A stretch of DNA of 53,134 nt from Isotricha intestinalis (taxonomy: Eukaryota > Ciliophora > Litostomatea > Vestibuliferida > Isotrichidae): NCBI GenBank assembly GCA_023807065.1, contig JAJJLU010000400.1, positions 1 through 53,134 of the forward strand, given 5' to 3'. The notes below the pieces were generated by a model that was given only the letters and a program-made list of their open reading frames with translations, was not told the origin of the DNA and did no database searches. The position numbers were made by a program, and so were the translations under genes. Below, piece by piece: positions 1 to 53,134 of the stretch (positions within the stretch are counted from its first letter, which is position 1; every line of letters begins with the position of its first letter).

Positions 1-387
1 ATTGGATTAATAAATTAAATGAAAAATCAGTTTATTATAATTATTGTTTAAATATTATGCATAATTATAATCTTCAATCTTTTGAAGAATTAAAAAAACT
101 TTTAAATAATAATAAATATTTAAATTATTTTGTTAAATTTAATTTATTATTTAATATAGTTTATATATTTTTAATTTATTTAAAAATTAATATTTATTTT
201 TTTGATGGATATTCAGAACATAAAATTTTTTTCATTCCATAAACAAAATTTTCATTTCTTCTATTTTTAGCGAAAAATTTATCTAAAACTTTTTTTAATT
301 CTTCAAAAGAATGAATATTATAATTATGCATAATATTTAAACAATAATTATAATAAACTGATTTTTCATTTAATTTATTAATCCAAT
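1..387. repeat. Imperfect inverted repeat at the left edge of the window
   Basis: Bases 1-71 are identical to the reverse complement of 317-387. The similarity continues with mismatches (first at 72 and 77) to about base 109, pairing with about 280. The arms flank a non-palindromic centre of roughly 170-245 bp. Both arms encode the same C-terminal protein segment, beginning WINKLNEKSVYYNYC, in opposite directions, so this is an inverted duplication of coding sequence. It is not chance AT palindromy. The arm is cut by the window edge, so its full length is unknown. Confidence 0.9.
3..242 (+). CDS. Partial paralogue of the Asn-rich protein encoded at 194-1669
   Basis: The frame is open from base 3 to a TAA at 240-242, and its 5' part lies outside the window. 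The first 19 codons (WINKLNEKSVYY...) are identical to the C-terminal region of the protein encoded on the opposite strand at 194-1669. The next dozen (SFEELKKLLNNN against SFEELKKVLDKF) are similar. After that the homology stops and the frame runs through very AT-rich sequence into the antisense of the neighbour's 3' end, overlapping it by 49 bp. The true C-terminus may therefore be lost, and the last 45 codons may not be a natural protein tail. Function is unknown. It could equally be a truncated duplicate, or one side of a palindromic junction. Confidence 0.55.
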   Translation, partial: WINKLNEKSVYYNYCLNIMHNYNLQSFEELKKLLNNNKYLNYFVKFNLLFNIVYIFLIYLKINIYFFDGYSEHKIFFIP

Positions 388-1669
388 GAAATAAATTTTC
401 ACTATTAAAATTTTTATCAATATGTTGTTCAAATAAATTTTTTAATTCTAAAAACAATTCTTCATATTTTTTATATTCATATATTTTATTAATAATATCA
501 TCATTATTTTTAATATTTAATATTTTTTTAATTTGTTCTAATATTAATTTATTTTTATCTTGATTTTTTTCTTTTTCTAAAAAATTTTGATTAACATATT
601 TTTCATTATATTTATTTAAAACTTGAGAATTATAATCATAACTATTATTTCTACAAGAATCATTTTTTAATTTAAATTGATAAGGATTTAATCTTTGTCT
701 TTGATAAGCAGAATTTATTCTTGGAGATTTTTGATTATAACTTTGACTATATTTAGATAAAGTATTTCTTGTATTTTTAACTACTTTTTTTATATTATTA
801 TCTATTTTTGGAGAATCTAAAATTTGATAATTTGTTTTTTCTCTTTTTTTTTTATATTCTGAAATATCTAAAACACAATTTTTTTGCTTTTGACTATTAT
901 TATTTTTTATATTTTTATATATTTCTTTATAATTATTAAACATTATTTCTTTAGAATTATTATTATCACTAATATTATATTCTTCCTTTATTTTTGGCTT
1001 TTGAAAAATTTCAAAAGTATTATTTTTTGAATTATCTGTTTGATAAGAACTTTCATTTTTTTCTCTTAAACTTATTGAAGCCCGATAATTTTGATATTTT
1101 TTATAAAGATAACCTTTATCATTTAAATTATTATTATTAATTGTATTCTTATTAATTGAAGAATTTAACATACATCTATTATTATTTGAATTATATTTTA
1201 AAGATGATTGATTTTTAAAATAATTTCCTTTTATGCTTGTTTTATTATAATTTTCTATTTCTTTATTGTTTGAAAAAAATTCTTGTAAATTATATGATTT
1301 AAGACTTAATGTACTATAATTTTTAGTCAAATTTTTTTTGGGATATTCCATATTATTTAGATAATATTGTTTATTTAAAGTTATTGAATCTTGATTTCTA
1401 TAATTTAATTTATTTTTATAATTTGAATTATTTATATTTTCTTTATTACAATTTTTAGAATCTGAAGTATCTTTAGTTGAATTATAATGTTCTTCTTTTT
1501 TTTTATTATTGAAACTTTTTTTTTTTGAATTATTTTTTGAAAGTGTATTAATACTTTCAACAATAGAATATATTGTTTTATGATTTTTTGATTTTACACA
1601 ATCAATATTATTTCTTATTTCTAAGATATCTCTTTCCATTTTTGTTACTTTATTATCAAAAGAATCCAT
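194..1669 (-). CDS. Asn/Lys-rich hypothetical protein with helical C-terminal region
   Basis: This is a 491-residue protein starting at ATG 1667-1669 and ending in TAA. I do not recognise a family. Residues about 1-45 (MDSFDNKVTKMERDILEIRN...) look like a short amphipathic coiled coil. Residues 45-370 are low-complexity, rich in Asn, Ser, Lys and Tyr, and probably disordered. The last 120 residues have regular Leu/Ile heptad spacing (LILEQIKKILNIKNN, YEELFLELKNLFEQ) and look folded and helical. There is no signal peptide or membrane segment. Part of the C-terminal region is duplicated in inverted orientation at the window edge, so the gene belongs to at least a two-member local family. It is divergent from the membrane-protein gene at 1745 with only 75 bp between the start codons. 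Confidence 0.75.
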   Translation of the reverse strand: MDSFDNKVTKMERDILEIRNNIDCVKSKNHKTIYSIVESINTLSKNNSKKKSFNNKKKEEHYNSTKDTSDSKNCNKENINNSNYKNKLNYRNQDSITLNKQYYLNNMEYPKKNLTKNYSTLSLKSYNLQEFFSNNKEIENYNKTSIKGNYFKNQSSLKYNSNNNRCMLNSSINKNTINNNNLNDKGYLYKKYQNYRASISLREKNESSYQTDNSKNNTFEIFQKPKIKEEYNISDNNNSKEIMFNNYKEIYKNIKNNNSQKQKNCVLDISEYKKKREKTNYQILDSPKIDNNIKKVVKNTRNTLSKYSQSYNQKSPRINSAYQRQRLNPYQFKLKNDSCRNNSYDYNSQVLNKYNEKYVNQNFLEKEKNQDKNKLILEQIKKILNIKNNDDIINKIYEYKKYEELFLELKNLFEQHIDKNFNSENLFHWINKLNEKSVYYNYCLNIMHNYNIHSFEELKKVLDKFFAKNRRNENFVYGMKKILCSEYPSKK

Positions 1670-1744
1670 TTTTAAAATTTAAATTTTAAATTAATTATTT
1701 TATATATAAAAAATTTTTATCTTTAATTTAATTATTTATTAATT
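1670..1744. promoter_or_regulatory. 75-bp spacer between divergent start codons, probable bidirectional promoter
   Basis: The two start codons, at 1669 on the minus strand and 1745 on the plus strand, are separated by 75 bp of almost pure A+T containing repeated TTTAAATTT-like runs. Both 5' UTRs and both promoters must fit here or overlap the coding regions. No specific motif can be defined. The call rests on geometry only. Confidence 0.4.
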
Positions 1745-4700
1745 ATGAAAGGATATTATTTAATTTCTCTTTTATTAATATCTTTTTCTTTTCAAGAAGA
1801 TGAATTAGTTTTAAATAATAAACCTATTTCAAATATTTTAAATTTAGAAGAAACAATATGTTATAAAATAAAATATAATGAATCATATTCAAATATTTAT
1901 TTAAATATAATTTCAAAAACTAAAAATGTTTTTTTATATTATAATAATTTTTCAGATTCTTCATTAATAATACAATCGACTTTTAAACAAATAGAAATTA
2001 ATCAAGATGTAATTTCTAGTATAAAAAGTATTTGTTTTAAATCTTCAGATGATAATATTTTGGTGTATGAAATTCAATTAATTTCTCACTCAAATGTATC
2101 TTATTTTAATATTAAAGATAATATTCTTTATACTTTAAAATCAAATAAAGGAGAAATAATATCATATAAATCAAATAATATTCATAGTTTAAAAGCTTTA
2201 GTTAGAAAATTAAATGGGGAAATTAATGTTAAATTAAATTGTATAAAGAATGATAATTGTGATAATGAAAATTATACTTTAATAACAAAAGAAAATTATT
2301 TTTTTCCTAAAATAAATCCAAAAGAAAATTTAATTTCAATTGAATGTATAAATGAAAATTCATGTGAATATTCAATTATTTATTATTCAATTTTTGATGA
2401 ACAAATACAATTAGATGAAAATTTTGATTTATATAATATAATTTCTGATAATAAAACAGATTTATATAATATTTATTTAAATGATAATTTAACTGAAAAT
2501 ATGTATCTTTTTGTTTATTCTTTTATGAATGATACTAAAATTAATATTGAGAATAATAAAGAAATAAATGTTGTTTCTTATTATTTTGATAATGTGAAAA
2601 TTTTTGAATTTAATAGAGCTTTTAAATATAATAATTCATTAATGGGCAATTATAATATTTCCATTAGTTCTAATGGTAAATGTATTTATTCAATTTATTA
2701 TATTACAAAATTTAAAAATTTAAATAATAAACTTTTATTTAAAGATTATCCTGTTTTATCATTTGTTCCTTTTGATAAAGAAAAAGAAATTTTTGAATAT
2801 GATTTTAATAATGAAGTATATAAAAAAGGATATAAAATTATGTTTCAATCTATTAATTGCAATATTGATATTAAAAGTAAAAATAAAATAAATAAATTAT
2901 CAAATGATACTTATGAACTTCCCATTACTCATTCAATATATAATACTTCTTTAATATTTTCTATATCTATTAATAATATGGAAAGAAATTCTTTTTTTTA
3001 TAATGAAAAATGTTTTTTTTATACTAAATTTATTAATGTTGAAAAATCAGAAATTTTATTATCATCATCAAATTTATTTAAAGTAAATTTAAATGAAAAT
3101 TTTAATAATATACAATTGAATTATAAATATGATATTTTAAATGAAAATATCATTTCATATTTTAAATTTAATGAAAATAAATTATTTATTGAAGTACTGC
3201 AAGATGATCAAATTATTAAAAAAAAGATAATTAATGAAGATTCTATAATAACAATTAAAAAAGAAGAAATAAATGAAAAAGAAAATCCTATTAATATCAT
3301 TTTTAATATTGAAGGTCATTTTAATTCAAATAGAAAATCATTATTTTTTGAAACTTCATTATCATATTTAAATTTAAATAAACCAAAATATTTATCAAGA
3401 AATGAATATAAAGATATTTATATTTATCCAAATGAAGAACTTAATTTTTATTCTGAATTAGGAAAGAATGAATTTGGAGAAATTATATTTGATCTTATGA
3501 ATTATAATAATTATTCAATAAATGCTAAAATATATAGAAAAACTTATAATTCTTCAGAAGAAATTTTTAAATATTTTGAAAATAAATTTAATGATAATAA
3601 AGTAATAAATTTATATTATGATAAAATTAAAAGTTTAATTCAAATAAATCCTTTTGATACTGAATTTTGTAGTATTGGTTGTGAATTATTACTTTCAATT
3701 AAATCAAATAATTTAAAGTTAAATAAATTTTCTATGGTTTTTAAAACTAATCAAGGTAATCAAAAACCTATTATTATTAAAGAAAATCAATATATTTTTG
3801 GTAATATTGATTCTTTTTATTTAAATGAAAAATCTGAAATTTTTCTATATTATTTAAAAGAAGATAATTTTGATTTTGAAATTAAATGTCAATTATGTGA
3901 AATTAATATTCTTGATCAATATTATTCAGTTTTATCAAATCATAGTTTTTCAGGAGATAAAAAAATTATTCATTTTCAATTTGATAATAATATTTTTTCA
4001 AATGAATTTATTTTTATTCAATTAAGAAATATAAGGACTGAATATTATTTAGATTCTTTTTATAATTTTAGAATTATTAAAAAAAAAAATTTAAATTCTT
4101 TTATTGAATTTCATCCTTATAAAGATACTATTTGTAAAATAAAAAATGAAAATTCAAATTTATGTTTATTTATATTATCAAAAGATGAATTAAAATATTA
4201 TGAAGAAGATTTAAATTTATATTATGTTATTTATGATCATAATCAAACAAATAAATTATATATTAAAAATATTGAATATGATTTTTCAAGTCTTCCAAAT
4301 ATTAAAGATAATTTAGATAATTTTATTTCATTCTTTAATAATTTAAATTCATTAAAAAATGAAAATGGAAAATTATTAAATTTTAAAATTAAAAAAAATG
4401 TTAACCAAATTATTATTGTTTATTCTGAACAAATAGGAAATATATATTTAACAAATACATTAAAAAATATTAATGAAGCAAAAGATTTAATTTTATCTCC
4501 TTATTATTCAATGATTATGAAATTAGATAATTATAATAAATTAAAAGAAAATTCAATAGAAGAAATAAATAAAAGAATAATATCATTAAATAAAGAAATT
4601 ATTTTTGATGATAATCAATTGAATGATAATGCAAATATAATTGAATATTATTTTCCTAATACAAATAAATTAAAAGAAATTGTTCAAGATGAATTAGAAT

Positions 4701-6208
4701 ATATAACCTTTGGAAATTCTCTTGAATTATATACAAGAGTTGATATTAAATATGAAATAAATAATGAAAATGAAATTAATCAAGATTATATATTTTATAT
4801 TTCTTTATATTCAATTTCAGAATATGATAATTATTATTATAATATTAAATCAAAACATACTTTTTCTTTAAAAGCTTTTTTCGTTGATGAAGATTATATT
4901 AATAAAAAACAAAATTTAAATAGTTTAAATGCATTTCCTTTTTCGATTGAATTAGAAGGTAAATTTGATGAAAATTTATTATTAGGATATTTAAAAATTT
5001 CAAATAATAATTTAAAATATGCAAAAGATAATAATTTAAGATATTTATATTTTCAATTAAATCAAAATGAAGAAAATTATCATTTATATAATGAAATAAA
5101 AGGAAAAGTTATTTTTCATTCAAATAATTTATCAAAAATATTTTTCCCTTCAAATATGTATTTTATTGATAATACTTTAAATTATAATAAAAATGAAAAA
5201 TTAATGTATCATTTTTATAATGAAGATAATAGTATTATTTCATATATGAAAATAGAATTTATTCCTAAAGGAAATAATTATAATTTATCTTTTTATTCTG
5301 ATGAAGAAATAAATGAAAAACCAGAAAAATTTAATTTAAATAAATCTTCTGATAATTTTAAAATTGAAGGTCCATTTATTGAATTTGGAAAAATAATTTA
5401 TTATATTGAATTATCAAGAAATTATAAATCTGTTTATACTTTAATTTCATATAATAAAGATTTTGAATATATTTTAAATTATCAAATTTTTATTAATAAA
5501 GATGATTATAATAAATATAATAAATTGTCTGATCAAGATTTTATTTTAGTTAAAACTCAATTTTCAAATTATTCTTTAAAAATACCAAAATTAAATATTT
5601 CAAATAAAGAAGTCAATGTTGAATATTATTTATATAATAATTACAATGATAATTATTCTTTATCTTATTATAATTTAAATTATGAAAATAATTTTATTAT
5701 TATAAAAAAAAAAAATAAAACAAAAGATTATACAAAATATCAAATTTTAGGAAAAATAATTGAAAATGAGAATATATATTATCAAATTTATACTTTTGTT
5801 AATCAAAAAGTTTCTTCTAATATTTTATTTGATTATTCAAAAAAAATAAACGATGATAATAAAGAAGAAGAAAAAGAAGAAAAAGAAGATAAAGAAGATA
5901 AAGAAGAAAAAGAAGAAAAAGAAGAAAAAGAAGAAAAAGAAGAAAAAGAAGAAAAAGAAGAAAAAGAAGAAAAAGAAGAAGAAAATAAAATTCCTGAAAA
6001 TAATGAAGAAGAAAATAACAATTCAATAAATAATGAAAATGATGAAAATATAAATGATATAAAAAAAGATAATTCCCAAACATTATTCTTTATATATATT
6101 CTTCTTTTAATAATATTTATAATAATAATATTTATCATTTTCCTATTCAAAAAATATAAAAAAACAAAAGGATTTATTAAATTAGAAAGTGAAACAAATA
6201 TTGCTTAA
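1745..6208 (+). CDS. Large single-pass surface protein, type I membrane topology
   Basis: This 1487-residue protein starts with a signal peptide (MKGYYLISLLLISFSF, about 1-17). It then has a roughly 1350-residue extracellular region dense in Asn, Tyr and Ile with many N-x-S/T sites. A Lys/Glu repeat stalk lies at about 1370-1415, one transmembrane helix at about 1446-1468 (TLFFIYILLLIIF...), and a 20-residue basic tail follows. Residues about 570-700 carry, in the same order, sequence marks seen in each unit of the giant protein at 14018-29785: GEIIFDL, then AK-x3-K, then a Cys-x3-Cys pair (CSIGC), then an N-x-Y-I-F-G block. I infer that it is a diverged single-unit relative with the same topology. 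Molecular function, ligand and surface role are unknown; the topology is secure, the homology moderate. Confidence 0.85.
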   Translation: MKGYYLISLLLISFSFQEDELVLNNKPISNILNLEETICYKIKYNESYSNIYLNIISKTKNVFLYYNNFSDSSLIIQSTFKQIEINQDVISSIKSICFKSSDDNILVYEIQLISHSNVSYFNIKDNILYTLKSNKGEIISYKSNNIHSLKALVRKLNGEINVKLNCIKNDNCDNENYTLITKENYFFPKINPKENLISIECINENSCEYSIIYYSIFDEQIQLDENFDLYNIISDNKTDLYNIYLNDNLTENMYLFVYSFMNDTKINIENNKEINVVSYYFDNVKIFEFNRAFKYNNSLMGNYNISISSNGKCIYSIYYITKFKNLNNKLLFKDYPVLSFVPFDKEKEIFEYDFNNEVYKKGYKIMFQSINCNIDIKSKNKINKLSNDTYELPITHSIYNTSLIFSISINNMERNSFFYNEKCFFYTKFINVEKSEILLSSSNLFKVNLNENFNNIQLNYKYDILNENIISYFKFNENKLFIEVLQDDQIIKKKIINEDSIITIKKEEINEKENPINIIFNIEGHFNSNRKSLFFETSLSYLNLNKPKYLSRNEYKDIYIYPNEELNFYSELGKNEFGEIIFDLMNYNNYSINAKIYRKTYNSSEEIFKYFENKFNDNKVINLYYDKIKSLIQINPFDTEFCSIGCELLLSIKSNNLKLNKFSMVFKTNQGNQKPIIIKENQYIFGNIDSFYLNEKSEIFLYYLKEDNFDFEIKCQLCEINILDQYYSVLSNHSFSGDKKIIHFQFDNNIFSNEFIFIQLRNIRTEYYLDSFYNFRIIKKKNLNSFIEFHPYKDTICKIKNENSNLCLFILSKDELKYYEEDLNLYYVIYDHNQTNKLYIKNIEYDFSSLPNIKDNLDNFISFFNNLNSLKNENGKLLNFKIKKNVNQIIIVYSEQIGNIYLTNTLKNINEAKDLILSPYYSMIMKLDNYNKLKENSIEEINKRIISLNKEIIFDDNQLNDNANIIEYYFPNTNKLKEIVQDELEYITFGNSLELYTRVDIKYEINNENEINQDYIFYISLYSISEYDNYYYNIKSKHTFSLKAFFVDEDYINKKQNLNSLNAFPFSIELEGKFDENLLLGYLKISNNNLKYAKDNNLRYLYFQLNQNEENYHLYNEIKGKVIFHSNNLSKIFFPSNMYFIDNTLNYNKNEKLMYHFYNEDNSIISYMKIEFIPKGNNYNLSFYSDEEINEKPEKFNLNKSSDNFKIEGPFIEFGKIIYYIELSRNYKSVYTLISYNKDFEYILNYQIFINKDDYNKYNKLSDQDFILVKTQFSNYSLKIPKLNISNKEVNVEYYLYNNYNDNYSLSYYNLNYENNFIIIKKKNKTKDYTKYQILGKIIENENIYYQIYTFVNQKVSSNILFDYSKKINDDNKEEEKEEKEDKEDKEEKEEKEEKEEKEEKEEKEEKEEKEEENKIPENNEEENNNSINNENDENINDIKKDNSQTLFFIYILLLIIFIIIIFIIFLFKKYKKTKGFIKLESETNIA
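5861..5990 (+). repeat. GAAGAAAAA minisatellite coding a Glu-Glu-Lys stalk
   Basis: A 9-base unit (GAAGAAAAA, read Glu-Glu-Lys) is repeated about a dozen times with a few GAT (Asp) variants, all in frame with the membrane-protein gene. The plus strand is pure purine through most of the tract. The encoded segment lies just outside the membrane helix and would form a charged, extended or helical spacer. Copy number is likely to vary between alleles. The antisense open frames over it are shadows. Confidence 0.9.
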
Positions 6209-6448
6209 TCTCCTTACCCTAATAATTAAATTTAATAAATAATAAAATAAATATAAATATAATTTAAAAAATTTAAATATTAATTCTAATTTTTTTTTTT
6301 AATTATTTAATTAAAATAGATATGAGTTATTTATTTTTTAATAAAATTAATTGAACAAAATTCATTAATTAAATATTATATTCAGATTTTAATAATTAAA
6401 AAATCCTTAAAGGTGATATATAATGAATTAATTTTTAAAAAAAATAAT

Positions 6449-7800
6449 ATGACAAATGTTTTTAACATTCCTTATTCTTTAAACAATCAAAACAACAACA
6501 ATAACAACAATTATGAGAACAACAATTATAATAATAACAATAATATATTGATAAATAATTCATTATCAAATAATAAAAATATAATATCATTAATAAATTC
6601 ATCAATAATAATTAAATTACATGAACATCCATTAATATATTGTGTTACAAAAGATAGAAATCAAAAAGGATGGAGTTGTAATATTTGTAAAACTAATAAT
6701 AATTATAATACTCCTTCTTTTTATTGTGTTTTTTGTGATTTTGATTTATGTAAAAGTTGCTTTGGTAAAATGAAAATAGATGAAATATTTTTATATGATT
6801 ATAATTCAAATAAATTTAATAATCTTCAATCAAATAATAATTTGAATTGGCAAATAAAAATTCCTGTTCATAATCATTCATTATCATTAATTAAAAGAGA
6901 AAATAAAAGTAATAATTTAATATGTAATAATTGTTTAATTTTTTTGAATAATAATGATATTACTTATTATTGTTCTTTATGTAATTTTAATTTATGTGTT
7001 AATTGTGTTTCAAAAATGAATATATTAAAAAATAATATTGTTCCTAATCAAAATAAAATAAATGAATATTTTCAAATTAAATCTTTTAATATTTTAAATG
7101 AGGAATATTTAAAAAAAAATTTAATATATTCTCCTTTATCAATTTATTTTTTATTTTGTTTAATTGGAAATGGAGCAAGTGATATAACATTAAATAAAAT
7201 AAAAGAAGTTTTTTCAATTAATGATTTACAAATAGAAAATAATATAAATGTTGAATTTTTAAATTCAATTAATAATAATTCTTATTTTGATTTAACTAAT
7301 GCAATTTATTCTCCTTTTTCTTTTTTATTTCCATTTCCTTTATATATATCAAAATATAAATCAAAATATTCTCAAAATATTTTTGAAATTAATAATTATA
7401 TTCAAGAAAAAACAAAAAATCAAATTTTTAATTATTTAGATAATTCATTTAGAAAAAAAAATTTACTTTAACTAATCAATTAACAAATTTTACAAATTCA
7501 AATGGAATGACAAAATTAATTCAAATGATGAATTGTAAGATAAATTTAAATATTATAATGATATTTCTATTGAAATTATTCAAATTCCTTTTTTTAATAA
7601 TGATTTATCTGCTTTAATTTTACTTCCAAATAAAAATTATTCCATTGATATAATATTTGCAAAATTAAATTAAAATATTTTAAATAAATATAAACTATTA
7701 TTAAATAAAATAAATAATAAAAAATATCTTCAATTTTTTAAAAATTTATATAAGAATTTAATGCTCTATTTAAGTCTGAAACCACGAATAGGAATTAAAA
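6449..7800 (+). pseudogene. Zinc-finger/serpin fusion gene, interrupted by frameshifts
   Basis: The open part runs from ATG 6449 to TAA 7471 (340 codons). An Asn-rich lead is followed by two copies of a ZZ/C1-like zinc-binding module (H-x-H-P-L ... W-x-C-x2-C ... Y-C-x2-C-x-F-x-L-C-x2-C) at roughly residues 60-115 and 145-195. A serpin N-terminal half follows, with marks such as NLIYSPLSIYF, IGNGASDITLNKI and LTNAIYSPF. After the stop, serpin sequence resumes: a fragment with GMTKLIQMMN at about 7504-7533, then DKFKYYNDISIEIIQIPFF and DLSALILLPN (about 7539-7673) in a shifted frame, and EFNALFKSE near 7757-7785 in another. The strand normally between these parts is missing and no reactive-centre loop is recognisable. 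An intron explanation fails because the shifts fall inside conserved serpin segments. It could still make a truncated zinc-finger protein. Confidence 0.7.
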
Positions 7801-8608
7801 ATAAATAAGCTAAAAAATAATAAAAGAAAAGGAGATTTTGTTTTTATGACAATAAATTAATTTGAAGTAAATTTGATTAATACGGGTAATGATGTTTCAT
7901 TAAATTTCAAGAAATCGTTTGTAAATGTTAATAAATAATTTAAAAAAATGTTGAATTATTATATTAGATATTATTGATCGATCAATATGTAGATATTAAT
8001 AATGCTTTTAAAAATTTATTATTCAATGAAAAAATTTTTTAATTCAAAAATTTGAGAATTAAATATAAAAATATTATTAATATAACAAAAAAGTTTAAAT
8101 TATAAATGATTCATTATTGGAAAACTTAAATATATTCAATTAAATTATAATATTAATTAATATTAGATGTCGTAAATATATTATTATTAATGATTCTGAA
8201 AAAAGTAAACAAACAACATAATCTTTTTCATATATAATATATGTTTTCTAAAACAAAAAGAATTAAAAGTAAATTAAAATAATTTTAATATATATGGATT
8301 ATCCTTTAACAATCTTCCACTTAAATTTCAAATAATAAGAAAATTTAAATCGTATATTATAAAAATATTAATTTCACTCAATAAATCAATTAATAGAGTA
8401 AACTATTTTAAGCTATAATTAAGAGGAACAAATCAAGGTAAAATGAGAATGGAATAAATTTGTGAAAAACTTGAGCAACATTAAATATTTAAAACAATAA
8501 ATTAATATTTATTCATTAAATTAAAGATTATTTATAAAAAAACATCAAAAAAATATTATAAAAATAATGTTTATAATTACTTTACATTATTAATATAAAA
8601 ATTAATTG
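7801..8608. other. Gene-free spacer, possibly with the eroded 3' end of the serpin
   Basis: No open frame of useful length occurs. At about 7903-7945 one frame reads NFKKSFVNVNK, which faintly resembles the conserved serpin segment before the reactive loop (HKAFIEVNEEG), so the decayed serpin gene may extend to about 7950. From there to 8608 the sequence is AT-rich with stops in all frames and nothing else recognised. Confidence 0.45.
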
Positions 8609-8824
8609 ATGGAATTTGAAAAAAAGGAAAAAATTAAATGTCCAAAATGTTTAGGCTTTAATACTATTAAAATAGTATATGGATATCCTACTCAACAGAA
8701 AAAAGAAGCAAAAGAAAGAGGAGAAATTGAATTAGGTGGATGTGTCATAATGGGATTTCAACCAAATAGAAAATGTTTAGATTGTCAAACAACATTTATA
8801 ACTGGAAAAAATATTATTATTTAA
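8609..8824 (+). CDS. Small zinc-ribbon protein of bacterial type
   Basis: This is a 71-residue protein starting at ATG 8609; the in-frame TTG one codon upstream is not a credible start in a eukaryote. It has two CxxC knuckles (KCPKCLGFN near the N-terminus and RKCLDCQTTF near the C-terminus) with GYPTQQ, ERGEIELGGCVIMG between them. That arrangement (CPKC, GYP, E-x-GE-x-x-LGGC, then CxxC) is familiar to me from small uncharacterised bacterial zinc-ribbon proteins. Zinc binding is therefore likely, but the biological role is unknown. Its intact reading frame, short length and bacterial resemblance make it a candidate for horizontal transfer followed by codon amelioration. It lies between a broken serpin gene and a Lys/Glu-rich gene, with no functional link visible. 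Confidence 0.8.
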   Translation: MEFEKKEKIKCPKCLGFNTIKIVYGYPTQQKKEAKERGEIELGGCVIMGFQPNRKCLDCQTTFITGKNIII

Positions 8825-9410
8825 TAAATCATAACAAGATATTAAAAACTTAAATTTTAAATTAGATAATAATTGAATTATTTGAAACTTTTATTTAAAT
8901 TAGATTTTTACTTATTATATTTTCATTTTTTCTGCAAAAATACGGTGATATAATTTAATTAATAAATATAGAGATAAATTTATTGATAAATATAAAGGAA
9001 TTAAAAAGAAGTTTTACATTTGAATTTTATAAAAAAAATATATAAATTATTTTTAAAGTATTTTTCTTTTTCTAAAACTTTTAAAAATCTTTTAATTTAA
9101 TTCATTCAATTTTTATTTTTGATGTATATTGATTAAAACAAATATAAAAAATGATAATGATAAATGATTATTAATATAATATAAAGTTATTATTAAATTT
9201 AAATTATTATAATCAATTATTTTTTTTTCAAATCTAATTTCATTAAAAAAATAAATTAAAAATTTATAATTTATATATAAAACATATAAGTTAAATATCT
9301 ATATTATAAAATCAAAATGTTATATAAATATTTTTAATTTTTAATAAATAATAAATTATTATATTATTTTATTTTAAATAAATAATAAAATTATTATTGA
9401 TTATATTAAC
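8825..9410. other. Gene-free spacer, AT-rich
   Basis: Five hundred and eighty-six bases of very AT-rich sequence hold stops in every frame, several T and A homopolymers, and no recognisable RNA gene or repeat. The final part must hold the promoter and leader of the gene starting at 9411. Confidence 0.6.
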
Positions 9411-10073
9411 ATGTCAAATGTTGATATGGATTTTATAAAATTTGTAAAAAGAAAAAAACATGCTAAAAAAAAAGAAAGTTCAGATGAAGAAGATAATAGA
9501 GAAGATATTTTATTAGGAAAGAAACATGAAAATGAGCCTTTTAATAATATTAAACCTAATAAAATTCAAAAAGATGATGAAAAAAGTTCATTATATGAAT
9601 ATTTGACAAAAAATAAGGGAAAAATTGTGAATGAAAAAATAATTAAAAAACCAAAAAATAAAATTAAAAAAGATTATAGTAGTGAAGATGAAAAAGAAAA
9701 AAAATTAAGTAGTGAAGAAGATTATGAATCTGAAAGTGATGATTATGCTGAAGAAAAATTAAATCATTATATAGGAAATAAATTTAAGGATGATGATGAA
9801 AATGAAATGAAAGAAACTTTAAATGAAATAAAAAGAAAAATTAAAAGAGAGAATATTAATAAAGAAGAATATGAAAAAGAAAAAGAAAAAGAAGAAGAAG
9901 AAGAAAAAGAAGAAGAAGAAGAAGAAGAAAAAGAAGAAAAAGAAGAAGAAGAAGAAGAAGAAAAAGAAGAAAAAGAAGAAGAAGAAGAAGAAGAAAATAA
10001 TGAAGAAGAAGAAAAGAAGGAGAAGAAGAAGAAGAAGAAAATGATGAAGAAGACAATTAAAAAAAATAAATAA
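9411..10073 (+). CDS. Lys/Glu-rich low-complexity protein, probably nuclear
   Basis: This is a 220-residue protein beginning MSNVDMDFIKFVKRKKHAKKK. Residues 1-25 contain a strongly basic patch that could serve as a nuclear localisation signal. Residues 20-130 contain acidic Ser-Asp-Glu clusters (KESSDEED, YSSEDEKE, SSEEDYESESDD) that look like casein-kinase-2 substrates. Residues 150-205 are an almost pure Glu/Lys tract, and the end is a Lys-rich tail. The style is that of nuclear or nucleolar chaperone-like acidic proteins, but no domain can be named. There is no signal peptide. The plus-strand purine tract encoding the Glu/Lys segment makes an antisense open frame, which is an artefact. Confidence 0.65.
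   Translation: MSNVDMDFIKFVKRKKHAKKKESSDEEDNREDILLGKKHENEPFNNIKPNKIQKDDEKSSLYEYLTKNKGKIVNEKIIKKPKNKIKKDYSSEDEKEKKLSSEEDYESESDDYAEEKLNHYIGNKFKDDDENEMKETLNEIKRKIKRENINKEEYEKEKEKEEEEEKEEEEEEEKEEKEEEEEEEKEEKEEEEEEENNEEEEKKEKKKKKKMMKKTIKKNK
9868..10056 (+). repeat. Purine-only GAA/AAA tract within the Lys/Glu-rich gene
   Basis: Almost 190 bases on the plus strand are nearly all A and G, made of GAA, GAG, AAG and AAA triplets in frame. It is a second, independent occurrence of the repeat style seen at 5861-5990. Replication slippage and length variation are expected. Confidence 0.85.
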
Positions 10074-10171
10074 TAAAAATATTAAAAGAAAGAAAAAAGT
10101 ATTTAAAAGATTTTTTATATAATTAAAATTAAAAAAATAAAATAATATTCGAATTGGGGTTGATTTTTAAT

Positions 10172-11845
10172 TTAATTTTCTTTAAAAAATTCATTTAAAA
10201 TTTTAGCAGCAAACATTGAATTATTTTTTGATTTACAATCCAAAGAAATTTTTTCTAATTTTGTTCTTACTTCTTTTCTTTCAAATTGTATTTTCATAGC
10301 ATTATATTTCCCAAATAAATTTCCATATTCTAATAAAATTTTAATTCCTTTTAAAACATATTGAATTATTTCTTCAGAATTTTTTATTTCTTTTTCATCA
10401 AGACAATAAGAATAAAAATCTTCAATATGATCAACAGTTAACTCAGTTTTAACTTTAGTATTAGGATATTCAAGAACTTTTTCTAAAATTTCTAATATAT
10501 TACATTTATATTTTTGGGATTCTGGTAATTTATATAAATCCATTAGAGACCTTACAATATAAACTTTTCTTGTCATTGAATCTATAATATCTGAATCATC
10601 ACAAGAAGTAAAATTATATAATAAAGTCAAAATTAATGAAAAAATTTTCCCTTTTTTTATTATTTTTGGATTTTGATGAAATAAATTGAAAATAAAATTT
10701 ATGTATTCTAAAATATTACATGTTATCATTTTTTCACATTCAAAATCTGATAATACTGAAATATTAACTAAAATTGAAAATATATCTTCAATAATAATAA
10801 AATCAATATTATCATAACTTTTTTTTTGTTCATCAATTAAGTTATATAAATAATGAGATAAAAATTTAGAAATATCTGATTTTTTTAATACTGATTTAAA
10901 TTTTTTATTATATTCATGATTTTCTGAAAACTTTGGATTATTAACGTAATTTTCAAGAATTAATTTAAAAGTATTTATAGATTCTTTAAAAAGATAAATA
11001 TTATAAGTAATATTAGTACATTTTATAATAAATTGAATAAGTTTAAATATTTTTGATTCATTTTCAAATAATTTATCAGTTTCAATACTTGAAAAAAATA
11101 AACAACCAAATAAACAAATATAAATAGGTAAAATATCAATATTTTTTTTAATATCATTTATAGAATTTTCTAATTCATTTACTATAAAATCTGATAAATT
11201 TGAACATTTATTCAATAATTTTTGAATTTGTTCTTCTGTTCCTGATAATAAATGAAGAATACACCATAAATATTTCTTTTTTAAAGAAATATCGTTTGTT
11301 TCTTTTGCAAATTTAAAAATTATTTCAGATTTTTCAAGTAAAATTTCAATGTAATCATTTAAATTATAAGTTAAATAAATAAATATTTCAAGTATAGTAT
11401 ATATTATTTGTTTATCTTGATTAGGAATACAAATTAAATTATAAAGAAAATCAATTACTTTCTTATTTATTATATTTATCATATTTATTTCTTTGGCGGT
11501 TTTTTCGTCTTGAGTAAAAGTAAAATTTCTGATATGATATAATGAAAATTTTAATATTTCTTGATCTGAACTTATTAACATCATTAAAAGAAGATTTAAT
11601 TTTTGAATTTGATCACTTGTATTATTAAATTGATTAACTAAATTATTTGAAGATATATTTAAAGCATTAATATTTATTGAGTAATTTTTACTTTGTTCAT
11701 TATCCATTATTAATTTTAATCTATTTGTTAAATGTGATTTATTTATTTTTTGTTTTCTTAATGTTAATAAAACTTTTTCACGTATGTTTGAAAGGGGAAT
11801 ATTTTTTATTTTTTCTGAATTAAGGTTAATTGACTCTTCTTTCAT
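10172..11845 (-). CDS. ARM-repeat protein, importin-alpha-like
   Basis: This is a 557-residue helical protein, close to the usual length of importin-alpha (about 520-560). Residues about 20-45 form a basic, Arg/Lys-rich helix (REKVLLTLRKQKINKSH) in the position of an importin-beta-binding segment. From about residue 75 to the end there are successive armadillo-like helix triplets with Leu/Ile cores and phrases such as LWCILHLLSGTEEQIQ and ILLEYGN. The conserved Trp-Asn ladder of canonical importin-alpha is mostly absent: only the LW of the LWCILHLL segment recalls the usual WALSN. It may therefore be a divergent importin-alpha paralogue or another ARM adaptor. No signal peptide or membrane segment is present. 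It is the downstream member of two same-strand genes, with a 548-bp gap to the kelch gene. Confidence 0.65.
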   Translation of the reverse strand: MKEESINLNSEKIKNIPLSNIREKVLLTLRKQKINKSHLTNRLKLIMDNEQSKNYSININALNISSNNLVNQFNNTSDQIQKLNLLLMMLISSDQEILKFSLYHIRNFTFTQDEKTAKEINMINIINKKVIDFLYNLICIPNQDKQIIYTILEIFIYLTYNLNDYIEILLEKSEIIFKFAKETNDISLKKKYLWCILHLLSGTEEQIQKLLNKCSNLSDFIVNELENSINDIKKNIDILPIYICLFGCLFFSSIETDKLFENESKIFKLIQFIIKCTNITYNIYLFKESINTFKLILENYVNNPKFSENHEYNKKFKSVLKKSDISKFLSHYLYNLIDEQKKSYDNIDFIIIEDIFSILVNISVLSDFECEKMITCNILEYINFIFNLFHQNPKIIKKGKIFSLILTLLYNFTSCDDSDIIDSMTRKVYIVRSLMDLYKLPESQKYKCNILEILEKVLEYPNTKVKTELTVDHIEDFYSYCLDEKEIKNSEEIIQYVLKGIKILLEYGNLFGKYNAMKIQFERKEVRTKLEKISLDCKSKNNSMFAAKILNEFFKEN

Positions 11846-12393
11846 TTTTAAACTTTTAATATTTAAAATTTAAATTATTGAATGTAAATATATATTCAGT
11901 AAAGGAAATAATTAATTAATTACATATAAATTAATTATTTATATTGTGAAATAAAAAAAAAATAAATCAAATCTTCCATAAACTAAAATTATAAATAGAT
12001 TATAATTAATATATTTTGCTTGTCATCTTCTTTTATAAAATCAATTGGTTCCTTCTAATGATAAATCATATTTATATTGTTCAATTGATTAATGAACATT
12101 TCCTTCAATATAAAAATATTTTCAAACTTCTTTTAATTTTTTTTCTATAATCAGTATCACATATTTTTAAATTCAATGATTCAGATTCTTTCAACTCATA
12201 TTCTCTATTTTGAAAAAATCCAATTCTTCTTTTGATATTTTTTAGTCATTCCATCAGAATTTAATTTTAGTTCTTAAAAACTATTATTTTTATTCTATAA
12301 TTTTTCATAAAAAATATTACTATCAAATTTTTAACAATGTTTTATTAAATAATATATTTAAAACATAGTTTTTTTAAATAAAATTAAACAAAA
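11846..12393 (-). pseudogene. Intergenic gap holding a possible gene relic at about 12000-12250
   Basis: No open gene exists here. Read on the minus strand, about 12130-12240 gives an open stretch with NIKRRIGFFQNREYELKESE and RKKIKRSLKIFLY. After a one-base shift, about 12010-12120 reads YIEGNVH, stop, SIEQYKYDLSLEGTN, stop, FYKRR, stop, QAKY. Two of these stops are TGA where Trp would be natural. The composition is more gene-like than the flanking spacer, which suggests a decayed gene that I cannot name. The rest of the gap is plain AT-rich sequence and must hold the promoter of the ARM gene. Confidence 0.3.
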
Positions 12394-13473
12394 TTAAAAT
12401 TTTTTTGTTAATATAGAGCAATTAAATGGAAAACCAGGATTAGTTTTAAATTCATTAACATCACCATTATGTTCAATAATAGGTTGAATAATATCATTAG
12501 ATTCAACTTTAATAAAACTACTTTCAATATCATTATTTAAATCAAAAGTAAACTTTTCAATATAATTTTCAATAGCAGTTTTTTCATTGTTAAATTTAAA
12601 ATCTTTAACAAATCCACCAACAGCATAAAAATCACCATTAAGCATAAAACAATGAAAATTACTTCTATTAGTATTAAGTTTACCTAAATTTTGAATAGTT
12701 TTTTCAGAAGGATTTAATTCAAATAAACCATTAAGCATATGTTCTCCATTTGTTCCTCCACAAATAATAATAGTATCTTCATTAGGATATAATGTAGAAC
12801 AAGCAAGAGGAAGATTAGATATATTATTTAAATTTAATGAAATATTTAACCATTTCGATTCTAATATTTTTTCAAAATTAACTTCACATTTTGTTAATAA
12901 ATTAGAAGAAAATTTACCATTTTGTTCATATCCACCATATAAATATATTTCATTGTTATTTATTAAACATAATGAAAAGTTAGCTCTTGATTCTAATAAA
13001 TTTGGAAATTTTTCCCAAATTCCTTTTTTAATATCTAAATATTCACAAGATGATAAAAATTCACTTTCATTTTTACCTCCAATTACAATAATATATTTAT
13101 TTCCTATATTAATTGAATTATGCATAAATCTTCTATTTTTCATATCTGGATATTTAAAATCTAATAAGCATTGTAATTCATTTTGATCATTTTTATTAAT
13201 ATTTAAAAGAAAAATTGTATTTGATGCTGATTTTAGTTTTGTATTATATCCTCCTGAAAAAAATAATACTTTAACTAATTGGCTGTTTTTATCTTGGTAA
13301 ATTTCTGCTAATGATGATCTTTTTAATATTGAAAAATCAGTGTCAGGTAAATTAACATCATTTATTATAATATTACTCCATTTTTCTCCATTATATATAA
13401 AAATTGTCATACCTGCTATTATTAAAAGTTCATTGTCTTTATCATAAAATGTAAATTTTGGTACTTGAGTCAT
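12394..13473 (-). CDS. Kelch-repeat beta-propeller protein
   Basis: This 359-residue protein contains successive kelch-type blades with the double-Gly signature: FFSGGYN, IVIGGKN, YLYGGYEQNG, IICGGTNGEH and YAVGGFV. Each is followed at the usual distance by hydrophobic or Trp residues (GIWEKFPNL, SKWLNISLN). That is enough for a five- to six-bladed propeller, normally a protein-interaction scaffold. No BTB, F-box or other partner domain is attached, and there is no signal peptide or membrane segment, so it is probably cytosolic. The specific partner is unknown. It lies 548 bp upstream of the ARM gene on the same strand. Confidence 0.85.
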   Translation of the reverse strand: MTQVPKFTFYDKDNELLIIAGMTIFIYNGEKWSNIIINDVNLPDTDFSILKRSSLAEIYQDKNSQLVKVLFFSGGYNTKLKSASNTIFLLNINKNDQNELQCLLDFKYPDMKNRRFMHNSINIGNKYIIVIGGKNESEFLSSCEYLDIKKGIWEKFPNLLESRANFSLCLINNNEIYLYGGYEQNGKFSSNLLTKCEVNFEKILESKWLNISLNLNNISNLPLACSTLYPNEDTIIICGGTNGEHMLNGLFELNPSEKTIQNLGKLNTNRSNFHCFMLNGDFYAVGGFVKDFKFNNEKTAIENYIEKFTFDLNNDIESSFIKVESNDIIQPIIEHNGDVNEFKTNPGFPFNCSILTKKF

Positions 13474-14017
13474 TTTTTATTTTAATTAATTATTTTCTTT
13501 TATTTAATTTTGATAAAAATGGAGCATTTTATTTTAATTAATTATTTAATTCATATTCAATCTTTTCTTTTTTGATATTTATATTCTTTTTTTCAAATAT
13601 AAAATCTTTATTTTATTATTTTTTTATTATTTTTTACACATAAAAAAAATAAAATTTTTTATTTTTCATTAGCATTAAATATTTGATTTAAAAATGTTTT
13701 CAAATATTAATAATTAAAGATTATCACTTAATTAAATTAATAAATACAATATTATTTAATTATTTATTATTTTATTTTATTTTTTTTTTCGAAAGTTCCA
13801 ATCATAAAGTATTATGTCTTAGATAGATAAATCTTTTATGATTTTTTAAATAAAAAAAAATATGAAAAAATAAAATATACAATTTTTCTATTTGAAACCT
13901 CCTTTTGAAAAACAAAGATTCTAAATAAAAATAAATTCCAAAAATCTAAAAATTAAATAATATAATATTATTTGATATCTATATAAACCAAAAACATTAA
14001 AAGAAAAATATAAAAAA
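13474..14017. other. Spacer between divergent kelch and giant-protein genes, with a hairpin
   Basis: This region must hold the promoters of the kelch gene (minus) and the giant surface-protein gene (plus). It contains an inverted repeat: AATCATAAA at 13800-13808 pairs with TTTATGATT at 13835-13843. The loop carries its own AGAT...ATCT micro-stem. The hairpin sits just after a T-rich run and is less AT-homopolymeric than its surroundings. It might be a structured small RNA or a regulatory element; the evidence is the fold alone. Confidence 0.4.
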
Positions 14018-17000
14018 ATGAAAATTAAGAAGATCCTACAACTCATATTTCTTTTGAGTCTCTTCTCCTTAATTTTATCTCAAGAAGAAATTACAGTTAA
14101 TGATGAACTTGACAGAAAAACTAAGATAGAAAATAAAGAAAAAAGATCAAAAAAATTTGATTATAAAATTTTTGTTAAAGACACTTATCGTAAATTTATA
14201 ATTTTTAGAACATATGATAATAAACAAAATTATTATATGTCTCCAATGCATATTCTTTTTCATAATACTCAAATTCCAGATGAATCAAATTATGAAAGAG
14301 CAAGTGCAATTTATCATGAAAATATATTAGTTGTATATCAAGAAAGAACAAAAGAATTTTATATTTCTGTTGTTTGCCCTAGAGAATGTGATGGATATTT
14401 AACTTATTATGCAAGTGAGCATATTCATTTGAATATAAATGAACATTTTGAATTCTTTGGAGGAAATGATTATATCATTGCTTTTAAAAAAGAGAATATT
14501 TTAAGAGATGAAGGTATTCAACTTGTTTTACTTGGTCCTCAAGTTGATGTTGATCATAATTCAATGCAAATTTTTTATTATGATAAAAATACTCAAGAAA
14601 GAGTTAACACTGATGATTATCCTATGAAAGGTCTATTAATTAAAAATACTGAATTATCTTATGTTCTTCATGCTAATAGTACTAAATATGAAAATGCAGA
14701 TAAATATATTTTTGTGAGCGTTAATGGACCAAGTGGCCATTTCATGAGATTTCAAAGTAGACATATTGGCTTTGGTAAATATTATGTTGGAGAACCTGCA
14801 ATTTATTCTTTAAAATCAAAACCTTCAGATTATACAACTGAAGAATGTATTGAAATTATTGGAGCTAGACCTAGAATTGAATATCAATTTAGACTATTAA
14901 CTACAACTTCACTTAAGTTAAGATTTAAAAATTCAGAAGAGAATGACATTGTTGGTTATTTACAAGATTATTATAAAAAATATACTGTAAATTCTGAAGG
15001 TGAAGTTAAAACTTTTTGCTTTGTTTCAAATGAAACTACTACTAAATTTATAAGATCTGAGCCTACTGATAAACAAGCTTTCTATTTCCAAATTGTTACT
15101 GTTGAATCAAATACAATTGAATCTATGATAGAACCCTTATATGAAGGATTTAGATATTTTGATTTAATACCAACAGGACAATCTAGATTTTATAGACATG
15201 CAAGATGGACTAATTATAAAACTAACATTTATATTACTTCTAATGCAGGAACTTTAAATGCTTATCAAGTTGTATGTACTACTTTTCCTTATTGTTCCGA
15301 TTTTTCCAAATATAAAAATGTTAAAAAATTAATTTATGGTTTTAGTGCTTTTGTTGCTTCTATTGATCCTAATTTAGAACATGCTTATGGTTCTCCTAAA
15401 CAAGTTCTTCATGTTGTTACTTGTATGGAAGAGAATGGATGTTATGTTTCTGTTAGATTTATGGATCAAGAAGGATTGGTTTATTTAGGACAAAATCAAA
15501 ATCACGCTAAATTTATTGAGTATAATGTAAAAGAAGATTATTTAATTCATTATACATCTTTTGAACAAAATAAACTTGAAATTAATTTAGATGTTTTTGC
15601 AGGAGATGTTGTTTTAGAATTTAATAATGAAGTTTTAAATAATTATCCTCATAAATATCTTTTCTTTGGAACTTCACAAAAATATATTTTTGATGGAAAT
15701 AAACTTGTAGGAAAAAATATAACAGTGACTGTATCAGCAAGAAAAAATTCATTTTACGTTCTTTCACATAAAGCAGTAGCTCCAAATGAAGAAAGAAGTC
15801 GAATTGGTGAAAGTGGTTTACTTCTTCAAGCAATAAAAGGGGATAATACTGAATTTAGAAGATATTTCAATTTTTGGCATAATAGTCCTTCAAAAGATAA
15901 TGCATTTTATGTAGTAAATTTCCTTCCTATAAATTGTGAAATTGATGTTTTCCATGATAATGAAAATCCAGAAGAACCAGATCTTAGAAAATTAAGTCCA
16001 AATTTCTTAGGACATTATGAAGATATTTTAACTGAATCAAATCCTGATTTTTATGAATTATCTCCAGTATATTATGTTAGATTTAATAAATTTAAGCATT
16101 TTATCCCAAAAGATAATTATTGTTTATTTTATGTAGGAGCTTCAGAATCTTCTAAAGAACTTCCTACTTTATTACGAGAAAATGCACCTTATTTTAGAAC
16201 TTTATCAAATAAAGTTAGAAAAGCTTCTTTTGTTTGGCCTTATCCTTTCCCTTATAGAATAGGAGATGCAGATATCAAAATAAATTTAAGAAATGAAGTT
16301 AGAATAAAAATTAAAGTAACAATAAATAATGATACTGAAATTTCAACAAGAGTAATTTCAAGATCTTCTATATTTGAAATTCCTTCTTCTCAATTAGATC
16401 AATGTCAAGGAATTGTTGGATGCCCTATTTTAGTTGAATTAGAATTAGAAAATCCAGATACAAATGACAAAAAATATCCTATTGAAATTAGTATATCTAA
16501 TACTAGAAAAACACCTTTCTTCCTTCAAAAAGGAATTTTTAGAAGAGCTGGAGTAAATGATAATTCAACTGATTATTATTATATTGATGTTGAAGCAGGA
16601 GAATCAGGAGAAATTATTTTAGATTTAAAAAGAGGAAGTGGATTTATGTTTGCTAAATTAGTTAAAAAAAATGCTTATTTGGATCCTAATCAAAATCCTA
16701 ATGCATGGGCTCAAAAAGTCAATTTACCTACTGCAACTGATTATGATAAAAGAATTTCTTATGATCCATGTACTCAAAAAATAAAATATGATAGTAAATT
16801 AACTCTTGAATGTGAAAAAGGATGCTTTATTGTTTTTGGAGTTGCTACAAAAGATAATTTCACTGAATTCCAAAGTTTATTTAATTTTGAATATTCTATT
16901 ATTGCAAGATATATTGAAAAAGGAGTAAATAATTTAGATAAAATAGCAGTTAATGTTCCAATAAATGAATTTATAGTTGGTGCTTTAGAAGATACTTATG

Positions 17001-20000
17001 AAAATGAATATTTTGATACATTTAAATTTGATTCAAATGAAAATTATAAAGGACTTGAAATAGAATTTAAAGCAGCAAAAGTTAATTTATATATATCATG
17101 GGAAACAGATTATTTACAAAAAGGATGTTTAATAAGTCCAGATGAAAATGTTCAAATAATTCGATTAAATCCAGGACAAACTTGTGGATCAAATACATTA
17201 CCTCAATTATTTAATGGAGTTGAATTTAAATTATCAGCTTATACTTCAGAATTTGAAAAAGGAGTTTTTTCACCTTATTATTTCAGAATAAGACCAATTT
17301 ATGAAGATAGACCTCATATAATTGAATTAGATTCAGATAAAGAAACAACTTGTACTACAGGAGATGATAATAAATGTTATTTTATGATTCCATTATATTC
17401 TTATGATGATGTTAGTACTTTAGTTCTTTATGCTGATACTGAAGGAGTAAATGATGTTGTTTTTTATGGTAGAACTGTTAAATCTGAAGCTTATGATTCT
17501 TGTAAAATTAAAAGTTGTTTTGAAGATTTTCTTGCTAGAGAAACTGATAAATCATCTAGTAATCAAGAAAATACGAAACATATTGAATTTAAAGCAATGG
17601 AATTTAGTAAAGATGATTATATTCTTGTTACTGTTAAATCATTAAGTGGAATTAAAAAAATTCCTGTTGCTTCATCATTTAAAACTTATGCTGACGCTAC
17701 TTCTCCTACACATAATTATATTCAAGTATTATATATTCGTCCTGAGCATTCTCAATCTATTATATTAGATGAACATACTTTAAATATTACTGTTATTCAT
17801 CTCAATGGAAAAGGAGAAATTCAAATGGATTCTAAATCTCATCAAATTGTAGCTGGAAATTCTCTTGTTTTGGAAACTCAAGGAAAAAAAGGAGAATTAA
17901 AAATAATAAATAAAGAACAAAATGATTTTATTATTGCACTCAAGTATAAATATTCTAGAGGAGCAGCTTCTGGAATATATAATCTTGTTATTGATGATGA
18001 AATAGGAAAATATCAAGAATTTGAATCTATAAATCCAACAATATATCAATTTAATGTTACTGTTAATACAAATAATAAATATACAATACTTAGAACATAT
18101 GCAAATGAAGGTAATGAAGCAGGAATGCATATTTTATTTAGTTCTACAGAAATTCCAACAATTAAAAATTTTGAAAGAGCAAGCAATTTATATCTTGAAA
18201 ACATTATGGTAATTAAAACAGATTATACAAAAAAATTTTATATTACTGTTTCATGTCCTGGAAATTGTAATGGAAGATTAACATATTACACAAGTAATAA
18301 AATTCATATTGGTTTAAATGAACATTTTGAATTCATTGGAGGCGGAGAAGCATATAATTTAGTTCTTAAAAGAGATTCAATTCCAAGGAATGAATATATT
18401 CAAGTTGTATTACTTGGACCTCAACTTGAACTTAAAAATGAATATATGCAAATTGGTGTAATGAATGAAGATGAAACATATTCAATTACAGAAATTTCTG
18501 ATAAAGGAATTTTAATTAAAGATATGGAATTATCAAAAGTCATTAATCCTAATAAAGATGAATATTTAAAACATAAATATATTTATATTCGAGTATCTGG
18601 ACCTCCAGGTCATTATATGAGATTTATGAATAGAAGAATCGGTCATGGAATATATAAAGCTGGAGATCCTGCAATGTATATTCTTAAAAATGATAAAAAA
18701 AATATGTTTGAAGAAGAATGTGTAACAATTGTAGGTAGAAAAAATATAATATATCAATTTAGATTAACAACAACATATGCACTTTCTTTAAGAATTAATG
18801 GTAATATTACTAAAAATATAGAAAATTATATGCAAGATTATATTACATATTATGCTTTAACAGAAAATTCTCAATCAAATTTATGTTTCAAATCACTTGA
18901 AAAAACTAAAATAAGAGGAAATGAAATAGAAACAACAAAACAAGCTTTTTATTTCCAAGTTATAATTGGTTCTGGAACAACCCTTGATTCAGTCATAGAA
19001 CCTTTTTATGAAGGATGGACTTATTATGATCAATTATCACAACATGAAACCAGATTTTATAGACATGCAAAATGGACTAATCAAAAAACAAATACATATA
19101 TTACTTCCAAATCTGGAGCACTTGAAGTTTATCAAGTTACTTGTACTACTTTCCCTTATTGTTGGTTTCTGAGTGATATGAAAAATGTTACTAAATTAAT
19201 TTATGCTTTTAGTGCTTATGTTTCTTCTATTAATCCTAATGATGAAACTCATTATGGTGATGCTAATCAAGTTGTTCATCTTGTTTCTTGTTTAGATTCT
19301 TTGGGATGTGGTATTAATGTAAGATATTATTCACAAGTTGAATCTATTAAATTATTAGAATATGAAAATCATGCTAAATATATCATGAAAGGAGAAAAAG
19401 AAAATTATCAAATTGATACTGCTTCAATTGACTCTAAATATGAAAAAATTGAAATAAGTTTAGATATTTTCGCAGGAGATGTTACTATAGGTTTTCATGA
19501 TCCTATATTAGAATATATGGCTGTTGACCATATCTTTTATGGTACTTCTGAAAAATATATTTATGATATTAAAGATATTAGAGAATTACAAATGAAATTC
19601 TCAATAAATGCTAATAAAAATTCATATTATGTTATTTCATATAGAAATATTGATTTAGGGAATGAAATAATTAAAATTGGTGAAAGTGGTTTATTATTCC
19701 AAGCAATGAAAGGTGAATTTGCAACAGTAAGACAATATCAGTTTTTCCATAATTGTGTAGACAAAAAAAATACCTCTTATGTAGTAAATTTCATTCCAGT
19801 AAATTGTGAAATTGAAGTAATTAATATAGATGAACAAAAAAGAAGAAAAGTTCTAATTCCAAATTCTTTAGGAATTTATGAATATATAATGTCCTTTGAT
19901 TCAGATGAAGAATATAAAAATGTATTTCCATTATATGAATTAAGTTTCAAACAATTTAAAAGACAAAAACCAATTGATAATTATTGTTATTTCTATGTAG

Positions 20001-23000
20001 GAGCTTCTGAATCATCACAAGGAATTCCAACTTTATTAAGAGAAAATATTCCATATTCAAGAACATTATCTAAAAAAAATCCTTTAGCCTTCATGGTTTG
20101 GCCTTACCCATATATTGAAGGAGATGCGGAAATTAAAGTAAATATAGAAAGTGATTATAATATATCTTATGTTGTTCTAGTTAATAATGATATTCTTCCT
20201 GATAAAATTGGTTTCACTCGTTCTACTTTAATTGAACTTTCTGAAGGAACTTTAAAAGATTGTAAATATACTAATGGAGGTTGTCAAATATTATTTGGCT
20301 TATTATTAGAAACTGAATATATTAATACAGATGTTTCTGTTCCTGTTGAAGTTAGTTTAACAAATAAAAGAAAAACTCCTTCAATTCTTCAAAAAGGTGT
20401 TATGAGAAGAAGTGGTTCAAATGATAATTCTACTAATTATTATTATCTTGAAGTTCAAAGAGGTGAAGAAGGAGAAATTTTACTTGATTTTAAAAGAGGA
20501 AATGGTATTATGTTCGCTAAATTAGTTACTAAATCTAATGATTCCCCTGATTTTGATGCTTGGAGAGGTAAAGTTGTTTTACCTACTGAAAAAGATCATG
20601 ATCCTGATTTAGTTTATAATCCTATTACTCAAAAAATAAGATATAGTGTTACACAAACTAATAAATGTGAACATGCTTGTTTTATTGTTTTCGGTGTTAT
20701 ATCAAAAGATCATATTGGAGCATTCCAAAATATTTTCTCATCTGAATATAATATTATTGCAAGATATTCTGAATATGGAGCTGAAAATTTAGCTAAAGTT
20801 GCAGTTTATATTTCAATGAATGAATTTGTTCATGGAACTGTTAATGATTTATTAAGATTTGGTTATTATGATGTTTATAATTTAGTAATATATGATAATC
20901 TTTATGGAATTGAAATTGAATTTAAATCAAATAAAGCAACAATGTATATTTCATGGGAAAATGATTATCCATCAAATTCTCCTTGTTCAATTAATCCTGG
21001 AGAAAAAGTAACTTTACTTAGATTAACTAAAAATTCAATGTGTGGAAGAATTCTTCCTAATTTATTTAAAGATAAAATATTTAAATTTGTTGTTTCAACA
21101 AATGAATTTGAAACTGGACTTATTTCTCCTTATTACTTTAGAGTTAGACCAATATATTATGAACAAGAACCAAATGTTATTGAAGTATTATCTGATAAAG
21201 AAACAGTTTGTCAAACAGTAGATAATTATTGTTACTTTATGATACCATTAAATTCTCATGATGATATAAGTACTATTGTCCTTTATACAGTTAGTCAAGG
21301 AGAAAATGATATAACATATTATATAAAATCTGTCTATAGTCATGAATATGAAAAATGTAATCATCAATTTAGTTGTATTAATAATTTATTCCCAAGACAA
21401 GAAGGAGATGGAGTAATTACTTCCAGAAGTAAATTTATTACTGCTGATGGATTAAAATATGATAAAAATTATTATATATTAATTACAATTAGAGCAACTA
21501 GAAATCAATTATTAACTCTTGCTTCATCAATGAAAACTTATATTCATTCCACTGATCCTAAATCAAGTAATATTCAACTTGCTTTTATTACTCCAAGTAA
21601 TAAAAGAAGATATAATATAAAACCACATATTAAATATATTTATGTTACTCATCTTTTAGGTAAAGGAATCCTTAATTTCCAAGATAATAATTATACAATA
21701 AATCAAGGAATTAAAACTTTAGAAAATAGAGGAACTAATGCAACATTTACAATAATAAATAATGATCAAAATGATAATTTAATTTTAGCAATTCAATATC
21801 TTCAAGTAATACCTCCAATAACAAAAGAAATTGTTGTAAATAATGAAAGGGGCAGAAATGAATTAATTTATAGTGAAGTCCCAGGTATGTTCCAATATCA
21901 AATTAGTGTTCAAGCTTCTGGAAAATATGTTATTTTCAGGACTTATTTAAGAGAACCAAATTCAGGTCCTTTACATATATTTATGAGTCCTTCTGATTTT
22001 CCTACTCCAAATAATTTTGAATTAGGAAGTTATTCATATCATGAAAATATAATTGTTGTTAAAAAAGAAAATTGGGAAAAATTTTATATTACTGTTAATT
22101 GTCCTGAAAAATGTAATGGAAATTTAACTTATTATTCAAGTGATCATATTCATATTAATCCAAATGATCATTTCGAATTTTTGGGTTCAAGTGAAAGTTA
22201 TAATTTAGTTATTAAAAGAGAATCAATTCCAAGTAGTGATTCTTTACAATTAATTTTACTAGGTCCTCAATTTCCTCTTAGTGTAAATGATATGCAAATT
22301 GGTACTGTTAATAATTTAGATGAAAGTATTGAAAAAACTGATCAAGTAAGTCAAGGTGAATTAATTGCAAATAATGAATTATCAATCGTTATTCATCCTA
22401 ATAATCCAAAATATAATAATAGGAAATATATATATATTAGAGTAAGAGGACCATATGGACAATTTCTTAGATTCCAAAGTAGACATATCGGAGCGTCAAG
22501 ATATTATATTGGAGATCCTGCAGTTTATGTTATTAAAACAAATAGAGAAGATATGAATAAAGAAGATTGTATAGATATTTTAGGAGAAAAAGAAGGTGAA
22601 ATTTATTCATTTAGACTTGTTCCTACTTATTCAGTTTATATGACAATTAATGGTATACATAAAGCAACTTCTTCTTTTATGAAAAATTATGAAACTACAT
22701 ATACAGTCAGTAAAGAAAATCCAGTAACTCATATTTGTTTTAAAGCAAATGAAACAACTAATGTTGAAGGAACTGTCAGAAGAACTCCTAAATTAGCTTT
22801 TTATTTCCAAGTTGTCAATTCTGACACTAATTCAATTAATTCTCTTATAGAACCATTATATGAAGGTTGGGTTTATAATGATAATTTAAATTATCGTCAA
22901 AAAAGAATATATAGACATGCTAAATGGACAAGTGAAAAAACAAATTTGTATCTTATAAGTAATGTAGGAACAATAAATGCTTATCAAGTAAAATGTACAA

Positions 23001-26000
23001 CTTTCCCTTATTGTCTTGATTCAACAACTTATCAAAATGTTTCGAAATTAATTTATGCTTTTAGTGCCTTTGTCTCTTCTATTGATCCTAAAGAAGAAAC
23101 ATATTATGGTGGTTCTAAACAAATCATAAATATAGTTGAATGTATGACTGAAGGTGGATGCACATTTTCATTACATTATAAAGATCAAGAATCTAGAACT
23201 CAATTAAAGGAAAATGAAAATCATGGTAAATTTATTAGAGCAGGAGAAAGAGAAGGATATTATTTCTCAGCTTTAAATTTAGAATCAAATTATAAATTAG
23301 AAATTAATTTAGATGTGTTTGCTGGAGATGCAGTATTAAGTTTCTCATCCGAAATGGGCTATGTGAATTATAAACATATATTTGTTGGTTCTTCTGAAAA
23401 ATATATTTTAGAGCCTTCTGATGTTAAAGATAGAGAAGTTGTATATTCTATAATTGCAAAAAGTAATTCATATTATGCAACATCATTTAGAATATTAGAA
23501 CCAAAAGATGATAGTTCAAATATTGGAGAAGGAGGATTATTACTTCAATTTTTAAATGAAGAAAACTTGAAAAGTAGAGATTTCCAATTTTGGCATAATA
23601 TGCCTTATAAACAAAATGTTCCATATGTTGCAAATTTCATTCCAATAAATTGTATATTATCAGTTAAATTTAAATCAAGAGATGAATCCGAAGAAAGAGG
23701 AATTAAAAATAATAGTTTAGGAGTTTTTGAAGATGTAACAACTTCATCAACTGATCCTTCAACATTTGGTAGATTAGATCCTATTTATTCAGTTAAATTT
23801 AATGGTTGGAAAGGACAAGCTCCTTCAGATAAAAATTGTTATTTCTATGTTGGAGCTTCTGAATCATCAAATGAACATCCAACTTTATTAAGAGAAGATT
23901 TAGTTTATTCAAGAACTTTAACTCAATTTGCTAAAAGTGCTTCATTTATTTGGCCTTTCCCATTTACTCCTGGAAATGCATTAATTAAAATAAATTTAAG
24001 AAATGAATTTTCTATTAGAGCTAATGTTTCTGTTAATAATGGTACTTTTGTTTCATCATATATTTTCTCTAAATCTGCAATTTTTGAAATTTCTGAAAAA
24101 GACCTTGCACAATGTGCTGATGCTGAAAGTTGTTCAATTATGTTAACTTTAGAATTATTTAGTAATATGGATCTTGGTGGTTCTATTGTACCTGTTGAAG
24201 TTAGTTTAACTACTGGAAGAGGAACTCCTATTATGTTACCTAAAGGAGTTTTAATAAGAGGAGGTTTTAATGATAATACTACTACTTATTATTATCTTGA
24301 AATTGCTAAAGAAGAAGAAGGAGAAATTGTACTTGATTTTAAAAGAGGAAGTGGTATCATGTTCGCTAAAATGGTTAGTAAAGATGATGTTGTTGTTGGT
24401 CCTAAAGCATGGAGAGAAAAATTAATTTTACCTACTGAAAATGATCATGATAAAGAATTAGAATATAATTATGCTACTCAGAAAATTAAATATAAAAAAA
24501 GTTATACTGAAAAATGTGGAGGTATATGCTTTATTATTGTTGGAGTTACTAGTAAATTTAAATTCGAAGGTTATGAAGCTTATTTTGCTTCTGAATATAA
24601 TATAATGGTTAGAAATCCTAAAAAAGGAATTAAAGATGCTGAAAAAAATTCCATTAATATTCCTATAAATGAATTTATTTCAGGTTCAATTCAAGAAAAG
24701 AATGATTATTATGATACATATTCTTTAGAATTTATGAAAAATTACAGAGGATTTGAACTTGAATTTAAATCAGAAAAAGCTGAAATTATATTATCTTTCG
24801 GAAATGAATATTTAACAAAAGGTGATTGTGGATTACCTTCAGGGCGAGATATTCAAATAGTAAGATATAAATTAAATGATGATTGTGGTCAAACAAAAGT
24901 TCCATATTATTTAAAAGAAAAAAAATTAAGAATAACTGTTAAATCAACAACAAATAAAGATGATTATATACCATATTATTTCAGAATAAGACCAATTTTA
25001 GAAGGAGAAAGATCACATATAATAGAAATTAATTCTGATAAAGAAACTGCTTGTTTCGGTGAAGTAAATTCATTATGCTATTTCATGGTTCCATTATATT
25101 CATGGGATGGAGTTAGTAATATTGTTCTTTATGCTAATACACATAATGAAGATTCTAAAGATATTACTTTCTATTATAAAAAAGTTGCATCTGAAGAATA
25201 TGATCGATGTGATGATAGAGAATGTTGGAATAGATTTATTGCAGATGATAGAGCAAATTCATCTATTACTCAAGTTAATACTAAATATGTTATTATTAAA
25301 GGAATTGATTTATTAAAAACAGATTATATTATGGTTTCAATAAAAACAAAAAATAAACAAATAGTACCTATTGTTTCCTCAATTAAAAACTATTATAATT
25401 CAATGATCTCAAAACCAAATTATGCTCAATTAATATATATGTATGCCCAAGAAAAAAGATTAGTAGCAATAAATGAATATATTTCTCAAGTAAAAGTAAT
25501 ATATATAACAGGTCAGGGAGATGTTTCAATTAATTTATTCAAATATGAACTTCCTCCAATAACACCAATAAATGTATTAACTCACAGATTAAAATCACAT
25601 ATTGAAATAGAAAATAAAGAAGAAGGGCATTTCTTAATAGCATTAGAATATAATTATCAAGAAAAAGTTAATTTAACAAAAATAACAGTGACACCTCAAC
25701 GTTATCAAAATAAATTATTCTTTGCTGAAGGTCCTCAAATGTTTAATTATGAAGTAGAATTAGCTAAAGAAGTAAAAGATAACTATGTAATTTTCAGAAC
25801 TTATGCTAGTGAAAATGGATTAGGTGATATGCATCTTTTAATGCATGAATCTGAAGTTCCAAGTCCAGCAAAAAATAACTTTTCAAGTAGTTTATATCAT
25901 GAAAATATAATTGCAGTTAAAACAAGAGATGGTAAAAATCGTCATTTCTATATTACTGTAGTTTGCCCTGAAAAATGTAAAGGTAATTTAACTTATTATT

Positions 26001-29000
26001 CAACTAATTATATTCATATGGATGCTAATGATCATTTTGAATTTATTGGAGGTGATTCTTATACTTTGGCTTTCCTTAGAGAGAGAATTGACCAATCACA
26101 AGCTATTCAACTTGTTTTACTAGGTCCTCAACTTTCACTTGATAAAGAATATTTGAAAATCGGTTATGGACAAGATGATGGTCAAATTATTATCACTCAA
26201 GATATTCCTAAACAAGGTTTATTAATTAATGGAATGGAATTATCTTATATTCTTCATCCAAGTGATAATAAATATAAAGGTAAATATATTTTTGTTAGAG
26301 TTGGTGGATTAACAGGTCATTATATGAGATTTATGTCAAGACATATTGGAAATGGAAAATATCATATTGGAGACCCTGCAGTATATTCTCTTAAAGATAA
26401 TAAAACAGATTATTTAAATACTGAATGTGTTGAAATTTTAGGAGCAAAATTAGGTCAAATATATGAATTTAGATTAATAACAACTTATGGTCTTAATTTA
26501 TTAATAGATGGTAGAGTCCATCATACTACAAAATATATGGAAGATTATTTATCAGATTTTTCAATAACAAATACTAGTAAAGTTCATAACATTTGTTTCA
26601 ATTCCACTCAATTTACTGATAGAGGAGGAAGAACAGAAGAAACTTTAAAACAAGCATTTTATTTCCAAATAGTTAAAACTGATGTAGATTCAATTAAAGC
26701 TGTTATTGAACCATTATATGAAGGTTGGATTTATAAAGAAAAAATTTTTGCTGGTCAATCAAGATTTTATAGACATGCTAAATATACTCCTCAAAAAACT
26801 AATGTATATATCCAAGGTAATAATGGTGATATTAATGTATATCAAGTTAAATGTACTAGTTTCCCTTATTGTCATGACAGTGGATTATATCAAAATGTTA
26901 GTAAATTAATTTATGCTTTTAGTCATTTTGTCTCTTCAATTAATCCAGAAGAAGAAAAACATTATGGTGATTCTCAACAAGTTATTCATGTTGTTAAATG
27001 CTTATCTACAAGAGATTGTGATGTTACAATAGAATATTATGATACTTATTCTGAAATTAACTTTAAAGAAAATGAAAATCATGCTAAATTCCTTGAAAAA
27101 GGAGGAACTGAAACATATCAATTTAAACCTTTACCATTGAGTGATAGTAATGTAATTGAAGTTAATCTTGATGTTTTTTCAGGAGATTGTGTTATTCAAT
27201 TTGATACAGAAAAATTACAAAATACAAATTATAAATATATATTCTTTGGAAATTCTGAAAAATATATTTTCCCAGCTTCAAAGGTTAAAGGACAAACAAT
27301 TAAATTTTGGGTTAGAGCTAAAATAAATAGTTATTATGTTATATCTTATAGAGATGTAGAAATAAGTAATGAATATTCTAGAATAGGTGAAAGTGGTTTC
27401 CTTCTTCAATCAATTAAAAATGATAGAGCTAATGAAAGATTCTTTACATTTTGGCATAATAATCCATCAAAAAATGATGTCCCATATATATTTAATTTAA
27501 TTCCAATAAATTGTCATGTTGATGTATATTATAAAAATAAAACTAGTTTGAAACCAAATTCTTTAGGTCATTATGAAGATATTTACACTTCTGAAACTGA
27601 TTCGGAATTATTCTCATTACATCAATTAGATTATTCTGTTAAATTTAAAGAATTTAGTCAAAATGAACCAAATGATAAATATTGTCATTTCTATATTGGA
27701 GCCTCAGAATCATCAAAACAAGTTCCAACATTATTAAGAGAAAGTATGGTATATACAAGAACTTTAAGTGATAAAGTAAGAAGTGCTGTTTTTGTTTTAC
27801 CATATACATATGCTAGAGGTGATATTGATATTAAAATTAATATGAAAAATTCATATAAAATGAAAGCAAATATTACTTTAAATGATGAATTGATTTCTCA
27901 AACTACTTTCACAAGATCAGCCTTATTAGAAGTTTCAGAAGGTTATTTAATGAAATGTGAAACTGTTTATGGTTGTCCTATTACAATTTCATTAGAATTA
28001 GCTTATGTATTTGACCTTGGTGATACTGTTGTTCCAATTGAAATTGTTGTTTCAAGTCCAAGAAAAATGCCTTCTATTCTTCAAAAAGGAGTTTTTAGAA
28101 GAACTGGTATTAATGCTAATACTACTGATTATTATTATATTGAAGTTGAAAAAGATGAAGAAGGAGAAATTATATTAGATATTAAAAGAGGTACTGGTAT
28201 AATGTTTGCTAAATTAGTTAATAAAACAAGAGAAAGTGATCATGAAGATGCTTGGAGACGTAAAGTTATTTTACCTAATGAAACCCATAATGACGTTTAT
28301 TTACCTTATAATCCAATTACTCAAAAAATTAGATTTGAAAAGAAACATACTTTCAAATGTAATAATGGATGCTTCTTAGTTTTCGGAGTTAAAAGTAAAG
28401 AAGATCATTCTGGATATGAGAATATATTTACTCAAGATTATACTATATTTGCAAGATATATTAATTTAAAAGAATCTGATTTAAATAAAGTAGCAGTTAA
28501 TATTCCTGTTAATGAATATATTATTGGTTCTCTTGAAAATACTGAAAAACAAGGACAAAAAGATGCTTATATAATTGATTTATATGATAATTATGATGGT
28601 TTAGAAATAGAATTTAACTCAGATAATGGAATATTAAAATATGGGTTGTCAGATAATTTCAAAGAAGTAAATAAATTTTCAAATATAGTTGGAATTAGAG
28701 AACCTTTAATTAGAAAAGTAACATTTAATCAAAATGAAAAGACAAAAGGTAAGCAATTTAGAATGGTAGTATATACTGAAAATTTAGGAAATTATAAGAC
28801 AACACAATATACATTAAAAGTAAGACCAATTCTCAAAAATAGACCACATCTTCTTGAAATTAACTCAGATAAACCAGTTATTTGTAATGCAAAAAGTGAT
28901 GATATATGTAATTTCTATCTTCCTTTATCTACTTTTGATAGTGTTAGTGACTTAGTTGTTTATGCTGATGCTAAACATGAAATAGATTTATATTATTCTG

Positions 29001-29785
29001 TAACTTCCTCAGATTATTTCGGTAATTGTGATTATACAAGATGCTTTACTGATGTTCTTCCTTCTAAATATAGATATATTCAATCATCGGAATTGCAAAA
29101 AAATAAAAATTATTTATTTATTAATACTGCAAATTATCAAAAAGATGATATTCTCCTATTTTCCATAACAACAAGAGCTGAACAAAAAATTTCTTTATTC
29201 TCTTCACTTAAATCATTTGTTTTTTCAACTATTCCAACACCAAATACTCTTCAAATAATAGATGTTATTCCATTCTCAGATCAATCTATTATATTAAATG
29301 ATGCAATAAAAACAATAAATGTTACTTACATTCAGGGAATTGGAAAACTTAAATATGATAAAAATTATGATTTTAATGTAAATTCAAAAAATTTCATAAT
29401 AAATAAAGCAAATAACAATAATATTTTTAAAGTAGAAAATACTGATCCTTCACAACATTTAATTTTAACACTTAGTTATGTTATTGATAATAAAAAAATT
29501 AATCCAATTAGACCTGATTTAACTCCTGATATTCCTGATCCTGTTCCAGGTAAAAAAGATGATAAAAAATCTAATACTTCAGGAATTAGTCCTTTATTAA
29601 TATTTGCATTATTTTTAATTTTGGTTGCCGTTGGTCTTGCAGTTGCTTGGAAATTATTGAAAGTAAAACAAGAAAAAGACAAATTTAAACAAAATGTTGA
29701 TCAATTATCAATTACTTTAAGTGGAAAGGAAATTGAAAATCAAAAGCAACCTTTGTTGAATGAAAATAATGAATTAAATCCTTAA
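14018..29785 (+). CDS. Giant four-unit type I transmembrane surface protein
   Basis: A single intron-free frame of 5255 codons. Residues 1-22 are a signal peptide (MKIKKILQLIFLLSLFSLIL). Residues 47 to about 5150 consist of four tandem units starting near residues 47, 1345, 2625 and 3909. A short Pro-rich stalk (PDLTPDIPDPVPGKK), one transmembrane helix at about 5191-5212, and a 43-residue cytoplasmic tail follow. Each unit repeats the same marks: CP-x2-C-x-G-x-LTYY, IYRHA or FYRHA followed by a basic residue, CT-x-FPYC, GASESS-x3-PTLLRE, R-x-G-x-N-x-N-(S/T)-T-x-YYY, and GEI-x-LD-x-KRG-x-G-x-MFAKLV. Conserved Cys pairs suggest extracellular disulfides. I know no named domain for the unit. The 5' end and many codons are less AT-biased than neighbouring genes, which may reflect strong expression. 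Adhesion, coat or feeding-surface roles are guesses. Confidence 0.95.
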   Translation: MKIKKILQLIFLLSLFSLILSQEEITVNDELDRKTKIENKEKRSKKFDYKIFVKDTYRKFIIFRTYDNKQNYYMSPMHILFHNTQIPDESNYERASAIYHENILVVYQERTKEFYISVVCPRECDGYLTYYASEHIHLNINEHFEFFGGNDYIIAFKKENILRDEGIQLVLLGPQVDVDHNSMQIFYYDKNTQERVNTDDYPMKGLLIKNTELSYVLHANSTKYENADKYIFVSVNGPSGHFMRFQSRHIGFGKYYVGEPAIYSLKSKPSDYTTEECIEIIGARPRIEYQFRLLTTTSLKLRFKNSEENDIVGYLQDYYKKYTVNSEGEVKTFCFVSNETTTKFIRSEPTDKQAFYFQIVTVESNTIESMIEPLYEGFRYFDLIPTGQSRFYRHARWTNYKTNIYITSNAGTLNAYQVVCTTFPYCSDFSKYKNVKKLIYGFSAFVASIDPNLEHAYGSPKQVLHVVTCMEENGCYVSVRFMDQEGLVYLGQNQNHAKFIEYNVKEDYLIHYTSFEQNKLEINLDVFAGDVVLEFNNEVLNNYPHKYLFFGTSQKYIFDGNKLVGKNITVTVSARKNSFYVLSHKAVAPNEERSRIGESGLLLQAIKGDNTEFRRYFNFWHNSPSKDNAFYVVNFLPINCEIDVFHDNENPEEPDLRKLSPNFLGHYEDILTESNPDFYELSPVYYVRFNKFKHFIPKDNYCLFYVGASESSKELPTLLRENAPYFRTLSNKVRKASFVWPYPFPYRIGDADIKINLRNEVRIKIKVTINNDTEISTRVISRSSIFEIPSSQLDQCQGIVGCPILVELELENPDTNDKKYPIEISISNTRKTPFFLQKGIFRRAGVNDNSTDYYYIDVEAGESGEIILDLKRGSGFMFAKLVKKNAYLDPNQNPNAWAQKVNLPTATDYDKRISYDPCTQKIKYDSKLTLECEKGCFIVFGVATKDNFTEFQSLFNFEYSIIARYIEKGVNNLDKIAVNVPINEFIVGALEDTYENEYFDTFKFDSNENYKGLEIEFKAAKVNLYISWETDYLQKGCLISPDENVQIIRLNPGQTCGSNTLPQLFNGVEFKLSAYTSEFEKGVFSPYYFRIRPIYEDRPHIIELDSDKETTCTTGDDNKCYFMIPLYSYDDVSTLVLYADTEGVNDVVFYGRTVKSEAYDSCKIKSCFEDFLARETDKSSSNQENTKHIEFKAMEFSKDDYILVTVKSLSGIKKIPVASSFKTYADATSPTHNYIQVLYIRPEHSQSIILDEHTLNITVIHLNGKGEIQMDSKSHQIVAGNSLVLETQGKKGELKIINKEQNDFIIALKYKYSRGAASGIYNLVIDDEIGKYQEFESINPTIYQFNVTVNTNNKYTILRTYANEGNEAGMHILFSSTEIPTIKNFERASNLYLENIMVIKTDYTKKFYITVSCPGNCNGRLTYYTSNKIHIGLNEHFEFIGGGEAYNLVLKRDSIPRNEYIQVVLLGPQLELKNEYMQIGVMNEDETYSITEISDKGILIKDMELSKVINPNKDEYLKHKYIYIRVSGPPGHYMRFMNRRIGHGIYKAGDPAMYILKNDKKNMFEEECVTIVGRKNIIYQFRLTTTYALSLRINGNITKNIENYMQDYITYYALTENSQSNLCFKSLEKTKIRGNEIETTKQAFYFQVIIGSGTTLDSVIEPFYEGWTYYDQLSQHETRFYRHAKWTNQKTNTYITSKSGALEVYQVTCTTFPYCWFLSDMKNVTKLIYAFSAYVSSINPNDETHYGDANQVVHLVSCLDSLGCGINVRYYSQVESIKLLEYENHAKYIMKGEKENYQIDTASIDSKYEKIEISLDIFAGDVTIGFHDPILEYMAVDHIFYGTSEKYIYDIKDIRELQMKFSINANKNSYYVISYRNIDLGNEIIKIGESGLLFQAMKGEFATVRQYQFFHNCVDKKNTSYVVNFIPVNCEIEVINIDEQKRRKVLIPNSLGIYEYIMSFDSDEEYKNVFPLYELSFKQFKRQKPIDNYCYFYVGASESSQGIPTLLRENIPYSRTLSKKNPLAFMVWPYPYIEGDAEIKVNIESDYNISYVVLVNNDILPDKIGFTRSTLIELSEGTLKDCKYTNGGCQILFGLLLETEYINTDVSVPVEVSLTNKRKTPSILQKGVMRRSGSNDNSTNYYYLEVQRGEEGEILLDFKRGNGIMFAKLVTKSNDSPDFDAWRGKVVLPTEKDHDPDLVYNPITQKIRYSVTQTNKCEHACFIVFGVISKDHIGAFQNIFSSEYNIIARYSEYGAENLAKVAVYISMNEFVHGTVNDLLRFGYYDVYNLVIYDNLYGIEIEFKSNKATMYISWENDYPSNSPCSINPGEKVTLLRLTKNSMCGRILPNLFKDKIFKFVVSTNEFETGLISPYYFRVRPIYYEQEPNVIEVLSDKETVCQTVDNYCYFMIPLNSHDDISTIVLYTVSQGENDITYYIKSVYSHEYEKCNHQFSCINNLFPRQEGDGVITSRSKFITADGLKYDKNYYILITIRATRNQLLTLASSMKTYIHSTDPKSSNIQLAFITPSNKRRYNIKPHIKYIYVTHLLGKGILNFQDNNYTINQGIKTLENRGTNATFTIINNDQNDNLILAIQYLQVIPPITKEIVVNNERGRNELIYSEVPGMFQYQISVQASGKYVIFRTYLREPNSGPLHIFMSPSDFPTPNNFELGSYSYHENIIVVKKENWEKFYITVNCPEKCNGNLTYYSSDHIHINPNDHFEFLGSSESYNLVIKRESIPSSDSLQLILLGPQFPLSVNDMQIGTVNNLDESIEKTDQVSQGELIANNELSIVIHPNNPKYNNRKYIYIRVRGPYGQFLRFQSRHIGASRYYIGDPAVYVIKTNREDMNKEDCIDILGEKEGEIYSFRLVPTYSVYMTINGIHKATSSFMKNYETTYTVSKENPVTHICFKANETTNVEGTVRRTPKLAFYFQVVNSDTNSINSLIEPLYEGWVYNDNLNYRQKRIYRHAKWTSEKTNLYLISNVGTINAYQVKCTTFPYCLDSTTYQNVSKLIYAFSAFVSSIDPKEETYYGGSKQIINIVECMTEGGCTFSLHYKDQESRTQLKENENHGKFIRAGEREGYYFSALNLESNYKLEINLDVFAGDAVLSFSSEMGYVNYKHIFVGSSEKYILEPSDVKDREVVYSIIAKSNSYYATSFRILEPKDDSSNIGEGGLLLQFLNEENLKSRDFQFWHNMPYKQNVPYVANFIPINCILSVKFKSRDESEERGIKNNSLGVFEDVTTSSTDPSTFGRLDPIYSVKFNGWKGQAPSDKNCYFYVGASESSNEHPTLLREDLVYSRTLTQFAKSASFIWPFPFTPGNALIKINLRNEFSIRANVSVNNGTFVSSYIFSKSAIFEISEKDLAQCADAESCSIMLTLELFSNMDLGGSIVPVEVSLTTGRGTPIMLPKGVLIRGGFNDNTTTYYYLEIAKEEEGEIVLDFKRGSGIMFAKMVSKDDVVVGPKAWREKLILPTENDHDKELEYNYATQKIKYKKSYTEKCGGICFIIVGVTSKFKFEGYEAYFASEYNIMVRNPKKGIKDAEKNSINIPINEFISGSIQEKNDYYDTYSLEFMKNYRGFELEFKSEKAEIILSFGNEYLTKGDCGLPSGRDIQIVRYKLNDDCGQTKVPYYLKEKKLRITVKSTTNKDDYIPYYFRIRPILEGERSHIIEINSDKETACFGEVNSLCYFMVPLYSWDGVSNIVLYANTHNEDSKDITFYYKKVASEEYDRCDDRECWNRFIADDRANSSITQVNTKYVIIKGIDLLKTDYIMVSIKTKNKQIVPIVSSIKNYYNSMISKPNYAQLIYMYAQEKRLVAINEYISQVKVIYITGQGDVSINLFKYELPPITPINVLTHRLKSHIEIENKEEGHFLIALEYNYQEKVNLTKITVTPQRYQNKLFFAEGPQMFNYEVELAKEVKDNYVIFRTYASENGLGDMHLLMHESEVPSPAKNNFSSSLYHENIIAVKTRDGKNRHFYITVVCPEKCKGNLTYYSTNYIHMDANDHFEFIGGDSYTLAFLRERIDQSQAIQLVLLGPQLSLDKEYLKIGYGQDDGQIIITQDIPKQGLLINGMELSYILHPSDNKYKGKYIFVRVGGLTGHYMRFMSRHIGNGKYHIGDPAVYSLKDNKTDYLNTECVEILGAKLGQIYEFRLITTYGLNLLIDGRVHHTTKYMEDYLSDFSITNTSKVHNICFNSTQFTDRGGRTEETLKQAFYFQIVKTDVDSIKAVIEPLYEGWIYKEKIFAGQSRFYRHAKYTPQKTNVYIQGNNGDINVYQVKCTSFPYCHDSGLYQNVSKLIYAFSHFVSSINPEEEKHYGDSQQVIHVVKCLSTRDCDVTIEYYDTYSEINFKENENHAKFLEKGGTETYQFKPLPLSDSNVIEVNLDVFSGDCVIQFDTEKLQNTNYKYIFFGNSEKYIFPASKVKGQTIKFWVRAKINSYYVISYRDVEISNEYSRIGESGFLLQSIKNDRANERFFTFWHNNPSKNDVPYIFNLIPINCHVDVYYKNKTSLKPNSLGHYEDIYTSETDSELFSLHQLDYSVKFKEFSQNEPNDKYCHFYIGASESSKQVPTLLRESMVYTRTLSDKVRSAVFVLPYTYARGDIDIKINMKNSYKMKANITLNDELISQTTFTRSALLEVSEGYLMKCETVYGCPITISLELAYVFDLGDTVVPIEIVVSSPRKMPSILQKGVFRRTGINANTTDYYYIEVEKDEEGEIILDIKRGTGIMFAKLVNKTRESDHEDAWRRKVILPNETHNDVYLPYNPITQKIRFEKKHTFKCNNGCFLVFGVKSKEDHSGYENIFTQDYTIFARYINLKESDLNKVAVNIPVNEYIIGSLENTEKQGQKDAYIIDLYDNYDGLEIEFNSDNGILKYGLSDNFKEVNKFSNIVGIREPLIRKVTFNQNEKTKGKQFRMVVYTENLGNYKTTQYTLKVRPILKNRPHLLEINSDKPVICNAKSDDICNFYLPLSTFDSVSDLVVYADAKHEIDLYYSVTSSDYFGNCDYTRCFTDVLPSKYRYIQSSELQKNKNYLFINTANYQKDDILLFSITTRAEQKISLFSSLKSFVFSTIPTPNTLQIIDVIPFSDQSIILNDAIKTINVTYIQGIGKLKYDKNYDFNVNSKNFIINKANNNNIFKVENTDPSQHLILTLSYVIDNKKINPIRPDLTPDIPDPVPGKKDDKKSNTSGISPLLIFALFLILVAVGLAVAWKLLKVKQEKDKFKQNVDQLSITLSGKEIENQKQPLLNENNELNP
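14156..18049 (+). repeat. Giant-protein unit 1 (residues 47-1344)
   Basis: The unit begins at FDYKIFVKD, with FIIFRTYDN shortly after. Landmarks are CPRECDGYLTYY, RFYRHARWT, CTTFPYC, FYVGASESSKELPTLLRE (GASESS codons near 16137), RRAGVNDNSTDYYY, and KETTCTTGDDNKCYFMIPL. It is the longest unit at about 1298 codons. Confidence 0.9.
18050..21889 (+). repeat. Giant-protein unit 2 (residues 1345-2624)
   Basis: The unit begins at FNVTVNTNN, with ILRTYAN shortly after. Landmarks are CPGNCNGRLTYY, RFYRHAKWT, CTTFPYC, FYVGASESSQGIPTLLRE, RRSGSNDNSTNYYY and ETVCQTVDNYCYFMIPL. The GASESS landmark lies 3864 bp after its counterpart in unit 1. The length is about 1280 codons. Confidence 0.9.
21890..25741 (+). 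repeat. Giant-protein unit 3 (residues 2625-3908)
   Basis: The unit begins at FQYQISVQA, with VIFRTYLRE shortly after. Landmarks are CPEKCNGNLTYY, RIYRHAKWT, CTTFPYC, FYVGASESSNEHPTLLRE, IRGGFNDNTTTYYY and ETACFGEVNSLCYFMVPL. The GASESS landmark lies 3852 bp after unit 2. The length is about 1284 codons. Confidence 0.9.
25742..29530 (+). repeat. Giant-protein unit 4 (from residue 3909)
   Basis: The unit begins at FNYEVELAKE, with VIFRTYASE shortly after. Landmarks are CPEKCKGNLTYY, RFYRHAKYT, CTSFPYC, FYIGASESSKQVPTLLRE, RRTGINANTTDYYY and KPVICNAKSDDICNFYLPL. The GASESS landmark lies 3846 bp after unit 3. It is followed by the Pro-rich stalk and membrane helix. Confidence 0.9.
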
Positions 29786-31232
29786 TAGGTTTTTTAGCAT
29801 TTTAAAATTATAATATTTAATATTATTTAACTAATTAATATTAGAATTTATGTTTATTTATTCTACTTTTGATTTATATTTTTTGGTTTTTTTATTTTTT
29901 ATAAAGAATAATGTCTTTTTAAGGTATTAGTTAATTTTTTATTGAATATAATCTATTTAATAATCTTATTCAACGTATTATTGAGAAATGAAATCAAGAT
30001 TTTAGACTAGAGTTAAAGTTATAACTCAACATAAAATAGAAAAATAATTCCTGAATTAGTAAAATAGGTTAAGAGAAAAATATGAAGTAAATTTACAAAT
30101 TGAAGTAAGTAAATCAAGATTAAAAAGAAAAAATTATCAAAAATTCAATAAAATCAAATGAATGTTCTTTTTCAATTTGAATTCTATTCATTAATATACA
30201 CAAGTAATTAATTTATCAATTAATTTAGAATAATTAATATTTAATAAATTAATTAGATAAAATAAAAGAAAAAAATATAATAGAAAACTAATGAATGAAA
30301 AAAAAAATGCTTCAAGTCAAAAATCATTAAATTTATTTTCAAGAACAAAAATGAAAAAATAAAATAAATATACTCTCATTATTTATTTATTTATTCCAAA
30401 TAAATACAATTTAAAACAAAAATTTAGCTACCTTTCATTACTAATTAGAAACAAAATTTCTCACAAAGGAGAATATAAAACATTGGAAGAATTATCAATT
30501 AAAAAAGAAGTTTTAAATTAAAATAATATTGATTTATTAGATTTTCAAATATAAATATATTATTTTTGTTATTTAACAAACATAAATTAATGAATGGATA
30601 AATCATTTTTATTTAAAATTTTATATAAACAAAAATAAAATATTAATATTATTTTTTTTTTTATAAAATAAATGAAAACTAAATTATCATTCATAATAAA
30701 TAAATTTTAAAAACAACTAAATTTAGAGATAATTTATAAATTATATTAAATTATTCTTTTAAAAAATAACTAATTTGAAAAATAAAATAAAAAAAAATTC
30801 TCTTCATTCAAAATAATCATAATCATCTCTTAACTTTTTAAAATCAATGAACTTTTAAATAAATAAATTCACATATCATCAAAACCATATTTCCCAATAA
30901 AACTTTTTAATTAAAGATTAAAAATTTATTGACATAAGAGATTCACTAAATATTAATTTGTTTATTTTGTCCTGATATTGTTTAATTGTAAACTTGATAA
31001 AAATTGATATTAATAATTAATAACTTATTTAATTCACTAATTAAAATAAATCTTTTTCTTATGAATCATTTTCCTTTATTCCAAAGATTTAACAATATAT
31101 TAAAGTATAATTTGAAATTCTAAATAAATAAAGATTCAAATATTTTAAACTTCAGAATTAATTAATCTATTTTATTTGCTTTTATTGATGCAAAAAAAAT
31201 AAATAGCATTAAAAAATAAAACCTAAGAGTTA
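29786..31232. other. Longest gene-free stretch, 1.45 kb
   Basis: This is the largest spacer in the window. It holds the 3' flank of the giant gene and the 5' flank of the MADS-box gene. All six frames are broken by stops, and no RNA gene, repeat or transposon relic could be named. Some frames, for example about 29950-30170 on the plus strand, give protein-like strings broken by mixed TGA, TAG and TAA. This may be old coding debris, but with such base composition it could be chance. Confidence 0.5.
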
Positions 31233-32153
31233 ATGGGAAAGAAAAAAATTGAAATTTCAAGAATAAAAAATAAACTTACTAGTCAAATTACATTTTATAA
31301 AAGGAAAAAAGGTTTAATAAAAAAAGCAATGGAATTATCTCTTTTATGTAATGTCGATTTTTTTCTTGTTATCGTAGATAATAAAGAAAGATTAAGTGTG
31401 ACATGTTCTAAAAATACTATTCAAGAATTTATTAGGAAATATATATTAAATATTAATAATAAAATTGTAAAAGAGACTTTTACTTTAGAAGATTATAATA
31501 AAATTTTTTGTGGTGAAAAAGAAGAAAAATCGTATTTGAATAATATTGATATAGAAGAAGAAATGAGGAAAATAAATGAACAATTAAAACAAAATTCAGA
31601 ACCAATCGATTTAAGATTATTAAATCAAAATGGAAATAATTTATTTAATTATAAGAATAAATTTTGTACCCCAAAATTCACTTCATCAAAAGAAATAAAA
31701 CCAAATGAAATTGAAAATTCTCAAAATATTATCAATGAAAACAAAAATCAAACTCAAAGTCAAATTTTATCTCATAAAAATGAATTGAAAATATTTGTTA
31801 AAAATGGAAAAGAAGAAGAAAAATTAAAAAATAATGAAGAAATTAATTCTCCATCGACTTCTCAACAGTCACAAAATTTATGTAACAAACATTTTTTTCC
31901 AAATATTTATCAAGGAAACATAAATATAAATCAAAATCCAAATTTTAATGACCAACAAAATAATATTTGTGATTTTTTATATAATAAAATAAATCAACAA
32001 AATAATTTTGAGAAACAATTTTATGAAAATAGTTTTCTTATAAATAATCAATTGGATCAAAATTATTTAAATAATTTTAGCTATCATTACTTTGAAAATA
32101 TTTTACATGATAATCTTAATAAAGGATTTAATCCTTTTAGTAATAATGAATAA
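31233..32153 (+). CDS. MADS-box transcription factor, MEF2/SRF-type
   Basis: This is a 306-residue protein. Residues 1 to about 60 are a MADS box: MGKKKIEISRIKNKLTSQIT, then FYKRKKGLIKKAMELSLLCN, then a hydrophobic strand (FFLVIVDN). The MGKKKIEI start resembles MEF2-type factors. The usual acidic residue after the Leu-Cys pair is Asn, and the following strand is unusually Phe-rich. MADS factors bind CArG-like A+T-rich DNA as dimers in the nucleus. Residues 60-110 are helical and may help dimerisation. The rest is Asn/Gln-rich (QQSQNLCNKHF, NQQNNICDF), as in activation domains. No K-box is seen. It has the longest upstream spacer in the window, 1.45 kb, and is convergent with the next gene. 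Confidence 0.93.
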   Translation: MGKKKIEISRIKNKLTSQITFYKRKKGLIKKAMELSLLCNVDFFLVIVDNKERLSVTCSKNTIQEFIRKYILNINNKIVKETFTLEDYNKIFCGEKEEKSYLNNIDIEEEMRKINEQLKQNSEPIDLRLLNQNGNNLFNYKNKFCTPKFTSSKEIKPNEIENSQNIINENKNQTQSQILSHKNELKIFVKNGKEEEKLKNNEEINSPSTSQQSQNLCNKHFFPNIYQGNININQNPNFNDQQNNICDFLYNKINQQNNFEKQFYENSFLINNQLDQNYLNNFSYHYFENILHDNLNKGFNPFSNNE

Positions 32154-32386
32154 TAAAAAACTTAATAATATTAATTATAAATGAAAATTATTAATTGAAA
32201 TAATTTATATATTGTTGTTTTATAAACATATTTTAAAGAATTAAATGATTAAATAATGTTAAATTTATTTAAAAATTATTCAATATGAAAGAATTTATTT
32301 ATAAATGCTTTAAAGGAAAAAAATTAAAAGTGAAATAGAATATTTTAAAAATAATTATTATTAAAATTAATTAAACAAATAAATTT

Positions 32387-33322
32387 TCAATAATTTGAAA
32401 TATATAATATTTTTCTTACAAAAAAAGCAATTTTATTTTCCTTCTTCAATTTTATAATTTTACTTCTTTTTTCAATTAAATTTCTATCAGTACCATCCTT
32501 TATTAATATTGGCTTAATATTTTCACTGTCATATTCATATATTTGGGTACATAATAAATCTTCATTTTCATCATCACTTTCACCATAATATCTCCCAGAA
32601 AATGTTTCTCCTAAAAATTTTTTATTTTCTAAACTAAGAAGAATAGTATATCCAAGATAATTTTTTTTATATTGATTTAATAAAATATGATTATCAATAT
32701 CAATAAAATAAATCCCAGATCTTAAATCTCCTCCTACGCATAAAATATTCTTATTAACAATACAAAAAATTTCCTCATTTAATGATAAATCAATATTGTT
32801 TATTATTGAAATGATTGTCCCAAATTTAATATCAATAAATCGAATACATTTTTCAAAATACGAAGAACAAACTATTTCATTTTTATTAACTTGTAAAATT
32901 GAATAATAAGAATATTTACATTTAAAAATATAATTTAATTGCATTAATTTATTATTTATGATTTCCATAATAGAAAAGGAATTAAAAAAATTACATAATA
33001 TTTTATTTCTATTGTTTAGAGTAAATATTTTATAACAAATAAATGGAATATTACAAGAAGAAATTATTTCATATTCAAAATTGTCATTTAGTTTAATCAT
33101 TAAAATGATAGTTTTAAAAGAAATAATAAGATAATTTGATTTATATTCACATATTGAATAAATTAATTGAAAATCCTTTTTTTGAATAGTTAAACATATT
33201 TCATAATTTGGATATTTTAAAATATGAATTATTTTATCTGAATATATTACTAAATTATTATTATTTAATTCTAGTATTCCTTTTATTATTATATTAAATT
33301 CTTTTAAAAATTTTATTTCCAT
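32387..33322 (-). CDS. Beta-propeller-like (WD40-type) hypothetical protein
   Basis: This is a 311-residue protein made of short alternating hydrophobic strands separated by polar turns, such as LVIYSDKIIHILKYPNYEI, YLIISFKTIILMIKL and CVGGDLRSGIYFIDID. The periodicity of about 40-45 residues and endings of the form I-x-I/L-W-like suggest a degenerate WD40-type propeller of six or seven blades. The diagnostic Gly-His and Trp-Asp pairs are mostly absent. There is no signal peptide or membrane segment. Function is unknown. Its start lies 211 bp from the divergent eRF3 start codon, so the two probably share a promoter region. Confidence 0.6.
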   Translation of the reverse strand: MEIKFLKEFNIIIKGILELNNNNLVIYSDKIIHILKYPNYEICLTIQKKDFQLIYSICEYKSNYLIISFKTIILMIKLNDNFEYEIISSCNIPFICYKIFTLNNRNKILCNFFNSFSIMEIINNKLMQLNYIFKCKYSYYSILQVNKNEIVCSSYFEKCIRFIDIKFGTIISIINNIDLSLNEEIFCIVNKNILCVGGDLRSGIYFIDIDNHILLNQYKKNYLGYTILLSLENKKFLGETFSGRYYGESDDENEDLLCTQIYEYDSENIKPILIKDGTDRNLIEKRSKIIKLKKENKIAFFVRKILYISNY

Positions 33323-33533
33323 TAAAATTTTGAAAAAAAAAATAATATTACTTGTATTTCAACATTTATTTTTATTTTATTTTTTTATTATATTGTTGAA
33401 ATAAATTCATTTTTTGAAATTAAATTATATAAAAAAATATTAAGAATAAGATTAAATCATTTAAAAAAATTAATATAAATTAAAAAAAATAAAAACCAAA
33501 AATTAATTTAATATTATATCTATTTGATAAAAT

Positions 33534-35558
33534 ATGAGTCAAGAGCAAAATACTAATCCACCAAAAGTTAGTTTAAATCTTGGAGCAAAAGAATACATTC
33601 CCAAATTTTTACAAAAACAAAACCCAAATATAGGAATGGGACAACAAATGAATTCACCATATATGAACTATGATATGAATAATCCATATATGTTTTATCA
33701 AGATTATTCTCAAATGGTAAATCAAAATCCAAGTTTCATGCAAAGAAATCCAAATTATAATCAAAACCCAAATATAAATTTTAATCAAAATCCTAATTAT
33801 GAATTAAACCAAAATCAAAATCAAAATCAAAATCAAAAACAAAATTATAGTTCACCTGGAATTGTTGGATTACAACCTAAAAAAAATAAAAAGAAAAAAC
33901 AACAAGATGCAAATCAACAAATTCCTTCTCAAAATCCTCAAAATCCACAAAACCCTCAAAATCCACAAAATAATTTAAATAATTTAAATAATCAAAATTT
34001 CAATAATCAATTTAATCAAATGAATTTAAATAACCCTCCCCATGAAAATAAGCCAAAAAAAGAAAAAAAGCCCAAAGACACTTCTCAAAATAATCAAAAT
34101 TCTCAAAATCAACCAAAAAAGCAGAATATAGAGAAAAAGAAAACAGATTCTCACAAAAATGAAAATTCAAGTAATAAGAAAAAGCCACTTGAAAATGAAT
34201 TAATAGAAGATTCTTTTGAAGGAAAAATGATACAAGTAGATCCTAATAAAAAGCCAATGTCAATAGTATTTGTAGGACATGTAGATGCAGGTAAAAGTAC
34301 AATAAGTGGAAATTTATTATATTCTTTAGGTCAAATAGATGAAAGAATAATAGAAAAATATCAAAGAGAAGCAAAAGTTAAAAATAGAGAATCATGGTTT
34401 ATGGCATATATAATGGATATTAATGAAGAAGAAAGAGAAAAAGGAAAAACAATTGAAATTGGAAAAGCGTTTTTTGAAACTGAACATAGAAGATTTACTC
34501 TATTAGATGCACCTGGACATGCAGGGTATATACCTAATTTATTACAAGGAGCTTGTCAAGCTGACTTTGCAGGATTGGTCATTTCTGCTAAAAAAGGAGA
34601 ATTCGAAGCTGGTTTTGATAAAAGTGGTTCTACTAGAGAACATACTTTATTGTTAAAAGCTCTCGGAGTTAATCAATTAATTGTTGTTGTTAATAAAATG
34701 GATGAAGAAAGTGTTAAATGGAATGAAGAAAGGTATAATGAAATAAAAACTAAATTAACTCCTTTTTTAAAGAGTTGTGGATATGATGTTGAAAAATGTG
34801 TTCATTGGATTCCATTAAGTGGATTAAATGGAGATAATTTAGTAAAAGAAATAGATTCTCATAAATGTCCATGGTATAAAGGACCTTATTTTACTCAATT
34901 ATTAGATCAAATTGATATTCCAAATAGAGATGATAATGCTCCAGTTAGATTACCAATATTAGATAGATATAAAGAAAATGCATTATATATAATGGGAAAA
35001 TTAGAAAGTGGTACTTTAAAATACGGTGAAACATATACATTAATGCCAACTAAAGCTAAAGTTACTATTGATTGGCTATTTGATACTGAAGAAAGAGGAG
35101 TTCCTTATGCTAAACCAGGTGAAAATGTTAGAATAAGATGTAAAGGAATTGATAATGAAGCTGAAGTTAATAGAGGATATATTTTATGTTCTAATGATAA
35201 TGTTTGTCATGTTTTTAATGTTTTTGAAGCTGAAATTCAAGTATTGGAATTACAAGAAAAACAAATTATTACTGATGGATTTATTTGTATGTTACATTTT
35301 CATACTTTTATAGAAGAATGTACTATTGATATTAAATGCGAAGTTGATAGAAAAACAAAAACTGAAAAAAAAGTTAAGTTTGTTAGAAGTCAAGCAAGGA
35401 TTAAAGCTTTCGTTAAAACTAAAAATTTACTTTGTGGAGAAAAATATTCTGATTTTAATTCTCTTGGAAGATTTTCTATGAGATATGAAGGAGCTACTAT
35501 TGCTATTGGAAAAATTTTGAGAATTAAACCTTATAAGAAAGATGATAAAAAAGATTAA
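33534..35558 (+). CDS. Translation termination factor eRF3 with a prion-like N-terminus
   Basis: This is a 674-residue translational GTPase acting with eRF1 to release finished proteins. Residues 14-23 (LNLGAKEYIP) match the PAM2 motif that binds poly(A)-binding protein. Residues about 35-210 are Asn/Gln/Pro-rich with NQ and NPQ repeats, resembling the prion domain of yeast Sup35. The G domain has GHVDAGKST (248-256), DAPGH (325-329) and NKMD (387-390). Two barrel domains follow. The phrases KGEFEAGF and PFLKSCGYD match eRF3 rather than EF-1alpha or Hbs1. Two conserved motifs differ: DAPGH is followed by AGYIPN instead of the usual KSFVPN, and the C-terminal GRFTLRD reads GRFSMRY (645-651). 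No intron is seen. The N-terminal repeats may be length-variable. Confidence 0.95.
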   Translation: MSQEQNTNPPKVSLNLGAKEYIPKFLQKQNPNIGMGQQMNSPYMNYDMNNPYMFYQDYSQMVNQNPSFMQRNPNYNQNPNINFNQNPNYELNQNQNQNQNQKQNYSSPGIVGLQPKKNKKKKQQDANQQIPSQNPQNPQNPQNPQNNLNNLNNQNFNNQFNQMNLNNPPHENKPKKEKKPKDTSQNNQNSQNQPKKQNIEKKKTDSHKNENSSNKKKPLENELIEDSFEGKMIQVDPNKKPMSIVFVGHVDAGKSTISGNLLYSLGQIDERIIEKYQREAKVKNRESWFMAYIMDINEEEREKGKTIEIGKAFFETEHRRFTLLDAPGHAGYIPNLLQGACQADFAGLVISAKKGEFEAGFDKSGSTREHTLLLKALGVNQLIVVVNKMDEESVKWNEERYNEIKTKLTPFLKSCGYDVEKCVHWIPLSGLNGDNLVKEIDSHKCPWYKGPYFTQLLDQIDIPNRDDNAPVRLPILDRYKENALYIMGKLESGTLKYGETYTLMPTKAKVTIDWLFDTEERGVPYAKPGENVRIRCKGIDNEAEVNRGYILCSNDNVCHVFNVFEAEIQVLELQEKQIITDGFICMLHFHTFIEECTIDIKCEVDRKTKTEKKVKFVRSQARIKAFVKTKNLLCGEKYSDFNSLGRFSMRYEGATIAIGKILRIKPYKKDDKKD

Positions 35559-35754
35559 ATTGGGAGGATTTTTTTTGAAATATAAAATAGTCTATTTATT
35601 TTTTATTCTTAAAAAAATTTTAGTATAATGAATTTCTTTTTAAAATGTATTTTATGAATTTATAAAAATTTATTTCATAAAAAACGTGTTTATAGAAAAA
35701 AATATATAAATTTTTTTAAGTTAACAAATATAAATAAACTGTATTACATAAAAA

Positions 35755-36380
35755 TTAATTCAAAAATGAATTTTTTAATTCTTCAAACATTTTTCTAATA
35801 TCATTTTCAATTTCTTTTTCAATAGTTTTACAAATATTATTTAAATGTTTTTTAGAAGACCCACTTTCATAATCAAATTGAAAATGATCATCTTCATCTT
35901 CATTATTCATTTCTTTTAAAGTAACTATAGTAGATTTTCCTTCATCTTCATTTATTCCTTGTAATTTAACTTTTATTTCACAATCATAAATAAATTTTAT
36001 TTTTCCTCTTGAAAAAACAAAATAAGTCTAGAAAAATAAAAATAAATAAAAAAGAATATTCTTACATCTCCAGAATAAGAATTAAATTCTTCAAAGTAAA
36101 AAGCATCTTTATAATTTTTTTTATTTTTTTGAATATAATTATTGAAAAATTCTTCAATTTGCTTTTTAGTTATTTTTTTTTCTTCCCATGTTCCTGCTTT
36201 ATTCCAAGCACTTCCTATTTTATTTGGATTTTCATCTACTTTCTCATTTGTTTGTTGTGGTGCAAAACCTTTATGATCTGCATTTATATCAGCTTCTCTT
36301 TTCCAATATGTATATGATGGCTTTTCTATTTCTTCTTCTTTATCATTACTATCTTTTCTGTTTTCTTTATCTTTATTCAT
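35755..36380 (-). CDS. Aha1/Hch1-type Hsp90 co-chaperone, one 38-bp intron
   Basis: The coding sequence joins exon 1 (36066-36380) to exon 2 (35755-36027) across a 38-bp intron, giving 195 residues. Exon 1 ends ...NSYSGD in phase 0. Exon 2 continues with TYFVFSRGKIKFIYDCEIKV and ends at TAA 35755-35757. The order YTYWKREADIN, SAWNKAGTWEEK, ...SRGKIKFIYDCEIKVKLQG matches the N-terminal domain of Aha1, which binds the Hsp90 middle domain and stimulates its ATPase. The C-terminal START-like domain of full Aha1 is absent, so the protein has the short Hch1-like form. Without splicing, the frame reads into intron sequence and ends after 127 codons. It is convergent with eRF3, with 196 bp between stop codons. 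Confidence 0.88.
36028..36065 (-). other. Spliceosomal intron, 38 bp
   Basis: On the minus strand the intron starts GTAAGAATATTC and ends TTTTTCTAG. It is almost pure A+T with a T-rich 3' part. Removing it joins two open frames in phase 0 and restores the Aha1 family sequence across the junction. This is the only intron I can demonstrate in the window. Confidence 0.88.
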
Positions 36381-36809
36381 TTAAATTAATTTAATGTTTA
36401 AACGTTTATTTATATTTTTTTTTTCTTGTTTATTTTTTTTTTTAAATTTTTATTAATTTAATTTATTTAAACTTTTAATATATAGATTCTTTTATTTTAT
36501 AATGGAATTTATATGTAAAAAGGATCTTCTTAATTTATCATGAGATGAAAAAAAATATTATTTATTAAAGATATTATATATAATTCTTTTCATTTCTTTA
36601 TTATTTCATAGAGAAAAGAATATTTTCAAAGATAAGATGATTTATTAAAAATAAAAATGATGTCATAGATTGATTAAGTCTAAATAATTAAATATTATAA
36701 TTTTTAATTTAATTAAAATTTACACATATTAAAAAAATACATATATCTCTTATTTCATCTCTTTATAAAAAATAAAAAAATAAAAAAAACATTTCAACCA
36801 TAAAAAGAT
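36381..36809. other. Spacer upstream of Aha1-like and downstream of the kinase gene
   Basis: This 429-bp stretch lies between the Aha1-like start and the 3' end of the kinase gene. It is AT-rich, with T-runs near the Aha1-like start and no open frame, repeat or RNA gene recognised. Confidence 0.6.
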
Positions 36810-39800
36810 TTATTTCTTCTTATTATAACTTCTATTATTATTCATTTGACTTTGACTATGAATTTGATATTGACTTTGATTATTATTTTCCAATTTTTGA
36901 TTATTTCCTTGAACAAAAGACCATCCTTCAAATTTAGTATTATCTTCATTTCCATTTTCATCACCAACATCATCTTCTTCATCATCCGCAAATAATTTAG
37001 GTTCTTTAAACATTTTTATTTGTCTTCCATCTTGAATATTTTTAGGAGGTTTTAATTCTCTATTATATACTTTATTCCAATCAACATCTTTAAAATATTC
37101 ATAATTCATTATTTCCTCGACGTCACCTTTACTTCCTAATCTTAAATTAGGTTCTTTTTTTAAAAGAGCTTTGATTAATTTTTGAGCTTTATTAGAAATA
37201 AAATTTGGTATTTTTAAATCAGCTCTTTCGATATTTCTAAATATTTGTTCTTTACTATTAGTAAAATAAGGAGGAATTCCAACTAACATTTCATAAAATA
37301 AAACTCCTAATAAATACCAATCAACTGCTTTTCCATGGCCAGTTCTACTTAACATTTCAGGAGCTAAATAAGCAATTGAACCACAGAAACTTTTTGCTAT
37401 TTTTGTATCATAAACTCCTTCTCTAGATAAACCAAAATCAGTTAACATTGCATGACCTTCTTTATCAATTACTACATTATCTGGTTTTAAATCTCTAAAT
37501 ATTATATCTTTTTTATGTAATTCTCCTAAAGCTAATATAACTTCACATAAATAAAATTTAGCTTTTTCCTCTGAAAAACGTGTTTGTAATTGTAATTGTT
37601 CTGCTAAGTCCCCTCCTGGACAATAATCTAATAAAAGGAATAATTTTTCATTTGTTTGAAAAGCATAATTTAATTTAACTATAAAAGGATTATGAACAAT
37701 ACTTAAAACATTTCTTTCTGTCATAGCATATTTAAATATATTTTGTTCAGCTATTCTATTTTTATCAAGAACTTTCATTGCATATTTTTCATTTGTTTTC
37801 TTATGTTCTACCAAATAAACTTCACCAAATGATCCTCTTCCTAATAATGCTATACAAATAAAAGAAGAAGGTCCTATTTTTTCTTCTGTTGATTCTGAAG
37901 ATAAAGAATTATTTGATGAAGTATTATTATCTTCTTCTTCTGATTCATTTTGAGAATCATTTAAATTTGATTGATCTTTTATTTCTGTTTTTGATGTATT
38001 TAATAATATTTGATTTGAATTTTGCTCTGAATTATATTCTGGATTATTTACTTCTGTGTTATTATTTATTGATAATATATCTTCTTCATTTGATGAATTT
38101 GAATTTTGATTTGGAGAAGGAGTTTTTGGTTCTGATAAATTTATAATTGATGATATTGTTGGTTTTTGATTTTTTTGATTTTTGTTATTATTATTATTTA
38201 ATACATTTATATTATTTTGATTTTTATTATTTTCTATGTTTATATTATTGTTTGTTTCATTTTTTGAAGGAGGGTTGTTTGCATTTGTATTATTGTTTGT
38301 ATTATCATTTGAATTTATATTTGGTGTTTGAGTTGTTGTTTGCTCAGAAAAATTATTTATTATTTTTAAATTATTATTTGAACTTACTTTTTTTAATGAA
38401 TTTAATTTTTCATTTCCATCAAATTCTAATGATATTTCTATATTTTCAATTAAATTGATATTATTTAATTTTTGATTGTTATTCTTTTTTACTATTTTAT
38501 TTTTTCTTGAATCAGAAAGACTTTTTCGTCTTTTTTCTTGTCTTTCAAATTTATTGACACATGAATTTTCATTTCCATTCACATTATTACTATTATTATA
38601 ATTAGCATTATTATTATTTGATATATTTAAATGGTAATTTGAAAAACGTGGAACTGAAATAGTTCTATGTTTTCCTAATTCTTTATTTTTATTATTTAAA
38701 TTAATATTTAGATTATTTGGATTATAAGAAATTAAATTTGGATGAATATTATTATTATTTGAATTATTAACTGACATTATTTTATCAGGATAAGCACTTG
38801 CTGTTTTTCTTGAAGTTGCAGAAATTTTTGATGAAAAAATAGAAATAGTTTTTTTAGTATTAGTAGAATTATAATTAGATAAATTATTAACATTATTGTT
38901 ATTTACATTATTATTTTTTTTATTTTTTCCTAAATTTAAATTATCTTTATGAAGATTTTTATTATTAGATTTATTAGTATGTGCATTATTTGAATTACTA
39001 TTATTAACATTATTATTATTAGTATATCTACTTTTAGTTCTAGTTTTATTTAATTGATTTTGAGGTTGCATTGCACTAGAAATTTTTTTAGGAGATTCTA
39101 AAACAACTTTAACTCTTTCAGGTTGTTTTTTAACTTTAGAATTATTATTTGAATTATAATTAAAATTTCCTTGAGTTGTATTATAATGAGTAGAATTTGT
39201 ATTAGAATTTCCTCCTGTAAAATTAGATGAAGTAGAAACTATAATTACATTTCCATTAATTTTTTTATTATATTTATTTGTATTAATATTATTATTATTT
39301 TGATTACTTGATTTTTCTGCAGTTTTTGGTTTCACATTTTTTGTAGTTATAGGACCTTTTTTAGGAATTGATTTTCTTCCATTTTGATTTATTGTCTTCA
39401 TTAAAGAGTTTATTTGTTTTGGATTTGTATTATGAATTTTTATTCTTCTACATTGTTCTTTCATAAAATTATTTGCAGGATTATTTGAATGTTTTTTCAA
39501 AAAATTGTTGTTTTTCCCTTCATTAACTTTTGTGTTCTTTGAATTATTAGGAAGAAATTTTTGTATAATTTCCTTATTTTCTTCATTTATTGCTAAATCA
39601 AAAGGAGTTTTACCATATAAATTTTTAACTAAAGCAGTTGATGGATTTTGTTCTAATAAATAATTTAATAATTCATTATGTTGAGTCATAGCACATAAAT
39701 GAACAGGAAGATTTTTTTCATTATCACATAAATTTAAATTGGCTTTTTTTTCAATTAATAATTTAGATATATCAAAATAACCTCTTGAAGCAGCAAAATG

Positions 39801-40664
39801 TAAAGCAGTTTTTTTTTCATTTGTTTGCAAATTAACATCAATTTGTGCTTTTAATAAAATTTCCACTATTTTTAAATTTCCTTCATCACAAGCAAAATGC
39901 AAAGCACTCCAACCATTTTCATTTTGATAATTAATTATTATTCCTTTTTTATTTAAACATTCAAGTACTGAATCTTTATCATTTTTCTTTGCACTCACTA
40001 AAAATTGACGATTTAATACTAAATTAATTTCCATATTTCCATTAGAAATTTTTTGAGGTTCACTATAATAATTTTTATATAAATTTTCATTATCATTTAA
40101 ATTATTATTATTATTTAAATTTGTATTTTCTTCTGTTTTTAACATTTCATTTCCATTTTCTATAAAATTATAATTATCTTCTGTGTCTAATTCTTGTATA
40201 CTTTCTTCATTTAATATTTTAATAGAATCCATTTGATTTCTTCTTCCACTATTTATATATAAATTAATTTTTTCAATTTGTTTATTTGTTAAAAATCTTT
40301 GATTACTTTTAGATTTAGTATATTCTGTTTTAATTTTATTTTTTGGAAAATTCTCTTTCTCTTTTGAGTTAGAAGAATATCTAATTCCATGCTCATTTTT
40401 TTGATTAATGATATTTAGTTTTTGTGTATTCTCATCTGAGTTTTGGAGATTTAAATTAATTGTTAGGATTTTATTATCGTTAGAAGAATTTTTTTGAGAA
40501 TTTTGAACATTTTTTAATTTTGAACCACGTACTGTATTATATTCTTCATAAGATTTAAAACGTCTTAATATATTATTTTGGTTTAATTTAGAATTTTGAA
40601 TATTTTGCCTTTTTTCACTCTTGATATCTACAAATAGCTTTTTTGTTTTTGATTTATTCTTCAT
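36810..40664 (-). CDS. Ankyrin-repeat AGC-family protein kinase, Asn-rich
   Basis: This is a 1284-residue protein. Residues about 215-365 hold four to five ankyrin repeats (GWSALHFACDEGNLKIVEIL, KTALHFAASRGYFDISKLL). Residues about 380-930 are Asn-rich low complexity. Residues 936 to about 1200 are a Ser/Thr kinase domain: GRGSFG (942-947), catalytic Lys964, alpha-C Glu983, FRDLKPDN (1056-1063), DFG (1076-1078) and SFCGSIAYLAPE (1092-1103). A C-terminal tail carries a hydrophobic motif, FEGWSF. The T-loop and tail mark the AGC group (PKA, PKG, Akt and S6K relatives). All catalytic residues are present, so activity is likely. AGC kinases usually have YRDLKPEN; here it is FRDLKPDN. Fusion of N-terminal ankyrin repeats to an AGC kinase is unusual in animals and fungi. 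Substrates are unknown. Confidence 0.95.
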   Translation of the reverse strand: MKNKSKTKKLFVDIKSEKRQNIQNSKLNQNNILRRFKSYEEYNTVRGSKLKNVQNSQKNSSNDNKILTINLNLQNSDENTQKLNIINQKNEHGIRYSSNSKEKENFPKNKIKTEYTKSKSNQRFLTNKQIEKINLYINSGRRNQMDSIKILNEESIQELDTEDNYNFIENGNEMLKTEENTNLNNNNNLNDNENLYKNYYSEPQKISNGNMEINLVLNRQFLVSAKKNDKDSVLECLNKKGIIINYQNENGWSALHFACDEGNLKIVEILLKAQIDVNLQTNEKKTALHFAASRGYFDISKLLIEKKANLNLCDNEKNLPVHLCAMTQHNELLNYLLEQNPSTALVKNLYGKTPFDLAINEENKEIIQKFLPNNSKNTKVNEGKNNNFLKKHSNNPANNFMKEQCRRIKIHNTNPKQINSLMKTINQNGRKSIPKKGPITTKNVKPKTAEKSSNQNNNNINTNKYNKKINGNVIIVSTSSNFTGGNSNTNSTHYNTTQGNFNYNSNNNSKVKKQPERVKVVLESPKKISSAMQPQNQLNKTRTKSRYTNNNNVNNSNSNNAHTNKSNNKNLHKDNLNLGKNKKNNNVNNNNVNNLSNYNSTNTKKTISIFSSKISATSRKTASAYPDKIMSVNNSNNNNIHPNLISYNPNNLNINLNNKNKELGKHRTISVPRFSNYHLNISNNNNANYNNSNNVNGNENSCVNKFERQEKRRKSLSDSRKNKIVKKNNNQKLNNINLIENIEISLEFDGNEKLNSLKKVSSNNNLKIINNFSEQTTTQTPNINSNDNTNNNTNANNPPSKNETNNNINIENNKNQNNINVLNNNNNKNQKNQKPTISSIINLSEPKTPSPNQNSNSSNEEDILSINNNTEVNNPEYNSEQNSNQILLNTSKTEIKDQSNLNDSQNESEEEDNNTSSNNSLSSESTEEKIGPSSFICIALLGRGSFGEVYLVEHKKTNEKYAMKVLDKNRIAEQNIFKYAMTERNVLSIVHNPFIVKLNYAFQTNEKLFLLLDYCPGGDLAEQLQLQTRFSEEKAKFYLCEVILALGELHKKDIIFRDLKPDNVVIDKEGHAMLTDFGLSREGVYDTKIAKSFCGSIAYLAPEMLSRTGHGKAVDWYLLGVLFYEMLVGIPPYFTNSKEQIFRNIERADLKIPNFISNKAQKLIKALLKKEPNLRLGSKGDVEEIMNYEYFKDVDWNKVYNRELKPPKNIQDGRQIKMFKEPKLFADDEEDDVGDENGNEDNTKFEGWSFVQGNNQKLENNNQSQYQIHSQSQMNNNRSYNKKK

Positions 40665-40931
40665 CTTTTTATAATCGGTTTAATTAATTTTTAATATTAA
40701 TCATTTAAATAAATTATATGATAATAAAATAATGAAGGAGTTTTTATTTATTTTATATATTTTATTTAGTTTCTTTACTGGATTTTTTTATTTTATATTT
40801 CAAAATATTGTTTGAAAGATTTTATTTGAGAAATTTTTTTTTTAATTTTTTTAAGAAAAATTGATTTAAATATGATTTACTATATCACAATAAATATGAA
40901 AATGATTTTTGATATTAAATTAATAATTATC

Positions 40932-41819
40932 CTATATTGGATTATCTCGATTTCTTTTTAAAGAAATTAATTTCATATCATCTTTTCCTTTTTTTTCAAC
41001 TTCAATAATAGTTTTATTTTTACTAATAAAAACAGAAGTAGTTTGCATAGTAAAATCTTCAGGTTTAATTTCACTTAAATTATTTTCAATTTTACATTCT
41101 TTACAATAAATATCATCATTTATATAATTCAATTCATTATTATTTCCATTTAAACAATGTAAACATCTACATTTATCACTGCATTTTCTTCCTGATTTAA
41201 AACACTCACAATATTTTTTATTACAAAAAGATTTAGAACAAGTACAAGAAACACAAGAAAAATCATTTTGAACTGAATTATTATCTGAACTATTAATATT
41301 TTGATTATTAACATTTAAATTATTTTCACTATTATTATTATCATTGGAATTATTAATTGAATTTTCATTTTCATTTTTTTTAAAAGGTTTATTTAAACAA
41401 TCAATACAATGACAACCAATACAAAATTTTCCATTTGCAAAACATTCACAATATTTTTTAATACATTTTGTTTTTGTACAAGTACAACAGTTTTTTTCTT
41501 TAAAACTTAAATTTTTATTTATTGAAATTTCATTAATAGATTTTATATTTTTAATATTTATTTTATTAAAACTTTCATCAATTCCAATTCTACGAGGAGG
41601 AACTATAATAGGAAATTGAGTTAAATCTTCTGAAATTGTATTAGCTATTTGAGTTGTTGTTGATAATGATGAAAATGAATTTTGTTCTTGAATTATATTT
41701 AATGGTTTAAATAATTTTGATATTGATACTGGGTTATTTAATACTTGGTTTGAACTTTGGGAAAATGAGGTAAAAGGTGATGAAGATATTTGTTGTTTTT
41801 GAGAATTTAAGGATGACAT
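40932..41819 (-). CDS. Tesmin/TSO1-like CXC (CRC-domain) DNA-binding protein, LIN54-like
   Basis: This is a 295-residue protein with two Cys-rich CXC motifs, at about 109-145 (NCCTCTKTKCIKKYCECF ... CIGCHCIDC) and 189-225 (CVSCTCSKSFCNKKYCECF ... CSDKCRCLHC), separated by an Asn-rich linker. Paired CXC motifs define the CRC domain of LIN54, tesmin and plant TSO1. Each motif binds three zinc ions and contacts the minor groove of CHR-like elements (TTYGAA) through a Tyr. Both KKYCECF segments keep that Tyr. LIN54-type proteins regulate cell-cycle and germline genes. The flanking regions are Ser/Asn-rich. It is downstream of nothing obvious and 267 bp from the kinase start on the same strand. 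Confidence 0.95.
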   Translation of the reverse strand: MSSLNSQKQQISSSPFTSFSQSSNQVLNNPVSISKLFKPLNIIQEQNSFSSLSTTTQIANTISEDLTQFPIIVPPRRIGIDESFNKINIKNIKSINEISINKNLSFKEKNCCTCTKTKCIKKYCECFANGKFCIGCHCIDCLNKPFKKNENENSINNSNDNNNSENNLNVNNQNINSSDNNSVQNDFSCVSCTCSKSFCNKKYCECFKSGRKCSDKCRCLHCLNGNNNELNYINDDIYCKECKIENNLSEIKPEDFTMQTTSVFISKNKTIIEVEKKGKDDMKLISLKRNRDNPI

Positions 41820-42180
41820 TTTTTTATTTTTGAATGATTTTAATTTAATTTAAATTCAAATTTTAGATTTTCATATTAATAAATTATTTTAGATGATTTA
41901 TTATACAAAGGAAAATTTATAAATAATATTATTTTCTTCTATTATAGAAAAAATATTTTATAAAAATAAAAATGTTTAAATTCTTTTATTTTTATTACTT
42001 TTTTTTTTTAAATTTCTATGTCTCAAATGATAGATCCATTTTTAAATTTTTATTCTTTTATTCAATAAGTTATTTAAAAAAGATATTTGATTAACAACAA
42101 AATAAATTAATTATTATTCATAATCCAAAAAATGAATTTTAAAATTATAACTCCTAAATAAAAAAATAAATAAAAAAAAA
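41820..42180. other. Divergent spacer between the CXC gene and the CFAP144-like gene
   Basis: These 361 bp lie between two divergent start codons (41819 minus, 42181 plus) and must hold both promoters. The sequence is AT-rich with long T and A runs. No motif, RNA gene or repeat stands out. Confidence 0.6.
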
Positions 42181-42684
42181 ATGGATACAAAAGGTAAAAA
42201 AGAAAACACAAAAGAAATAAATGCAGTTCACCTTGATGAAATTCATGTAGAAAACATAAAAAAAGAGCATAAATATGAAGGGAAAAATTTTAAATATGAT
42301 TATACTTTCCAAACAAAAAATTTATTTCCTTTTGCGGAGAAGCCTCAATTAGTAGCACCTAATCGTCCATTTACATCACAAGATACAATAAATAGGCAAT
42401 CAAAAAGAGAATGGAAATTAAATAGAGATCCAATTTCAGATGCATTTGTTAATGAAAGAATTAGTAAAATTATTTTACAAAATCAACAAATTCCAAAAGA
42501 TAAATATGAATATCCTCAAACTTCTGCACAAGAAATTGGTTGGTTTAGTAAACCTCTTGTTAATAATGCTAGATGGGACCACTCACATCGTAGTACTCCT
42601 ATTAGTCAATATGTTGATAGCTATTTTATTACTATGAAAATTAATCCATTTAAATTACCTACTTCTACTATTAAAATGAAATAA
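42181..42684 (+). CDS. CFAP144/FAM183-like axonemal protein
   Basis: This is a 167-residue protein without signal or membrane segment. The C-terminal half contains YPQTSAQEIGWFSKPLVNN (about 111-129), then WDHSHRSTPISQYVDSYF. This pattern of a QE-x-GW block followed by Pro-rich, basic residues and SxI-x-x-Y matches the FAM183/CFAP144 family, a small protein of ciliary axonemal microtubules. The length fits the family, which is usually 130-180 residues. The N-terminal 50 residues are charged and poorly conserved. The gene indicates motile cilia or flagella. I assign it on remembered motif layout, without an alignment. Confidence 0.75.
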   Translation: MDTKGKKENTKEINAVHLDEIHVENIKKEHKYEGKNFKYDYTFQTKNLFPFAEKPQLVAPNRPFTSQDTINRQSKREWKLNRDPISDAFVNERISKIILQNQQIPKDKYEYPQTSAQEIGWFSKPLVNNARWDHSHRSTPISQYVDSYFITMKINPFKLPTSTIKMK

Positions 42685-43032
42685 TCAGATATTTTTTTAT
42701 AAAAAAAATTTATTTAATTATGTGTTTTTATTTATTATATAGTTTATTTTTCAATAATGTATACAAGGTTTTTTAAATATATATTATTTTTAATTGACTT
42801 TTTTTGATTTAAAAAACAAGAGAATTAAAAATCACTATTCGAAATTTTTTATAATTTAAAAATTCTTAAATTAAATTTTTTCAGTGATTAAATTCTTAAA
42901 AAATCCCAATTTTAAAATTAAATTTTAATTATCATTTGATAATAAAAAATATAAAACTCACAGATAATAATTAAATATAAAATTAAAATAAATCATTAAT
43001 TTAATTTATTTACTGAACTTTTAATAAAACAA
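42685..43032. other. Convergent spacer, gene-free
   Basis: These 348 bp lie between two convergent stop codons and presumably hold both 3' ends and poly(A) signals. The sequence is AT-rich. No open frame or structure is recognised. Confidence 0.6.
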
Positions 43033-44430
43033 TTATTCTAAATTCATTTTTTCAATATCAGGTTCATTAATTCTTAAAATAGTAGCAATAATTAAAAACC
43101 CAACTCCAACAAAGGAATAATACATAGTAAACATCATACCAAATTTTCCTTTATCATTATACATATCAGAGAAAACTCCATAAATATAAGGAGCAGGTAA
43201 ATAACCAAATAAATTACTAATTAAACTTTGTAATGAATTACCAGAACCTTGGAGTGCTCTTGGTAAAACAGTAATAGTTATACCAGTCATAGTAGGTACA
43301 ATTGCTCCTCCAAAAAATAAAACTAACCAAAGGAAAAAAATAAATAAATGTATATTTCTTGTTAAAGGAACAAAAATAGCAAAAAATGCAGCAAAAGCTC
43401 CTGAAATTAAGCAAAATACCATAGCATTTTTTTTTTCATATCCACCTAAAGTATTTATTAAATATCCTCCTAATAAAACACCTGATGTTGGACTAGTAAA
43501 ACAAACTAAAGTGAAATAATATAATCTTCTATTATTACTATGTATTTTTAATATATTATCCATATAATCTCCTACCCAATATTGTACTCCTGTAATTACA
43601 TAATATAATGTTGATAATGAAAATATTGTTAACATAAATATTCTTTCATTTAATAATTTGTAAAAAATATCTAAAATAGAGTTTGTGCTCATTAATGAAT
43701 TATATGACATTGATAAAGAATTTCCATCTTTAAAAAAAGTTTGTTCATTATCTCCTTCAAAATAACCATATAAATTATTATCAAAATATATTTCTGATAT
43801 TAATGAAAATAAGAAAGAAACAATAAAAACTAAAATTGATTGAACTATAAAAGCTCCTTTCCATCCATAACCATAATTAATAAATACTGTTGCAGTCATA
43901 TAACCTAAAAAAACCCCAATTGGAACAACTAATTGTCCTAAATAAAGCATAAAAGTTTTCATATTCATTATTCCATATTGATTACACCAAATTGGTAAAT
44001 AAATTGTAATAAAAGATTGAAAAATTCCACATAAAATTCTATTTATGAATAAAAAAAATATTTTTTCATAAAGAATAAATGTTAATAAACAAATTCCAAA
44101 GAATAATAATGAAAGGGATAATAATATTTTTCTCCTTATTTTATTAATTAAATAAAAAGAAATACATGCACCAATTATATTTCCTATAAAAACTAAAGAA
44201 CCAAATAATCCAATTGCTTGATCACTTTTAACTAAATCATGTAAAGGTTTAGTTGATGCTGGAATTGAACCATGATCAAAAGATATTAAAATATTACTTA
44301 AAACAAATAATATATATATTCTCCATCTTGTTCTTTGAGGAAGAGCCCTTACCTCCTGGTTTCTTTGTTCATTTTTATAATTAGTTGAAAGGATACTTAC
44401 ACTTAATAAATCTATTGGAGTTTTATACAT
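43033..44430 (-). CDS. MFS transporter, spinster-like
   Basis: This is a 465-residue polytopic membrane protein with about 12 predicted helices and a short cytosolic N-terminus (residues 1-30). The loop between helices 2 and 3 carries the MFS-type basic motif (INKIRRKILLSL). Helix 4 begins with the conserved Arg (NRILCGIFQSFITIYLPIW), and helix 5 is Gly-rich (LVVPIGVFLGYMTA), the layout of spinster and related lipid or sugar-phosphate carriers. A charged loop at about 215-250 separates the two halves. Helix 7 and onward repeat the fold, with PTSGVLLGGYLINTLGGYEK as the second-half signature. The substrate cannot be told from sequence. It most likely sits in a lysosomal, vacuolar or plasma membrane. 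Confidence 0.88.
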   Translation of the reverse strand: MYKTPIDLLSVSILSTNYKNEQRNQEVRALPQRTRWRIYILFVLSNILISFDHGSIPASTKPLHDLVKSDQAIGLFGSLVFIGNIIGACISFYLINKIRRKILLSLSLLFFGICLLTFILYEKIFFLFINRILCGIFQSFITIYLPIWCNQYGIMNMKTFMLYLGQLVVPIGVFLGYMTATVFINYGYGWKGAFIVQSILVFIVSFLFSLISEIYFDNNLYGYFEGDNEQTFFKDGNSLSMSYNSLMSTNSILDIFYKLLNERIFMLTIFSLSTLYYVITGVQYWVGDYMDNILKIHSNNRRLYYFTLVCFTSPTSGVLLGGYLINTLGGYEKKNAMVFCLISGAFAAFFAIFVPLTRNIHLFIFFLWLVLFFGGAIVPTMTGITITVLPRALQGSGNSLQSLISNLFGYLPAPYIYGVFSDMYNDKGKFGMMFTMYYSFVGVGFLIIATILRINEPDIEKMNLE

Positions 44431-44849
44431 TTAAAAAAATTGTAATAATTTTTAATAAATTATTTTTGAGAATTATATTATGGATAATTTTAATTTATGA
44501 TAAGAGTTAATAATCTATCTTTATTATCAAACTCATTTTGTTATCAAAATGATTAACCGATGATAATGTTGAAAAAACAAGATTATAAATCTATGAAATA
44601 TAAAATAATAAATCTATTTTGAAATAAAAACAATAATTGGATGAACTTTTGCTGAGTGTTTGATATAGTAAGAAACAATTTTTTAATATTATTCTTATTA
44701 TTATTTTATTTGGAAAAATCTTTATTTTTATTCTAATTTTTATATTCTTTAGAAAAAATAAACAAAAAATGATTTCAAGTCAAATTCCATTAAATATTCT
44801 TAAAATCAAAAAAAAAAGAATAAATTAAATTATTTTAAAAGACTTAATA
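44431..44849. other. Gene-free spacer upstream of the MFS gene
   Basis: This 419-bp stretch is AT-rich with somewhat more complex sequence at about 44500-44660. Within it, GATGATAA at about 44562 and CTGA at about 44653 sit at a distance that could recall C and D boxes of a snoRNA. The terminal stem and antisense target cannot be shown, so no RNA gene is called. Confidence 0.4.
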
Positions 44850-47312
44850 TTAAGCTTTAAGTTCATTCATTCTTTTTTCCCTCATTCTTTTTCTTTTTTC
44901 CCTTTCTTCATTTTCTTTATTTTTAATTTCTTCAATTGCTTTAGCATTAGCATCAGGTAATTCATAAGGATAAGAATGTGTTTGAGGTAATTTTTCATCA
45001 TTTCTAATAACTTTAGCTTGAGCACTTTGAATATTTAAACTAGAACCAAATAAAATAGATAAAGCAACTAATTTATCAGTAATATCATTAGTTGTTGGAA
45101 ATTTTAAAACTTCACTTTTTTTATAAATAAAATATCTTTCCATGTAATCATCAGTAGGTAATCCAATTCCTCTTAAATAAACATCAAATAAACCAAAATT
45201 TTCCATTGGGTCTAAATTTCCTATTATAATTGCTTTTGGGAATAATTCTATTATTGCTGCTCCTACTTCATTAAATTTATCTATAAATTGATATTCCCAA
45301 TGCTTTGTTGTATTTCTATGTTTATTACAATTATAACAATGATTTATTACTACTTCAATTTGACCTTGATTCCAATTTTTTGGATATTTAGGATCAAAAG
45401 AATATTTCTTTTGTTCATTTTTTGCATTTGGATCTACTTGTTCTTTAGGTTTATTTGAATCATCTGCATTATTTTCATGCTCTTTTTTTTCTTTTTCTTC
45501 TTGAATTCTTCTTCTTCTTTCTAATATTTTTTTTTCCTCAATTTCTGCTTGTTGGTCATTTTTTATTGCTCTTGGTTCTATTGAATTTTCATATGGTTCT
45601 AAATCTAATAAAAGTTCATCTATAAATCCATTAACATCATTTATTACATTTTGATCTATTTTATTTTTATCTGAATCTATTTCTTCTTCTTCTTTTTCTG
45701 TTGTAACATATGATGTTGATGTTGATAATATTTTAACTACTGGTGAATTTGGATTTTCACCAGGAAGATTTTTTGGTTTTTCATATAAGGATTTTATAAC
45801 AAATGATGATTGATAATTTTGCAAATTTTTTTCTTGTTCTATATCAATAATATTTTTCATATTTTGAGTATTTAATAATAATATTTCATGTTCTGGAATA
45901 CAATTACCAAAAGGTTGAATATTTTGCATTGGGATTTCTTCATATTGATTTGGTTTTGTTTTTGTTTTATATAATGATTTAATATTGGGTTTTCCTTTTT
46001 TTCTGTTTGAAGCATATTTTGCATTTTCTTCTTCTTCTCTAATTCTATTTTCTTGAATTGTACTTAAAACTGTTTGTAAATTAATAAAGAAAGTTTTAAC
46101 TTTAACATATTCTTTTTTATCTTCTTTACTTTCTAATAAAGCCATTAATATATCAGCTAAATCTTTAATAAATTGATAATCAACAGTAAATAATAAAACT
46201 TCTTTAATAACTTCAAAAATTTTAACAATTCTTTCAATTTCCAAATTATCTTCTCCTCTATTGGCAAGGAAAAAAATAGTATTAATAAATCTTCCATTTT
46301 CATTAATTTTCTCACAATAAATTCTATTATCTTCATTATCAATAAATCTTCCCATATATTCAACCATTCTTTCCATTTTTAATCTTTCTATTCTTTCATT
46401 AGGTTCTTCAGGAAGAGGTCTAATATCATTTTTAACTTCTTCTTCATCATAATTTTTAACAACTTCAAGCATACTTTCATTAGATAAATTTAAATTTTCA
46501 ACAGCATAAACAGGTTTCCCAGTATACATAGCATATTTCTTAATTAATTTTTGTCTTTTAAAAATTTCAGTGAAAATATCTCTCATATGGAAATCAGTAC
46601 CTTTACTTTCTAAAAGACTTCTCAATCCTTCATCATGAGCATAAGCAATATTATATTCACTTAAACAAGAAGGAAACATTGCAACATCAGCAACAGTTCC
46701 TTTAAAACCATGAGTTGTTGAAGCTTTTCCAAAAAAGAAATTTCCTTGATTATGTATTGGTTCTCCTTGAATTGTTGTTTGAGTATCTAATTTACCATCT
46801 AAATATAAACTTACTTCAGTTAACTCATCCTCATAATTTATTGAGAAATTAATTGCAATTGAGTAAAAGTGATTGATTTCTAATTTTTTATTTGAAAATA
46901 CAATTTCACTTTTTGATTTACTTGTTGAAAATTCCACAAATAATCTTTGTTGATTATCAGTTAATGAAATTGTTGGAGTAAATTGATCTACTGTATCTCC
47001 TTTCTTAAAAACATTAACTGGGATTTTTGAAGAAGAAGGTTTTGTTAAATAAAGCCAAAAAAATAGAGAAAAACCATTATTTTGTTTTATTGAAAAATCC
47101 ACTTGACTTGGCATAATTACTTCTAAACTTTCATGATCTGTACTTTTCATTCCTCCATTTAATACTTCCACAAATCCATTTTGATTTATTGTTCCTCCTT
47201 TTTGTGCCTTTTCACCTATTATACTGTTTGTTCTATTTGAAATAAAACGATCCACTTCCAGTTGAAGTACTCGAGATGTTAATTTTGTTCTCTTTTTCGG
47301 GGTTTTACTCAT
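44850..47312 (-). CDS. LamG/concanavalin-like protein with C-terminal CxxC thioredoxin-like domain
   Basis: This is an 820-residue cytosolic-type protein without signal peptide. Residues about 48-232 form a LamG/concanavalin-like beta-sandwich (GFSLFFWLYL, VSLYLDGKLDTQ, NFFFGKASTTHGFKGTVADV). Residues 240-430 are helical. Residues 440-640 are charged low complexity with coiled coil (KILERRRRIQEEKEKK). Residues 650 to about 770 form a compact domain starting with a strand and CYNC (Cys659, Cys662), followed by HWEYQFIDKFNEVGAAIIEL and FGLFDVYLRGIGLP. That CxxC-after-strand layout recalls selenoprotein-W-like (Rdx) thioredoxin folds. The C-terminus is Lys/Arg/Glu-rich helix. Absence of a signal peptide despite the LamG fold suggests an intracellular, possibly axonemal, role. 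That role is inference from ciliated-organism context only. Confidence 0.75.
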   Translation of the reverse strand: MSKTPKKRTKLTSRVLQLEVDRFISNRTNSIIGEKAQKGGTINQNGFVEVLNGGMKSTDHESLEVIMPSQVDFSIKQNNGFSLFFWLYLTKPSSSKIPVNVFKKGDTVDQFTPTISLTDNQQRLFVEFSTSKSKSEIVFSNKKLEINHFYSIAINFSINYEDELTEVSLYLDGKLDTQTTIQGEPIHNQGNFFFGKASTTHGFKGTVADVAMFPSCLSEYNIAYAHDEGLRSLLESKGTDFHMRDIFTEIFKRQKLIKKYAMYTGKPVYAVENLNLSNESMLEVVKNYDEEEVKNDIRPLPEEPNERIERLKMERMVEYMGRFIDNEDNRIYCEKINENGRFINTIFFLANRGEDNLEIERIVKIFEVIKEVLLFTVDYQFIKDLADILMALLESKEDKKEYVKVKTFFINLQTVLSTIQENRIREEEENAKYASNRKKGKPNIKSLYKTKTKPNQYEEIPMQNIQPFGNCIPEHEILLLNTQNMKNIIDIEQEKNLQNYQSSFVIKSLYEKPKNLPGENPNSPVVKILSTSTSYVTTEKEEEEIDSDKNKIDQNVINDVNGFIDELLLDLEPYENSIEPRAIKNDQQAEIEEKKILERRRRIQEEKEKKEHENNADDSNKPKEQVDPNAKNEQKKYSFDPKYPKNWNQGQIEVVINHCYNCNKHRNTTKHWEYQFIDKFNEVGAAIIELFPKAIIIGNLDPMENFGLFDVYLRGIGLPTDDYMERYFIYKKSEVLKFPTTNDITDKLVALSILFGSSLNIQSAQAKVIRNDEKLPQTHSYPYELPDANAKAIEEIKNKENEEREKRKRMREKRMNELKA

Positions 47313-47926
47313 TTTTTTATTTTTTTATTTTTTTGATAAGGATATTGTATTTTTTTGGGAGTTATTTTTTATATTAATTATTTTTATTCTTTGAATTTTG
47401 AAAGTAATTTTTAAAATTAAAATTATATTTATTAGATAAATCATTAGAAAATAAATAAATCTAATTTTCCTTTAAGTTTATAAAGAAAAAAAAAATAATG
47501 ATAATATAGATGAACAAATTTATATAATTATCAAGAAATAATGTAATTATTATAATTCAGTTGATTTTTATAAAATATTGTATGATTTATTAAAGAATGT
47601 TTATTTATTGTTGTGTTATTATTTTTGTTTAAACTTTTATACTTCCTCAAAATATTTGTTATTATCTATTTTAAAAAAATTTTTTTTAAAATATATTTCC
47701 CTATTTTTTTTCCCTATAAAGAGCAAAGATATGAACAACATTTAAAAGGAATACTTTCCATTGCAAATAATATAATAACTATATCTTCAAGTAATTAAAA
47801 ATAAATAAAATTTAATCGCAATATTTCTTAGAAAGATGAGATGTTATAATATAAATATAATATTAAATTAAACTGACTAATTATTATTTATGTTCATTTA
47901 GTGAAATAAACAATTAAAAAAAAAAC
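47313..47926. other. Divergent spacer with possible coding debris
   Basis: These 614 bp lie between divergent start codons. No ATG-initiated gene is convincing. One plus-strand frame is open without stop for about 65 codons ending near 47746 (contains NSVDFYKILYDLLKN). Another contains YKEQRYEQHLKGILSIANN up to a TAA at 47796. Both may be relics or chance. The last 100 bp must hold the promoter of the ADP-ribosylglycohydrolase gene. Confidence 0.4.
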
Positions 47927-49135
47927 ATGGAAAGAAAAAAAATTGAAATTTTAGATCAAATTATCAAAGAAAACCCAAAAGACGAATTTCCTCATGAAAG
48001 TTTCTTTGGCTTTTTTCATCAGCAACAAAACCCAACATTTTTTACAGATGCTTCAATTTTTGATAAAACTGAATATTTAGATATAAAAAAGAAATTTATG
48101 GAAAAAAAGGAATTTTCAACAATAGAAAAATTATCAATGGGTTCAATGTTAGGAATGGCAATAGGAGATGCAATGGGTGCTCCAGTTGAATTTCAACCAT
48201 TAAGTTATACTTATGATACAATAAAGGATATGGGAGAAAAACCAAGAGGTAATTTTGATTTAAAACCAGGTCAATGGACAGATGATACTTCAATGGGACT
48301 TTGTTTAGCAGATTCTTTAATAGAAAAAAAAGGTGAATTTAAAGCAAGAGATATTATGATGAGATTTCTTTTATGGTGGTTTTATGGGTATAATAATGCA
48401 TTTAGATTTGATAATAAAAGTAGACATTCTGTTGGTTTAGGAGGAAATATTTCTGGAAGTTTTAGGACTTATCTTAGAACTTATGGTCAAAATGAATATA
48501 CAATTTATGGAAATAAAGAAACTTCTGGTAATGGATCAATAATGAGAAATGCTGCTATTCCTATTTGTTATTATAGAGATTGCAAATCTGCTTTAAAATA
48601 TGCTGGGTTACAAAGTAAAATTACTCATCAAGGCGATGAAGCTTCAGGTTGTTGTCAATTATTAACTTTTATTATTGTTAAAATATTAAATGGTGGTCAA
48701 TTAAAGGAAGTTTTAAATAATTTAGGAAAGGAATTTCAAAGTGATTGTTGTAAAAGTGTTTATTGTTTAGCTAAATCTGAACAAGAAGGAAATGATAAAA
48801 ATAGGAATTGGAATTGGAAAGATCAAAATTTTAAATATAGTGAAGAAAGGGCTAGATATAATCCTGGTTATATAGGTTCATATTGTATGGATGGTCTGGC
48901 AATGGCCTTACATGTTTTATATTATACTGATAATTTTGTTGATGCAATTTTAAAAGTTGTTAATTTAAGAGGTGATGCTGATTCTGTGGGCTCTGTTGTT
49001 GGACAAATTGCTGGAGCTTATTATGGTATTGATAATATTCCTAAAGAATGGATTAATACAATTAATAAATGGGATGGAAATGAAATTGCTTTGAGAGGAT
49101 ATATTTTATGCCATTTAATGGAAAAAAATTTCTAA
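47927..49135 (+). CDS. ADP-ribosylglycohydrolase family protein (ARH/DraG type)
   Basis: This is a 402-residue hydrolase that removes ADP-ribose from proteins or related targets. Motifs in order are GDAMGAPVEF (80-89), GQWTDDTSMGLCLADSL (115-131), GNGSIMRNAAIP (201-212), HQGDEASGCC (234-243) and RGDADSVGSVVGQIAGAYYG (348-367). These supply the acidic and Thr ligands of the two-magnesium centre (Asp119, Asp120, Thr121 and Asp350, Asp352). The first 65 residues form a family-atypical N-terminal extension. The final motif, usually GGDTDT, is GDADS, with Ala and Ser replacing the two Thr. The metal ligands are retained, so activity is plausible. Length and motif order fit both bacterial and eukaryotic members. 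Substrate and location are unknown. Confidence 0.93.
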   Translation: MERKKIEILDQIIKENPKDEFPHESFFGFFHQQQNPTFFTDASIFDKTEYLDIKKKFMEKKEFSTIEKLSMGSMLGMAIGDAMGAPVEFQPLSYTYDTIKDMGEKPRGNFDLKPGQWTDDTSMGLCLADSLIEKKGEFKARDIMMRFLLWWFYGYNNAFRFDNKSRHSVGLGGNISGSFRTYLRTYGQNEYTIYGNKETSGNGSIMRNAAIPICYYRDCKSALKYAGLQSKITHQGDEASGCCQLLTFIIVKILNGGQLKEVLNNLGKEFQSDCCKSVYCLAKSEQEGNDKNRNWNWKDQNFKYSEERARYNPGYIGSYCMDGLAMALHVLYYTDNFVDAILKVVNLRGDADSVGSVVGQIAGAYYGIDNIPKEWINTINKWDGNEIALRGYILCHLMEKNF

Positions 49136-49969
49136 TTGAATATGTAAAAATTCCATAAAATTGAAAGGAGTATTTTTTAAATAATATATTCATAAATAAT
49201 ATTTATACACTAAATTAAAAGAATAAACGATTAATTATTTAAATTTAAAAAGTATTGTTATTAAAACTCAAAAATTATAGTTAAAAATTACAATAATTTT
49301 TGAAAAAATAGATTATCGAATTTAAATTGATTTTAAAGGAAATTTATTATTTATTCAGTTTTAAATCAGAAAAAAAAATAATATTTAAAGGAAAAGAATG
49401 TGAGATTAAACTTAAATTAATTTTGATATTTTAAAAATAAATTTCATATTATATTATTAATTTTTAAAAATCTTTTTTCTTTCTTTTTTTTATTATGAAA
49501 TATTGAAAAAGAAAAAGATATAATAAATAAAATATTAAACTTAATTCAAGAAGAAAAAATTGAATTAAAAGAAAACAATATAATATTGATTTAATTTTGA
49601 ATACAATTTTTTTAAATAAAACTTATCGTAGGAAATTTGGAAATAAATCTTTTTCTTCAAGGACAATTTAAAATATATTTTCATAAAATTTATGTAATTT
49701 TTATTTTATAATATTATAATAAAATTATTTATTACATAATTTGGTTTTATAAATTAGTAATTTGATTAGATTTATTATAATCTTCAAACAAAAAAATTGT
49801 TTTTTGTTTGTTAGAAATTCAAACTCAAAAAACTAATTATAAATTATTTACATTTCCTATAAAAGCTAAATTATAACCTAAAGCTAATTTATTTATATAT
49901 ATTTTCATAATACAAAATAAATATATTAAAAATAATTTACAAGACCAAAAAAAATATCAATATATTACT
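49136..49969. other. Gene-free convergent spacer, 834 bp
   Basis: No open frame of useful size occurs. The plus strand at about 49815-49985 gives LEIQTQKTNYKLFTFPIKAKL, a TAA, then PKANLFIYIFIIQ and more up to a stop. It is protein-like but broken, possibly an old gene fragment. The rest is AT-rich sequence with no repeats or RNA genes recognised. Confidence 0.4.
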
Positions 49970-50242
49970 TTATTGTTTGATTCCTAATTTTTTCAGTATT
50001 TTCACTTTTGAATTTGATATTGTTTTTTTTATTCTATTTCTCCAATTTTCTGTTAAAACAGACATAAATTTTAAACTTTCAAATGAAGTATTATTTGTTT
50101 TACTATTTGAAAAACTTGAATTTTTTTCTGTTTTTTCATTCAAATAAAAACTTTCTTGAAAATTAGCATCATTTGGAATTATGAAAATTAAATTTTTAGA
50201 AAAACAAATATACTTATTTGTGAATTCTGAAGGATACTCCAT
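49970..50242 (-). CDS. Small hypothetical protein
   Basis: This is a 90-residue frame from ATG at 50240-50242; the two upstream in-frame codons (TTG, ATA) are not starts. The N-terminus (MEYPSEFTNKYICFSKN) is followed by a short hydrophobic strand (LIFIIPND), a Ser/Asn/Thr-rich middle, and a basic C-terminus (WRNRIKKTISNSKVKILKKL). Amino-acid use resembles real genes in the window more than spacer translations, but no family is recognised. It stands alone between two large gene-free stretches, so it might be the end of a decayed larger gene. Confidence 0.4.
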   Translation of the reverse strand: MEYPSEFTNKYICFSKNLIFIIPNDANFQESFYLNEKTEKNSSFSNSKTNNTSFESLKFMSVLTENWRNRIKKTISNSKVKILKKLGIKQ

Positions 50243-51168
50243 TATCAATAAAATTTAATTGTTTTCAAATAAAATTAATAATTAAATATTAAAATTATAA
50301 TATTATTTTTCTCAGAAAAAGATATTATTGTATAGATTAATTAAATATTTTTTTATGTTGTTTTAGATTAAATAATTTTGCCAATCAATTATTTCTTCTT
50401 AATTTTATTTTATAATAATTATTTTTATTTATTTACTATTCTAGTTCTTGGAAATAAAATTTGAGATGTCGAAATTGTGGATGTACAAAAAACATCAATA
50501 TTATTATTAATCCTTTACTACTCTTAAAAACAATTAAAGTTTAATCATTTTTTTTTTTATATCATTATCTTGACCAAATATTATATTAATCAATATCATA
50601 AATAAAGAAATCTCGTTTTTATTTTTTAAATTATTATAATGTAATAATAATATTTATTTTTTAAAAAGAAAAAAAATCTAAATAATGAAAATGAAACCAA
50701 AATAATTCAAATTATAAAATATGAAAAGAAAAATCATTCATTAAAATAAATAAAATTTCATATCAATTTATTAATCAAAAAAACTCTAATTAATCATAAA
50801 TTTTTTTCCACTAAACCTTTCTTTTTCATTAATCCTTCTTTTACTGTTATTTCTAAAACATAATTTCATTCTTTTTTATTTTAATCCTCTAAAATTTTAA
50901 AATAAATCATTCATTTTTATATTGAGAGGTTTCTGATTCCTTCCTCTTTTTCTTATAAATAATGATATAGTTTTTTTTGATTCCTTTAATTACTCTCTTT
51001 ACTAATTCATCTTATAACAATTTTCCTTTTTTTTCCTGACTCATTCATAAAAATGCAAATGTTCTTAAATAATCATTGATTTTTTAGTTATAATTTAATG
51101 AGTCATTAACACTCATTTTTTAATTTAAAAATAATTATTCATTTAAAAAAATTAATAAAATTCTTTGA
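50243..51168. other. Gene-free divergent spacer, 926 bp
   Basis: This large AT-rich spacer lies between the small minus-strand frame and the alpha/beta hydrolase. At about 50930-51050 the plus strand is unusually pyrimidine-rich (TTCCTTCCTCTTTTTCTT and similar) and more complex than typical spacer. Read on the minus strand, this part gives a short protein-like run (KRVIKGIKKNYIIIYKKKRK) that soon meets stops. No gene or RNA is called. Confidence 0.45.
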
Positions 51169-52194
51169 ATGGAACAAGAAGAAAAAATTTCCTATTCTTA
51201 CGAAACTCTGTGGAAAGCAATAATTCGTCCTCCTCGTGATGATTATACAGAAGACTTGCTGATAGATGAGGTATTCACATTCAATGGAAAGACATATATT
51301 CGCAAAGACTACACAATTCTCTCAACAGAAGGACACCGTTTGCGATGTTCTTTTATCGAGCCTGATCCAGAATGCCGTCCCTCAATTGAGATGCCTGTAG
51401 TAATTTATCTACATGGTAATTCATCCTCACGTTTAGAAGGACTCCGCATGTGCCCCCATCTCCTTCGCAGAGACATCAATCTCTTTGTATTCGATTTCGC
51501 AGGGTGTGGCCTTAGTGAGGGAGAATACCTTTCTCTAGGATACCATGAGAAGGAAGACATAAAGGTGGTCATTGACTTTGTCTGTAACTTACCTGGAGTC
51601 AGTTCCATTGGCCTATGGGGACGTTCTATGGGTGCAGCAACAACCATGCTTTATGGACATAAAGATCCTCGAGTGAAGGCAATGGTGATGGACTCCCCTT
51701 TCGCCTGTTTCAGTGACACAGCGAAGGATTTAGCAAGGAGAGTGATTAAATTACCTAATTTTGTTTTTTCTGCTGCAATATCGATAGTAGCTTCTACTAT
51801 AAAGAAGAAGAATGGATTAGATATTAAAAAGTTAAATCCTATTGATTGTGCTGAATTAACTGAAACTCCTTGTTTTTTTATTCATGCTAATAAAGATGAG
51901 TTGATTAATAAGGAACATTCTGATAAATTATTTGAAAAAGTGAAAGGAGTGAAATTTTTGGAAAATTGTGAAGGAGGACATAATAGTAAAAGACCAAGAG
52001 AGTTAATTGTTAAAGTTGGAAAATTTTTAAATAAGTATTTAAGAGGAATTGACGAAGATGATGGAGTAGATGATAAAAGGGAAACTATAGAAATCCATGT
52101 TGAAGATGAGAGTAGTGAAGAAGAAGATGAAATTGATCCAACTATAATGATTTTGAAGGAGTTAAATGAATTTTCCAAAAATGAAAAAAAGTGA
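51169..52194 (+). CDS. Alpha/beta hydrolase (serine hydrolase, S9/BEM46-like), compositionally mosaic
   Basis: This is a 341-residue hydrolase starting at ATG 51169, the only clear gene in the window ending in TGA. The fold marks are the oxyanion loop YLHGNSSSR (80-88), DFAGCGLSEGEY (109-120), nucleophile elbow GRSMG with Ser153, catalytic Asp243 in HANKDE, and His271 in EGGHNS. The triad is complete, so an esterase- or peptidase-like activity is likely; the substrate is unknown. The last 45 residues are an acidic tail (ESSEEEDEIDP). The first roughly 570 bp have near 50% G+C and use C- and G-ending codons (CGC, CTC, GCC). After about 51740 the gene drops to about 23% G+C, like its neighbours. 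The reading frame and fold continue across the switch, so this looks like homologous recombination or conversion with a G+C-richer relative. Confidence 0.95.
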   Translation: MEQEEKISYSYETLWKAIIRPPRDDYTEDLLIDEVFTFNGKTYIRKDYTILSTEGHRLRCSFIEPDPECRPSIEMPVVIYLHGNSSSRLEGLRMCPHLLRRDINLFVFDFAGCGLSEGEYLSLGYHEKEDIKVVIDFVCNLPGVSSIGLWGRSMGAATTMLYGHKDPRVKAMVMDSPFACFSDTAKDLARRVIKLPNFVFSAAISIVASTIKKKNGLDIKKLNPIDCAELTETPCFFIHANKDELINKEHSDKLFEKVKGVKFLENCEGGHNSKRPRELIVKVGKFLNKYLRGIDEDDGVDDKRETIEIHVEDESSEEEDEIDPTIMILKELNEFSKNEKK

Positions 52195-52323
52195 TTTTTT
52201 AAAGGAGCTTTTTAATAATAGAAATAATTTATTTGTTTGTCGTTTTATTTGTTAAAATATATTTTATTTTTTACATTGAAAGTAATTTAAATTTAAAAAA
52301 AATTTTATATATTTATATGTTTA

Positions 52324-52935
52324 TTAAGATGTTTCTTGTGCTGTTTCTTTAGATTGATGTTTATGATCATCAATTTCTTCTTTTTCTTTATATCCTTCAA
52401 CATTATTGTCACTTTCAGTTTTTGCGTTTCTTTTAAAAAAAAGAGGATTAGAATAAATTTTAGGTAAAACAACATTTCCATTTTCATTTACCTTTCTAAG
52501 TTTTTTTACTATATGTTTATGTTCTTGAAAATCACCATTTAATTGTTTTAAATTAATAAAAGGTTTTGAAATTTTCATTCTTTGAAACATTAATTCATTT
52601 TCTCTATTTATTTCTTCTTGTTTTTCTAATTTTCTATTTAATTTTACTTTTGCTAATTTTTTTTTAAAATTATCAAAAAATTCATTGTCGAATTCTGATT
52701 TTTTCCTGTTTGAAATTCTCTTTATTTTTCCTCCTAATTCTTCATTGTCTTTTTCTATTCGATATTTTAACATTGGATCTTCTCTTCTTTTTGGAATACT
52801 TTTTGAAGGTGATTTAAATATATTTTTTCTTGAACGAATTAATGCCAAATTTCTATTATGATAATAGCTATTTGTTAATTTTAAGGTTATATTGTTTTTA
52901 TCGTAGGAATCATAAAATTTTTGAATGGGATTCAT
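52324..52935 (-). CDS. CFAP97D1/hemingway-like ciliary protein, last gene before the telomere
   Basis: This is a 203-residue basic helical protein. The block YRIEKDNEELGGKIKRI (58-74), then NEFFDNFKKKLAKVKLNRKL, then EINRENELMFQRM (108-120), KPFINLKQLN and HIVKKLRK has the layout of the KIAA1430/CFAP97 domain. That domain has a helix with IE-x-x-N, then an Asn-rich basic helix with I-x-x-EN, then a short K-P turn. In animals these proteins maintain sperm and ciliary axonemes. The N-terminal 50 residues are basic and Ser-rich; the C-terminal 50 are charged and low complexity. The start codon lies 165 bp from the telomere array. The assignment is by remembered motif layout and could be a convergent coiled coil. 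Confidence 0.65.
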   Translation of the reverse strand: MNPIQKFYDSYDKNNITLKLTNSYYHNRNLALIRSRKNIFKSPSKSIPKRREDPMLKYRIEKDNEELGGKIKRISNRKKSEFDNEFFDNFKKKLAKVKLNRKLEKQEEINRENELMFQRMKISKPFINLKQLNGDFQEHKHIVKKLRKVNENGNVVLPKIYSNPLFFKRNAKTESDNNVEGYKEKEEIDDHKHQSKETAQETS

Positions 52936-53100
52936 TTAAGTTATACTTATTTTATTTATTTAGGAAAAGAAAATTATTTTATGAATAAAATTAATCAAAT
53001 TTTTAAGATTAATTTATAATATAAAAATAAATAATTAAATAATATTAAAAAGATTAAAATTTTTTTCAGTTTATCCAAATAATATATTAAACTAGAATAT
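52936..53100. other. Subtelomeric spacer and promoter of the last gene
   Basis: Only 165 bp separate the last start codon from the telomere repeats. The sequence is AT-rich without subtelomeric satellite repeats. The promoter of the minus-strand gene must lie here, next to the chromosome end. Confidence 0.7.
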
Positions 53101-53134
53101 TTGGGGATTGGGGATTGGGGATTGGGGATTGGGG
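53101..53134 (+). repeat. Telomere array, unit GGGGATT
   Basis: Five GGGG blocks at 53103, 53110, 53117, 53124 and 53131 are separated by ATT, a perfect 7-base period to the end of the window. The G-rich strand points toward the end, the orientation required for the right-hand telomere of a chromosome. No matching CCCCAAT array occurs at the left edge, so only one end is represented. Confidence 0.9.

What the first reader, a model, noticed from the sequence alone, without database searches (positions are those of the whole stretch)
14018..29785. 5255-residue surface protein built from four 1285-residue units with no domain I can name
One intron-free 15.8-kb frame with signal peptide, four long tandem units, stalk, membrane helix and short tail. 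The unit is very large for a tandem repeat and has a strict order of Cys pairs and signature blocks. Units differ enough to be old, yet block spacing is kept (3864, 3852 and 3846 bp between the same landmark). It may define a new extracellular module used for the cell coat, adhesion or prey and particle contact.
Basis: partly seen in the sequence, partly recalled or inferred. Interest (0 to 1): 0.8.

Follow-up and report, generated by a model that had tools for sequence, protein, structure and literature searches.

The report
Giant four-unit ciliate surface protein
A ciliate makes a 5,255-residue protein, probably on its cell surface, built from four old copies of one long unit; structure prediction suggests each unit is a string of about eleven small domains of a known fold, and it most likely helps coat the cell or hold on to things.

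The parts
14018..29785 (+). Whole open frame, 5255 residues plus TAA stop
14018..14080 (+). Signal peptide, about residues 1-21 (cleavage site inferred by eye)
   Evidence: hydropathy; similar N-termini in relatives
14129..18013 (+). Unit 1, about residues 38-1332
18014..21862 (+). Unit 2, about residues 1333-2615
21863..25723 (+). Unit 3, residues 2616-3902 (the unit modelled, in two overlapping pieces)
22817..23188 (+). [not shown]
23846..24214 (+). [not shown]
24215..24619 (+). [not shown]
24620..25012 (+). Unit 3 domain D9 (920-1050): aligned with the stretch of relative P0026 that matches PF17065 and PF04151 (PPC) below their cut-offs
25724..29491 (+). Unit 4, about residues 3903-5158
29492..29584 (+). 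Short Pro/Lys/Asp-rich linker ('stalk'), about residues 5159-5189
29585..29650 (+). Membrane helix, about residues 5190-5211
29651..29782 (+). Predicted cytoplasmic tail, 44 residues; Q-L-S-x-T-x-S is kept in 8 of 9 four-unit-type tails and Q-x-L-[LI] in 7 of 9 (C550 and P0006 are near-identical)

Best explanation
It is a giant type I membrane protein of the cell surface. After signal-peptide removal, a chain of four units, each of about 11 disulphide-stapled jelly-roll beta-sandwich domains of the PPC / collagen-binding / CUB-like kind (about 44 in all), projects from the membrane as a long rod or bead chain; a single helix anchors it and a conserved 44-residue tail probably connects it to the cortex or sorts it. 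The many similar domains most likely give multivalent binding to polymers (plant or bacterial polysaccharide, mucin, or partner coat proteins), so it serves in the surface coat and in contact with particles or prey. Shown: the frame, four units, age of the array, and the family. Predicted: signal, helix and fold (modelled for unit 3 only). Inferred: surface location, disulphide pairing, extended shape, binding, ligand and tail role.
Confidence: 0.55

Rival explanations
1. Endocytic or scavenger receptor: like cubilin (many CUB domains), the chain captures many ligands at the cell mouth or at coated pits and the tail drives uptake.
For: Cubilin is the top Foldseek match of the second model (3kq4_B, E 2e-9, prob 1.0); the tail is conserved and has Q-x-L-[LI] in 7 of 9 four-unit-type tails.
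Against: The tail motif is not a canonical acidic dileucine motif as I recall it, and it is absent in the 4 single-unit tails checked; superposition with cubilin is poor (rmsd 25.8 A, TM 0.13 and 0.20), so at most the domain kind is shared.
Confidence: 0.2
2. Passive structural spacer or glycocalyx filament that keeps the membrane away from the surroundings, with no specific ligand.
For: Fixed length: the genes seen with both ends have four units, which suggests that reach matters.
Against: Units have kept separate, position-specific identities, more than a pure spacer needs; the vWA-bearing paralog points to binding.
Confidence: 0.12
3. Self/non-self or mating contact protein of the conjugating ciliate.
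For: Several diverging large type I membrane proteins of one family in one genome.
Against: No expression data; four-unit architecture and unit positions are conserved among sources, while mating proteins tend to diverge faster (recalled).
Confidence: 0.06
4. Assembly artefact: the four units are a false tandem.
For: The gene family is multicopy, and two contigs of a sister gene end inside it with an exact 141-bp overlap. No long reads were seen.
Against: Units differ by more than half their residues; another source gives a 5255-aa protein with 6 differences, and further four-unit proteins exist; units are positional orthologs.
Confidence: 0.01

Closest known systems
PPC domains and collagen-binding domains of bacterial secreted proteases (ColG/ColH CBD, B. 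anthracis collagenase PPC; Pfam PF04151)
   Same: Jelly-roll fold of single domains: ColG/ColH entries 2.1-2.4 A over 95-106 residues, PPC 5sv5 3.1-3.9 A over 99-102; a remote family member gives a weak PPC sequence match
   Different: Here about 44 in one membrane protein, up to ten likely Cys pairs per unit, no protease match, no profile match of the window protein
CUB-domain receptors, cubilin above all
   Same: Long chain of jelly-roll-like domains on a eukaryotic surface; Foldseek top hit of the second half
   Different: No CUB profile match in the units; own membrane helix; an 11-domain period instead of a single-domain repeat
SID-1/SIDT ectodomains
   Different: SIDT proteins are multi-pass (recalled); this has one membrane helix; most two-domain superpositions are poor (12-15 A)
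Apicomplexan and animal vWA surface adhesins (TRAP/MIC2, integrin alpha; named from memory)
   Same: Paralog C174 has a vWA with D-x-S-G-S, T and D read by eye as a metal site, behind a signal peptide on a membrane-anchored chain
   Different: The window protein has no vWA
Ciliate GPI-anchored Cys-rich surface antigens (Paramecium, Tetrahymena; from memory)
   Same: Large repetitive ciliate surface proteins with regular cysteines
   Different: Transmembrane instead of GPI anchor, predicted beta-sandwich domains, low cysteine content (1.5%)

Membership tests
PPC domain family (PF04151) | Profile score above the curated cut-off | tested here: not met
   No match in the four units at E up to 10, with HMMER filters on, nor in the genome at E 0.001, controls ringing in 3 of 14 genomes; relative P0026 reaches 19.3 bits against a cut-off of 25.9
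PPC domain family (PF04151) | Jelly-roll beta-sandwich fold | tested here: met
   [not shown]
PPC domain family (PF04151) | Calcium site of the collagenase CBD linker | not tested
   Not examined
CUB domain family (PF00431) | Profile score above the curated cut-off | tested here: not met
   No match in the four units; the genome-wide search is uninformative because no control rang
CUB domain family (PF00431) | CUB fold | tested here: inconclusive
   [not shown]
SID-1 / SIDT family | Multi-pass membrane protein | tested here: not met
   Only one membrane helix besides the signal peptide
   [not shown]
vWA adhesins | Extracellular vWA domain with metal-binding motif | tested here: not met
   No vWA match in the window protein; present in paralog C174

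The most novel reading that the evidence does not exclude
An undescribed family of litostome-ciliate cell-surface proteins in which a fixed 11-domain jelly-roll composite, ancestrally single, was quadrupled once and then frozen at four, giving perhaps one of the longest tandem beta-sandwich chains on a protist; with a vWA-bearing sister it would form the ciliate's adhesion system for particles and prey, analogous to but independent of integrins and apicomplexan TRAP.
Probability: 0.3. Interest if true: 0.7.

Novelty: new variant of a known kind. Interest (0 to 1): 0.5.

Why it matters
How litostome gut ciliates touch, hold and select food is, to my knowledge, barely known at the molecular level. 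This family gives testable candidates: a giant surface chain, its single-unit relatives and a vWA-bearing sister. It also suggests that the PPC/collagen-binding kind of fold can be built into very long eukaryotic surface arrays that sequence profiles miss.

Tried and rejected
Profile searches of the units: Pfam and NCBIfam gave only matches below every curated cut-off, best E 0.028; other family members likewise, except the vWA of C174. PHROGs and PADLOC were not searched. PDB sequence searches with unit 3 and with alignments A1-A3 gave nothing below E 0.17. Internal sequence repeats within the unit by profile-profile comparison: best pair 737-826 against 872-969 at probability 30%, too weak to claim alone (one search printed nothing because of my threshold or parsing, one search was its debugging). 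CUB genome search was uninformative. Rfam gathering-score search of the window: no match. Lectin and Ig-like folds: not settled (see Membership tests). Literature (9 searches): ciliate + pre-peptidase C-terminal found 0 papers; rumen-ciliate, ciliate-genome and surface-protein terms and PPC/jelly-roll terms listed no paper on this family by title or start of abstract; lists were capped at 8-20 rows (one search listed 2), and apart from five papers none was opened. Opened: PMC6211341 (whole text), PMC11316547, PMC10978948, PMC12664993 and PMC10769365 (passages; the last gave only reference-list lines). Subscription journals are mostly not held. Taxon below litostome level was not pursued (no rRNA comparison). 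The family census with queries P0017, P0026 and L027 did not complete, so counts of family loci are lower bounds.

Full report
Setting. The window is contig C200 of a 57.3-Mb assembly of 2153 contigs. It is very AT-rich, its long genes read under the standard code, and its right edge ends in (GGGGATT)n, 53103-53130 plus the last bases; none was found at the left. CCCCAAT telomeres are reported for Entodinium (PMC6211341, whole text), Balantidium ctenopharyngodoni (PMC10978948, passages) and Muniziella (PMC11316547, passages), the last also with the standard code. So this is most likely a macronuclear chromosome end of a litostome gut ciliate. The species was not determined.

The gene. Frame 14018-29785 codes for 5255 residues. 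The six unit pairs share 40.8-45.2% identity. Hydropathy shows only the N-terminal signal and one helix near residue 5200. G+C of the gene is 25.4%, high against several neighbours but with an ordinary third-position G+C of 7%.

Not an artefact. P0002, 5255 aa and held from another source (its cluster stands for 43 sequences and 3 contigs), differs at 6 of 5255 positions. Six more homologs came back (P0003-P0008; 42-54% identity). P0003, P0005, P0006 and P0007 have four units and both ends; P0004 covers four units but is cut in the signal peptide and in the fourth unit; P0008 lacks its N-terminal part. In the own genome C550 holds a second four-unit gene (frame 5199 aa), of which P0006 is a near-identical copy. 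C1320 and C1178 hold a third, split over two contigs that share an exact 141-bp end, with a change of frame near its unit 3 start. C1788 holds the last unit of a fourth at a contig end. No gene with two, three or five units was seen among these; the cut ones cannot be judged.

Age. A 38-row tree of units (33 from four-unit genes, the 705-aa fragment P0019, which falls in the unit 1 clade, and 4 single-unit proteins) separates units 1, 2, 3 and 4 into four clades, each holding every sampled gene's unit of that position (support 96/90, 100/100, 100/100, 100/100). The P0007 rows are long, two of them have unusual composition, and the forks that place them in the unit 1, 3 and 4 clades are open, so their place within the clades is unsure. 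P0002 was left out as a near-copy of the window gene, P0008 as incomplete. The fourfold array is thus older than the paralogs and sources sampled.

Family. The same-genome search with unit 3 gave 34 matches and with a single-unit member 28, the window included, both lower bounds. Eight loci have one long single-unit frame of 1729-1873 aa (C1112, C1329, C17, C1067, C1468, C1347, C175, C1389); others are shorter, split or at contig ends (C86, C997, C1989, C2074). C1662 and C1939 show family pieces with stops. Long single-unit members read as signal, one unit, about 400 further residues, membrane helix and tail. Q-L-S-x-T-x-S is kept in 8 of 9 four-unit-type tails and in 4 of 4 of the closest single-unit tails; the more distant single-unit tails share less. 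Protein searches with single-unit alignments returned 11 proteins (the best-sharing 7986 candidates scored) and 8; these include near-copies of own loci (P0009, P0020) and fragments (P0019, P0024, P0025).

Sequence support for PPC. No profile match for the window units. The remote member P0026 (E 5e-37) aligns with the unit profile from unit position 10 to 1270 (49.5 bits, but with a bias term of 228.6 bits, so the local alignment is uncertain). It matches PF17065 at 7e-5 and PF04151 (PPC) at 0.0021, both below the curated cut-offs, at residues 998-1064, which align to D9. The other four proteins and the five gave no PPC match.

Function clue. Paralog C174 (frame 2607 aa) starts with a signal peptide, then a vWA domain (PF13519 1.2e-12, PF00092 1.5e-12, above cut-off) with D-x-S-G-S and later T and D positions read by eye as a metal site, then an extension module, a full unit (E 7e-120), a second extension, and a membrane helix. 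Membrane-anchored vWA domains are adhesion modules in animals and apicomplexans (recalled). This is one paralog; it supports, but does not prove, adhesion for the family.

Constraint. Unit 4 to tail of C200 against C1788: 81% identity, dN 0.104, dS 0.29; C550 against C1178: 71.5%, dN 0.182, dS 0.349 (simple counting method; dS may be underestimated at this composition). The genes are kept, with moderate constraint.

Verdict. Real, ordinary in principle (a long chain of a known fold, probably on a cell surface), unusual in scale and regularity, and undescribed as far as the nine searches went. Function remains inference.

Noticed in passing
53103-53134: Right end of the window is a (GGGGATT)n telomere, so the contig reaches a macronuclear chromosome end; no such repeat at the left end.
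   Followed up: yes
51169-52194 +: Alpha/beta hydrolase gene with G+C 36% and third-position G+C 28%, far above the other 17 frames tabulated (3-12% at third positions); could be a recently acquired bacterial gene.
   Followed up: partly
47927-49135 +: ADP-ribosylglycohydrolase family protein (PF03747 5e-64; below the cut-offs of the NCBIfam equivalogs that it resembles).
   Followed up: partly
6413-7471 +: Frame with C1-like zinc domains and a partial serpin match in one protein; may be a mis-joined or intron-containing gene.
   Followed up: no
L045 and L046 (contig C174, about 36600-44450): Paralog with a vWA domain behind a signal peptide, fused in one frame to an extension module plus the full unit.
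   Followed up: yes
L044 (contig C1662): Family pieces with TAA, TAG and TGA codons inside, probably a decayed copy (or exons).
   Followed up: no
L038 (contig C1320, around 4530): Frame change inside the third four-unit gene and an about 64-residue longer unit 3; assembly error, intron or decay not told apart.
   Followed up: no
1745-6208 +: 1487-residue frame with no Pfam match at E 0.01.
   Followed up: no
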